Of a stretch of DNA of 64,000 nucleotides, positions 1 to 64,000 are shown piece by piece. The stretch comes from Prostheceraeus crozeri. Taxonomy: Eukaryota; Platyhelminthes; Polycladida; Euryleptidae. The DNA lies in assembly GCA_907163375.1 (NCBI GenBank), contig CAJQUW010003182.1, positions 1 to 64,000 on the forward strand, read 5' to 3'. The stretch's first letter is position 1. The number at the start of each line of letters is the position of its first letter. The notes under the pieces are model-generated. The model had not been told where the DNA came from, made no database searches, and worked only from the letters and a program-made list of their open reading frames with translations. The position numbers and the translations under genes were made by a program.

Positions 1-671
1 TAACATGAAGAACCACATAACGCTATGACAACAGCAAAAAGAGAAGGGATCGTGCGTTTAAAACATACTAACCAGTTCGTTCAACATAATAAATTAAAAT
101 GTCTCATGTTCTATTTCCTTCAGAATCACTTTTATGTGGTGAACTTTATTATAAAACACAGAGTCTGAATTGTCTCCTTCTTTCCATATCAGTTACCCAA
201 TTTGATCCTCTAAATTCACGATCATTGCAGTGTAGACATGAGAAATCCTCTATCCACTCTAGCGATCCAAAAGTGATTCATAGCATACTCATCAAGAATC
301 CATTAGTCGATCGAACTAAATCACCAGCGTTGATATTTTCCTGAGAATTGTTACCGTTACTAATGGCTTTTGAACTGAATATCCAAGGTCTCTTGCGACA
401 GAACCACGACGTGTGATACTATCATCATTATGTATATGCCATCAAAAACTCTCTCATAATATACTAGCCATAGTATGTCTACGTTAAAAGGAAAAATCAA
501 TGTGTCATCTTTGATTACAATGGTTAGCAATAGTCACACCCAAAGTACGCAATTAAGCAAACCCATTCAAACTCAAACAACGGACGTCTAGTCGGTACGT
601 ACCCAAGTTCTCAAGAACCAAATCACCACACCAAGTTCCGAATCATAGACGTTCCGCGACACACAGGGTAC

Positions 672-900
672 CAAACACCATGTACCTATCCTGTAAAACA
701 GTATCCTCATACAAGTTCCTATTGATAACACTGAATTATACATGTACCTATCCATGTGCCTATCGATAACTAAAGTATACATGTACCTATCCATGTACCT
801 ATCCATGTTCCTATTGACAACACTAAACTTTACATGTACCTATCCATGTACCTATTGATAACACTAAACTTTACATGTACCTATCCATGTACCTATCCCT
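672..900. repeat. Minisatellite, unit about 41 bp
   Basis: About four tandem units, each beginning ACATGTACCTATCCATG and ending in a variant of TTGATAACACTAAACTTT. Unit lengths vary (about 39, 53 and 41 bp) because a 12-bp sub-unit (ATCCATGTACCT) is present once or twice. No coding role is visible. Confidence 0.75.
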
Positions 901-3482
901 GGCAAGTAGGGCACAGTTTTCACTACTTGCAGTTGTGAAGAAATTACCACGGAATTGACTGATCATGTTAGTAATGCAGAAGGAATAAAAGTATTTTACA
1001 GATCCTCCATGTCATGACAGCCTTAGAGAGGTTGTTTGTTAAATTAGCAATTTGATGGGTTGCTATTACTTTCATGCTCAACCTCAAGAGCATTTTCTTC
1101 AGCGTGATCTTATCACAAGCAACCTGCCTCTGGTAGAGCAAAATAACAGAATCAAAGACAATGATTTCAATTAACTCTAAAAAATACAAATGCATCCACA
1201 TCACTATTCAGCTTCAAGAAATGAAACATAAAATTTAGTGAATCACAAAATCATGCCGATAAAAATTGAATCAAAAACTTGATTTTTCAGTGAAGAAAGC
1301 ACCGGAAGATCTCGACTTTTTCATGAAGACTTCCATTATAATGCGGTTCATAAAAACTGCTGAAATAGTTTTTTTGGACTGCAGGAACGTAATTTCCGCA
1401 AGAAGCTGAATCTTTTCATACAAAAATTTTCACTGTACAGATACTTTTTTGAGTCAACACTCTACCTACTATGGGCCTTGCTATTGTCAAATCATTCTGA
1501 AATTTGCTATGCAATGTCATGAAACTGTTTATTTAAGAAAGTTAACTATCCGTTTCTGCAGTATTTGGCAATATGATTACTTATATTTATATGTATAGAA
1601 TGAAATTCGTCCTTTCAAATCGTTCTTTCTGGACAGCATATTTGCTGGATTTGTTGTACAGTGTGTTCCAGATTCCATCCGCAGAACGTGTAAGCATTAA
1701 ATTTAGTAATTACTGAGTATCTTTTTGTGACGGCAATTCACATCATAAAGTCAAGCTATCGAATCTTCGACGATCTTGTGATGCTAAGCCAGTCAAAGTA
1801 GTGAGACATTCCGAATGTTAACTCAATTGATTAACGTGAAACGACAGTCTGACTAGCTATGAGACGTAATCTTTACGATCATCTAGACCCACTTGTCGAA
1901 AGTGGCTTATCAGAAGTGGTCGCCAGTCTATGGGGAGTAAAGCTGTTCCAGTTGTTTGATAAGGTGGCAGAGGAATAGTTAGTTGAAAGGTTTAGTCGAC
2001 CACGGCGACTGAATATGTGCATATTGGATACAGTATTTTTCCCCGGTCATCAAACGCAGCTTCCTGCCAATAAATGGATATCGCAAATAAATCATGAAAA
2101 TGCTGTGTTTTTCTACTATTTTCAAAAGACTAGACTTGAAGGCTAGACTTGTGTGTATTTATGTACAATATCAACAAAACAAGCCGTAAAGATGGTGAAT
2201 ATAAGTTCCTAAGCTAATATTTCTATTTGAGCATGAACGTAAATAAGATTGATTCAGCGCATTGAGGAGATTAGTTGACCGTTGAATATCACTTTACGAT
2301 CTAATCTCAATAAGGCTCTCTTATCCTCAACAAACAAGCGAAGTTATTCATGGCGATCAGATGAACTATGCATGGTGATGAACATCTTTCACACAAAAGC
2401 ACTTACTGCACATATAAGTAACATCTATCCTATATTGCTATAATTTACTGATATCTTCCATTTCATTGGAAAACTGCAAAAAATCAGAATTTCCATTGAT
2501 GCATCAGTATAAGTGCATTAATACTTACATGTCCCATACCTACATGTATTAGTACATCAATGATTAAACCATCTTTGTATGTACATTATCTTTGTCAAAT
2601 AAGTAATTGCCAATTCAGTGCACACACAACTTTGAAGATAATTAACCATTTCAGTTTGACATGTAAATATGTCTCCTACGTACAATGTAAGTCACGTTTA
2701 CTCTTTCATAGATAATTCAGTTCTCAATACTTGAAATATATTATCTTTATAGATGAAGACATTGAAAGCAATTTAGTTCTACCAGAATTTCCTCAGATTG
2801 GTGTAGTTTAGTTCATCATATCCCGAGTGGAAGGCAAGTTCGGGCCGACGATATTCAAGATTTATCCTGAACGACTTCTTAAACTTGACGGCCTCTTTTA
2901 CATTGTGTTGATGCACAATTGAATTTAGTTATTTTCGGTTTGATATGGGGTCTTTCATGCGACGGCTATTGTCAGTAGGCATTGATGGTTAAGAGATGAA
3001 ATACACATGAATTTCTCTGTATCAATTGATTTGAAGACTAGTCGCTCTGCACAGAGCAGTTCATGAAAGCGCAAGACGATCTCTACAAATTATGACATAA
3101 TTTTCACAGTACTTTATTGGCGGAATCAGTTATTGATAAACCACAATTTCCTTTGCGGGTGAAAGTCATAATTGCGATATGAAAAGTATACACGCGCTTA
3201 TTCATTTCGATTATGACTATATATGCGTATTGAATGCCACACCTACTGTATTCATCAAAATTTCACTTAGTTGGGGCTATGTACATTCACATGTGTTTAT
3301 GAATTATGAAAACTCATTTACTGAACAGGATATTGAATGAATCTTGAAATATGTTGATTGATTACTCGAGCATAATCAACAACTTTAGTAAAATCGCAGA
3401 ATTAAATATTTTGTTTATCTGCCTCGGTTTGATAGAAGTGTGATCAATTCGAAATCGACGGCACATCGAGGAACCTATTAAG

Positions 3483-3690
3483 TTGGCAAAAAGGAATTCC
3501 TAATACATTACGAGAAAGGAAAAAGTCGTGCGTCGCTTGCATATCACTTTGAGTTCCAGCAAAGTGCTTCGATCGCCACAATTCCTTCAAATTCGAAAGA
3601 TTCAGATCAGTGCGCACAAGTTTTCTCCATAATGTTGGCTCTTCCGATCTTTATTTAAAAAAGTAGCAGGCTCACGAAAATTAGTTCACC
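3483..3690 (+). repeat. Dispersed repeat family R, copy 1 (partial, diverged)
   Basis: This stretch aligns by eye with 48842-49380 (same strand) and 60020-60560 (opposite strand). Shared landmarks are GTCGTGCGTCGCTTG, the GATCGCCA..ATTCCTTC segment, and ATAATGTTGG.TCTTCCGATC. It is the shortest and most diverged of the three and has lost any reading frame. The family is unidentified; it could be part of a retroelement. Confidence 0.6.
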
Positions 3691-5516
3691 CGATGATTCC
3701 ACCATCCTCGTCTTAGCATTTCTCACTGCATAGTGCACACTGTGAATCGAAGTCAGACATCGATGTGTGTTTTGGTGTGTGCGACAGCACGCACGCCTCT
3801 CTCATTGCCTCTGGTATCCTCTGCTGACAGCTTATTGTTTGCCATTTCCAATAGTAAGCGACACACGAATTATCAATTCGAGAAGGAGGAAGTTGTCTAA
3901 TTCTCTCAGATGAATCTAATTCTGTGAGCAAAATAGTTGCTAGCTTAAATAAAGCAACCCGAACCTGGGCCGAAAAATGAAACCTGAACCGGTCCGAAAG
4001 CGCAGAAATAAAAATAATGCGAATTCAGGTTCGTAGTGTTTTTTAATATGCACATTCATTTAGTAGCGATCAATTTACAAATCATAGGTGAAGAGAATTG
4101 TTAAAAAATCGTTTCATTTAATTGTTTATCAATTTGTACTTTATTTAATTTTTTGTCAGATTATCCCTGATAGTTTGATATTGGGATTTCCATTAATGAT
4201 GTGCGCTGAAGATTGCTTAAGATAAGTTGCGATCGAATGCAGTTACGGACGTTTTCTGTACGGTCGGTCACAGTTAAGATCTAACCATACATCGCCATTT
4301 TCCGATCAGCACTGTGACAGCTATAACTGAGCTATTTTTAAGCAATTCATGAGAAAGCTCAAAGCTTACACGTGGCGTTAGTTTAAAATTCATAATAACT
4401 ACAGGGTGCGCATTAAAAATGTGACAACATGTTGATATAGCATTGACTTTCTAATTATGCAACAGAAATTAACAAATAAGGTCTCATTTTGAAGTCAATA
4501 CAAATCTCTATTGCCATAATCAACATCGCAATGATTGCATTTGACGATGGAGAGCATCATGCACATGCAAAACAGAAGAACTCAGAAGTCAAGAAACTAG
4601 ATGAAAAGAAGAAAGATTGAATGAAAAAGCTAGCTTACTTTCAATTCTTCACTTAAATGATAATGATCATGGCGAAGTCTCTCACCATGGTTGCAAATGA
4701 CAGCTTTCATTTCAACCATATAATACTGAATATTTATAGGTATACATAGAGGGATCGATTAGTTGAATCAAATATCTTTAGGAGATTCATACTCAGAGCA
4801 TTATGTGGCTTTCATCAGAGAACAGTATAACTTACATCTCTATAAACTATCTACAAAATCGAATTTCAAATTTAGAATGAGAAGTATGGTCCTACAGCTC
4901 TTAATCTTTGCTCTATTTTGTCACTGAATTTTGTCAAACTATAAGCAGAGATACGTAGAGAGAAAAAGAGTCAATTAAACGATGCGTGTAGTACTTTGGT
5001 AAAAACAGATACAACTCCTGCGAAAAAAAATCATGCAAAAATTTTCCCTCTGAAGAAGAGCGAAACTCGAAACGTGTAGGGGTTGTGTGTATTTTTACCA
5101 ATCTGCTTATTACTTGTGTCCAATGCCTAGTACATCAGTTGCATCCGCATTGGACACCGCATAAAATTGCTAAGCAGATAAAGTGATCCCGCGATGAAGA
5201 GCTCAGTGAAAAATCATGGGTACATAGAAAATAATCTAATGGTCAAAAGTAAGTGTGATGACATATTTCTACATAAATGAAAAATATTTAGGGTTTAACT
5301 TCGAAGAGACGTGGAGACTTTTGAAGAAATGAAACAGGAAAATGCAAAATTTCTGGCTTTCCGTTACATGGCGTGATTGTGGAAGGATGATTCAATAATC
5401 ACCCAATTGATGCTGTGTGATCATCTATAACAGAAGGACTTCTCCATGAAGATCATCGTTCAATAAGTGAAGAATTGAAGGTATACTAGCCTTTTCATTC
5501 AGTCGCTGTTCTTTTC

Positions 5517-5522
5517 ATCTGG
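5517..5522. repeat. Target-site duplication ATCTGG, left
   Basis: ATCTGG directly abuts the left tip of the palindromic element and recurs exactly at 13885-13890 after the right tip. A 6-bp duplication is the size made by Polinton/Maverick integrases and by some retroviral integrases. Confidence 0.8.
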
Positions 5523-5789
5523 AGTAGTAATCCCATCCCAGGCGCAAGTCCAAAATGCGCAACGATGAGTCATCATGCTGACTCAGCCCCCCCCCCTCTG
5601 GAAGGAAGAGAAGTGGTCAAGGATGTGATGGAAGGATGGGTCCGAGAAGAAGAAACTGCTCCCTACCCCCCTCTGGAAGGAAGGAAGGAAGAGTTTTCCT
5701 GTGAGGCAAGGGGTGGAACGGCAGAGTTGGAAAAAGGCGGATTTTGGTGTTGGTGGTTTTGGGATGAGAAAAGTCGTTTTCCGTCATGA

Positions 5790-6215
5790 AGGAGTGCTCG
5801 GATGGGAAAACGGAGTACAAATTCGGAATTTTTGGCCAATTTTGGGTCTAGTACTTCTTTCCAGCTCAATCGGAGAGAAAAGGTTCTGACCCTCCCTCTG
5901 GACGAGACTTCCAACTTTGGTTCTAGAGATCGTAGAAAGTCGTGCAATAGCTCATTTGAAAGCTAAGAGTGAGAAAATTGCATTGGAAGAAACGGCTTGT
6001 TCATATCTGCGCCTTCGTTTAGATGTGAGACGTCATTGAAAATTTTGGACATTGGCGAAAAAACGAGAGTTAGAATTTTTACGAAAACGGCTCTAGCGGG
6101 TGAACCAAGCCTCGGATGGGAAAACAGAAACCAGATTTGGAATCAGTGTGCCATTTTGCATCTAGAGGGTGAGTTTCAAGTCAATCAGAGCACTAGAACC
6201 GGAGAGAGACGTGTT
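5790..6215. repeat. Diverged tandem units in the element tip
   Basis: Two related blocks, about 5795-5885 and 6108-6215, each begin CTCGGATGGGAAAAC, continue with a CARATTYGGAAT-like word, a TTTTG..TCTAG segment and a TCAATC.GAG segment, and end in GGAGAGA. The inverse copy lies at about 13200-13640. No coding frame is preserved across the units. Sub-terminal repeats of this kind are common in DNA-virus and Polinton ends; their function here is unknown. Confidence 0.55.
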
Positions 6216-6263
6216 TAAAGATTTGGATAATGGATATTACGTCATCAGCTGATCGCCACAAAC

Positions 6264-6320
6264 TATATAAGCGGGGAACCGACAGAGACTTTTCATTAAG
6301 ACGAGAGCGATTGTCAAAGG
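6264..6320 (+). promoter_or_regulatory. Promoter cassette P1: TATATAA, short leader, splice donor
   Basis: TATATAAG at 6264-6271 is followed 56 nt later by a donor site, CAAAG/GTAGGT (GT at 6320). Transcription starting about 30 nt after the TATA box would give a leader exon of under 30 nt. The same layout recurs at 7513-7570 and 9973-10023. The likely acceptor is CTGACAG ending at 6778, just before structured RNA block A. The mirror copy in the right arm is at about 13092-13150. Confidence 0.65.
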
Positions 6321-6778
6321 TAGGTCGTCTCTCTGAGCTCCGATGATAGCATCGGACATTCCAAATTTCGGGTTTCTGTGATTAACCGACTTAGAAAATT
6401 TCATTGGTGATATCAGCTAAGGCGTCAGACTTAAAGGTTTGCCAGGAGATAGCCTTCGTCTCCAGCCCATAAAAGACTCCAAAACTTTAAAGGCTTGTAA
6501 CTTTGCTTCTACAAGTCCGTTTGACTTGATTCAAAAAAGGTTCGATAGCTATTGATCAGACCTATAGTGACAGACTACTTATAAAATTTCATAAGTAATA
6601 CTAAAAAGTTGAAAAATTTAAATTCACTATTTTTGGAGATTTTCTGGGGTTTTCGACCCTGCTGAAGTCAATGAAGGCATGGTTAAGTGTGTACAAGTCA
6701 GTCTTACCATGATACAAGCAGCTTTTCACTGAAAGCGAGCATGACACGGAGAGTTTTGCTGTAATATTCCACTGACAG

Positions 6779-6900
6779 GGTGTTCCTTCGGGACGGCGGA
6801 TGATGCCGTAGTGATAAGTGTGCCAAGGGAGTGTGTCATATTTTAGACCGAAACCGCTGGGGCAACTCATGTTGGTCATTTGACACAGTTCTCAACGTAG
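6779..6900 (+). ncRNA. Structured-RNA-like block A (left arm)
   Basis: This block follows a plausible 3' splice site (ATTCCACTGACAG, ending at 6778). It aligns almost without gaps with block B at 10153-10275. Shared parts: a UUCG tetraloop hairpin (loop 6787-6790); an immediately following CGGC/GCCG hairpin (6794-6797 with 6805-6808) whose 7-nt loop differs between copies; an invariant GACCGAAACC (6846-6855); and an AUGUUG/CAACGU stem (6869-6874 with 6893-6898) with an 18-nt interior in both copies. Sense frames differ between the copies or hit stops, so conservation of a protein in the sense direction is unlikely. An antisense open frame (6879 to 6601) covers it but is not kept in frame in block B. 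It may be a non-coding exon, a 5' leader structure or a packaging-type signal. It matches no RNA family I can name. Confidence 0.5.
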
Positions 6901-6988
6901 CACTTTGAACGCCAATCGGTTGAGTCTTAGCTATCTTGTCATGGGTGGCATCTAAACATCTCCATTGCAAAACGCTTGTGAATCACGG

Positions 6989-7018
6989 CTTGCTATCCCT
7001 CTCTACGGCTTGCTATCA
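6989..7018 (+). repeat. CTTGCTATC motif pair
   Basis: Two copies of GGCTTGCTATC occur 20 bp apart (6987-6997 and 7007-7017). The wider motif YTTGCTATCAAA recurs at 7588, 7666, 7731, 10040 (CTGCTATCAGG), 10061 (CTTGTTATCAAA) and 10084 (CTTGCTATTAA), with inverse copies in the right arm. It is absent as a cluster outside the element. Confidence 0.55.
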
Positions 7019-7512
7019 AGCTGATCAAAGCAACGACTTGGGATGTTTCCTCTTGTAAATAACTCCACCGGTTTTTATGTCCAAATCGGGGCCCGGATAA
7101 CAACACAGTGACATGACGCACGCTCTGTCCGCCCGAGGTTGGATTTGTGGTTCGAGGCTTTGGAGCTGGGATAAGATCCCCTCTGAGTAATGCCTGTAAC
7201 GGATTCAAGAGCTTAACACCTAAGCGCTTGCCATCGAGTCGCTATCAGGCTTTTGTGAAATCTCGTCTAGCCTCAGTAACTCAGGGCTGGCAACGTCTAT
7301 CGTTTGTCATTGTAACTTGGTAAAAATGAGACGGTTACTGCAGGCATTGACGTCAAACCTTTTCGCGTCATAGGATAACCCGTCTTTCTGTTGGGAGTTG
7401 GTAACTGAAAGCACGGTGACTGCCGATGCCCATACATGGTAAAACCGCTGTTGTCATGTGAAACGCATGGCCAAATAAGGAAGGTCTGAATCATGGCTTT
7501 GTGCTCGCTGGG

Positions 7513-7570
7513 TATATAAACCGCGTCTTTTCTCTAGTCTTCACTCCTGTTTAAGTTGCAAGACGAACGG
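7513..7570 (+). promoter_or_regulatory. Promoter cassette P2: TATATAAA, short leader, splice donor
   Basis: TATATAAA at 7513-7520 is a canonical TATA box. A donor, GAACG/GTGAGT, lies at 7570, 57 nt downstream. The cassette precedes the coiled-coil gene; the implied 5' intron (7570 to about 7790) holds three TTGCTATCAAA motifs and a branch-point-like ATAACTAAG (about 7773-7781). The mirror cassette in the right arm has its TATA box at about 11893-11900 on the minus strand. Confidence 0.7.
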
Positions 7571-7587
7571 TGAGTGCTCTGACAAGG

Positions 7588-7743
7588 TTTGCTATCAAAA
7601 TTTGGGTTTTAGGATAGAGCTAGGAATCATACTCTTTAAATTTGGTTGACGATTTTATTCCAACGTTTGCTATCAAATGTTTGGAGTCTTAGTCTTTCAA
7701 TGCATATCAGCAAGTAGTATCCTATAAACACTTGCTATCAAAT
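7588..7743 (+). repeat. Three TTGCTATCAAA motifs inside the P2 leader intron
   Basis: TTTGCTATCAAAA (7588), TTTGCTATCAAA (7666) and CTTGCTATCAAA (7731) are spaced by 78 and 65 bp. Inverse copies occur at about 11668, 11738 and 11815 in the right arm. Their place downstream of splice donors suggests a splicing, protein-binding or DNA-maintenance role, which is inference only. Confidence 0.6.
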
Positions 7744-7795
7744 TTTACTCTATCTTTACAAAATCTTTACAATAACTAAGCAATGTAATGCAAGA

Positions 7796-8907
7796 ATGCT
7801 TGCTGGGAAATGCAGCTGTGGCCGCATCGCACGAGGCAGCGATCTTAAAAAGCACCTAAAAGCTAAAGAGGGGACGATGGGCCATGAGAGGAAAGTGATG
7901 TTGAGGCTGTGTGTGTCTTGTCGGATATGTGCGATGGGGGATGAGGCAGAGTTTATGAAGGCGCATTTGCAGTGTGAGACTGGGAACATCGGAGAGAAGG
8001 GGTTCAAGTCATGGTTTGAGGGAATATTGTTGGCAATGGAGGAGAATGATAAGGATGTAGCTTTGATTGTGAAGGGGATGGCTGAGAAGAGTGATGAGGA
8101 TGCGACTGAGGAAGTGGAGTTGAGAGCGGAAATTAGGAAGACTGATGAGGTTGATTTGGATGCGGTGATGGAAGATTTGTTTGGGGATATAGCTGATTTG
8201 AAGGACGAGTGGGACGCACAGGAAAAGAAAGACAGGGAGAGTCAGGAAGTTGTTGAGCCTGTGGCTACATCATCGCCTAGGAAAGAGGTGCATGATATGG
8301 AGGCGTTTGTGAGGTTGAAGGATCGTATGATGGGTATGGAGAGTGTGAATAGAAAAGTTTTGAAGGAGAATAAAGAGCTGAAGGCTAAGGTTGAGGGTAT
8401 GAAGGTGATGAGAGAGGAGTTGGAGGAGATGCGAGTGAAGGAGCAGGAGTGGTTGAAGGAAAGGAGCGGAATGATGAAGCGAGTGAAGGTGGTTGAGGGC
8501 TTAGAGTCGGAGTTGATGTGTGAGAAGAATGAGGTGGAGCGGATGCGAGGTGTCGTGAAGGAAGTGGAAGAGACGAAGGTGATAAACAGGCGGTTGTTGT
8601 CGGAAGTGAAGCGATTGCATGAGCGTGAGAAGTGTAGAAAAAGAAGAGTGTATGAAGTCCATCTTCCCCTCTTTGAAAATAATGTGTGCGATGCCCCATC
8701 CATCACAAGTGACCCAAATCAGATGCAGGAGTGCTACGAGGGCGACGGAGTCCGATGTCTACACATGAGCATGGACATCACCGGCCAGCTTGAGGACTTC
8801 GTCGTCCGAAAAATTCGGAAGAAAGTTCCCAGTAAGTTACTTCAACATGATCATTTCCTTACCGCATCTAATCTCCTATTCTTTTTCTTTCAGAGTTCTT
8901 GCAATAG
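7796..8907 (+). CDS. Spliced zinc-finger/coiled-coil protein of the palindromic element (349 aa)
   Basis: Not recognised. Reading starts at ATG 7796. A 62-bp intron (GTAAGT at 8832 to TTTCTTTCAG ending at 8893) joins 8831 to 8894 in frame and gives a stop at 8905-8907; unspliced, the frame would run to 8914 through intron sequence. The first ~65 residues hold two Cys/His clusters: a CxC with a histidine about 13 residues later, then a C-x2-C with a later HxxC, so a small zinc-binding fold is likely. Residues ~70-160 are strongly acidic; ~160-290 form a long E/K/M/R-rich helix with heptad spacing, i.e. a coiled coil, ending in a basic CRKRR stretch. The right arm has a second upstream in-frame ATG that reads ATA here, so the original start may have been 8 codons earlier. 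P2 drives it; a poly(A) signal lies at 9039. Role unknown; an oligomeric nucleic-acid-binding protein is inference. Confidence 0.65.
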
Positions 8908-9038
8908 TCGATGAAGAGAGAGTGTAGCATCGGTGGGCGGAGAACGCCCCATGATCCCTCTTAAGGTCTACCTTCTAATGCAGCTAAAGCGGTCCCAAGC
9001 CCGCCACATATCTTCGGATATGGAATGCAGAGGGAAAA

Positions 9039-9044
9039 AATAAA
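9039..9044 (+). terminator. Poly(A) signal AATAAA for the coiled-coil gene
   Basis: AATAAA lies about 130 nt after the predicted stop codon and before the convergent gene's end. Confidence 0.55.
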
Positions 9045-9381
9045 TGATGAAATGGGAGGCCACCCTTGCACCACATGCAACACACCAGACTTCTCTCTTC
9101 AGTAGTGAACAAGCTCTGAACGCTATTTTACTGTATCGCAGTCGATTGCTATACAAGTATTAAAGAAAACGTAAGTTAGTAAAATCACCCGAAAACATAG
9201 GGAGACATGTGATGTTCCAAATATAGTTATTTCGAAGATTGAACTCAACATGATAAACCATTGATGAATAATACTACCATGAAGGGTAACAAGTCTACCG
9301 TTTATAGAAATCAACTACATGGTATCAGTAGAGACTCGTTACCTCTAAAGCATAGTTAGCAAAAAGTCATCTAAAAAAACT

Positions 9382-9834
9382 TTATTTGGTCTTTGATTTA
9401 ACATCATTGGAATCCACTTTACTAATATCAATGACAATATGGTTTATGTTATTCAGAAGCAAATGATCGCCGTAACGATAAAAGTTGTCCATCCGAGAAA
9501 TAATCTTCCGCAGATGTCGTGTATAAAACTCAGAAGCATCAGTAACATATTCTTGTCCATAGGAACGAAATTGAAAGTCAACACTTTCCGCTACTTCACC
9601 TCGTAGAAAATGAGTGTAATTGACATGTGCAATTAAGTGAGCCTTGATAAAACTGTCTTTGAAATATGATATCAACTCCGTTAATATTTCTCGTGTGTAG
9701 TCTAAACATGCTTCCAATTCTGTCTCCTCCCTTTGAAACTCAAGGATGTAATCTTGTATTAAGCGTCCGAAGCTCTCTTGATGAAAACGAATCGTGCAAT
9801 CATCATGTTTCAATGTATTGACTTCGGGCGCCAT
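9382..9834 (-). CDS. 150-aa helical protein, possibly histone-fold-like
   Basis: Complete frame from ATG at 9834 to TAA at 9382-9384; the TAA is itself part of an AATAAA poly(A) signal (9381-9386), a compact 3' end. Not recognised with confidence. The protein looks all-helical with an HDD motif near the start and no membrane segment. Residues ~22-33 (FGRLIQDYILEF) resemble histone H3 helix 1 (F.RLV.E...DF), and the next ~30-residue amphipathic helix resembles H3 helix 2 in length and pattern (L[IV]..F.D). The rest could hold a second, weaker helix-loop-helix. This is by-eye similarity only; any helical bundle is an alternative. The gene is convergent with the coiled-coil gene and divergent from cassette P3, sharing about 135 bp of upstream DNA. 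In the right arm only the first 13 codons remain (10633-10671). Confidence 0.6.
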   Translation of the reverse strand: MAPEVNTLKHDDCTIRFHQESFGRLIQDYILEFQREETELEACLDYTREILTELISYFKDSFIKAHLIAHVNYTHFLRGEVAESVDFQFRSYGQEYVTDASEFYTRHLRKIISRMDNFYRYGDHLLLNNINHIVIDISKVDSNDVKSKTK

Positions 9835-9972
9835 GGTTGAGTCTATTGCTAAACATCATGTTTGCCTAGGACGATTTCAATAACGCGTTACAAATGTGTG
9901 TGCGCACATCGGGAAGTCTAGCTCATCTGTGATTGGACGAGAGGTCTCATCCATTCACCGCTTAGGAAAATC

Positions 9973-10023
9973 TTTTAAGAGGCAGTGCACCAGCTCTGCT
10001 CTTCACATTTATCTTTCACAAGG
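9973..10023 (+). promoter_or_regulatory. Promoter-like cassette P3: TTTTAAGA, leader, splice donor
   Basis: A weaker TATA-like TTTTAAGA (9973-9980) is followed 50 nt later by CACAAG/GTGAGT (GT at 10023), the same spacing as P1 and P2. Downstream are CTGCTATCAGG, CTTGTTATCAAA and CTTGCTATTAA, then a pyrimidine-rich tract ending CTCGAG at 10152, directly before structured RNA block B. The mirror copy (10440-10500, minus strand) points into the same spacer. Confidence 0.5.
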
Positions 10024-10059
10024 TGAGTGTCGGTGATCTCCTGCTATCAGGTTGTTTTG

Positions 10060-10408
10060 ACTTGTTATCAAATTGAATAGTCTCTTGCTATTAAGAGATT
10101 CACTTCTGGTCATAAAAAACATTTCATCGTTGTAATACCTCCTTGCCTCGAGCGTTCCTTCGGGACGGCGGGTTCTGCCGTAGAGGGATTGCGTTGCACG
10201 GGTTGTTCGTCGTTTGTTAGACCGAAACCTCTGAGCCGTTGCTTATGTTGGGCGTTCGACTTCATACTCAACGTGACCCTTTCTCTCGCCAGGTCAGAGT
10301 ACTTCAGCCATTCGACAAAGGTTAGTCTTTATGATATGGAGTAGAGTGAAATGTAATTCATTAGATGTTACTTCAATGATTGTTCCCATATGATAAACGT
10401 TGACTAGG
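10060..10408. other. Central spacer of the palindrome
   Basis: This 349 bp is the only part of the element's core without an inverse partner. It carries structured RNA block B on the plus strand and otherwise no open frame of note. Because P3 and its mirror both face it, converging transcription is possible. Confidence 0.6.
10153..10275 (+). ncRNA. Structured-RNA-like block B (spacer copy)
   Basis: Diverged paralogue of block A. It keeps the UUCG tetraloop hairpin (loop 10159-10162), the CGGC/GCCG hairpin (10166-10169 with 10177-10180, variable 7-nt loop), GACCGAAACC (10220-10229) and the AUGUUG/CAACGU stem (10245-10250 with 10269-10274), with the same 18-nt interior. Sequence between these landmarks differs freely while spacing is nearly constant, as expected for a folded RNA. 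It begins right after an AG preceded by a pyrimidine tract, again like the start of a second exon. Family unknown. Confidence 0.5.
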
Positions 10409-10439
10409 CAAAACAACCTGATAGCAGGAGCTCACCGAC

Positions 10440-10500
10440 ACTCACCTTGTGAAAGATAAATGTGAAGAGCAGAGCTGATGCACTGCCTCTTAAAAGATTT
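10440..10500 (-). promoter_or_regulatory. Mirror copy of cassette P3
   Basis: Reads TTTTAAGAGGC on the minus strand (about 10498 down) with a donor AAG/GTGAGT at about 10446. One leader base differs from the left copy. It points into the central spacer. Confidence 0.45.
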
Positions 10501-10632
10501 TCCTAAGCGGTGAATGGATGAGACCTCTCGTCCAATCACAGATGAGCTAGACCTCCCGATGTGCGCACACACATTTGTAACGCGTTATTGAAATCGTCCT
10601 AGGCAAACATGATGTTTAGCAATAGACTCAAC

Positions 10633-10671
10633 CATGGCGCCCGAAGTCAATACATTGAAACATGATGATTG
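10633..10671 (+). pseudogene. Truncated start of the 150-aa gene (right arm)
   Basis: The ATG and first 13 codons match the gene at 9382-9834, then the sequence jumps at the deletion junction into the antisense strand of the coiled-coil gene. The product, if any, would be a short chimera. Confidence 0.75.
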
Positions 10672-10672
10672 C

Positions 10673-11641
10673 CCTCGTAGAACTCCTGCATCTGATTTGG
10701 ATCACTTGTGATGGATGGGGCATCGCACACATTATTTTCAAAGAGGGGAAGATGGACTTCATACACTCTTCTTTTTCTACACTTCTCACGCTCATGCAAT
10801 CGCTTCACTTCCGACAACAACCGCCTGTTTATCACCTTCGTCTCTTCCACTTCCTTCACGACACCTCGCATCCGCTCCACCTCATTCTTCTCACACATCA
10901 ACTCCGACTCTAAGCCCTCAAGCGCCTTCACTCGCTTCATCATTCCGCTCCTTTCCTTCAACCACTCCTGCTCCTTCACTCGCATCTCCTCCAACTCCTC
11001 TCTCATCACCTTCATACCCTCAACCTTAGCCTTCAGCTCTTTATTCTCCTTCAAAACTTTTCTATTCACACTCTCCATACCCATCATACGATCCTTCAAC
11101 CTCACAAACGCCTCCATATCATGCACCTCTTTCCTAGGCGATGATGTAGCCACAGGCTCAACAACTTCCTGACTCTCCCTGTCTTTCTTTTCCTGTGCGT
11201 CCCACTCGTCCTTCAAATCAGCTATATCCCCAAACAAATCTTCCATCACCGCATCCAAATCAACCTCATCAGTCTTCCTAATTTCCGCTCTCAACTCCAC
11301 TTCCTCAGTCGCATCCTCATCACTCTTCTCAGCCATCCCCTTCACAATCAAAGCTACATCCTTATCATTCTCCTCCATTGCCAACAATATTCCCTCAAAC
11401 CATGACCTGAACCCTTCTCTCCGATGTTCCCAGTCTCACACTGCAAATGCGCCTTCATAAACTCTGCCTCATCCCCCATCGCACATATCCGACAAGACAC
11501 ACACAGCCTCAACATCACTTTCCTCTCATGGCCCATCGTCCCCTCTTTAGCTTTTAGGTGCTTTTTAAGATCGCTGCCTCGTGCGATGCGGCCACAGCTG
11601 CATTTCCCAACAAGCATTCTTGCATTACATTGCTTAGTCAT
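10673..11641 (-). pseudogene. Broken right-arm copy of the coiled-coil gene
   Basis: Nearly identical to the left-arm gene, read from an ATG at 11641 that precedes the left copy's start by eight codons. A one-base deletion near 11408-11415 splits it into an N-terminal zinc-cluster part and a C-terminal acidic/coiled-coil part starting near 11387. The last exon and intron are missing because the deletion junction lies at about 10672. The N-terminal frame keeps the first ATG that the left copy has lost, so the two copies have decayed in different places. Confidence 0.8.
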
Positions 11642-11892
11642 TGTAAAGATTTTGTTAAGATAGAGTAAAATTTGATAGCAAGTGTTTATAGGATACTACT
11701 TGCTGATATGCATTGAAAGACTAAGACCCCAAACATTTGATAGCAAACGTTGGAATAAAATCGTCAACCAAATTTAAAGAGTATGATTCCTAGCTCTATC
11801 CTAAAACCCAAAGTTTGATAGCAAACCTTGTCAGAGCACTCACCGTTCGTCTTGCAACTTAAACAGGAGTGAAGACTAGAGAAAAGACGCGG

Positions 11893-11900
11893 TTTATATA
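11893..11900 (-). promoter_or_regulatory. Mirror TATA box of cassette P2
   Basis: TTTATATA on the plus strand (TATATAAA on the minus strand) sits in the same context as 7513-7520, with the GTGAGT donor at about 11843 on the minus strand. Confidence 0.6.
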
Positions 11901-12512
11901 CCCAGCGAGCACAAAGCCATGATTCAGACCTTCCTTATTTGGCCATGCGTTTCACATGACAACAGCGGTTTTACCATGTATGGGCATCGGCAGTCACCGT
12001 GCTTTCAGTTACCAACTCCCAACAGAAAGACGGGTTATCCTATGACGCGAAAAGGTTTGACGTCAATGCCTGCAGTAACCGTCTCATTTTTACCAAGTTA
12101 CAATGACAAACGATAGACGTTGCCAGCCCTGAGTTACTGAGGCTAGACGAGATTTCACAAAAGCCTGATAGCGACTCGATGGCAAGCGCTTAGGTGTTAA
12201 GCTCTTGAATCCGTTACAGGCATTACTCAGAGGGGATCTTATCCCAGCTCCAAAGCCTCGAACCACAAATCCAACCTCGGGTGGACAGAGCGTGCGTCAT
12301 GTCACTGTGTTGTTATCCGGGCCCCGATTTTGACATAAAAACCGGTGGAGTTATTTACAAGAGGAAACATCCCAAGTCGTTGCTTTGATCAGCTTGATAG
12401 CAAGCCGTAGAGAGGGATAGCAAGCCGTGATTCACAAGCGTTTTGCAATGGAGATGTTTAGATGCCACCCATGACAAGATAGCTAAGACTCAACCGACTG
12501 GCGTTCAAAGTG

Positions 12513-12635
12513 CTACGTTGAGAACTGTGTCAAATGACCAACATGAGTTGCCCCAGCGGTTTCGGTCTAAAATATGACACACTCCCTTGGCACACTTATC
12601 ACTACGGCATCATCCGCCGTCCCGAAGGAACACCC
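12513..12635 (-). ncRNA. Structured-RNA-like block A, right-arm copy
   Basis: Inverse copy of 6779-6900 with all helices preserved. Because both arms are nearly identical, this copy adds no independent evidence for structure beyond the A/B comparison. Confidence 0.45.
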
Positions 12636-13884
12636 TGTCAGTGGAATATTACAGCAAAACTCTCCGTGTCATGCTCGCTTTCAGTGAAAAGCTGCTTGTA
12701 TCATGGTAAGACTGACTTGTACACACTTAACCATGCCTTCATTGACTTCAGCAGGGTCGAAAACCCCAGAAAACCTCCAAAAATAGTGAATTTAAATTTT
12801 TCAACTTTTTAGCACTACTTATGAAATTTTATAAGTAGTCTGTCACTATAGGTCTGATCAATAGCTATCGAACCTTTTTTGAATCAAGTCAAACGGACTT
12901 GTAGAAGCAAAGTTACAAGCCTTTAAAGTTTTGGAGTCTTTTATGGGCTGGAGACGAAGGCTATCTCCTGGCAAACCTTTAAGTCTGACGCCTTAGCTGA
13001 TATCAGCAATGAAATTTTCTAAGTCGGTTACTCACAGAAACCCGAAATTTGGAATGTCCGATGCTATCATCGGAGCTCAGAGAGACGACCTACCTTTGAC
13101 AATCGCTCTCGTCTTAATGAAAAGTCTCTGTCGGTTCCCCGCTTATATAGTTTGTGGCGATCAGCTGATGACGTAATATCCATCATCCAAATCTTTAAAC
13201 ACGTCTCTCTCCGGTTCTAGTGCTTCGATTGACTTGAAACTCACCCTCTAGATGCAAAATGGCACGCTAATTCCAAATCTGGTTTCTGTTTTCCCATCCG
13301 AGGCTTGGTTCACCCGCTAGAGCCGTTTTTGTAAAAATTCTAACTCTCGTTTTTTCGCCAATGTCCAAAATTTTCAGTGACTTCTCACATCTAAACGAAG
13401 GCGCAGATATGAACAAGCCGTTTCTTCCAATGCAATTTTCTCACTCTTAGCTTTCAAACGAGTTATTGCACGACTTTCTACGATCTCTAGAACCAAAGTT
13501 GGATATCTCGTTCCAGAGGGGGGGGATCAGAACTTTTTCTCTCCGATTGAGCTGGAAAGAAGTTCCTCGACCCAAAATTGGCCAAAACGTCCGAATTTGC
13601 ACTCCGTTTTTACATCTGAGCACTCCTTCATGCCGAAAAACGACTTTTCTCATCCCAAAACCATCAAAACCTGCCTTTCTCCAACTCTGCCGTTCCACCC
13701 CTTGCCTCACAGGAAAACTCTTCCTTCCTTCCTTCCAGAGGGGGGTAGGGAACAGTTTCTTCCTCTCGGACCCATCCTTCCATCACATCCTTGACCACTT
13801 CTCTTCCTTCCAGACGGGGGCTGAGTCAGCATGATGACTCATCGTTGCGTATTTTGGACTTGCGCCTGGGATGGGATTACTACT

Positions 13885-13890
13885 ATCTGG
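13885..13890. repeat. Target-site duplication ATCTGG, right
   Basis: Exact repeat of 5517-5522, abutting ...TTACTACT, the right tip of the element. Confidence 0.8.
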
Positions 13891-14331
13891 TTTCTTGGAT
13901 TTCGAGGTCTTCTTATTTGTATGCATATTATACTCTCATCCTCAAATGCAGTCATTGGATGTTGATTATGGTAATAGAGATGTGTATTGGCATCAAAATG
14001 AGACCTTATTTGTTAATTGCCGTTGGATCATTATAAAGTTAAAGGAGAAATATGTCAGTTTCAAATGTTAACTTTATACTAATCAACACAATTAGAAAAT
14101 CTTCATATCGAAATCACGAAGTTCTAACTCGTTGTGAGAAGCCTGAAATATCGCAGAGAACCTACTGGTTAGGGAGTTGCTTCATCGACCAATCAAATCC
14201 AAGCAAGAAGTTCGACGTCACAAAGCACCCTACGCTGTTGATCTGTGAACCACGCAATCGCCAGCCAGCAGCAAGCAGTAGCCTTGACTGAATCACCCCG
14301 CATTCGAGATCTTGATTGTGAAAGTACATGC

Positions 14332-14958
14332 ATGGCAAGTTTAAACGGAGAATCAGATATTTCCAATGTTACTCAGCCTTATTTGTTTGAGCCCACAATG
14401 TCAATTCATTCTAGTGAAAGTTCGGTTGGGCATTTCCCAGAGTCAAGGCAAGGTAACGATAATGCGGAATGTACTTGCGGCAATTGTCAATCTACTTTGA
14501 ATTCAAATGAAATTTGTTGCTGTAGGCTTAGCAATCTTATAGAAAGAAAGCTAGAATCACGTTCCTGCATAACGGAAAAAGAATCATTCAAGGTTGTCTG
14601 TCTTGATAAAACTGTGCTATATGTGAGCTTCAGGCGAATACTGACTATACGTAAGAAGAGGAGAAAACAACATACAGATGTTTTCAATAACAAAGCATGC
14701 CGATGGACAGCGTATGGACAGTTTATATTTTGGATATATGATGGTCCTATAGGACAATCAGTGAGGAAAGTGCTACCTACTTGCGTTTACAACGCAATTC
14801 GATTCAAATTTCCCTCGGATGACGGTATATATTCGGATTTCAAAGTTGGTGTGATTGATGATATTTTTATCGAATATGAGAGCGATTGCAATTCGGTGAA
14901 AGAGATCGATCACTCAGAGACTACCGGTACTATTATTTTTATAGTGTGCGCTAGCTAG
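14332..14958 (+). CDS. P2X7 intracellular (ballast)-domain protein
   Basis: First ATG in a long open frame (the frame is open upstream from 14245, but without ATG), giving 208 aa. About 50 residues in begins CTCGNC, followed by ..E.CCC, then a CIT..E.F..VCL segment. Later comes the AY..F..W...G.(I/L)G...RKV.P.C....IR..FP...G.Y..F block, closing near residue 180. This cysteine pattern and order match the zinc-binding cytoplasmic ballast domain of P2X purinoceptor 7, which marine invertebrates often carry as stand-alone proteins without the channel part; no membrane segment is visible here. The domain looks complete and undamaged. AATAAA follows the stop within a few bases (14964-14969). Single-exon structure suits a retrocopy or an expanded domain family. 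Function beyond zinc binding is unknown. Confidence 0.8.
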   Translation: MASLNGESDISNVTQPYLFEPTMSIHSSESSVGHFPESRQGNDNAECTCGNCQSTLNSNEICCCRLSNLIERKLESRSCITEKESFKVVCLDKTVLYVSFRRILTIRKKRRKQHTDVFNNKACRWTAYGQFIFWIYDGPIGQSVRKVLPTCVYNAIRFKFPSDDGIYSDFKVGVIDDIFIEYESDCNSVKEIDHSETTGTIIFIVCAS

Positions 14959-14963
14959 TAACC

Positions 14964-14969
14964 AATAAA
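14964..14969 (+). terminator. Poly(A) signal AATAAA
   Basis: Lies immediately after the stop of the P2X7-domain gene. Confidence 0.5.
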
Positions 14970-15643
14970 CGAATTTTACTATTTTAGACATAAGTAGGCT
15001 ACTGGACTTATCACCGCTTCTATGTAGACCTAAGTGTAGGCCTATCGCTAGTATATAAGATATGAAAAATCTCTACATAAAAGAGTACCGCATAACTACG
15101 GGTAATGCAATATTTTTCTGAAATTGAGACTATCCTTAATTGATTTTACTTTATGGCCTATACATATTCTTAATTTCAAATGGGCCAACTGTGCTTAACC
15201 CAAGATGTTGAATTTTAAATTTCATAATGCCTTGATACTCAGTTTCATCAAAATTCATTTAAAGCAGTTTAAGCTAATACCATGTTAGGCTACTTAATAC
15301 AAAAATCCTCCATGTATACGCTAAAAAGGCTTAATATAAGTAAACTTAATTGATGTGTGGTACCGTATGTCTAAAATACACGTACTCTCTAGAATTTTGA
15401 ATGCTTCCGAGTTCGATAGTTAATCCGTCCTTCGCTAAATTTTCGTCCATATCAATGTCATGAGCACAAATCAATAAAACGTGTATGTAGAGTATTTCGC
15501 ACTATATCCAGGTGAGTCGCAACGAGAATCGTAAGATGGAGGGACGGAGTGGTTAATGCTACATCAAAATTTAGTCACATTTTTTATGCTGCAACTTGTA
15601 ATACCTAAATGCTTGGAATTAGCGATGACGTATGTAAACAATA
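14970..15643. other. Non-coding gap
   Basis: AT-rich, with several copies of words such as GTAGGCCTA. No gene or repeat structure was identified. Confidence 0.5.
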
Positions 15644-17879
15644 GTTGAGTTCATGTCCGGTGTAAGTGTAGGTGTTAGTGTTTACTCCGTTTACCCGAAC
15701 CCAGAGTTAACTCCAGCGTCGGTGTAAACTCCGGGATTAAACCGGTTATGTTTGAACGAACGACATTTGGCAGCGCTTTCATAAAATCGAAATTTTTATT
15801 CAGTCACACCGAAAGTAGACTGAAATCAGACAAATTCCATCACAAAACAAAAGACAAATGATTTGGGTGCATTTTTCATCATTCTCATTACGATTCCGCG
15901 GAGAAAGCTGACCAAACGAAGGATGTTAAAGCAAGAGTATCGTTCATGCAGTTTAATAAAGGAAAGATTAGTAATTTCTTAGACGGACGAGCTTGAAGAG
16001 CTGTGTATCTTTCTAAATTTTTACTGCCAATTTGTTAAATTTCTCCGACTGTTCCCTTACATGCCAATGCTGAGATGCCATTTCAAAGAAGGCCCTCTTA
16101 CGTGGGACATCTGCATGCAACGATATAGTTTCGGTTAATTGTGTCAACGATTGTGCGATTGATCCCAATGTTGTCGCTGAAAAGGTTCAAAGAAGAGGAA
16201 ATGCATTGAATCGGTGATTCCAATTTGTGCCCTGTCCTTTGAGAGAACTGGAGCTATGACGGAGACAGACGTAGGAAAACGGACGAAAGTCGCCATACCA
16301 TGTGACTCTTTCTAAGACTGCGTTGCCAGCGTCCACTTGAATGCCACCATCCTCATGGGCGCTGTTTTCTGTGCATCTTGTTGCTTCTTATGCGATTAAT
16401 GATTGATTTTTAATTTCATTCTAATTTTGATTCGCATATCTGTATCGAGCGATATTTGTTCACAATAAATACAATTGACTGAAACGCCATTTTATTCATC
16501 TTTTCACTATTTGCTATAAAAATTCCGATGTATCAAAGGAAAATGCAGAAGTACAGAATGTGCATAAAGCACATGCGGAATCATACAGCTATCTTGTTGG
16601 AAGTACAGACTTACATTAAAAGCCTAAAAAGTCTACTTGCATCCGATAATACAATATGATCACGATATATCGAAGTTGATGAACATTATTGTTGAGCAAA
16701 GTTATCAATTTCTTATATAGTGGATCATGTGAGGAAGGACCAGTATCTGAGGACAATGATGAATTAAGTAGGCCTAATTCGCTTTCCAAATGCCTTAATG
16801 TAAATACCGGTATAAATACTGATATGTCATTCAGATTACTCGTCTTGGCAAACAGGTAATTTTATAATTGTAAATGGGATAAATATCAACTAAGTTAGAA
16901 TCATAAACACGGATATCAGCACTGAGGTCTACAAAATATTCAATGTAAAATTAAGGGATAATCAACCAAGTTGCTGATGACGCGTGCGGTGACACCGTCC
17001 ACCACGTCCTAGGCTCCAATTAACCATCTTCATGCGAGCATATGGCAGTCAATCTCCAAGCTGTAGTTTTAAGATGACACGTGTCACACGGATGCATTTG
17101 AAATTAATGTACGCGGTTCGTACACTTCTAGAAGACTGAATTAGGTTTGCAATAATTGTCATCGCATAACTTCACTAAGCTTTATGCTATCTTCGGGTAA
17201 ATAAAAGCAAATATACCATAGCTTCGGTTGAATTCGCTTAAAAATTTCGTATGTAGCTGATGGCTAACTCAGGAGCAACCGGCTCCGGGCACAAGTGCCG
17301 GTAGGACCCCTACGCAGGTGGGCAGGATCGAGTAGGTCAACAAGAAATTCACTTTGGGATATAAGGCGGGGTGCAGGAAGATATGTACATTTAGACAGCA
17401 TTATGAATGAGCTGATGCGACGAGTATAGACAGGCCTACACAAAGACAATGGACAGGTGGGCGGACCTATTTATAGTTTTTTGCAAGTCGAACTCCTTGA
17501 TTGCCCGCAGCATTTCTCATAGAATCAAGGTTTGAAGTTTCCGATTTCATCATTTCAGATAAGAAAATTAGCAAGGGTTCAGGAAATTAATTAGAAATTA
17601 TGTCACGCACAAGTACGATTCAAAAATGTACAAAGTTTCTTTATTATTGAGAGTTCTTTCCATAGAACAGGAGCGAAAATCGCAATTCATTTATTCACCA
17701 TGCACAATTTTCATGAATAAAGCAATATTCAATGATATTTTGGTGGTTGTGAAATGTGATCTGATAGCGCTTTATAATTTCATTATGTTGACATACATCT
17801 TTGTTGTGCAACCAATGGAAAAATTTCATCAATATGCAGAACTTAACACTTTACACTTTACACCGGACATGAACTCAAC
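15644..17879. mobile_element. Possible non-autonomous DNA transposon with foldback-type ends
   Basis: The ends are inverted copies: GTTGAGTTCATGTCCGGTGT at 15644 and its inverse ending at 17879, with similarity continuing about 36 bp. Just inside the left end (15660-15760) are GTAAAC, GGAGTTAACTCC-like and GTGTAAACTCCGG words also found at 18067-18240. No transposase is encoded. No clear target duplication is visible, so the two ends may instead be separate foldback modules of one family. Confidence 0.4.
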
Positions 17880-18066
17880 AAGGAGTTATCCACTAGAGGT
17901 TAACTTTTGCATGGTCCGAGTTATCTATGTAGCAGTAGGATTTGATGCTGGAAATGTGTATTTTCATATAATTCGGTAAATGACTTAAATTTTAAGATTT
18001 TTATCACGTTGTGAAATTCAGCTGCTATCCTATACTTTGCATTTGAAAAAGAGTTCGATTCCTTTA

Positions 18067-18240
18067 GTTCAGGTTAACTCTACACCGGGAGTTTACTCCG
18101 GGGTTAACTACAGAGTTTACTCCAGGGTAAGTGTAAACCCAACCCGAGTTCATGTCCGGTGTTAGGTTTACACTTACCCCGGAGTTAACTCCGGAGTAAA
18201 CTCTAACACTTACACCGAATGTGAACTCACATAATGTGCT
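18067..18240. repeat. Foldback module, GAGTTCATGTCCGGTGT family
   Basis: 18144-18233 is an imperfect palindrome: GAGTTCATGTCCGGTGTTA at one end, inverse at the other, with CCGGAGTTAACTCCGG in the centre. 18067-18143 is a second, more diverged module of the same words. The same family forms the ends at 15644 and 17879. Confidence 0.6.
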
Positions 18241-18843
18241 GTTAAATAACACGAAAGAGTAAAATTTACTCATTCTTTACATTTAATAAGAATGCACACA
18301 TACAATTCTTATGGGCCTCTATAATATATTGTATGTCGGATATTGTAAATTTATAAATGATGCAACTATTACACACATTCGTAATGGTTTATTGATACAT
18401 TGCTATTATAGATAAATAATGAATAAAAAATACACAAATGTGAAAAATATACTTTAATAATCAAACATGAAAATAGGAGAAGTTTCCAAAAGTGTAGTCC
18501 ATGCTTCGAACGGTTCCCTGAAAAGCTACTGAAACCTTCATGGAAGTTTTTTCTGCGATTTCCAGTATCTCTATCCAACATCCGATGATGATTTCAAGAT
18601 TTCAGTACTGATATGATGGATGTGTAGCTAGCTGAAAAAGCCTTGTTGTTCACTAGACACAATCACCTCACGTGACACAATGGATTTTTCTCCTTTGATT
18701 CTTCGCATGAAAGTATTGCAAGTGTTGAACCCCCTTACGGCAGTGGCGGTCCGAGGGGGTGGGATGCTGGGATGCATCCCTCCCCACCAGCTCAAACTAT
18801 GTGATAATGATCGCATTAGATCCGCATTCAACTTTTGCTTTCA

Positions 18844-18960
18844 AGATTATTGCGCCACTGGCAAGTTTTGAGTTTATGAAGCGCCAAAGTAATTTGAATA
18901 GCATTTCAAATTACTTTGGCGCTTCATAAAGCTCAAAACTTGCGAGTGGCGCAATAATCT
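18844..18960. repeat. Near-perfect 55-bp-arm hairpin
   Basis: 18844-18898 and 18905-18960 are inverse copies with a TAGCAT loop; they differ by one mismatch and one single-base bulge. Each arm includes GCGCCAAAGTAATTTGAA. No frame or promoter accompanies it. It may be a MITE or a recent inverted duplication; a hairpin RNA gene cannot be excluded. Confidence 0.75.
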
Positions 18961-19647
18961 TCACAGTTGCTAGTAGCTGCTAGATATAGTGCAGTGCTGG
19001 TCTTTGAGTGGCTTCTGGCAGCAGCTTGACGCTTCAGCAATCGCTACTGTGACGGTGGAAATTTTGAAAGCAAGGCCATCGTGAGGAAGTCCAAGCATGT
19101 GTGTAATATCGACTGGACAGTGATAAGTAGGAAGACCCAGATGCCGTTTTAATTAGAAGTTTGATGCTCCACTCTACTTCGTTCGGATGACCTGTCTGGG
19201 CATAGTGTCGAAAATAGAAACTTTAGTCATTTAATAGCTATGATTAAAAAATGATGCAACCGGAGTTTTAAATATTACAGCAAAATTCATATTTCGCATT
19301 TATAGGAATCAAAATTCCACTCGCAACTTAGTCTACAAACGAGTAGGACTATCGATACTTTCAGAAGTAAAGGCGCAGCCAGCTGTCAATGAATTGCATA
19401 TACTCTGACCTCGATGGCATCTTTAATTTAGCATATTTGAGTGCTCACTTCATTGACAGCACCAAAGAGTATACATGCAGATGTTAGGTGGTTGCTTTCT
19501 CTGCTATCAGCAAGTTAACAACGACTTTAAAGTACATAAAAATTTCACGAAATTTCGTCATGGCGTGATCTCACCCAGGATCCCACCCCACCAGAAATTT
19601 CCTTAAAGAAAGGCAGTTAAGAAAAACCCTGCCTTACGGTGTGACCA

Positions 19648-20275
19648 GGGCGCGTCTAAATGCCACAAATACGCCACAAATACGACTGAATACCACAAAT
19701 ACGACACAAATACACTTCAGTCGCCACAAATAAAGCACAAATGCATTTTGCCTGCCACAGATGCAGGAGGATTGACACAGAAGCAACAAATGGTGCCATA
19801 AATGCATTCTTACTGTTAGAAATAGAAGCTATTATTGCCACCTTTTTCGGCTGATATACACTGCGTTTTTGTAGCAATGCAGAACTAAAAATTTGTACAT
19901 AAACATAATTTCTGTGATCTTTGCACAAACTAAGTGCCGGCATATCTGACGATACTCAGTGCATTTATGTGCGCTACAGTCTATTTGTGGGAAAAGGAAT
20001 GTGTTGGGGAAGTCTTTGTGGCAATCTTCAAGGTGATTCACATTTGCATTGGTTGTGCTGTACATTAGTTTAAGTGTCCTTGTGGCGATAATAGCTTCTA
20101 TTTCTAACAGTAAGAATGTATTTATGGCAGAATTTGTTGCTTCTGTGTCAATCCTACTGCATCTGTGGCAGGGAAAATGCATTTGTGCTGCATTTGTGGC
20201 AGCTGAAATGTATTTGTGGCGTGTTTGTGTCGTATTTGTGGTATTTAATCGTATTTGTGGCATTTAGACGCCCCC
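19648..20275. mobile_element. Mutator-like MITE with ~195-bp inverted repeats
   Basis: The element is 628 bp. Its ends are inverse copies beginning GGG(C/G)GCGTCTAAATGCC and pairing for about 195 bp each (19648-19850 with 20078-20275). They are rich in degenerate units of ATTTGTGGC, read as GCCACAAAT on the left. The exact 9-bp duplication GTGTGACCA lies at 19639-19647 and 20276-20284. Long inverted repeats plus a 9-bp duplication are the signature of the MULE superfamily. The interior has no transposase. The duplication is perfect and the arms are still similar, suggesting a fairly recent insertion. Confidence 0.8.
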
Positions 20276-20284
20276 GTGTGACCA

Positions 20285-21180
20285 TGGAGCGCGGCCGTCT
20301 ATCAACAATCATTTGTTCCTATTTTTGGCAATTATTGAGCAGCAACTCTATGAGAATTAAAGAACTTATTTTTAGAATCGGAAAATCAGTTAGATATAAT
20401 GCTGTACTTCTGTAGTACATCTTGTAATAATTTGTTCCACGCTTTTCAATTTTATGCAGATTAATACTGAACAAACATCATTTTTGATACTACCAAGAAG
20501 TGTGTCATTGGCGTGATGCTTCTGTAATGAAACTCCTCATTGCATTCATCTTGAATCATAACAAATGTACTCCTTCATCATTCCGACATTGATATGTCAG
20601 ATAAAAATCTTTCTGACAACATCACGGTTATATCATTCTGTAAAGATGACATTTGCTTTCATGCATCGTCATGAGAACACTCAGAAGTCGGAAGTTGCAA
20701 AGTCGTGACTGAAATACTCACGAAGCGTAACTATGAGAAAGATGATTTTCTAATTGGTATATCTCTGGATTCAATAAAAAAAGTCGCAAGAAGAAAGTAA
20801 AGACTTGTCCTTATCAAATGGTTTCCACAATGAGGGCATCATCTTATTTAGCAATCAATATTTGTTATTCAGCTTGTCTTAAATCAATTCTCATAATGAA
20901 TTTGTAAGTTAACAGCTGAAAAAATATTGATAGCAAAATTTCGCAATCACAACCTTCAATAAATCCTATGCCTCTCTTGATTTTTCACTCAATTGAGCAA
21001 TCATGATTCATTTGGAGGTCTAAGAAGAAACCAAGAATCCTTGTTCTCTGGTAAGAATTTTGGATAGTCTTCATAGAACGGTGTGGAACCGAAGTATGTC
21101 GATCGATAAACTTTGCAAAATTTAACTTCACAGGTTTGATTATTGGGAACAAAGATATCATATGCCATCACAAAAAAATT
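20285..21180. other. Non-coding gap
   Basis: No gene, repeat or regulatory structure was identified. Confidence 0.5.
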
Positions 21181-21184
21181 CAGA

Positions 21185-22000
21185 GGCGGACTCAGCGGGA
21201 GCTGCTCTTTGCAGATGACCTGGTGGTGATACCTGAAGGAAAAGAAGACCTGCAAGAAAACTGATTGAAGTGGCAAAGTGGAATGGAAAACACGGACTGA
21301 AAGTAAACAAACAGAAAACGGAAATCATGGTATGCAACAGAAACCAAAGGAAGGCCAGAATTGTCGACAGGGATGGACAGGAGCTATATCAAGTCGAAGC
21401 TTTCAAATACCTGGGAGTGACCTTGAGTGAAACAGAAGGATCAGAGTTGGCGGTGATGGCAAGAGATGAAGCTGCGAGGAATAAATGGAGAGAAGTGAGC
21501 AGAGTCATAGCGGACAAGAGGATGCCAAGGAAGCTGAAAGTCAAGATCTACAAGGCAGTTGTGAGACCAGTGCCTATGTATGGAGCGGAAGTGTGAGAGA
21601 TGATGAAGAAGGAGACGATGATGCTGGAGACAACAGAAATGAAAATTCTGAGACGGAGTAGAGGTGCTACAGTACCTTAATAAACAGACTGACAAGCGAA
21701 CTGATTCGAAGGGAGCTTGGAGTGGCCAGCATCTGCGAAAAGAGAGCAACACGCTTGAGATGGTATGGACACCTCATACGGATGGAGGTCGACAATCCTG
21801 TTAAAGTGGTGAATGAAATGGAGGTGAAAGGAACCCGAAGGAGAGGACGTCCGTGCATCATTGGTGCGATAATCTCCAGGAAAATATGACCAAAATTGGA
21901 CTCGAGAGAGATGCCTACGACAGAAGACGTTGGAGAAGCATGACATAGGCCCCCGACCCGGGTAACTGGCTGGAACAGGAAGGAGAAAAAGAAGAGAAAG
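21185..22000 (+). pseudogene. Non-LTR retrotransposon reverse transcriptase, 3' part, decayed
   Basis: The fragment opens with LLFADDLVV, the RT catalytic motif C (F/Y-x-D-D), near 21208. It continues through GLKVN..KTE and FKYLGV near 21270-21430, then through a KRMP.KLK.K.Y..VVRP..MYGAE segment to about 21590. After that come further C-terminal pieces, including RLRWYGHL near 21755 and a later GRP. At least one frameshift lies near 21270, an in-frame TGA at 21594-21596 sits where a tryptophan is usual, and more breaks follow. The 5' part of the ORF (endonuclease, RT fingers) is absent, typical of 5'-truncated LINE insertions. The 3' end is A/G-rich. Clade not assigned. Confidence 0.75.
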
Positions 22001-22180
22001 AGGTTTTGATTATTGAGAGATTAAAGGTTCATTGAAATTTGAAGAGCACTAACATTCTGACTCAATATAATAATTTACATGTGATACATTTTTAATGTGG
22101 AATTATCAGAGGGCCATTTTCCCATCGAATGTTAGTAATATCTGAATATTGACGAGAGCAATTTATTTAGCTATTCATTA

Positions 22181-23812
22181 CAGGGTTGGCTTTTTGCCGG
22201 CTAAAACTGATTTTTGTCATTAAGTGGTAAAAACCGGGAAAAACTGGCAGAAACTGGTAAAAACTGGCTAAAACTAAAATTCCGAAAAATTAGCCTATTT
22301 GTTCACGAAATGATAGACAGCAAATTGGGTTTTAAGTATTACGGTGCATGCGCATTTGCAGTTTGCAACTCTTATCTTCCAAAACATGACATTCATTCTG
22401 TGATGGAACCACATGATTTGTTTTTACAGCGAACGACAAACGATGTTGTCTTTCTTTACGATTGCTCTGCCCTTTTCTTGTGATTTAAGAACAAATGTAG
22501 ACTTCAGCACCATTTCGACTCTTTGGTTCATGTAGCAGAAGCTGTTAGATACTCGCAGAATTATCATCAAATGAATGAAAATAAATATATGAATAAAACT
22601 GGTTTATACATAGAAATTAATTAAGCAAACCACATTCTTCATGTGGACGAGCCTGATAATCCCACTGCATCTTCTGTGTTGAGTGTTAAGCAAAAATGCA
22701 GAGTGTATTTTAATAGTAGCTTAGGTTTCATCAGATCTAGATTCGAAAACTGGTCTCATGAACGCAGAGAGAACACTCCATCAAAAAGCCTCTGCACCGG
22801 AAAATCTAACCTCCCAAATCAAGCAATGTGCAACAGTCACTTAGAATGCATTTCTACTTTTTTTAGAAATATACTAGATGTACTAATGCTTGTGACTGGA
22901 GCAGAAAATGATGATTTGCAAGAACAAATAATAATTAAATAACATAGTTCGCACCAGCAGTCTTGATAAAGTGAGGTATAATGTATGTCTGAACAGCTTC
23001 AAATATAATCTCAACAAAAGAACATGTCCAGTAAGCAATTGTGACATTATTGTGATATACAAGTTTGTTTAAAGTTCTTGACATTTCCATCTTTTGAGCT
23101 CAAATCAAAACTTTACTCTCGGTATTAAATTCATTTAACATAACCTTATCGTCTAAATATGTGACGGTAAACTACCATGACATGAAAACTGTTGAAGGGC
23201 AAAATTTTTATTCTAGTCCTTCTGGGAATGCAGGATAAATTTCATAGTAATATTCGTGTAATCACAATGGGTATGGGACATTTGCCACAGATTTAGAAGA
23301 CAAGCCATTCTATGAGATCAGCAGGGAGGTCAATCGTAGAAACCGAGGCCAGATTTCTACATTTTCCTACCCTTCTAGCTTCATGGAATGCCTGTTTTCG
23401 ATCTTTATATAGAGCGAAGTGATTTCCTTCCAGCATGGATGTCTGTTGCATCTTACAATGAATGAAATTCGTAAAGCAATAAAATGCGTGCACGCTTAGA
23501 AGAATAATGCACAACAGCTTTATAAGAATATTTTTATAATAATTCATATTCTTACACCTGTACTTGGAACATATTCTTGATTGAATTACGATATTGATAG
23601 GTTTGAATTGTGAAAATACAGGCCTAGATGTTCATCGAATGATGAAAAAGTGAAATGAACTTATTGCGACTAACGTTCATCAATAAAGTAAGGAGTGACG
23701 ATGATCCACTTAAGTAGTAATGCTGGAAAAATAGTTTTAGCCAGTTTTTGCCAGTTTTAGCCAAAAAATTGCGACAAAAGCTGATGGTTTTTACCAGGTT
23801 TTACCAACCCTG
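22181..23812. mobile_element. Non-autonomous hAT element, 8-bp duplication
   Basis: The ends are CAGGGTTGG (22181) and CCAACCCTG (to 23812), with an exact 8-bp duplication ATTCATTA at 22173-22180 and 23813-23820, the hAT hallmark. Sub-terminal regions carry many AAAACTGG / GGTAAAAAC units in inverse orientation at the two ends, as expected of hAT transposase-binding repeats. The 1632-bp interior has only short unrecognised frames and no hAT dimerisation motif, so it depends on a transposase elsewhere. Confidence 0.8.
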
Positions 23813-23820
23813 ATTCATTA

Positions 23821-26455
23821 TCATCTCTACTAATCTCGTCACATGTGCGACCAGTTCATCTTGTTATTTACGGATTAATTTTTCTTGATAATTCAGATAG
23901 ATGCACATTCTTTACTTATTTCGGACCTCACACAAGTTTAGGGTTGATCAAATTTCTACTTGCATCCCTATTACCAAACTTTAATTAAAAAGTGGATCAT
24001 TGCATTGTTTAATTTATATTCATGCTTCTGGTTTTCTGTATAATGTTCATCACATTGAATTTTACAAATTACTGAAATTATCGAATAAAAGACATGGAAG
24101 AATTATTGAAAATAGAAACTTTGTAACCGTCTTCCCCTTCTAGTGAATCAAATCATGTTAGTATGCATTCACTTCATACTGTAAATACTGTCACTTTCTC
24201 ATTCTAGTTCATGAACCGGCATAGTATTCTCATATAATGAAAAATATGTATTTTTAAGTTCTCAGTTCAGTACCTCTTTCTCTTGTGAGAAGTTGATTAG
24301 ACAGGTAGCTAGTACAACAATACTCGGTTGGCATAATACTTAGACGAACATAATGTTTTGCAAAATGGAATGCAAAATGCGTCGATCATACATGTCTTAT
24401 ACAACGAATTTTTGAATAGCTTCAAACCTTTTTCAAGGATGTGGGAAGGGAACTTGCTCGTAGGAAAGGAAAGTCTGCATGTAGGAGCTTCTCCGAATGT
24501 TTCCTAACGTGTAAAGACCGACAGAGAAATCTGCTATATCAATAGCCATTCGGATACAAAACGAACACCCCGCATGTTGAGGTCACTTCAAATTAACCCT
24601 TCGATTTGACCTCTCGCAACCTTCCAACGCAAATTTCTCTCGTTGTCATGTTTTTGTTTTATATACGTATGCGTTGTCAGTAGCATGCCTTTTTTAAATA
24701 TCATTTTCATCGGTTGACACGATGATCTACTTAGCGTATTTTCAAAGTAGAACCTGAATGATTGGGTATTCGCTGCTGGTAACTAACTGCGTGCGGTCTC
24801 TTTGGAAAGCAATATTTTTTATTACAGTGTTTAATGAATGTAATAATATGAAAATGTAAACATCAATTTTTTCAGATGCTCAGATTTTAAACTGTGTGCT
24901 TGTAGCTTTCCTTTTTTTTATTGTTGCATGATCAAATGTGATAGGTTCTGTTCTTATTATTTTTATCGACTAACAACGCTTTCTTTCACATATCCAAAAA
25001 TATTTTTGAACCGCATTTCAGAGGATGCGTTAATTAAAAGAAATCATTACGAGAAATACACTATTTCTTTCAATTTACTAAGAGATCAATTATCGGAATT
25101 GAGTTCATCCATCAGTAAGATTGCTGCTGAATATTGGTAGCACTTATCTTTGTACAATGACGTTCTCTCATTTATCATCGACAGCTGCATATGAAATTGA
25201 CAGTAATGTATTCCCACCTTTCTTTTTCCTTTCATTACAACTTCCTGGCTTGGCAAACAGACACGTAGTATATAAGCAAATTGACCAACTCGTGTCTTCC
25301 CTCCTAGTGCATGGTAAAACAGCAAACTTAAATAGGTAGAATATTTATGTTTCAAATTGAGATAACACGATGCCATTCAAAAGCTTTGCCCTTTACTGAA
25401 GTCTCAGGGGATAATTCTGTCTTAGTTTGATTCAGAGGCTGATGATTCATTTTATAAATTATAAAAAAAGTTCAAATAAATGCTTTAATGTCAAATTATG
25501 CTAGAAATATTGTCATAAAAGACTTTCTCAGCTTGAAATTAAAATCGCCAAATCACCTTAGAGAATACAAATTAGTCCAGGGTAGATAGCATGAACACGG
25601 AAGACTTTTAATATAGAACATTAATGAGCAAATTTGCAATCTGTGAGAGTGGCTTGCGGATAAACAGCTGTAGCATTGATTTGAATTAAAATTATTCCAG
25701 CATTTTTTAAATATGATTCAATAGACCCTGTAATGAATCATTTAGAAATTGAAAAAAACTTGAAATTCATGTGTTTTACTTATTGAATGATAATTTAAAA
25801 GGCGGCATGCAACAACATGCTGTTCAAACAGAACTAGAATATTTTAAGCATTGAAGATCATGGTTATATGAGCCGTTAAGGCTTGAGCCTCTCCACGTAC
25901 CCGGTGTGTTCTATATGGAAAGGGCATCATCTTCTGATAACTTTTTATTGGAGCGCCGTGTACCTTTTCGCTAAAAATCCCAGTCATACACCGACTTGAT
26001 AAAGGTTTTTGTGAAACGTTGCACGACGTTCAAATACAAGTGTATAATGGCATCCGAACATGCCATTATCTCCTAAAGATTATCGTGTTGATCCTAATGA
26101 GAAGAAAATTGATGTTGCATTTTTCTTAGCCATTTCCTTCAAACTCAGCTTGGACGAACCTATACACCAAGGAATATATACCAAGGTTAATCCATAAATA
26201 AAGTTTTGCATAAAGTCGTTCTCGAGGAATATGTTCCCCGTTTATAAGTTTGGTTGTTTTCCGCCTCGCCAAATACTTTCCATCATAGGAATGTTAGACT
26301 AGCAACTATTTTCCAGTTTCGTATGCTTCCTTTTGTTCTCATATATCCCAAATTATTTTTGGTTATTTTTAGCTATGTTTCCTCACGTTTGGAGAGACTT
26401 TCCTTATCGTTCATTCGATAGGGTTGGCCTGGCCCAGCCTTAAACCCTGCTTCAT
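23821..26455. other. Non-coding gap
   Basis: AT-rich sequence of about 2.6 kb. Short frames have no recognisable motif. No repeat structure was identified. Confidence 0.5.
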
Positions 26456-26463
26456 GCAGCCAC

Positions 26464-27262
26464 CAGTGCTGTAGTTGTGGGGTAACGCGCGATAACGCCG
26501 TTATCCCACTGGTTTTTCATTTTCTACAGCATTACCCCACTGCTGAAGTCACATTTTAGCCTTATACCAGTGCGTTTTTGTCTCGAACAAAAATCTTATT
26601 GATGAATGTTTGGAACCATGATATTCTTTTATCTTATTCAATCTTGATTTTGTGGAATTTATTAACCTTAGCCTTAGTCACTTTCTTTGACGAGATAATA
26701 AGGGATTTCTTGAACAAAATATTGTCATCAGCAATTCTGATGCCGTATTACGTAGGGAGATAAAAGTAGGGTCGTCAGAGCCTAATTTTGGGATCCGGTT
26801 TCTAGCGCAAAACGGATAGATTCTTTTCTGTTTTTTCCGTTTTGTTGACTTCCACAAAAAGAATTTGATACAATAGTATTTACTCAAAACATTATACGTG
26901 TATTATGATTTACAGTAAATACAGTAAAGCTTTCGAGGCCTAAAAAAATGTTAAAGACTGGATTTCTTTCCTTTTATCAACAAGATAATGAAGAGGCAAA
27001 TGAGTATGAATTTCTTCTTGTGTCCAAAGCAAAAATTCGGAGAACTGATAATGATGGCACTCGTATTTCAATCTCATCTCAAGATTCCAAGTGCAGATCC
27101 CAACCTGACACAACAAACACATCAGCATCGATCTCTAAACGGAATGATCCATGTGTTGACGAAATTACAAAAGATTTGGAAACTGTTGAATTAATAGAAT
27201 TTTACAGAATTTTACAGGTATTTTACAGTTACCCCACTGATAAATTCAGGACTACAGCACTG
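26464..27262. mobile_element. Short hAT element with perfect 8-bp duplication
   Basis: The ends are CAGTGCTGTAGT (26464) and its inverse ACTACAGCACTG (to 27262), flanked by exact GCAGCCAC at 26456-26463 and 27263-27270. GTGGGGTAAC recurs just inside both ends. A short frame at 26988-27194 starts like the N-terminus of a hAT transposase (KRQMSMNFF..PKQK), but the rest of the gene is missing, so this is an internally deleted hAT copy. Confidence 0.8.
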
Positions 27263-27270
27263 GCAGCCAC

Positions 27271-28755
27271 AAGGTTCATCCCTGATGACTCCGAAAAATA
27301 GCGATCTTGTTTTGGTTTCTCATGTTTCTTGATTTCCACCATTCATAATTTTCGGTCAGCTTCTCGTCATGTCACATGCCGAGCTCTCATTTTAGTTTTA
27401 ATGGCAATTATAATTGATCATAAGTTTTAATTTATTTTCTATCTCTTTAAAAGTTGGGACGGCTAGTCATTATATGTACAAGTATTTCGTTTCCTACTCT
27501 GTACTGGGGCAAGCTCTATGTTTTTAGTATTAATTTATATTCATTCGCTCTTGACTTTAAGTTATAACTACGGTAGTTGTGTTTAACTTATGGGCATGTA
27601 CGAATTGGGAAAATAATTTACAACTTGTGCCATCCTGACACGAACAGAATGCATGAATAACATTATTGCTTCCTCAAATTAAAAGTCTATTTTTAATTTT
27701 AAAATTTAAAGTCTAAATGCAGGCAGAACATTTGCAATTGACGGCGAAGCTTCATGCATTTGTAGACAAACGCCTCAATTCCCTTGAATACTATTATGCA
27801 CGCATATTAGCCTGACCAAAACAGATTTCAGGACAGGAAAACGGTATCTCTTTGTCCTAACATCAACATCGTTCACATGCAATGTACGCAATGATTAAGA
27901 TTGAATTCCAAAATAGTGTTCAATAAATATTTTTGTTGAATTCAGCTTACTCTTGAGTGACAGCCTTCAGAGTTATTTAGGCCAACATATGTAGACCAAT
28001 ATTTGTTTACATTCATAGGCCAACATCCTACCAGCTCCAATGTGATTCAGTTATCACGTGATGTGCTCTCATTACAGATCAAAATATTGTTTCGTTTTTT
28101 CCTTAGCAAATTGACGTGATCCTATTTTAGAAGCAGATGTACAAGTAGCGTGATATGAGATGCACACCCTAGCAATACAAACATAGGAATATATTTTTAA
28201 TCTATGCATTTTGCATGTTGTGTAATTGTGCTTTCTGTATAAAAGTTTTGTTGCATTCATAGAACGCGACTTAATTGTCATCATCAAACTCAATTTTTGC
28301 CATTAATTCAAAGTGCTGATATTGATCTGCTAAATTATGCATGATTCTTGCACAGGTAGACGGCAGACTTAATTGGAGCTCTGAACTGCTTTCTAAATGT
28401 GTCATGGATCATCAAAATAGCAATTCTAAGCATTGGTGTGCTTTAGAGCTTGTGATTATATAAAATTGCGTAGACTACTTTGCATCAAAAAGTGATAATA
28501 ATACATTGGAGCAATGGGGTGCAGGAGACCCTGCATGGCAGGTGAAGCAAACTTTTTTCTATGGCAGGACAACCGGTAATTGTCATCTATAGTTTCACTT
28601 ATGACATAATGCACCCAGTTTTGGCAACGATAGAGAAGTTCTTTCATCGTGACTCATTTAATTTAACCAAATTGTACTATGTCAAAAACTTTCGTCCTCA
28701 TCTTCCGTGGCTTATATAGTAAAACGGAACAAATCAAGACAATAAAGAGTTTAGG
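27271..28755. other. Non-coding gap
   Basis: No gene or repeat structure was identified. Confidence 0.5.
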
Positions 28756-28763
28756 TCTATAAT

Positions 28764-29572
28764 TCACAACTTTAAAAGCAATGGGAAAGAGCTGGTATTA
28801 TTGCTTAATAAGATATCTGCGTCATAAGCAGCTACGAAGACTGATTCTGCAATGTGAGTTTTGTTCGTACGGGCGATGACGGAAAATGATTGTTCAAAGT
28901 TCACATGATTGTGTAGCGTTATTTCAGATGGTAAAGGGTGACCTGATACTAAAGCGGTTGATTTTGAAGACGATATGGCCAACATTTAGACGAAGAAGCT
29001 GACCGAATCGGTGTGCATGTAGATAGAAGATCCAATATGAAGATTCCATCCCGGTGTTAACAGCTGATGCTTGTACTACAAGCCGTTGTGATGTTGGTGC
29101 TAATTCTGATACGGCTGTGAGTAAGATGACTCTATCAGTGGAAAATTTTTAGTTGAGATGCAACCATTAGCAATTGTGTGGACGTGTCGAATACGCGTTT
29201 GTAGATGTCTAGTTGTCTCGCCGATGTAGCTAACACTTGTCACAACTGTTCACAAGCAAATTTGTAGACTATGTTCGAGGCGAAACAGCCAGACACTCTA
29301 TCTTTGCGATGAAGAAAATGAGGAGTTTTCATGGTCTTGAAAACGGGAATGATTTTACCGTTAATCAGATTTTCATTGAAACAATGAATACGGCTACGAA
29401 GTTCAATTTTCGATTCGTGAATATAGGGCAATTTCCAGTAAATGATCTTTTCTTCATGCTCATTAGCAACGTTTGTGCTAGACTGATCACATATATCATT
29501 GACAGTACTGCGAATAATGCTTGTGCTTTCAACCCTAATTGGTTGCTTAATTGGCTGATAGCCTGCTTTCAA
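28764..29572 (-). pseudogene. Penelope-like element remnant: RT C-terminus and GIY-YIG nuclease
   Basis: Read on the minus strand from 29572. First comes an LPYI..S..EL..RI segment, then VFKT......F.RKDR, then SNIVYKFACEQ (ending near 29240). In a shifted frame follows YIGETTRHLQTRIRHVHT near 29150-29210, the GIY-YIG nuclease core, and finally an IT.HNHVNFEQ...NTSSFPL tail to 28764. This order (end of the reverse transcriptase, linker, GIY-YIG with paired cysteines) is specific to Penelope-like elements. Several frameshifts and stops show it is dead. The upstream RT is missing: the Academ transposon begins at 29580, and no RT continuation is seen beyond its far end at 35978. Confidence 0.75.
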
Positions 29573-31027
29573 CCTTATTAGTCCGGCAGAATAATGGCAA
29601 AAATTGCCGAACCTTGTTTTGGAGTCTAAAGTTTTTTTTATTACAGAAAATCCTTCATTAGGTCATCTGGGAACAGAAACTGCCGGGTGCCCAGCTGGCA
29701 CCCTTGGGCAATTTGATCTAGAGGGCCAAATCCAAAATGGCGGCCACCAAACCTAAAAAATGCATTTTTGTCATGTCTTCGGAAGTATATGAGGTAGAAG
29801 TGCCAACCAAAGGCATGTAAATAGTTTTTTAGATATCAGGATTATAATTCTAACTTAGTTGAATCGACTCGGTGAGGCTACGAGCATATTCTGATAATAG
29901 TAGTATATTCATAAGTAGTATTTATGCTACAACCATAATAATAATAGTAATATTTGCAATAATAATTTTGATGATATGGATAGAATGCATGAAGTAGATG
30001 CAGCCTATTGTAAACATGTTTCACTGTATATTTCCTTTCAGACGATTCATTTCTGCTTCCTTTCGTGTTTCGTCCGAATATTTTGGAGTATCATACCTGA
30101 ATGGATGGAAATGAGCGCTGGTGCTTATCAAGCGCTAAATGGGCCTGTGAAACATATGCAATTAATGTTTGGACTTATCTGACTTTTTGATGAAGTGATG
30201 CGTATAAAACTGCCTTCCCCCGTACATATCACTGAGCGTTCTTTGTCATTTTTACCCAGTTGTGAACTGTAATTTGTCTAATTTGTGAAATTTTATTATA
30301 AAATAGATGTCTTGTTTCAGAAAATTGACCTTTTTCTTCAACATCATGTATTATGATTCCTGTCAACAGGACATCTTATGTTGGTGGTGAATCTTTGCTT
30401 AGCAATATATCTGCGTAGGCTACATGAGCATGTGCATTTATCATTATATTGTCTGCAGTTCGTTGTACTACTTTGTCATTCGGAAACCATAGGAAGTATA
30501 TCCCCTATTAGCAAATGCGACTCAAATGCGACACAGCTGAATCAACTGGAAATCTCACTGATAACCAAGTCAATCGCATTGAGAAGGTGATCTGTCGAAC
30601 TGGAAGACGAGGCTCGCTTTTTATTCCAACTTTTTGTGGTGAATAGTTAACATCGTTCTTTGCTTTCACCGCCTCTGCACTACCAGAAGCAGTTTTCATT
30701 TTTACAGCTAGGCTTAATCAACTTACGTACGTGCGTATTTTAGAGATTTGTGTTCGAATATGCGGTTTGTTTTATCTTTAGGTACTACCATACTCCGTTG
30801 TGCATGTATCCATTTAAACTTCTAATTCTATCATAACCAAACGTAAGTATTTTTAAGCTTGATTGCTTAATGGTTCTTGGTTTAGAGAATGTCGATGTCT
30901 TTGTAAGTTCAGTAGGCTATAACATAGTGCGCTTCTTGGTGTAGAAATTAATGTTGGTGTCAGTAATGTGCAGTTTGATTGAGACAAGTATTTGAATTCG
31001 TCTTTTGCATTTTCAGATCATGAATTG

Positions 31028-34000
31028 ATGGACGAGGAATGTTACTTCAAGTGGAGGTATGCGTGTGGTGACAAGAGAGAAAGACTGAATGATTCCGGAC
31101 CGAAACGAATTGAAAGCATCATCAAATGCAGTAAAATTTATCTTGATGACAAACATAAACTGCTTGAAGACCTGTTGCGAGAAGATAATAACTGTATTGC
31201 TAAGTGTCATAAGAGCTGTGTCAGCAGGTATACCTCAAAAACGCACATAGAGAGACATATGAAAACAACGAAACGAAATGATGAATCCTCTCTGAATCCT
31301 CCACCAGTAAGAACACGAAACTCTAGCGGTACAATCTTCAGTTTTAGAAAGCATTGTCTCTTCTGTGGGGAAGACTGTTCTTTGGACAAGAATCCGAAGC
31401 ATCCTAGTACATGGAAGCCAGCATATTTGTGTCGCGAACTTGCCAAGAAAGGACAAAAGCCTTTGAAGCTATATTTGCTGGAAATTTGTGACTCGCGGGT
31501 TGACGACTGGGGTTGGGCAGTAAAGGCAAGGATAGAGGGAGCCATAAGTGACTTGCATGCAGCTGACGCACGATACCACGTAGCATGCCGATGCAAGTTC
31601 ATGGCACACAGATCTGTTATGTGTGCTACAAGCGTGACGTCGAGCGATGATACAGATGAGGCTTTGAATTGTCTAGTGAGATCTCTTGAAGAGAACACAA
31701 AGCACGTGTGGAGTTCTGTAGATCTGTTCAATTTGTATCAAGGCTTTGGAGGTACTTGTCTATCTCGCAGGAGCCTAGTTGCGACTCTCTCTGAATACTT
31801 CGGGACGGAAGTCCTAATGTTGAGTTCCCCTGGCATAGCGAATATCCTAATCTTCCGAAGTACTGCATCAACGCTCCTGAAAGTGGTCGACGAAGACGAG
31901 GACGATCTGAATGCTGCACTGACGAAAGTCTCAAAGAATGTTAAGAAGGAAGTGCAAGAAATTCCAAAGAACAAGCTTCATTATGAAACTGAAATGAGTC
32001 ATGAAATAGCCGCAGAATCCGTGAGTGAGACTGTACTCGCTTTACTCTCGAAGCTGTCCCCCAAATTAGATAGAACTCTACCTGCCATTCTGATCGGTTC
32101 CATCATCACAACTGCATTGCACAATCATCCGACGAGTCTTCAGATTGACCTGGGAATAGTTATTCGTGATTCGAAAAAACTTATTAATTTGATGCATGGA
32201 TTTGGCGTAACCTGCTCCTACGACGAAGTACTGCGCTTCAAAAAATCAACCGTTACTTCAGTAGCAGAGGAATTAGACTTGTCAGGAATTTCGGACGCGA
32301 ATAATGGGCTGATTCAAGTCATAGCTGACAATTTCGACGCAGACATAGCGTCTCAGAACGGTAAATTGTCGACCAATTCGCTAGCAGTGCTGTTCACTCA
32401 AAGTGAACAGCAATGTATGATGGCTGATCAACAAGATACACGTATTATCAAACGCATAACGAATGAGGATGTGCGCAAGTATGTAGAGTTCAATCTGGAA
32501 ATTGAGAGATTCAAAGGACCGAAGAAACCTGCATTACCACCAGAAGCCACGACAAGACCAGTGCTTTCACTGAAGATGCTCTCTCTGAAGGCGTTGTCAC
32601 GTCAAAGGGCTGAAGAAGGAGATACCGCTTTCCTGGGAGACATCATCCTCCAAGATCGATGTCCAGAGTACAATGGGTACAACACCGGCAGCAGTCGCCA
32701 AACAGGAATATCGCCGCAACCAAAAACCAAACCCATATACCTGCCTCTAATCGACATGAGGCCCTCTGATCCGGGTACCATGATGACAGCACTAGCAAGA
32801 GCACAATGTCTCACTGAGCAGACAGGTCAGGAATATGTCGTAATGACATGTGACTTGCAGTTGTACCGTGTAGCTCTGCAAATAATATGGACCTACCCTG
32901 ATAGATTCTCAAATGTCATTATGAGGCTCGGAGGCATGCATTCCCTCATGAGCTTCGTTGGATGTGTAGGAACGCTGATGACTGAAAGTGGACTTTCTGA
33001 TATCATGAATGAGGTGTTCGGAGGAGTGCAGAAGATGCTATCAGGAAAGAAATTTCCTCAAAACGTGAGGGCGCTATGACTTATTGTGGAGGAATTACTG
33101 AGAGACATCATGGGGGAGACTTCGATAACATGCAAGAATGACTTGATGAACATATTGGAGAAACTCAGCAGTAGCAGAAAGACTGCCAAATTGTGGGTGG
33201 ACGTTTTGATAAAACCAGTATTCATCATGATGATGTTCATCAGAGCAGAGCGAGAAGGAGATTGGCCACTTCATCTCGAAGCGTTTGCCTTAATGATGCC
33301 CTACTTCTTCGCCGCTGGTCATGTACACTACGCTCGATACGGCCTATTGTATCTCAGATCGATGGAATCACTCTCCCGAAAGGTCTTGGATCACTTTCTG
33401 AAAGGGGAACATGTCTTAAGACACAACCGTGGTGTATGGAATGGGATCTGGAGTGATATGTACATTGAAACTGCATTCATGAGATACGGTCACGGCAAGG
33501 GTGGTATTATCGGAATAACTTTGAAGCCTGAGTCATTGACGACCTGGGCATTGAGTCTTCATTTGTGTAGTAAGCTGGAATCAGATCTGAGTGAGATGAT
33601 AGATGGCGGTGGAGACGTTGTGCAGCTGAAGCATAAGGAAGAATCTCAAAGTAGAATTTCGAGTGACCAAAAGGACAGGAATGGAATACGACAGAGACTT
33701 TCATTATGTATCGATCCCCTGGACCCAAGCAGTCATCCCGACGGGATTGTGAATATAATTACAGGCAGGATCGGGCCTACTACAGTAAACGTTCACAATT
33801 CTGTCGAAGTTGGGCGCAGACAAATGTCAGAATTTGAATCAAGATGGCCAGAGGATTTCCACAAGACCATAAACAGAAAGATCACGACCATGGCAGTGAC
33901 GAGGAAAAATATCACAGTTGGTGGACGAAGAATCTTTGATACTTCCCTCATCTACTCTAAAGTCATAGGTCTACAGGCCAGCTCTCGGCAGGTTGATATT

Positions 34001-35337
34001 AAGGTGTTACTGAAACATGAACTAGCACCAATACCAACATCAATGTTTACAGATGCTGGAGAAATGAGGTCTGCTACAGGAAAATCTGTCCTAAAAAAAC
34101 ATTTTAATGTCGACGCTTCTTCAAGACCTACGTCTGAAGGATCCATGGTGATTGATGGCACTGCTGTGCTATGGGTGGTGCACTGGCCTACGAATGGCAC
34201 TGTGGGAAATTATGTCATGAATTTCAAACGATATCTCATACAAAAAGTGAAAAAAGAAGATGTTTATCTAGTGTTTGATCGCTATTACGATTACAGTACC
34301 AAAAGTGTCACACGGAGTTCCAGGAATGCCAGCAGAATTCACCATAAGCTAGGCATGACAACAGAGTTGCCTCCACAGAAAGTAATCCTCACCGTCACTG
34401 AAAACAAGAAACAACTCATTGAAATCATATGCAATGAACTGAAAGATGACATTTGCTTCCATCGGGAGATACAAGGTCACAAATTAATCATCACGTCCCA
34501 AGAAGAAACTCCGATAGAGATCAGAAATGGGAAAATTCTCACAAGATATGACATGACCACATCGCATGAAGAGGCAGACATCATTATTGCACAGCAAATG
34601 CTCTTGGCTGCAAAGGAATCCGCTGCCAGCATCACTATCATATCAGATGATACAGACGTCTTCGTTCTCATTTTGCATTATTATCAAACGGAGGGATTAA
34701 GTTGCGCAGTGTTGATGGAATCTCCAGTAAGAGATCGAGCAATCGTGGACATTGGAATGACTGTTGCGAAATATATCGACATTATACCAGAACTTTTAGC
34801 GGCCCATGCTCTCACAGGCTGTGATACAGTGGCGTGCTTCTACGGCATTGGCAAAACTACTGCCCTAAAAGTTTTGCGAAGTGGACTCTCTCTCTCTCTC
34901 TCTCTCTGTCTCTTCTGGGCCATGTTGACGCTTCTTTTTCCTCTGTGCTGAAGCAAGCAACTGACTTTTTGATCGCTTGCTATGGACTGAAGAGCTGTAG
35001 TACCATGTCGCAAGCACGTTTGAGAGCTTGGGCAACGAAAACAGGAAAAGGCTGCACATCGACTCCAAGACTCTGCTCCCTGCCACCAACAAGTGAGGCA
35101 TTTGAGCAAAATGTAAAACGTGCCCATTACCAAACAGCCGTGTGGCTCTCTAATGAAGATTTACCAACACTAAATGTCGAGGAGTTTGGATGGAAGAAAG
35201 ATGCCACAAACAAAACGCTTTTACCGACAACTCTGCCGGATACAGTGAATTCAGCACCAGATTCTGTCTTACGACTCATCCCGATGTGGTTGCCGAGGCT
35301 CCAGTCTGCCCTGTACCATTTTTTGTGCATTTTATGA
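31028..35337 (+). pseudogene. Academ transposase with XPG/FEN-like nuclease domain, two lesions
   Basis: First in-frame ATG is 31028; TGCATTTTCAG just before it (ending about 31016) looks like a 3' splice site, so an upstream exon is likely. The N-terminal third has paired Cys/His sets (CIAKCHKSC, LFCGEDC, CRCKF). An in-frame TGA at 33077-33079 interrupts an otherwise continuous frame. The C-terminal third carries the nuclease: VIDGTAVLW (~34147), VFDRYYD (~34275), SHEEADIII (~34561), SDDTDVFVL (~34643) and LTGCDTVACFYGIGKTTALK (~34812-34868). The last resembles the helix-hairpin-helix (H3TH) of FEN1/XPG; the acidic residues match its metal-binding sites. A (CT)11 run at 34886-34907 then shifts the frame; the C-terminal tail continues in another frame to 35337. 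Academ transposons with XPG domains are known; active-site residues here look intact. Confidence 0.75.
34886..34907. repeat. (CT)11 microsatellite inside the Academ gene
   Basis: An uninterrupted CT run lies exactly where the reading frame of the transposase switches. Its length change is the simplest explanation for the frameshift. Confidence 0.8.
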
Positions 35338-35977
35338 TGTGATTTGCTACAATACTAAGCATTCGCGATGTCATCACCTTCCCTAAATTATGGAAAGTAT
35401 TAATACTTTGCAGACCTATAGCATATCAGGTCGATGTTATGTTAAGAATACAAACGCATTCTGGTTAGCATTATTGTTTTGAATTTGACATAGGCATTGG
35501 TAATACGATCAGGCATACTGTAAGGGTAGAAATTATGCTGTGGGTATTTATATAGATGTATGTAGTTGCTGTGATACAGTCTATTTGTATCATCAAAATA
35601 ATCATCAAAATTATTATTGCAAATATTATTATTATGGTTGTAGCATAAATACTACTTATGAATATACTACTATTATCAGAATATGCTCGTAGCCTCACCG
35701 AGTCGATTCAACTAAGTTAGAATTATAATCCTGATGTCTAGAAAACTATTTACATGCCTTTGGTTGGCATTTCTACCTCATATACTTCCGAAGACATGAC
35801 AAAAATGCATTTTTTAGGTTCGGTGGCCGCCATTTTGGATTTGGTCCTCTAGAGCAAATTGCCCAAGGGTGCCAGCTTTACCCTGCAGTTTCTGTTCCCA
35901 GATGACCGAATGAAGGATTTTCTGCAATAAAAAAACTTTAGACTCCAAAACAAGGTTCGGCAAATTTCTGCCGGACT

Positions 35978-36640
35978 ATGTAGTTTTACATATCTACATG
36001 TATGCATGCTTCGTTGCGACGCGGCAGCCCTGCAGCGACTGGCATGCCTGAAGCTTTCCACGACATCCCCAGCTGACAATCACTAACTTATCGACGTTCT
36101 TGCTATCTAATTTCTGGTTTAGTGTGCAATGTGTCATGTATGTGAATATTTGTCAGTGATTTATGGGGAATTTCAAGCATTGAATTGCAATTTATAATAC
36201 ATAGATGAGCGAATTTAAAACAAGAATAGCACTACAAGAAGGAGAAAACATTGTATTTGTAGTACAATGATGCTCATTTGATTTTAATTAATAATTTTTG
36301 ATATAATTTACTGAATCAGCCTCACTCGACGCGCTTCAAGAATTGCTATAGGATTATCTTACAAATAGAATTGCGCGATATACCCCCATTTCATGCAGGA
36401 AAATAACATTTGGCCTTTTCTTCCTGCATTATAAAGCTTCAGTAGCTCATCTTCATCCATGTGTACATGCATGCGTTTTTATCATGTGTCTGATCGGTGA
36501 TGTATACGAACACTGTGGCTCAAAGCATTACGTAGTTTCAGTTCAAATTTAAACAAAATGTTCTGTTTACCGATATCAAGGTGCTTGATGAATCCCAATG
36601 TTTTATTTAGGCTTCAAGGAGATAGGTACATGAACAGATG
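35978..36640. other. Non-coding gap
   Basis: No gene was identified. The Penelope reverse-transcriptase region interrupted at 29580 does not visibly resume here. Confidence 0.45.
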
Positions 36641-36649
36641 ATTTCATGA

Positions 36650-36920
36650 TTTAAAGACGTTCCGTGTCAAAAATAGTCGCTCTAGACTGAGTATTTCTCA
36701 CTTATAAAAGAAAACACAGACAAATGTAGTTTCACCGAAAAAACTCATTCTGCTTCCAATTGGATTTGCATGTGTTTCCTTTGCTGCCTGACAAAGAGAG
36801 GAACCAGTTAGAACTCGGCAGACGCCCAGATTCGTGGTAGTTATGAGGTGTACATAATTATGGGAAAGTCTCATCTTCTGCGTGGATACTTGCAGAGTCT
36901 CAAGCTGGCGGCTAGGCTAT
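36650..36920 (+). repeat. Dispersed repeat family S, copy 1
   Basis: Aligns by eye with 40955-41240 over about 280 bp. Shared words include AAGACRTTCC.TGTCAAAAAT, ATTGGATTT.CATGTGTTT, CTGACAA.{1,3}GAGGAAC and GGGAAAGTCTCAT-like. No frame is shared. Type unknown. Confidence 0.55.
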
Positions 36921-36924
36921 GATC

Positions 36925-38985
36925 GAGTTTCAGGGCTTCATACAACAATTAAAAATACGATGTTGCTAATATTGTAGCAGCTATGGAATACTTGTGATTA
37001 TTCATATCAAATAAGTGAATTCACTAAAATATATTTAAAAATAATGTCCTACCAATTGGTCTACCAATTATGTATTTGTTCCTTTTCTATTCAAATATGT
37101 TCTATTCAATACGAAACAGTAAGAATCAGCAAGAAAAGTTAATTTTAAAACCTCTCTCACGCTCACAAGTGTACAAACAAGTGTCTCTCGAAACAAGTGT
37201 ACAGGAGAATAAAAAAGGACAAACCTTCTCATTTAATGTAACAACTTTCAGGGAGTACCGGAGTATACGCAGATAAAAACAACAAGGAACTCAAATTAGT
37301 CAATTATGCAAGTTAATGCCAGCCGAAGGGAGTTGTTGAACACTCAATGGACGTAAATGAATGAGATCTCCACTCGAAAACTTTTGATTAACAGAGCTAG
37401 AAAATCTGACTTTGAGTTGAATTTTCCACGCATTATTACTGATGCCAGATAGATTCAATAAAACGCAGATGAAGTGATAACGATACAAATGATGATGTTC
37501 CAACATAATATCCACAACTTCGTTTGGAGCATTTTGCTCTTCTTTTATTATTTAAAATCGTTCTAAACTCAGGATTATTCAGGGCATGCTCTGAATTGTG
37601 AAGGGTTGCTAATTAATTTGAGATAGTTCACAAGAAATACAAAATAGCAGCTTGGATCTAAAGCATCCTGTTTGGGTCAATCAGATGATGAAATATGCGT
37701 TTTCTGAACTACGTTGCATTTAACGTGATGAAGCAGAAACATTGCCTAGTTATTATATGAGACTTTGCAAGAACATGTCCACAAGAAGCAAATCAACAAT
37801 TGATCTACTTTATGGTCATTAAAACAACGAATTTGAAGCGGCATATATTCATTTCCTAAAAATTAAACTTGAAATACAATAACTTGAAGTAAAAGCCGTT
37901 ATTCACACTAAATCACATGTCTTGTCGATTTACTAGTAGTGGTAAAAGCGAGAATATAATAGTTAAATCAAGACAACTTTATTCGTCGTTGACAATGAAC
38001 CACTTTGTTTTGATTACAAGCAAATTTAAATCACGCATTCCACACCAATTATCACTTATTGATACTATGTTCTTTGTCCTCTGACTATTCTCAGCAGTTT
38101 GACATCTGACTCTGCCTGAAAATGTTACTTTCATCGCTCCCATCTCGGTTCTTCAGCCTGCAACTGAAAGAAGAAGGCCATGATTAAAATATTTTATTGT
38201 TTGGTTGCTTTGTTGTTATTATCTACTAAGGATTATGCAATAAGAAGCAATAATTGAAAAATTAGTATTCTCTTTTTAATATACGTGTTCATATTGAGAT
38301 ACGTACATTGAGCTCTCCAAGAATTTCAAAAGAATTATCATTCCTCAACACATTGAAAGTAAATGTAGGAGCCGTATTGCACATTAATTAAAATCAATTT
38401 TCATTTATCAAGAATTGGCCCAACGGTTGCAGGCGACAATTGGTGTTGGAGTTGAAAGGTTTTGTATTCGACGTTGCATTGTCTCAAGAATTGTTTCTGT
38501 TCTCTAATGGTTTTATTTTTATATCGGAACATAGCACTTTTGACAAGCTTAGCTATATTATTCGATATCATTCTAGGCACTACGAAATGGTAACACAAAA
38601 CAACACCATTGAGTAGATCATTTTGTGTCATTTGGTCGCCATTCCCATTGTGGAAGTCTCATGGAATTAGCATCTCATGTGTCTCATATAATAGGTTTGC
38701 CCTCGATAATGCATCAAGATTTCTCATTTTGACAAAAGGTACTATCAACAACTGATGATATCATGGAGCGTAAAATTCATGGAAGCAGTTTGGATATTCC
38801 TTTAGGAATACAATAATTTGTAAATTTATTGAATTTGACTGCAGTCATCTTCCTGCAGCTCAAACTTGACCGCATTGCGTTATTGTTTCTGGAGCGCAGG
38901 GCATTTAGAAAAATGATAAAATCTCTTTGAACAATATTGTGATGCCGATGTAAAGCAAAATATTCCTATGCAGTAAGCAGAATAT
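36925..38985. other. Non-coding gap
   Basis: No convincing gene. A short minus-strand frame at 38401-38631 has no recognisable motif. Confidence 0.45.
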
Positions 38986-38989
38986 CAGA

Positions 38990-39180
38990 CAATAGAAATG
39001 GCATTGTAGAAATCACCAACAGCAGCACAATAGAAAATGGAGATAGAAATGGAATTTTCTTGATTTTGCTTTGAAGTCATTGTCATTCCAGACATTTGCG
39101 TAGCCACAGCATTAAGCTGACATTTTCCATTTTCTATTGCTCTGTTGTTTGTGATTTCTGCAATGCCATTTCTATTGTCT
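38990..39180. repeat. MITE-like element with 52-bp inverted repeats
   Basis: GACAATAGAAATGGCATTG at 38990 and its inverse ending at 39180 pair for about 52 bp with a few mismatches. The 85-bp interior is unrelated. No target duplication is clear. Confidence 0.6.
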
Positions 39181-39189
39181 TGTGTCATG

Positions 39190-40399
39190 TCATGTCATTG
39201 TCAATCTGAAAAGTGTTCGTTTTGTGATTCTGTGTGCAATTCAGTCCACCGTGGTGCCTGAATGAGAGCTGTCCGAAACATGTCGGCGTCCAATATACAT
39301 TTCAAAAAACAGAAGTATTTCTTTTCATCTATAAATATATTCATAATAACCAAATTATATTCATGTCCATTTTCATATTCTGGTATATGAATCCTATAGC
39401 TGTAACTCAGGTATAATAGATTTGATTTCAGTAGTGTTCTAATCTGAATCAAATACAGTTAATGTTCAACAACAAGCAGGTTTCTGTGTTTTTTCACCCC
39501 TGAGGAACGTCGCAAGAACGAAATATATTTGCTGCCACTTTACCTTTAGTTTTAGTATCGACACTTGAAAGAGCAGGAGAGTGACATGCATCGATCGAAT
39601 GGTCGACACTTTAACTTACACAACGCACAGGTATAATAGATTTAATTTCAGCAGAATTCTATGGCCAGAGGCACACACGACAAGCCATAAACCGTCAACC
39701 ACTTGAGAATCCTTGGACGATGATCTTCCATAGACCCGACGTTGTGATATAACGCTTCATTCTTTATGTTTGTGCTATATGATCTCACCAAAATGAGAAA
39801 AGTATCATAAATTTTATTCTTCTGTCTGCTTTTATTATCTGTCATGGGAAAAATATTGTCAAGAATACTAATGGCTGGCTTATGATTCATGACTTGTGAC
39901 TTATGGCTCATAACTTTTTACTTATAGTTTGTAGCTTACGGCTTATGATGAAGGATCGTGACGCGACCTAAGAACGTTGGCTTGTGGCTTATGATTTATG
40001 GCTTACTCTGTTTGCCTCCAGTCTAATCTGAATAACGCTGAAGACAATAATGATAATTATTGTATATATATAAATATATATTACATAAATATTATTATAA
40101 ATACATAATAACAATAATAGAATAATCTCAGACACAGTTGATGTTCAACATTAGAACATTGACCAGTTGATAAGAGAATTCTTGCAAGTAGTGGGCTTCA
40201 ACATGGCAGACATTGACTGTTTTCTGGCAAATGAAATCCATATGTAGGACCAATTAATATTCATATATGTGCAAATTAACGTATGTACTACTACTTGGCT
40301 TTGATATTTTATCATTCGTTTTCCCAGTTGTGTTTCAAGGTTCTATGAATCCTAAATTCCATTCAGTGTGAATTTTATATATCTGCAGATTATTCAAGC
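39190..40399. other. Non-coding gap with short repeats
   Basis: CAGGTATAATAGATTTRATTTCAG occurs twice (about 39409 and 39630, given here as a 24-position pattern with one ambiguity). A degenerate run of CTTATGG/CTTATGATT words fills 39880-40010. Motifs of the type TGA..GA...CGAAAC lie at 39258-39290 and 39500-39524. No gene. Confidence 0.4.
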
Positions 40400-40670
40400 C
40401 AGAGCTCCGACTAGACATGCCCGATTCCGGCTAGAGTTTAAAGATTCGATTCAGTTCGGGTTGCAATATACCCGACGCAGTCATTTACTCTCGGTAGAAA
40501 GATATTATTTTTTTCGGCATAAAATCTAGATGTTGAAATATTGAAATGAGAAGTATATTACAGTTTCTCTTCTATATAAACATGGATTTTGTGGGCTCAT
40601 CTTGAGATAATCTGGCCTTCTAGTTCCTTTAAAACTGTCTAGCAACCGAAAACACATATTTTCCAGAAAC

Positions 40671-41064
40671 ATCTGCAGATTGCAGTTTTTGGCTAAAATG
40701 AAATTTTCCATGTTTTCTCTGATTAAACGAAAAGTATTAAGCCCAGAGTCATGATTTTTCACATGGAATGTCTTCAGGTCATTTCCTTTCATGTTAATGC
40801 GCCCCTGTCTATAAATCTAAACACACTTCGATTTGGCGAACCTCTTGATGTCGGTAAACACAAACATTTTGAGCAACTTTATCCACATTGAACCACATTC
40901 TCACATACATTGCCGATCAGAAGCATAATAATGGCGCATGCACATAATAGGAAATGACCTGAAGACATTCCATGTCAAAAATTATGACTATGGGCTTAGT
41001 ACTTTTCGTTTAATCCAACAGAACATAGAAAATTCACTTTAACCAAAAACTGCAATCTGCGTCT
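40671..41064. repeat. Inverted repeat pair, ~115-bp arms
   Basis: 40671-40790 and 40949-41064 are inverse copies with about 150 bp between. Shared words are GGAAATGACCTGAAGACATT and AAAAACTGCAATCTGC. The right arm is also the start of family S copy 2. Confidence 0.65.
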
Positions 41065-41240
41065 CATTGGATTTACATGTGTTTTTCTTTGATCTTGTCT
41101 GACAAGAAGAGGAACTCACCAGAATTCGGCAGACGCGTGAATTCGTAGTAGGCATAGCGTGTACATCATTCTGTGAAAGTCTCATTTTCGGCCTCGTTCC
41201 GTGCAGAAACTCGTTGTGGCTGCCAGACTAACTGTGTACG
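40955..41240 (+). repeat. Dispersed repeat family S, copy 2
   Basis: See 36650-36920. This copy keeps CGGCAGACGCGTGAATTCGTAGT, whose counterpart there is CGGCAGACGCCCAGATTCG. Confidence 0.55.
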
Positions 41241-41244
41241 TTTG

Positions 41245-43110
41245 ACGTGGTGTCAATGATCTTGCTCGTCAGAATTCAGCCAGAATTCAGCCAGATTGGC
41301 TGAGACAAAGGATCAGCATAAATGTACAAAGGGGAAACGCGGCTGCAATCTTCGAAGCTTGACTTATGACTTTTTTCATGACTTTTCTCTTGTATTCAAC
41401 TTTCTATGACTTGAAATAAAATTCATTTGAAATTCAGCTTCGAGTTCTGGCCGTGACCATCAGTATTGAGGAAAGTCATCTCTACACCCAAACACACAGA
41501 CAAAGCAATTTGTCTCTGTGGTCTATTCAGACTTGTTCCAATTCCAACCTTCGTCGGATCGGTCGTGCATCCAAAGCGATGCGTCTGATATTTAATCAAC
41601 ATAAACTAGCTCGTGCTATTCTTCATCAGTTTCATAGAGATGCATGTAGAACTCCTACTGGTCAGATTCACGTTGTTAAGGGAAACAGTGCATCAATCGG
41701 TTTATCATAGCAACCGAAAACTTGCCAACAACTAGCAATCAACTGGATACTAAACACGAATGTGTCACATCAACAAAGGTCCAGCATCATTTCAAGCTGT
41801 ATCACATACTCAATGTGGTCGAATCGAATCACATTTTAGGTGAGGTTTTGTGATATTTCACTTTATTATTGCATTAACTATAATTTGAGACATGCTTTCC
41901 TCAATGACACATTTGAAATCATTTCACTAGCAATTTTGGAAATATCCATTTAAAAAATCTCCACGAAATGCATGAATATTTCAAAAGTTTTGATATCCAT
42001 GCATCCACGTGAAGCCTGCCTACAACCGCGGTGTGCAAATGGAGCTTGATCACTTCGGCTATTGCTAACTAAAATAAATCATTGTAATATATCTTGCCGT
42101 AATTTTCGATAATGAGTTTAAAAAATACCGGTACAAGTCTCGCGAAATATTATCTTGTATACACGCATTCTATTATTTTATATTCTGTCATTAACTGGGA
42201 TTTACAATAGGGATTGCAATAGTCCTCCAACGGTAGTGATAGTGTTATTTCTGCTTAATCAACAATGATAAATGTTGATATTATTATGATCCAAAGCGTT
42301 CATTCATTCAGTGGAAATCACTTCAGCATAAAATTTCGTAGAAGTAATTAGACAGCAATCTAATTAACCAAAGCACCATTCTCGCAAATGCAGCACTTCA
42401 GTGGTGAATGAACCTACTCAAAAATGTACGATTCATTAAACGATCTGCTAGAATTATCTCTTAGACATCACATCGATCTAAAATTGTAAATTTGAATTAA
42501 AAGCAATTCTTCAAAATTTATCCCGTTACTAAAATGAGTGCCGTTTTGTGAATTGTAAAAATCTTTATTGATGGATCTTGTCTGTTTTATAAAATGAAAT
42601 TCATGAAAATTAGATTTGCATATATTATCAAATAGCCTGGCAATTTAAATAGAGCTCATGAACTCTAAATTGCTTGAAATCTTCTTGGATGAGACAATAG
42701 CGGATCCAAGGTATTTGAATCTTCACTATCTCTATATCGTGGAACTTGTCAAGTAAAGGTGTTGATGGAGAACAGCTTTGATCGTAAGTCCCATCATCGA
42801 ATCAGCATTTTCTTCACTTTGAGAGTGTTAAGCGGCTTACAGTTCAGTTGAGTTAAGCAGCACGAATGTCACCGTCAAATTCAAAGTAAGCCACATATCC
42901 TTCGCTGTGATTACGAAGTCCCTGATTATGATTTCGATGTTTGAGGATAAAATCAGCAACAGCAACGAGCAGAAATTGGGCTGATGAATCGTCCTGAAAA
43001 ATTCTGATGCTTACAGAGAATGGATTACTCTGTCAACCGTTCAGTCGAACTAGACTTCTGCTGTACCTTGATAAAGAACAGCAATTGCTATCACTATCTT
43101 CTAAGACATT
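41245..43110. other. Non-coding gap
   Basis: An 85-codon frame at 41453-41710 has no motif I recognise. Otherwise nothing identified. Confidence 0.4.
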
Positions 43111-43114
43111 CCGC

Positions 43115-43715
43115 AGTAGCCCGGGAGCTACTGACACTTTCTTCCTAAATTCGCGCACAAAGGGCTTCATAGCATGGATTTGTAGTCCTCGAAACGCTGA
43201 ATACAAAAATCAAATTCTTGAGTGGCACACCCAGTCGCTTTCGGTTATAGGTAAGGTTGAAAGATTCCCTTTGCAATTCAATGGTAAAATCCAAGTTGAA
43301 AGTTGTAAAAAATCAAGTTGAAGTGAGTCACATGATTCAGTATTTGATGTTTGAGGGCCTCTACAAAATGGGTAAATTTCATGTTTTGATTTAATTTTGG
43401 CGATTTTACCCATTTTGAAGAGGACCTCAAGCTCAAACATCAAATGCTGAATCATGTGACTCACTTCAAGCTGATGTTCTGAATACAATCACGTTTCAAA
43501 TTTCATGGCATTCTGATTAATAATTTTCTATTCTGCAAAAGAAAATGTGCGATTATTGCCAAGTGTTTCACAATCCATAGATATTTCTTGGATTTTACCA
43601 TTGAATTGCAAAGGGAATCTTTCAACCTTACCTATAACCGAAAGCGACTGGGTGTGCACTCAAGAATTTGATTTTTGTGCGCGAATTTAGGAAGAAAGTG
43701 TCAGTAGCTCCCGTC
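43115..43715. repeat. Two-layer foldback structure
   Basis: Outer arms (43115-43310 and 43592-43715) are inverse copies; the left has an extra ~45 bp (about 43160-43205). Inside, 43314-43385 and 43405-43475 form a second inverse pair around CAAAATGGGTAAA. The whole could fold into one long hairpin. The open frames on either strand merely follow the palindrome. Confidence 0.65.
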
Positions 43716-43719
43716 CTAA

Positions 43720-44496
43720 ATGTTCAAACATTTATTTAATCACTCATAATAAGATTTGTTATTTTCATGACTTCAAGTGCACTTATAAGGCAGACATCTT
43801 ACAGAGCAGCAAAAATGTGGTATTCTTCGTATCCACTAGATATATGTATTGATAGAAATGTACGTATTCTTCGTAGTTTGTCCGCAGTGTTCTTTGAGAT
43901 AGTGAAAACTTCATGAAAGCTGATGCGCATAGAGCACATAGTAGAACTAGAACATAATACACTTATGCTATTACTGGAGTCCTATCAAACCCAGGAGTTG
44001 GAATCGGATTTCAATCAAAATGATTGGACTCCGCATCCCTGATAAAAGCATCTGAAAGAAAATTGATAATAGCATCTTAGTTCATCTTTTTGGTAATATA
44101 TTAATTGTTCTACAAATTGATTTTAATATCAATAGTGAAATACGTCAACTTGTTAATGATATTTACTTAGTTTCACTTTGCTTTTCACTTCATTATGCAA
44201 TGCCTAAAATGGTGCCCGCGATCCCATATTAACGTTCGCAGTAAACAGGTACAAAAGCGCAAAAATGGATCTGTGGTTCAATAATTAATTCAGGACAAAA
44301 AAAGGAAGAAATGAAGAAGAAAATTGTGCGCAACCTAGCAAAATATAGCTAAATCCTAAATGGTATGTGGAATAGTTCAAAGAAATTATCAGTGATACAA
44401 AATCTGAAGTTGCTTCAAGTTTCTAACTTCATAATCCTTCAACTGTTCTCGTACTTGTTTTGAATTTAAATGACTTCCCTCAACCTTTGTAATATA
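43720..44496. other. Non-coding gap
   Basis: Nothing identified except the hAT-style end near 44041. Confidence 0.4.
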
Positions 44497-44584
44497 CAGG
44501 GTAGCGCACGTAAACCGCCAGATTTTAAACTTTTGTTACTCCTCAAATATTCATCCGATCGTCATGAAATTTCGACTCATACTA

Positions 44585-45779
44585 CAGATTGTTTCATAAA
44601 AAATGGATCACCCTTAAACATCGCCTTAACTTCGACTTTGTCTAACTCCGCCAAACTTGAACGAATTTCTCTGAAATTCGGAAGATATGTCAGTTGTGCT
44701 TACTAATATCATTATTGGAAATTTCAAGCATGAATATTGAGTTGTTTTTCTGTTATAGATAAAAAAGTAGTAGATAATTTGATCTTCATTTAGCAATGTT
44801 ACACAAAATCATACCTCACTCTTATAAAATTACATTTGTTTCCTTTGTTATTTAATATGTTGTTCTACAAGCCAAAAGCTATCAAGCAAAACAAAAATAA
44901 AGAAAATCGGTCAATCAGAGCCAGTATAGCACCATTATTCATCAACAATAATGTAACTGCTACATGTGATTAACTGGCCTTCATGTTCCATAGCTTCCTG
45001 ACTTCGTTGCGGTGGTGTTGGCAGCACTCCTGATTGCTTTCAGCTAGAAATCTATCTCTTACCGGTTGAAAACAATACAAAGCACAAATGAACAATAACG
45101 AGATCGCATTCACAAAAGGCAAAGTGTCAGCCTTGCTAGAACTAGGGTTTTCTTTGCGAGCTACAAGCAAGCGACTAAATGTCCCTTACACAAATGTGCA
45201 TCGATGGCATAATGATGATTTTCGACTCTGTCGTAAAGAGGGCTCTGGCCGTCCACGCAAAACATCCAAACGTAGAGACCGCCTAATTTTGAGATTTGTT
45301 AAAGTTGATCCAAGTCTCTCGTTAACTGAGATGGCTGCATTAGACTCGTCTATTTCTAAGTTCACTATTCGTAGAAGACTTATTGAGTCGAATTTCAAGA
45401 GCTGTAAGAGGCCCTCTCAGATCGAATTATCAGATCAGCATACAAAAAGACGTCTCAGATGGGCAATGAGACACGTCACTTTAATTTTAATTTTAACTTA
45501 CGTCATTGTTAAAAAGAGAGTGGAGAAAGTTAGATCAGTCAAAAATCAACGATATCATCGAATCAATGCCTAGACGAATTGGTAATGTCATTGACAATAA
45601 GGGTAGGGCCACAAAATATTAGCTTCTTAAGAACCGTTACTGTATCATAGCTTATCAGATTATATAAGGACATTTAAATATATTAGGGACATGAAATAAC
45701 ATGAAAAATGCTTTCTGTATCATACTTATGTTTTATTTAGTCAAATTTTAGGATGATCCACTTTTTATGAAACGGACTG
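44585..45779 (+). mobile_element. Nested, internally deleted Tc1-like element
   Basis: The ends are CAGATTGTTTCATAAAAA at 44585 and its inverse (TTTTTATGAAACGGACTG) ending at 45779, flanked by TA on both sides (44583-44584 and 45780-45781). Comparing with the intact right repeat of the host transposon shows that the site before insertion was CATACTAGTTTGG, so exactly one TA was duplicated. The internal gene has lost its catalytic core. Confidence 0.85.
45088..45620 (+). pseudogene. Tc1-like transposase: DNA-binding domain and C-terminal tail only
   Basis: From ATG 45088, residues ~8-45 form a first helix-turn-helix (KGKVSALLELGFSLRATSKR...). A GSGRPRKTS hook follows near residue 55, and residues ~62-125 form a second helix-turn-helix (SLTEMAAL...TIRRRL). 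This matches the bipartite paired-like domain of Tc1 transposases, including the GRPR AT-hook. After RRLRWAMRHV the sequence jumps and the whole DDE catalytic domain is missing. The typical C-terminus (ESMPRRIGNVIDNKGRATKY) appears in a different frame at about 45562-45621. A DNA-binding fragment could still be made and could act as a competitor, which is inference. Confidence 0.8.
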
Positions 45780-46040
45780 TAGTTTGGAGTATAGGATTTA
45801 TGATGATTATACCTGTTGTACTGAGAATTGTCAGAAAATTCTGTTTCTATTGACCGAATGACATGTACTCATTTTGTTGACATCGAAAATCTAGATCAAG
45901 TTAATTAACTTAACATGAATCGTATTCTGCACAACGAATTGTGCGCAGTCTTGAAGTGAATATTGTTCAGTTACTTCCATGTCACACAAAATACCATTCG
46001 ACGATTAAATCACTATCTGAAAAGAATCGAACATAGAAGA

Positions 46041-47093
46041 ATGGATGATTATTCGGTTGCAGAACGAGCAAAATGCGCGGCTTGGTACGAATGGCTCAAG
46101 AGTCCAGTGGAGGTACAAAGGCTTCATCATTCAGAGTATGGCAAGAACGCGAGAGCACCGGATGCCCGTACCATAAAGCGGTGGCACACAAACCTGTTGA
46201 CCAGTGGTAGTGTGGTGACTGTCAAGCGGGACCGGTCATCTTCTGAACGAACGGAGCAGAATGTAGAACGAGTTGTGCAGCACTTCGAGGAGGACCCAGA
46301 CACATCTACCCGTCGTGCATCTAATGCCCTTCAAGTGAGTCGCACTATCCAGCGCATCCTCCATGACTGTGGATGGCATCCGTACAAGGTCCAGGTGCTG
46401 CAACGATTACACGAAGAAGATCTGGAAAACCGAATGGAGTTCGCAGAACAGGAGCTACAGCGCATCCAAGCCAACCCGAGCCATTTAGTGGAACTAACCT
46501 GGTCCGATGAAGCTCACTTCCATCTGGATGGTGGTGTGAATCGCCACAATTGTCGCTATTGGGCCAATCAGAACCCTCACTGGATCAAGCAAGAGTCTAT
46601 GCACTCGCCACGCACCACCGTCTGGGCGGCAATCAGCCAATCAGGTATCTACGGACCGTTCTTCTTCGACATCTCCGTCAACAAGGATCGGTATCTCAAG
46701 ATGCTACAGGAGGAATTTTGGCCAGCGGTGCAGTCGGACAGAAGAGGCAGGAGCATCATATTCATACAGGATGGTGCACCTCCACACTGGGGACTTCCTG
46801 TGCGTGAGTGGTTGAACAGGAAGATGCCTAACAGATGGATGGGACGTGGATCTCCTACCATGCCCTGGCCACCGCGTTCACCTGACCTGACGCCTTGCGA
46901 TTTCTTCTTGTGGGGTTTTGTCAAGTCCAAGGTTTACCATACACGGCCAACATCCATGCAAGACCTGAAGGACTGCATCATACAAGCATTTCAAGAAGTG
47001 ACAACTGAGATGTGTCGAGAAACTGCTCTGGCCTACCAAAAGCGACTCGAATCCGTCCTCGAGAATGGAGGAGGACACGTTGAAGTTCGATGA
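46041..47093 (+). CDS. mariner/IS630-like DDE transposase, DD37D
   Basis: The start is taken at ATG 46041 (350 aa); the frame is open further upstream to 45963, where an ATG also exists, but the family usually begins close to the YSVAERA motif. Residues ~4-65 form the N-terminal helix-turn-helix of the DUF4817 type (SVAERAKCAAWYEW..S.....R.....YG..A....TIKRWH). A second HTH follows at about residues 65-120. Catalytic residues: D in TWSDEAHF, D in IQDGAPPHW and D in RSPDLTPCDFFLWG, with 37 residues between the second and third by my count. The WG.VK..VY and C-terminal ENGGGHVE motifs are present. It cuts and pastes its element into TA sites. No stops or frameshifts. AATAAA follows about 30 nt after the stop. 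Confidence 0.9.
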   Translation: MDDYSVAERAKCAAWYEWLKSPVEVQRLHHSEYGKNARAPDARTIKRWHTNLLTSGSVVTVKRDRSSSERTEQNVERVVQHFEEDPDTSTRRASNALQVSRTIQRILHDCGWHPYKVQVLQRLHEEDLENRMEFAEQELQRIQANPSHLVELTWSDEAHFHLDGGVNRHNCRYWANQNPHWIKQESMHSPRTTVWAAISQSGIYGPFFFDISVNKDRYLKMLQEEFWPAVQSDRRGRSIIFIQDGAPPHWGLPVREWLNRKMPNRWMGRGSPTMPWPPRSPDLTPCDFFLWGFVKSKVYHTRPTSMQDLKDCIIQAFQEVTTEMCRETALAYQKRLESVLENGGGHVEVR

Positions 47094-47432
47094 CTACTAA
47101 CACTTTTTTCTTATGTTTCTCATTTAATAAATGTTTTCTATGACACTTACCTTAATTCGTTTTGGTCATTATTGATAAAGATGTGGGGGAAATAAAGGGA
47201 AAAGTTTATCATAAAATTTTACATGTTAAGATACATTGTTGGTATGTCAATTTTACTACATGTCATTCGGTCAATAGAAACAGAATTTTCTGACAATTCT
47301 CAGTACAACAGGTATAATCATCATAAATCCTATACTCCAAACTAGTATGAGTCGAAATTTCATGACGATCGGATGAATATTTGAGGAGTAATAAAAGTTT
47401 AAAATCCGGCGGTTTACGTGCGCTACCCTGTA

Positions 47433-48841
47433 TATATTGAAACGAGCGATTATTTGCGTAACTCATCAAAAAATAGATGAGTTGATGAAATTTAGAAGAG
47501 CTGTGTCAAAGGCTTCTTTATAAATATATCCACTCATTCAGTAAACCTCGACAATAATTAATTTCCCACAAGGAATTCCTCAAAACAAAATTTACGTAAA
47601 TGATGTTCGTAGCAACATCTATAATCTGACGTATAATTTGCCGACGTTTCGAGTTCTGACCCTTTCTGAAGGCAGATAGAGATTTAAAAAGAAGTTTCTG
47701 GACCCGAGGCGTCGGCAAAATTCTAATATTTTATTACCTACAGGCAAAAATATTTTAGGGAGCGAATTTTTGATTTTTTGATCTCAATGAATATTCTTTC
47801 AATATATTGAATTACATTGTTGAATTATTGCATTTTTGACTGAAAAAACATGTGAAGTTGGATAAGCAAAATAAGCTGAATTCATATTGAATTCGATCAG
47901 CATGTTCGTGTAAAACATAAATTAGTGCACGCGAATATATATGCGCCATATTTTTGATGAGTCAATTGTAAGACATTTTCTGAAGATGCGACAACCCACC
48001 TCCAAGACGCACAAAAAATTGTTTGCACTCAATCACACTGAGAATAAAGTATTGCCGTGCTTGCTCACGATTGAAATAGAAAAGGTCATTTTCAAACTCA
48101 AAACTAGGTTTTTCTTTGCCACGACTTTCCAGTTATATTACCATATCGACCTCTGAGATGTAATCAAATTTTATGGCAGCAGATAGAGAAACAATGAAAA
48201 ATGAAGTTATCTCATCCTAAATTAAAAAATCCACGAATATGAAGAAATTCTTGACCAAGTTTCTTTTATTTTGCAATTGTCTTCAATCTGCTTAACTGAC
48301 TTTAACAAATTGTCATCTCAGAAATTTTCAAATTATTGCCTTCATTGTCACTGAAATGATGAAAGGATAACAACCATGCAAGCTTAGAGCACATAGGTAA
48401 TATTGGTTATCGCGATGCAAGCAAAAATAATCTGTGAGGAAGATATCACACACGTATGGTACCCCTCCGTTCTGAGAATATCATCATTCCATTCTGCTTC
48501 AATTTAATTTACTGATAAGGGCAAGGTTTACCGTTATGTTCCAGAGTTTCAGAAGAAAAAGCAGCGGTACTTTTCCTTTCCTTATTTTTCTTAATGCTAA
48601 TGAATTGATGATATCTTAATAATTCTTCTGGATAACTGTGGGGGATCGGTATACTTTGCGCCGAGCAGCAATGATCTGTTGGCACATCTCGGCATGAATT
48701 TAAAGTCATTTCTAAAATTTGAACACCTAAAACAAAATTGAAATTAGGTGAAAGTGTATGCCGTATTCATGACATGGATCTCATGCGCTGACTGAACAAG
48801 GTCATAATATGAACTCTTCGATAACAAATTGAAGCTACTGC
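47433..48841. other. Non-coding gap
   Basis: Contains on the minus strand, at about 47630-47665, a GGTCAGAACTCGAAACGTCGG-type motif common in retroelement tails. No gene. Confidence 0.45.
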
Positions 48842-49380
48842 AGGCACAGAATTAGATTGTTTAAGCGCATCAATTTGCTAGAAGTGCAAACTGATTCAAA
48901 ACCATGGTACATGCAGGAACTTACTATGTGGTCAAAAATATACTTTCAATGCCTTACAGAGATAGGGAAAATAGTCGTGTGTCGCTTGAGCATTTCTGTG
49001 AATTCCTTTTAAATGCTCCGATCGCCAAGATTCCTTCAGATTCGATGAATTCAGATTATGGCGCAAATGTTTTCTCAATAATGTTGGTCCTTCCGATCAT
49101 TATCAAAAATGTTAGCAAGCGCACGAAAAAACGTTCACAAACTTCTTTGCAGAACTTGACATCGTCTGTGTCCCCTTGCTGCGTGATCCGGTTGATAACA
49201 GTCACTGAAACTTCGCACAAATTAGGCGTGCTTAATGGTGAACTGGCTGGTCATTGTTCGATTGCTATAATATTATGTCAGAAGATTGTGACATTCCAAA
49301 AACGTTATATGCTCCAATGCCTCCTTTCTAGTCAAACAAAAGAAGAAACGACCTGTCTAGTTCTGTAACTAAAAGTTTTC
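48842..49380 (+). repeat. Dispersed repeat family R, copy 2
   Basis: About 540 bp, matching the inverse of 60020-60560 over nearly its whole length. The two share ACAGAATTAGATTG at one end and CAAACAAAAGAAGAAACGACCTG at the other. An open frame of 154 codons (48904-49368) covers most of it, but the other copies do not keep it cleanly and I recognise no domain. It may be a fragment of a longer retroelement or a degraded gene-carrying repeat. Confidence 0.65.
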
Positions 49381-49390
49381 CCGAGCTGGT

Positions 49391-50200
49391 TTAAGTGAAT
49401 TGTTGCAAGAAAATTGAGAATAAGTGAATTTGTCCGGGAAAGCCTGCAAGTTGTTGGCTTTCCCGAGCTAGTTCATTTCTAGCGTATTCAAGTTCATGAT
49501 AAGTCATGCAGTTTCAAAATTCATGGAGAGTGGAACCAATTTCAATGATGCATCATTCGAGCTTCAATGCAACGGACACAAAGTTCGTGTTAAGGCATTA
49601 AAGTTCAAGGTAGGGCAACGAATTTCAATATCATCAAATTTCTATGGAATGATTGATGATTGAACTTGCTCTCCCATCAGTGGCGGGAGCAGTTAATCGA
49701 TTCCGCACGATTAATCGTGCGACGGAATCAATCGCGCAATTCTTGAATGACCAGGAATTTTTTGTTATGTGACTTCTCAATGAAATTTGCTTGATGAGGT
49801 AAAAACAAACTTTCATCGTTTGAGATATTTGCAATCCGCGGGTGCTTGTTCCTGAGATCATGTATAGCTAGACAGAGTTGCCGCGTGAAATCTATATGGG
49901 AGCTCCCCTATCAATGGACTTCCAAGCCGTACAAAAGGAATGCGATATTTTATGCCATAGCCAGAAACACGTTCGTTTAGGTCAGGTACACGATTTATGC
50001 GAATCATACATGTTGTCAAGGCAGTCAAGCATAGTAGGTCCCCATCATATTATATCTCCGTATTGAAATCATATAAATACATTGATGACAATGCGTATTA
50101 ATGCCTGATTTACATTTAACATGCGCACTGTGAAGTGTGAATATAACCGGTAGAGTGCCAGTTCGCCTGAGTAGAATAGAAAAACAGCTGAATATAAAGA
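49391..50200. other. Non-coding gap with a small palindrome
   Basis: GATTCCG...CGGAATC encloses CACGATTAATCGTG at about 49698-49731, giving a short strong hairpin. No gene. Confidence 0.4.
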
Positions 50201-50201
50201 T

Positions 50202-50563
50202 GTCCTCAGACTTGAACTTTTAGCACAAAGTTTTAAGTACAAAAATTCCTTGGCAGCAGTTGTCTCTGCCCAATTCTCTCTGCAAGGGCTTGTCAGTGCG
50301 ACTAGTAATGGCCCAAAGTAGCTGAAAATATCTGGAATGACTGAGAGATCTGAGGGACTGCACAGCGGGCTGCTCTGTGTTTATTTGTCCTGGCTTTGCC
50401 GTGCGCCTGATAATCATAAAGATAGTAGAGAGCCAGTTCTAGACATTTTAAGCTAGTTTGGACCAATCCTAGGCGTACCGACGAGCCCTTGCAGGGCAAA
50501 GCGCAGTGCCTAAGGCTACCACAATTTTTGTGCTTAAAATTGTTCAAGTCTGAGGACGTCTCT
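50202..50563. repeat. MITE-like element, ~360 bp
   Basis: GATGTCCTCAGACTTGAAC at 50202 and GTTCAAGTCTGAGGACGTC ending at 50563 are inverse copies. Inner pairing continues with AAGCACAAAA-like and CTGCAAGGGCT(T/C)GTC words over about 90 bp. No target duplication or coding capacity was identified. Confidence 0.65.
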
Positions 50564-50564
50564 T

Positions 50565-53085
50565 TGTTAGATTTGCTAATTCTTTGCAATCGCTATAAGT
50601 TAATAGTTTGATTTAATTATTGCATAATTATTTCAGGACTGATAGAAGAAGCGGCAACTCCTACAGCTGTGTTCGACAAGATGTGATTGATAAATACTAG
50701 AAGACCCAAAACTGGAAAAGAAAATTATTTATAATGTGCTTCAATATGCATTGCATGTAAGCTTACATGATGCACTTGCAGTACTTCTATGATGGCAATT
50801 TAGCAGTAGAATCATTTAAATAGACTATTAATACTTTTCGTGCCTTGTTTGCGACTTTTTATGTGTTCTACTTTATCATTACATGTATGTTTTCCCAAAC
50901 GTTTACAAATAGAGTATAGCACTAGTTATTAGGGTAATTACAGTTTCAGTCTAAATAGGGAGAAGAATGCTCTCGAATGGAAAAGAAATAGAGGCAAGAT
51001 AGTTCAAAGTTTTCGTCAAAGGACATATCTGAATTAAGGTTTTCACGTTTACAATTTCTCCATTAATTTTTTTCGAAAAATATTGGACAAATGATTTACG
51101 GAAAGCTAAATGCGCATATAACCCAGAAAATGAATGAAAAATGTGAGACAGTGAAGGATGTCTGTATTCATTATTTCAAAAACCTGTAGAAAATGGGAAC
51201 CAAAAATAATAACCTTTTAAGCTTGATACATTTGTCATAAAAAGCAAATTCATCCTAAAAATATATCGACAATGATAAAGGTAGATCTGCTTTCTTGATA
51301 TTTTCATATTCCATTCATTTCATTTCTCGATACGTGACGATTACGCATTATTGTTTTTTGATTGACATCGTGCAATTACAAATTTAACAAAAGTAGATGA
51401 GAGTTACTATACCCATGTAGTTCATGATGTAAAACATTTCTTTTTGATACATTGCAACACTAATCTCGTAAACGTTCAGTTCTTATGTGAAATTTTGGTC
51501 ACTCTGCATTATCACAATCATCAATTATTCATCTCGAAAGTTGATTCAGTGCAATTAGCCCAAATTGCAGTACAATCCAAAGGTGTACGTTGCTTTTTTT
51601 ATTATTGCAATATCTGAGAAAATGCTTTGAGAGAAACTGAAAATAGATTACTTGGGTCAGATGAATTCTTATGAATTATTGAACACCGTTTGTATTGACA
51701 ATTAAACGCTTAGTACATAAAATTACGAATTAGTGATGCCAAAGGAGATAAACAAAAAGCAAGAAAGTATCAGGCTGATATCGAAAATTAGACGAAGGTG
51801 AAATGCAAGAGACCTCAACTAAGGCGGTTGATCAGCATGGCGCGCACTCCGTCGCTGATGATAATCACTTAGAAGAAGTGTTGTAAATGGCAATTATTAC
51901 GGGAAATATTGCTAGAAATTATTGTAATAATTCCCGTCAATAATTACCCAAATCAAATAATTACTGGTCATTTTAAATCAATGCTTAAAAGCAAGACAAA
52001 TTCAAACCACAAAGCACCGAGTTTTCAGCAATAAGCGCTCCGGCGCGCATCATTTCGCACTTTAAGAGTTGCGGCACTTAATAGAGTGCGCTGTTTTTTG
52101 AAGAAAATCCGGCATCATAGTTATCTGGTAATGTCAGCATATCGTGGTGGCCATACATGTCATAGCATACGAGTACATGCATATTGGCCTACAATTAAAC
52201 TGAATTTGATCATTTTATCTTTGTCTAATATACTTATACATGTATTTAAATTTCTCTCCGAATTTCCGCATTTCCATCTTCGGATTTCCGAGATTCTTCC
52301 AACTTCCGTCTTCGGATATGTCTGGGTTAATGTGAATAGGTTTCACAATATGGCCATAGCAATAAAAGTAGAACCCAAGATGAAACAAGGATCCATCCAT
52401 GGCTGAAGAAAAATCCACTGGTAGATAATGTCTGCGATTGCTAAATGATTGCAAATTGCAATGACTGCAAAACACATACCAGACGTAGCTTTACAACTTG
52501 TTTATTAAATAATTATTTTGATGTATGCAATTATTACCACCAAATTTTAACATGATAGTAAAGTATCAAAGGACGTTGTCGACACCGGAAACATTTCGAT
52601 TGAGTAAATTAACTAACTTACACCCCTTTAGTTACACCCATTTCAAAAAAGGATTCATTTTTCGAAGTATGACAATTTTCCTCTATATTTAATTTTCGTC
52701 TGTCGTCTTTTCGTTGATTGATAGGCTAACGTTATGTGACACTGCAGAATAATGACTTTGCTATGTGATTATGTTTCGTTGCATTTCTATTCGGTTGTCT
52801 CACAAGTTCTTCACAAAAACGGAGCACTTGGGGTTCTTCAAAAAGGCAACACTCTAAGATTGCTTGATATCTGTGTATACCAAAACTAGAGTCAGTTTTC
52901 ATTGGTCGAGGCTTGATGCTTTCTCATAATTCCCGACGGATTATTTTCTACAGAATTTCTAAGTTCCTTTAAGAAAAAATATTGGTCCTACAAGAATAAA
53001 ATTTCTTGAAGGATTTGCTTAAGGATGGTTTGAGTTTCAGTCATTTGCTTTAACATTGGATGACTTTTTTCACGTTAGCATTGCA
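50565..53085. other. Non-coding gap
   Basis: Nothing identified apart from an imperfect palindrome around TAATTATTACGGGAA / TTCCCGTCAATAATTAC at about 51893-51950. Confidence 0.45.
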
Positions 53086-53290
53086 TAACAGGTCGACGCC
53101 TTGTTCTGCAACAAATCGTTTCAAGATTGTTGATTGCCGCTTGACACGAATGTGCCAAGTCCTCCAGAATTGTTCAGCGCAAATACCGCCCCGAATTCAG
53201 TAAAAATTAAGCAATTCCTTCAAGGCCTACAATCATTGCCATTCATGCCATAGCCATTGAAGGAAAACTGAGCGACTTGGACAAGACAAG

Positions 53291-53554
53291 ATGACCCGAA
53301 GTTCACGCTCAGGTGACAGCGTCAACACTGCAATGGCGGCCCTCAACAAGTGGCTAAAGAAATCGGTCAGTCGGAATCGAATTGTGGAAGATGCTGCCCA
53401 CATTTCAGCGGAGACGCGCATGACAGCCATGAGAGACTTTCCTGCAGGACGAATGCAAGCATGTCTCGAAAACGATGGTGGACATGTTAAGGCAAAGATA
53501 TCTGTCCATCAATTTTTGCTAAAGTTGTTTTCAAAGAATTACTGTTTTGGATAG
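53291..53554 (+). pseudogene. Possible C-terminal scrap of a mariner-like transposase
   Basis: The frame ends with RMQACLENDGGHVKAKI, close to the C-terminal motif of the complete transposase at 46041-47093 (KRLESVLENGGGHVE), preceded by a helix-rich stretch (LKKSVSRNRIVEDAA). No catalytic domain and no inverted repeats are visible around it, so this is a weak call. Confidence 0.35.
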
Positions 53555-54263
53555 ATGCAAGGAAGGGGTCATATTCAGGCAAAGAAAACTAAGTATGATG
53601 AAACCGAGATCAACATATCTCATTCAAGTAAAATAGGGCAATTCATAGCGCATCAATCAACGGAAAGACGACAAGCAAAAATTTTATTTTGACATCTTTT
53701 ATGTCATGTTCAAATTTGGTGGCAATTATTTCATGCATTACAAAATTATTTAATAAACCTATATATTAAGAAATTGTTTAAATTTTCTTAAATAAAATGC
53801 AGCAGTTTATCCCAGAGCAAGGATATTTAGATGAAGGATATGTACACATAATGCAATTTACAAAGACATCGATTTATATTCCTTAAAAACTAAAAAGAGA
53901 GCTTCAGGATACCCATTAATCGGGATTTACATAGCACAAAGATCGTCGGTCTTTTTCAAAATGTTGCATTTAGATTTTTTTGCGAATTTTGAGATAACAA
54001 GTTCCTCGTAAAGCGGGCTAAACGTGCGGAAAGCACGTTTATCCGTCACCCGTTTTCACTAGCACCTTCGCTTTATTATTGAACACACCTTCATGAGACA
54101 AAGTAATTTGCATAGATAATGTTTCGTCAATATATCCTATTTGGCAATTTTAAAAGATGATGCTCCTCAAATTTCAGAACGTTAATTAATTTAGTAAATT
54201 AACTCATTTGTGAATTCGTTGACAGATCTTTCGAATTTAGGCATATTTTCCGAGAACTTAAAA
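53555..54263. other. Non-coding gap
   Basis: A perfect 8-bp-stem hairpin, AAACGTGC-GGAAA-GCACGTTT, lies at about 54028-54048. Otherwise nothing identified. Confidence 0.4.
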
Positions 54264-55410
54264 CAGGGTTGGCAATGATGTAGGAAGAAATACTTTTTAC
54301 CAAGACAGATGGGAAAACTGGTTAATGCCGAGAAAGCTGGTAAAACCCGTCAGAAAGTGGCAAAAACCGGGAAATGGGAATTAATAGAAATATTAGGGTA
54401 CGTGGGAAGCTTGTATTATTATCAATATTCATTACTGGCCGATATATTCAAATGGACCGGCTAGTAATCCTAGGGATGTAGACAGTTCCACATCCCTAAA
54501 CTGACTGTGTATCATTCAACTGAGGCATCGCATTCTAACTTATCCTGCCTTCGTCAACGATTGCAGCGATTGATTGTAAATACATAATTTTATCAGATTT
54601 TTGTGACTGATGTGCAATGCATATGGTCATGTTTCTCTTGATGAAACAAACTATTTTATAGTAGTCTTATACGTTATCGTCATTGGGATGCACTTAACAA
54701 TTTTAGAATGGATCTTTTGTAAGAATTAAGTTAGTCAGTTTTGAGTCAGGTATGATGAAAAGAGATAGGTTAGTAATGTCAGCCAATTTTGTCATACGTA
54801 AGTAAAGACGAGACAATGATTTATAATACTGACTATTTTAATTATCAAGTGTTTGAAACAGCATTCCTATTAGGAATGCATCATTGTACTCATGTAATTC
54901 CATGCGCTAATTGCATAAATGTGTTATTGCCCATGCAAAAACAAAGTACGAACAATAGACATGCTTGAGTAAAGAAAACATACTTGCAACATGCACATAA
55001 ATTATACCGTGCTTAAGTAAATCTAAAATTAACAATTGATTATGTAGACGAATGTGATGGTTATGCCTGAATATGTTTCATTGTGTATTTCGTGTTTCAT
55101 AATGAGTGAATGGGGATTTCAAAACGCTCAGATACGAGAATATCCTCATGTTGCAGATTTACACCTAATAGCCTAAACCTGATGAATGCGCACGTTTTAC
55201 AAATCTGTCTACCGTATATAATGATGCACCGTAGTTATGCGCTATGGCTGCACTCTCATATCTGCTGAATTTCTTTCCAGTTGTCACAAAAATTCATACA
55301 GTTGTTTTACCAGTTTTTGCGATTTTCATAGTTTCACCAGGACGGTATTCACCGTTTTTACCACTGGTAAAATTGTATTTACCACGTCTGCGAGAAACCA
55401 TCCAACCCTG
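54264..55410. mobile_element. Older non-autonomous hAT element of the CAGGGTTGG family
   Basis: CAGGGTTGG at 54264 and CCAACCCTG ending at 55410 match the ends of the element at 22181-23812. The same GGTAAAA / AAACTGG sub-terminal units occur in both. The flanking octamers (ACTTAAAA, ATACAGAA) match at only 4 of 8 positions, suggesting decay or an altered end. No transposase. Confidence 0.6.
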
Positions 55411-58400
55411 ATACAGAATTAGCCGAAGCCTTGATGTTTGCCAAAATGACACCGATCGCATAATTGACACTGATAATCCTCACCCCTACTAGACCGATTG
55501 CGTAATTGTTTAGCGATCCCTAGCTTAACTTCTCAATCTTTGAAATCAAATCAGACACCGTTAAACGGATGCAGAGGGAAAACTTATTTATATCAACAGA
55601 CCTTGGAGATTAATGGATATAGTGAAACAAGCAATCCGCTACATTAACGACTAATTGGTGATTGCTTCTTGATCAGGTTTACGGCTTTATGCTTGCCATG
55701 TTGGCGGTTCTTTAGAAATGCAAGCAAAGTTACATGCAACTTTCAGAATATTACGCACATCAATGACTGGTTGATAATTATATAAAAGTCCCGATACTAT
55801 AATTCTGTGACTTCACATCTTGTCAAGTCGATTAAGGAAAGATAATTCATAGTCCTTTAAACAAATGTGCAACTATTCGCATGAGTAACTTTGCTCGATC
55901 TGAAAAGATTTCAATGCTATCTTCTATTAACGAAAGCTGTCAAGAGTAACCAATGTAAATGTTCAATGAGGCTGGACAGTTGTCATCTGTAATCAACTGT
56001 CTTTGATATCCAACGCTGAACTTTGAGTGAGATGTTGGAGGAGAAAAATAGACGACAAACATGAGCCAGACTTGACTTCATCATTTCCTCCGCAGGCAGT
56101 GTGACAGTTGTTAAAATCATCTTGAATATCATCACTATGCCAGGTATTATAATAAATGAATGCCCATTATCCGTCTATTCAATTTGGATCGTATGCTAAT
56201 TGTCAGAGTTAATTTGATATATAGAGCAATAAAAAATTGGAATTAGGAGTAGAAATTGCACCAAAATAAGAAGGAATGCATTTTGGAATTTGTGGTCTTT
56301 CATGCGTATATGCAATAAGCCGAAGCTTGTAGATTGTCTGTTCGCTGCCTGGACCACAGATCCTCGTTCCGAAGCTCGCCGGTCATATTTCTGGTCACGA
56401 AATTTTCACCCTTGTTAATATCTTCACTTCATTCAATAAAGTTTCAGTCTACCCCCGGTATCTTTTAAAAAGTGCGTCGTTCTATGAGTATAAGCTTTAT
56501 ATACTATTGTTTATTTTTCATATATGAGTGTGCATTGGTACTCTATTTCCCTAATTTTCAACGAGAATTGCTTTCCATAATATATGGAATATGTAATATC
56601 AACGAGTTGTCGTCAGCTTAGCAGAATTCAGACCCAATCCCTTCCATGTCAACAAAGAAAGTCGAAATATGTTTTTCATCCAGGCGTAATAATACCTCAT
56701 TTACCGGCCCGCGAGTCGTCTAAGCAATTCCAGCTCGTAGACAGTGACTGCATAATTACATACCCTCCGCACCTCCAACTATCATTCACATTATATGTGC
56801 AATACATGTACTTTATCATCAATTGATGTTCATCACAACCGGCTCCATATGATAAACTATAGGTTTGACCAATCAAGAGGCTAATCATTTTTCATAGAAA
56901 TAATCTTCATTTCATACATGATCATTTTCCAGAAATCATTTCAGAGCTGATACTGGTGAATTTTTAAAACAAATTTGAAATATAGTCATTTTCCCAACTG
57001 TGATTTCTAAATTGACAAACGCGCAGTTATGCGATGCTGTCGCGGAACTAGTCGCCACTACCTCCTCGCAATTCCACTGATACCACAAGCTGGTGTTTGA
57101 AATATCATTAATTCAGGCAATTATGATCAGATATGGAGTGTCGAGGCAGATACATATTTATCAATCAAAATACAAAGTGCCGTAATGCTCGATATTTACA
57201 CTGAGGCTCTGAATCGTCAACGCAATTGATGATGCAACGTAGATAGCGGATACAAATGCGACAAATACGAAATGAGCTTGTCAGTTGAGATTGATCAGTG
57301 TGAAGACTGTCAGAAAATGCCAGATGTGAATGAAATGGTAAAAGTGCTTGAAAGCAATTTCATTGAAATACACATAAAAGTATGTACAGGTATAAAATGC
57401 ATAGCAAATATAAAATTTAAAGTGAAATTAAAGCAAGTGAGAGAAGAAATCAAAGATGAATTGCATTAGAGCAATTTTACTAATATCATATTATGAAGAG
57501 AGTTGTTTATGACATAGATATCTTATTTGGCAATATGAAAGGTCAATTTCCATCGTCTTCAGACTTGTGAGTTTTAATTATTGACTTGAAGTGCTTCTGT
57601 AGTCTTAAACTTAGATTTCAAGCAGAATGTTTCAAGCATGGAAGTTCTTGACATTACACGAGCTTGGGATTTGCACCATTAGAATCACACTGATCAGCTC
57701 TTTCTTTTTTAATACTCCCCGGGATGATGTTCATTATGTCTGAAATCAGAACTATCTTCCATATTTGATCACTATGATAGCCTATCAACATGGGTCTTAA
57801 GCAAGGATGAAATAAACACCTTCATTTTTTCAATTAGACTGTATGTTTTTCGTTTTGCTTTCGTTTTTAAATCTAAATACAACCTACAGCAATGGCAGAC
57901 ATCTGCACATCAAATAAGATCCAATTTATTTGTGATAGACAAAAGCTCTAAGCATGCACAACATTTTGAACAAATGAAAATTCAGCATGCATTAAATGTT
58001 TGAAAATTCACCTTCTGTTGAACAGGTATCAATTTACTTAGAGATGGTACATAGGCCCTACAGCATACGATCATGATATCAACAATTAGATTTTTGGAAT
58101 GATTCTGAAGGCGATTACACGTAAATAACGTAATTAACATTTTAATTAGCAATGGTAAAAAGCTCAAGAACGATAAAATTTCTCACCCGGGCCCAGATAT
58201 AAAATTCATACCTAATATTTTAGAATCGATGCGTGCCCGGCCGGGTTCCGGCCGAAAAAACCGGCCCGGTTCCAGCTCTGGTTAGACGACAATTACAACT
58301 GATCAGTATGAAGTCCTTGGCAGTGACATACAATAATTGTTTTGAATTTCATTTATTTTCATAAACTTAATAAATTCGTGAAGACAAATTGATTGAATTT

Positions 58401-59720
58401 TAAAGATAATTACAGGTGAAAGACGATTTTAAAATGACTGGCATAATATCATCTTTCGCGATGCAAACCAATTTGTAACAATGTATGCTTTTGGAGTAAC
58501 GAACTGAAAATGTTTGCATAAAATAGACGTGACAGTGTTCAAGTTAAGTTTGCTAGACACTAAATAGCACGCAATAACAAAGGATGGAATGCTTAACTTA
58601 AAAATGTATCAATTGACTTATAAAGACAAAATTTCGCGTCGACATCACCAATCACTCAGCTTCCATACTTAAAATGATGATACAAATGATATCCTTGCTA
58701 GATATATATATAAACATCTTGGATTTAAAGGAGAGATTTCATTCGACTTCTCTTTTTAAAAAAAAGTTTAATGAATAAGTTTGTCAGATTAGAAATGAGA
58801 GCCCATTGGAAAGCAACAATTAAAGATAAAAATGTTGTAATCAATTAAACAATCACCTACAGGTAATGTCTGTATTTTAATGTTCGTTTAAGTGAAATAA
58901 TTTTCGCTATAGTGATAATCAACTTCATCGTAGGATGAAAATATACAATAATAATAGCGACAATACAATTTTAATAGCGACAAATACGCATTCCTAATGA
59001 CTGATCTGCAAAAGACAAAATGAAGAAATTAGAATAATTCCATGTAATTCTAAATTTCGCAATGAATTTGATATGATTGATAGGATTATTTCTACTGTGA
59101 GAAGGAGATGGCAACTAGAGAGAAGGAAATAGCAACATTGATAATATTAATTAATTTTGCCTGTAAATGCAGGCCTATTTATATTCTGTAAACATGCACA
59201 TAGGGCAAGTTTTATTTAGTGATTGAATTTCGAAATTGAGTTTGTTGTAGATATTGTCGTAAATTCATCGCAATGTCGACTTTAAAAAACTTCCTGCGTT
59301 TAAAGACGACATTTTATAATATTTCCGAGAAATTTTGATGGCTTCCTAGAATTTAGGAAGTGAAAGAACGCTTTTTGAAAGTGACATAATTCTCTGTAAA
59401 ATATGTAGAACAATTTCGTTTAGTCAAATTGAAAGGAGTGAAAACTCTAGGGATCTAATAATCAAATGATAATGATCTAAAACGAAAATCACACTCATCA
59501 TTAGTATGATGATTTCCGGTACATGCCTACTCAGTAAACAATGATTTCTTGTCAATGCGACTATAAATCTATAGTACTGGTAAATTAGAGATAGAGGAGA
59601 AGCACGTATTTCGTTTAATTAATTCCAATTGCAAATTGTAAAAAAATTTGAACGAACAGTTGTAGCTGTGTTTCTGATGATAAACATAATGAACTCTAAC
59701 TCAACAAGCTAAGCAAGTTC
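55411..59720. other. Long non-coding gap
   Basis: About 4.3 kb without a supportable gene. A G/C-rich patch at 58180-58281 ends CCAGCTCTGG and resembles a hAT terminus, but no partner end was found. A 65-codon frame at 57272-57469 has no recognisable motif. Confidence 0.45.
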
Positions 59721-59724
59721 TCTG

Positions 59725-59935
59725 GCCACTCATCCAGTGCGGCGGTACAAAAGAAACGCTGATGGAAGCCCAAGTCAAATTATTCATTGTTCTGCGCACT
59801 AAACTGTAGAATACATTGAAGAATTCCACCGCGGAGGAGGCAGCAAACTACTGCCACCTAAAATGCTGTCATTGTTTAATAGCTCGCTTCAGCGAATAAT
59901 TGTACCGCCGTTCTAGACGAATGGATGAAGCAGTT
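59725..59935. repeat. Inverted-repeat module with GGCGGTACAA ends
   Basis: CATCCAGTGCGGCGGTACAA (about 59729) and the inverse of CGGCGGTACAA (TTGTACCGCCG, about 59900) with ATTCGT..CATCC beyond it form an imperfect inverted pair of about 25 bp. A TAGAATACATTGAAGAATTC..CCGCGGAGGAG stretch inside resembles the inverse of 60550-60590. Confidence 0.45.
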
Positions 59936-60019
59936 GCTTTGCTCTCCAGCTGACTTGTGTTCGGATTCTGGTCAGACGAGTTGCGGTCGGGATTACCAAC
60001 AATATCTAATCACTGAAAC

Positions 60020-60560
60020 GTGCTAGTCCCACAGAATTAGACAGGTCGTCTCTTCTTTTGTTTGACTAGAAGGGAAGCATTGGAACATGTAACGTTACTG
60101 AAATGGCACAATCTCCTGACTAAATACCACAGCAATCGAACAATGACCAGCCAGTTAAACATTAAACACGCCAAATTGTGCAAAGTTTCAGTGACTGTGA
60201 TCAACCGGATCACGCAGCAAAGAGACACATCAAGTTCTACAGAGAAGTTTGTGAACGTTTTTTCATGCGCCTGCTAACTTTTTTTAAAATGATCGGAGGG
60301 CCCAACATTATCGAGAAAACTTTTGCGCAATGATCTGAATTCTTCGAATCTGAAGGAATCGAGGCGATCGGAGCATTTTGAAGGAATTCAGAAGCGACGC
60401 CCGACTATTTTTCCTATCTCTGCAAGCGCAAGGTATTAAAAATTTCTTTTTGCCCACTTATTAAGTTCCTGCATGTGCCATCGTTTTGAGTCAGTTTGCA
60501 TTTCTAGCAAAGTGATGCGCTTAAGCAATCTAATTCTGTGGTTAGTCCATTGTCTCCTCC
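60020..60560 (-). repeat. Dispersed repeat family R, copy 3
   Basis: Inverse of 48842-49380 with moderate divergence. On the minus strand it continues past the other copies' end with a readable HRIRLLKRITLLEMQ... frame from about 60642 to 60436 that stops inside the repeat. Not recognised. Confidence 0.6.
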
Positions 60561-60644
60561 GCGGCAGAATTGCGTAATGCATTCTAATATGTACTGTATA
60601 CAACAATGAATGATATGACACGATGTGACGAGCCTTCATCAACG

Positions 60645-63600
60645 CTTCTGGATATATTTCAGTCCTGCAGCCAGAATGAGCTTCTGCAGGGAGTCCGAAA
60701 GGAAGATTTTCACAGAATGATGTATACTCTTATAGTTGTCACTCCTATACTTGCCACTCTTATGCCTATAGGTACATTTCAGTCGATAGCTAATCTAATA
60801 TTTTTTTTAGTAGATGCTATTTTTTCTTCACTACAAATTTAATTTTTGAGGCTGTGCATCTTACATGTACAGGACCGCGCTTGGTCGGGTTTGAGCTTCT
60901 AGGATTTAGCGATTGAAACACGATCGTCCTGACCAAGTTCCTGTAGATGACCTCATTTAATTAGTCAAATAATTTGTGTGCATATTTTGTAGAATTTCAC
61001 TTCTCGTTTTAGCTTGAGGAACTAGTATTAATTCTCTCACACACCTGTTGGATTTTAGATAACATAATCCCGTTGTGTTAGCTGCATCTGATCTTATGAC
61101 TGGAAACAGACAGACAGACCTGCCCTCTTACCATCTGAATGGTCAGACTGTTAAATAGAATCTTTTCAATATAAATTGTTAATCATAATTTCGGACAGTA
61201 CAACTTACTCACCAATTCATTTCACATAAGCAGAGAAGAACCGTTGTTCATCCTTCTAGTAAGCATTGTAATTTTTTGACTTTTTAGGATATAATAATTT
61301 TCTTTTAAATAATATTTTGCACTTTCTATAAGAGCCAGCTAGTCGCTAGCATGTTTTTTTTAAGTTACATTCAAAAAAATCTCTGGAAATTTGATTGCCA
61401 ACTAGGAACAAATCTAAACGAGCAGGGCCGAAAACACGAGTTCTGAGAAAAGTTATATCAAATTAGATTGAGCCGTTTTTGTCGATGGGTCCATGACTTG
61501 CATGCGAATAGATAAATAATATGCTTGAAAAATAGGGATTATTTCCATGTTTAGGGCTTATAAGCTTATGACTTCCCACATTTAATGATGAAGTGCAGAA
61601 CGCACTTCTATCTGCACGAGAACTTTCGGCAGACAACGTTGTCCATTCTCAAGCGATTGAATAGATTCAGTAAATTGATCAATTGTTGCAACCTTAAATA
61701 TCATCAACCATTATAAGTACATTGATAATATTGAACTGATCGACACGCCAAAATTATTTCAAACAAATCCATAATTTGACCTTTAACTTACATTCACTGA
61801 CTCGCCACTATGAAGTCCTTCTTCGGATCCAATGAAACTGTAGCAATCGGAAACTTGACCATCTAATGGACAGCACAACAACCTTCTCGTCCTAGACATC
61901 TGAAATAAAAATCAGTGTTGTTTATTGTGACTTCATAGTGTTTCACAAAAATGCACTTTATATTTATATAGCAAGCAGCACTAAAATATTCAAATTCGGC
62001 TGCGACATGTCCTTCTTGACCTTCATAGGCCACTCCTAAAATTTAAATAATATTCGATAAGTAACCTACTATTGAATCGGCCCGAGACGGAATTCCAATG
62101 GTGATAGGTCAATTCAAGGGGTAGGCTACCGGAAACATGTTGAATGCATTTTATCATTTTTGAGTAAATTAGTTTTATGCATTTGTGTGATACACTATTC
62201 ATTTTTGGCAACAAATCAGTTTAATCGATTTCCATGCTTAACTAGTTCTTGAACCGAACACAATTGAAACATGTAAAAGTGATTGCTGTTTTTGTTTTCA
62301 TAGAACTATAAAAACATACTGAAAAATCGTTGCTGACGAAGTTTGAGCTGCAGGTTTACTCGGTCTTCAAACGGATCGTTCCAAATTACCTTATGCAAAG
62401 CAAGAAAATTAGTCGCCACTATAGTATCCCAACATAGGCGACAGGAAGGTTAATAGAGGAGTCTATGGGATAGGTTTATTCAGAACGGATTGTCCGATTG
62501 ATTTCAACATTTTCCGAATAATGTTATCTTCGATTGAAATACTCGCAGATTCAGCTTGTGTTTTCCAAGTGTTCAATAGGAGCATCTAAGGATTCAGATT
62601 GACATTTTCAAGCAGATTTTCGGGAGGTTTCTGATGCAAAACCATTTTTGACAATGTTTGATGGCTTAACAGTGCGACTGGAAATTGCTCTTGGACGATC
62701 ACGACCAATATTTAAGCCAATCTTGTTATCAGCTACATAGGTCCTATTGTATTTATGAACTTATATTTGTTTCAATTTATTTCATTTGGCTGAGTAATGA
62801 TAAATCAAACTATCGATTCCTCAGAAGTGAATTGAGATAATTTGATAACATAGGCCTCGTGATACTTAGATATTACATTACGACGCATGATTTTATTTGC
62901 ATGTACATCTCATCAATCAAGATTGTGTCAAAATTTGAATGTAATTACAAGTATTGCAAGATCAGAATTCTTCATTGTGTCAAGGCGGTTCTCCCGACTT
63001 TTTCGAGACTTTATAAGAATAGCACATTTATAACAATTCTCATTTGCTCTCCATGCTTGAAAAGTGGCATCTTAAAGACAGAGAAAAGTAGCAGCTGTCA
63101 ACTATGCAAATGGCTGATAATCTTTCTTCAATTAAGATTCCCAAAGCATACCTGAGTAATCGGTGGAAAGAAAAAATGCTACACAACATTTATGAAAGAC
63201 AAATTATGATCCTATTCAACAGATTGCTCTGAAACTGGAGCATTTACACCTATGTATCCTCAACGAATGTTAATGATGTTCCAGGCCTGTAATCTACTCA
63301 TTTCACTTTGTAGCCATTATCAAGAATCGCCTTCAGCCATGCACGCGTATATTCGTGTTGTAAGTAATTAGCGATTGATGTCACTAAAATGCTTTTTGCT
63401 GTTTTATTATGCTAACACAATCACAGTTAGCTTAGTAGAAGAATAGGAAATTGATAATATAATTTGAGAGAAAATCCTCAAAATGTGGATTGACTCTAAA
63501 TGGAAATGGAATCCTAATTCGAGGGCGCTCAAAATGCTCAGCTAGAACTCTCTTGTTGAGGAATAGAACGAGAGTTATCTGAAATAAGCTTTCTTTAACT

Positions 63601-64000
63601 ATCTCATTGAAAATCTGATTATCACATGACGAATGTGACATTAGCAGCCACCTGAATTTTAGATTTTATATTTCATGGTAAACTGATCGTTCATAAGTAC
63701 AACCGCAGGGATAAATCTCTACTTTACGAATTTTTTTGCAAAATTCAGTCGACCTTTCCACTTTCGCTACGGATTGAACATGAGCTAAGCATGAAGAATA
63801 AAGAAAGGAAAAAACACCTTTAAGCAAGCATCATGAGACAACATCTCGCTGAAGTGATTGATGTTAATGATTTTGATTGTGTCCTTTTGGGTAGCAGAAG
63901 ATGGTTATATCTAAGATTTAGACGGCTTAACATCGCTGTAAGATTGCGCTAACTCGCACTGCGTCGAACATGCCAAACACAGTCAATAGACGTCATCATG
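60645..64000. other. Non-coding tail of the window
   Basis: Only short frames without motifs; no inverted repeats or promoters that I could support. Confidence 0.5.

Follow-up and report, generated by a model that had tools for sequence, protein, structure and literature searches.

Transposons of the Polinton kind normally hold their replication, integration and capsid genes together. Vertebrate Mavericks have (AGT)2//(ACT)2 ends, a 6-bp target-site duplication (TSD) and arms of 46–1,447 bp (PMC8097293). In adeno-associated virus (AAV), snapback subgenomes consist of a terminal repeat and one genome end copied into an inverted duplex (PMC8235507), and bidnaviruses combine a Polinton/adintovirus-type polymerase with a DNA genome that is segmented in some members (PMC11071296, PMC4061559). 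Truncated twister ribozymes have been noted in RTE retrotransposons, where they lie at the 5' end (PMC7761336).

Here, we analyzed an insertion of 8,362 bp (positions 5523–13884) in a 64,000-nucleotide stretch of the Prostheceraeus crozeri genome (contig CAJQUW010003182.1), hereafter the window, together with relatives from the same 2-Gb genome, among them six elements of class A and two of class B. The window palindrome appears to be a gene-poor offshoot of a large virus-like element family in this genome. With a probability of about 0.85, it is a defective palindrome of the snapback type, derived from the left end of elements of a Polinton/Maverick-type family and mobilised in trans, as judged from sequence comparison.

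The family resembles Polintons/Mavericks in its 6-bp TSDs, its (AGT)2//(ACT)2 ends, the 16–19 kb of its long members, polymerase-B-like motifs (class A) and a Polinton-like integrase (class B). It differs in that no integrase or capsid match was found in class A and no polymerase match in class B, and in having a gene for a TATA-box-binding protein (TBP), an intron-bearing ORF1 and a twister ribozyme. Its arms reach about 4.3 kb in C8983 and 7 kb in C11620, compared with the 46–1,447 bp of vertebrate Mavericks. With AAV snapbacks it shares an inverted duplex, symmetric or asymmetric and derived from either end, but AAV is a single-stranded parvovirus, whereas the copies found here are integrated and of a Polinton-type element. 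A likeness to bidnaviruses may lie in the type of polymerase and the segmented genome; these viruses differ in having a parvovirus-like helicase and capsid. The ribozyme shares with known twisters the type-P1 fold with both pseudoknots, but it belongs to a DNA element and is placed where a spliced gene ends, with a hairpin before it and AATAAA after it. The family is unusual because its long members carry their own TBP and a predicted self-cutting RNA, and because replication and integration genes seem to be split between two kinds of element.

Insertion site and structure of the palindrome

The element starts with AGTAGT at 5523 and finishes with ACTACT at 13884, and a perfect 6-bp duplication flanks it (Table 1). 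The initial annotation had reported the duplication ATCTGG, these ends and long inverted arms, all of which are seen in the letters, and had suggested looking for an empty site. One lies within the window itself: an inverted, diverged host repeat (4443–4679) aligns straight across the joined flanks in two BLAST pieces with 81–83% identity, and it contains ATCTAG once, at the position of the window's ATCTGG.

BLAST paired 5523–8743 with 10671–13884 (98.0% identity) and 9796–10065 with 10403–10672 (98.1%). Positions 8744–9795 occur in the left arm only, which leaves the right arm short by 1,052 bp, and the unpaired centre comprises 337 bp. Substitutions between the arms are unevenly distributed: among 50 substituted sites over 5523–8743, 4 lie in 5523–5722, 18 in the 200 bp of 5723–5922, 10 in 5923–6259 and 18 in the 2,484 bp of 6260–8743. 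The low divergence of the first 200 bp needs constraint or further exchange. At the centre junction, about 1 nt is shared, and the joining step thus looks unspecific. The motif TGCTATCA occurs six times in 5523–10402.

Table 1. Features of the window element and its insertion site (positions in the window)
Feature	Position	Strand	Evidence
Diverged host repeat, equivalent to the empty site	4443–4679	-	Alignment across joined flanks, one 6-bp site
Left TSD, ATCTGG	5517–5522	.	Single ATCTAG in empty-site repeat 4443–4679
Left arm (left end of the parent)	5523–10065	+	Present in L013, 787–6554
Promoter cassette P1: TATATAA and a short first exon, followed by the GT donor (6320)	6264–6319	+	Found in relatives
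Structured-RNA block A; inverted copy at 12507–12631	6782–6906	+	BLAST, conserved alignment
Promoter cassette P2, ahead of ORF1: TATATAA and a first exon, followed by the GT donor (7570)	7513–7569	+	Found in relatives
Stretch behind the P2 donor with three of the six TGCTATCA motifs	7584–7746	+	Motif count
ORF1, two exons (intron 8832–8893): Cys/His-rich at both termini, with a long coiled coil	7796–8907	+	
Hairpin ahead of the ribozyme; the window copy has lost two of its five pairs	8954–8969	+	
Twister-P1 ribozyme	8972–9038	+	Rfam-type match; also in relatives
Poly(A) signal AATAAA, directly after the ribozyme	9039–9044	+	
ORF2, 150 aa	9385–9834	-	Related proteins at far end of long relatives
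Promoter cassette P3, towards the centre, GT donor at 10023	9970–10022	+	Found in relatives
Unpaired palindrome centre; further genes follow in long relatives	10066–10402	.	Class A alignments
Structured-RNA block B, in the centre	10154–10282	+	BLAST, conserved alignment
Right arm, inverted copy without 8744–9795	10403–13884	-	Arm comparison
ORF1 copy of the right arm: retains its ATG, frame shifted by 1 nt near 11415, lacks the 3' end (deletion)	10671–11641	-	
Right TSD, ATCTGG	13885–13890	.	Perfect 6-bp pair with left copy

Promoters, structured RNAs and ORFs of the left arm

The arm looks like the control region of the family, with TATA promoters and spliced leaders, ORF1 and a ribozyme 3' end. 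The three promoter cassettes named in the initial annotation recur with their GT donors in relatives, where the TATA boxes vary: P3 of the window has TTTTAAGA, and TATAAAA was found only in L023 and L036. Spliced cassettes are followed by two conserved structured-RNA blocks. These had been described as paired and structured-RNA-like, which agrees with the likeness of blocks A and B (BLAST E 1e-6) and with their conservation across 18 aligned copies; their single folds, however, were unremarkable, gaining little or no stability over shuffled sequences (z from –0.3 to –1.9). The alignment contained 11 block A copies and all seven block B copies; the block A copies of L016, L017, L036 and the right arm of the window, and 38-nt partial matches in L015 and L016, were left out. 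Where both partners of a pair have changed, the difference is mostly one between block A and block B, so that few events may be involved.

The twister ribozyme, overlooked in the initial annotation, which also could not have seen the TBP gene and the two element classes, has the P1, P2 and P4 stems, the conserved loops and the two pseudoknots of type P1. The window copy gave E 2.2e-5 and L017 scored 41.3 bits, all scores being below the Rfam gathering score of 67.2. In six relative pieces, Rfam matches at E ≤ 0.1 were to twister only, one per piece. A chance match was considered and rejected; four of these six pieces outscored the window copy and two scored lower. BLAST located 11 twister places in 18 pieces; we aligned ten of them with the hairpin and twister of the window, omitting L016 as a near copy of L015. 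In these 11 copies, 96.4% of the twister cells were paired; P1 is weakened in the window copy. Among 500 shuffled controls of the hairpin–twister alignment, the covariation score was reached by 7, the percentage paired by 14 and the count of pairs with both partners changed by 56. The twister could cut the ORF1 transcript between the hairpin and the poly(A) signal.

ORF1 probably encodes a nucleic-acid-binding coiled-coil protein (dN/dS 0.25–0.58, 15 pairs from six copies). In relatives, it starts eight codons further upstream, where the window has ATA (7772–7774). ORF1 is thus broken in both arms of the window, by ATA for ATG in the left and by a frameshift and a deletion in the right. For ORF2, dN/dS was 0.46–1.04 (10 pairs), which is no proof of purifying selection. 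Comparison of both proteins with Pfam and PHROGs, and of ORF2 with the PDB, yielded nothing useful, nor did a tRNA scan. No relative was found in viral contigs searched with P0002, ORF2, A2 and the RNA-block pattern, or in genome contigs searched with A2. Structure models were poor (mean pLDDT 60.3 for ORF1 and 42.2 for ORF2).

Long relatives in the same genome

The initial annotation had proposed a search for a longer parent carrying polymerase B, integrase or capsid genes. The left half of the window element does continue past the palindrome centre in elements of 16–19 kb with like ends and 6-bp duplications, in which the centre (10066–10402) is followed by a polymerase-type/TBP region. All six class A elements match as far as 10402, the end of the query; the left half is near-complete in L013, L020 and L036 and shows internal gaps in L021, L023 and L032. 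They encode an Endonuclease VII and B-type-polymerase-like protein (Endonuclease_7, Pfam E 3.6e-5 in L014), a C2H2 protein and TBP. The polymerase designation is given by motif order only: DIE, NFKCYD, LKLDVYLLAD, D..NLYG, KNNALFGK and GDTDS follow one another in the order of the B-type motifs. The protein had no polymerase HMM or PDB match, and no class A locus was among the matches listed for the best 88 scored DNA_pol_B_2 candidates; a profile comparison (A4/A11) matched at motif B with 0.3% probability. Another profile comparison, A7/A10, was also weak (1.9%). No integrase match was found in the window or in any of the six class A elements, and none of the six matched the capsid queries from canonical Polintons (E ≤ 1e-3). 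The longer parent that had been expected was found; in class A it has a polymerase-type region, but neither an integrase nor a capsid was matched there. The claim that none of the Polinton genes are present holds for the window copy but not for its long relatives.

By its sequence, the class A TBP is clear, with two TBP repeats (PF00352, E 4.2e-20 in L019 and 5.3e-16 in L022, two stretches each) and 34 matched PDB sequences (best E 1.1e-8). There are at least 150 similar copies; among 150 scored copies, two show a stop, but the scored set was the top of 11,313 first-look candidates, a selection that favours intact copies. Their dN/dS of 0.31–1.30 (10 pairs) is no proof of purifying selection. 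This TBP may direct transcription from the TATA promoters of the element itself.

Class B elements combine window-like arm sequence with integrase, ATPase-like and RING proteins. In class A and class B alike, the stretches of P1, block A and P2 shared with the window are about 88–94% identical; in class B, the twister region is 85–88% identical. Both class B elements have the integrase (rve, Pfam E 2.9e-11 in C8304), with 39–40% identity to a canonical Polinton integrase of the same genome (canonical Polintons: L025–L031); the ATPase-like protein has a weak Pox_A32 match (E 0.02). Neither matched the polymerase and TBP queries (E ≤ 1e-3). The canonical capsid of this genome had no match at E ≤ 1e-3 in 18 pieces of nine relatives, which may still hold a diverged capsid, and no protease was found in the relatives' open frames scanned with Pfam. 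In blastp, the protein u302 resembled a canonical Polinton protein, with E from 3e-6 to 5e-6; the reverse tblastn fell short of 1e-3.

Nine relatives were checked for TSDs, and both ends were not found in four. The 6-bp TSDs are perfect in C8983 (CAGGCC), C1942 (AATGCT; left end ATTAGT instead of AGTAGT), C13670 (TTCCTC) and C11620 (AACTTC), with 5/6 matching in C2597. Palindromes recur, from both ends of elements. C11620 is palindromic over nearly its whole 14.9 kb, and C6222 has a different centre, in a polymerase-type gene. In C8983, a copied 4.3-kb arm (99.4%) adjoins a truncated TBP; its arms are alike up to the very tip, and uneven divergence is thus not universal. Among the 150 scored TBP copies, three pairs on opposite strands lie 3.5–5.8 kb apart, and no same-strand pairs lie that close.

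Origin of the palindrome

The outer arm is far more diverged than the inner, and we therefore discarded a snapback that would have needed a single step and just the left end. The right terminal repeat of C13670 and C1942 stops near element position 6160 and is 88–94% like the left, which fits the outer divergence and inner near-identity of the window arms. In our proposal, a parent undergoing replication retained the right terminal repeat that it had, diverged from the left one; within or just beyond this repeat, synthesis may have switched to the left arm, copying it inwards, and the new copy would have been rejoined to the left arm at 10402/10065. Since such a product would keep the ends needed for replication and integration, enzymes of the parent could have inserted it in trans with a 6-bp duplication; the right arm would have lost its 1,052 bp at insertion or later. 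The initial description of an inverted, possibly defective, DNA-virus-like replicon is in line with a palindrome made of the parent's left end, broken ORF1 copies and the further palindromes C11620 and C6222.

Long palindromes are error-prone in assembly, and two inverted copies or a chimeric read might have been falsely joined; we consider this very improbable, given the perfect TSD with both flanks matching the empty site, the 50 substitutions and the 1,052-bp deletion that distinguish the arms, and the palindromes elsewhere in the genome. Only a little less improbable is a natural long-TIR, foldback-like transposon whose palindromic state is normal and kept by gene conversion: C11620, with its own TSD, would suit it, but all six class A relatives run past the window centre into other genes, the centre of C6222 differs and both window ORF1 copies are broken.

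The defective snapback derivative is preferred. A rival reading would make classes A and B the two genome segments of a single virus-like agent, alike at their ends, with candidate virion proteins in class B and the palindromes as its defective or further segments. All eight elements share the window arm sequence, the two classes carry complementary genes, and in class A both ends and a perfect TSD were found for C1942 and C13670. We hold this bipartite arrangement as tentative, with the odds against it: class B comprises two elements, neither with both ends found, and no capsid was identified in them; the pieces of C8748 and C9824 of class A stop short of the right end; ORF1 is present in class B (C8304); and non-autonomous siblings, too, would be expected to have ends in common. 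Slightly more doubtful is its full form, an integrated virus with a replicase and TBP segment and an integrase and virion segment, whose arm-gene mRNA would be ended by the twister behind a hairpin rather than by a poly(A) tail, and which would give rise to palindromic defectives from both ends.

Implications

The retention of a ribozyme with a hairpin on one side and a poly(A) signal on the other suggests that mRNA 3' ends are formed or restricted in an uncommon manner, and the TBP copies point to a mobile element of eukaryotes that apparently supplies a basal transcription factor of its own. Replication and integration genes apparently divided among same-ended elements offer a testable case for the origin of segmented or satellite DNA agents, and palindromes formed repeatedly from either end would be fossil evidence that Polintons undergo snapback replication.

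Insertion and anatomy of the element

The window element, an insertion of 8,362 bp at 5523-13884, has AGTAGT...ACTACT termini and ATCTGG on either side. A host repeat at 4443-4679, aligned in inverted orientation within the window, runs across both flanks without the insert and has one ATCTAG where the flanks have ATCTGG; the insertion boundary proposed in the initial annotation is therefore demonstrated inside the window by an empty site. The left arm (5523-8743) and 10671-13884 are reverse complements of each other, as are the inner stretches 9796-10065 and 10403-10672. The segment 8744-9795 has no counterpart on the right side, and the palindrome centre (10066-10402) is unpaired. Divergence between the arms is highest at 5723-5922 and small further inward.

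Features of the left arm and centre of the window element (promoters and splice sites are predicted from sequence and conservation)
Feature	Coordinates	Position and content
Terminal region	5523 to ~6160	left arm
Promoter cassette P1		left arm, after terminal region; TATATAA, short exon, GT donor
RNA block A	6782-6906	left arm
Promoter cassette P2		left arm, between RNA block A and ORF1
ORF1		left arm, after cassette P2; single 62-nt intron, 8832-8893
Hairpin		left arm, between ORF1 and twister ribozyme
Type-P1 twister ribozyme	8972-9038	left arm
AATAAA poly(A) signal	9039-9044	left arm, directly after ribozyme
ORF2	9834-9385	opposite strand
Promoter cassette P3		left arm, directed towards centre
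RNA block B	10154-10282

Within 5523-10402, the TGCTATCA motif occurs six times and TGCTATC seven times; 1,000 first-order simulations gave 0.49 copies of the latter on average and never more than 4. Among 5.8 billion proteins, two relatives of ORF1 (68% and 40% identity) and one of ORF2 (86% over 74%) were found. The ORF1 intron is present in seven copies from six relatives, and the promoter cassettes are conserved. Both ORF1 copies in the window are damaged: the left copy has ATA where the right arm keeps ATG, and the right copy has a frameshift and lacks its 3' end.

Elsewhere in the window, an ORF with a P2RX7 C-terminal-type domain (Pfam 1.5e-15) lies near the right flank, at 14242-14958. 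A Tc1/mariner-like transposase (46038-47090; DUF4817/DDE_3) is enclosed by 88-bp perfect inverted repeats (45780-45867 and 47257-47344). Two neighbouring long open frames at 30983-34951, of 698 and 623 aa, are perhaps one interrupted gene; NYN and DUF6589 match the second weakly, below cut-off. Several miRNA models match the stretch 43314-43473 on both strands, which an inverted repeat probably explains; none of these matches reaches the gathering score of its model.

Relatives in the same genome

A search of the genome (2.05 Gb, 14,165 contigs) with 5524-7500 gave 133 matches from 39 scored candidates, including the two in the window. Pieces of nine related elements were studied. Six of these (class A; contigs C8983, C13670, C1942, C2597, C8748 and C9824) contain the left-half sequence through 10402, followed by genes for a C2H2 protein, a large Endonuclease VII-domain protein and a TBP, which is truncated in C8983; the window element descends from such a parent. 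The large protein has, in order, motifs like those of B-type polymerases; HMM searches gave no confirmation of a polymerase. The TBP has two repeats (Pfam E 4.2e-20) and is distant from solved TBPs (best E 1.1e-8). The 150 scored genomic copies were 93-100% identical to the query, with a stop in two, a sample biased towards intact copies because it was taken as the best of 11,313 candidates. Integrase and canonical capsid queries matched no class A piece at E ≤ 1e-3, the pieces from C8748 and C9824 ending short of the element's right end. The element of C2597 also contains a Tc1-like transposase gene (L019:6818-7942; DDE_3 1.2e-17).

Class B comprises two elements (C8304 and C13930), in each of which one end was not found. 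Sequence of P1, block A, P2 and the twister region is present in their arms. Besides an integrase (rve, E 2.9e-11 in C8304) they encode a RING protein, u302 and a protein with a weak resemblance to ATPases; at E ≤ 1e-3, polymerase and TBP queries found no match in the class B pieces. The u302 protein is ~21% identical to a canonical Polinton protein of the same genome (blastp E 3e-6 to 5e-6), a likeness that tblastn did not recover. In one class B element a RING finger protein was seen at L018:4439-4957 (zf-C3HC4_3, E 2.5e-9). Next to the C13930 element lies part of a canonical Polinton gene (L034:2-589). Canonical Polintons (L025-L031, from C7154, C1122 and C8687) are abundant, with 88 candidates scored and 176 DNA_pol_B_2 matches counted; L025 encodes a double jelly-roll capsid protein and a Pox_A32-type ATPase, as well as an integrase that bears a phospholipase A2-like domain.

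RNA structures

The window ribozyme matched Rfam twister-P1 at 35.1 bits, below the gathering score of 67.2 (E 2.2e-5 in the 2 kb searched, 7.1e-4 for the whole window). In 6 of the 18 pieces from the nine relatives (55.5 kb), the Rfam search gave six hits at E ≤ 0.1, one per piece, all of them twister-P1 (31.1 to 41.3 bits). Across 11 aligned copies, 96.4% of cells pair in the twister structure, including both pseudoknots, compared with 27-49% when it is shifted by 1-3 columns, a control that favours the structure in that this was drawn up with the same sequences in view. In the hairpin directly upstream, three pairs have changed on both sides; for hairpin and twister, 7 of 500 shuffles attained the observed covariation score. 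Both the hairpin and the ribozyme's own stem P1 have decayed in the window copy. Judged from sequence, cleavage would leave a transcript end about seven bases past the hairpin, separated from the poly(A) signal.

RNA blocks A and B, located behind the P1 and P3 donors, share 36 predicted pairs from 18 copies (11 A, 7 B), four of which have changed on both sides, mostly between A and B. No Rfam match at E ≤ 5 overlaps them, and they most likely represent a cis-acting or small transcript structure.

Origin of the palindrome and placement of the family

Palindromes recur in the family. C11620 is palindromic across ~7.1 kb per arm, with the target-site duplication AACTTC on both sides; at the ORF1 position it contains a 288-aa ORF (L015:3792-4655 and L016:3605-4468) without a Pfam family at E ≤ 0.1. 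The palindrome centre of C6222 lies within the polymerase-type gene (L039, 97% over 1,227 bp), where, from sequence, the centre of a right-end derivative would be expected. The same +/- TBP arrangement recurs in C381 and C6234 (genome TBP search, best 150 of 11,313 candidates), and in C8983 a copied 4.3-kb left arm adjoins the truncated TBP. C13670 and C1942 each have a short right terminal repeat, which stops near position 6160 and matches the left one to 91.5% and 88-94%, respectively. Together, the palindromes, the short right repeats and the uneven arm divergence suggest that the window element kept the parent's right repeat as its right tip and that the remainder was copied from the left arm, after a switch inside or close to the shared repeat.

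The ends and target-site duplication fit those of Mavericks, as described in section 7 of PMC8097293. No capsid match was found with the canonical query (E ≤ 1e-3, pieces of nine relatives), and an integrase and a polymerase-type gene were not seen together in any one element (six class A, two class B); we therefore file the family as Polinton-type with these reservations. PMC10675990 mentions a TBP in viral elements of algae that lack polymerase and double jelly-roll genes. Our literature search, in partly available sources with few subscription papers and no bioRxiv preprints, returned no TBP gene, twister ribozyme or palindromic form in any Polinton/Maverick. The snapback genomes of AAV, as described in PMC8235507, are comparable in mechanism but not in membership. 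For this family, replication may start from the element ends and be subject to template switching, and integration would proceed through enzymes supplied in trans; the element TBP may act on the element's own TATA boxes, and 3' ends would be made by the ribozyme.
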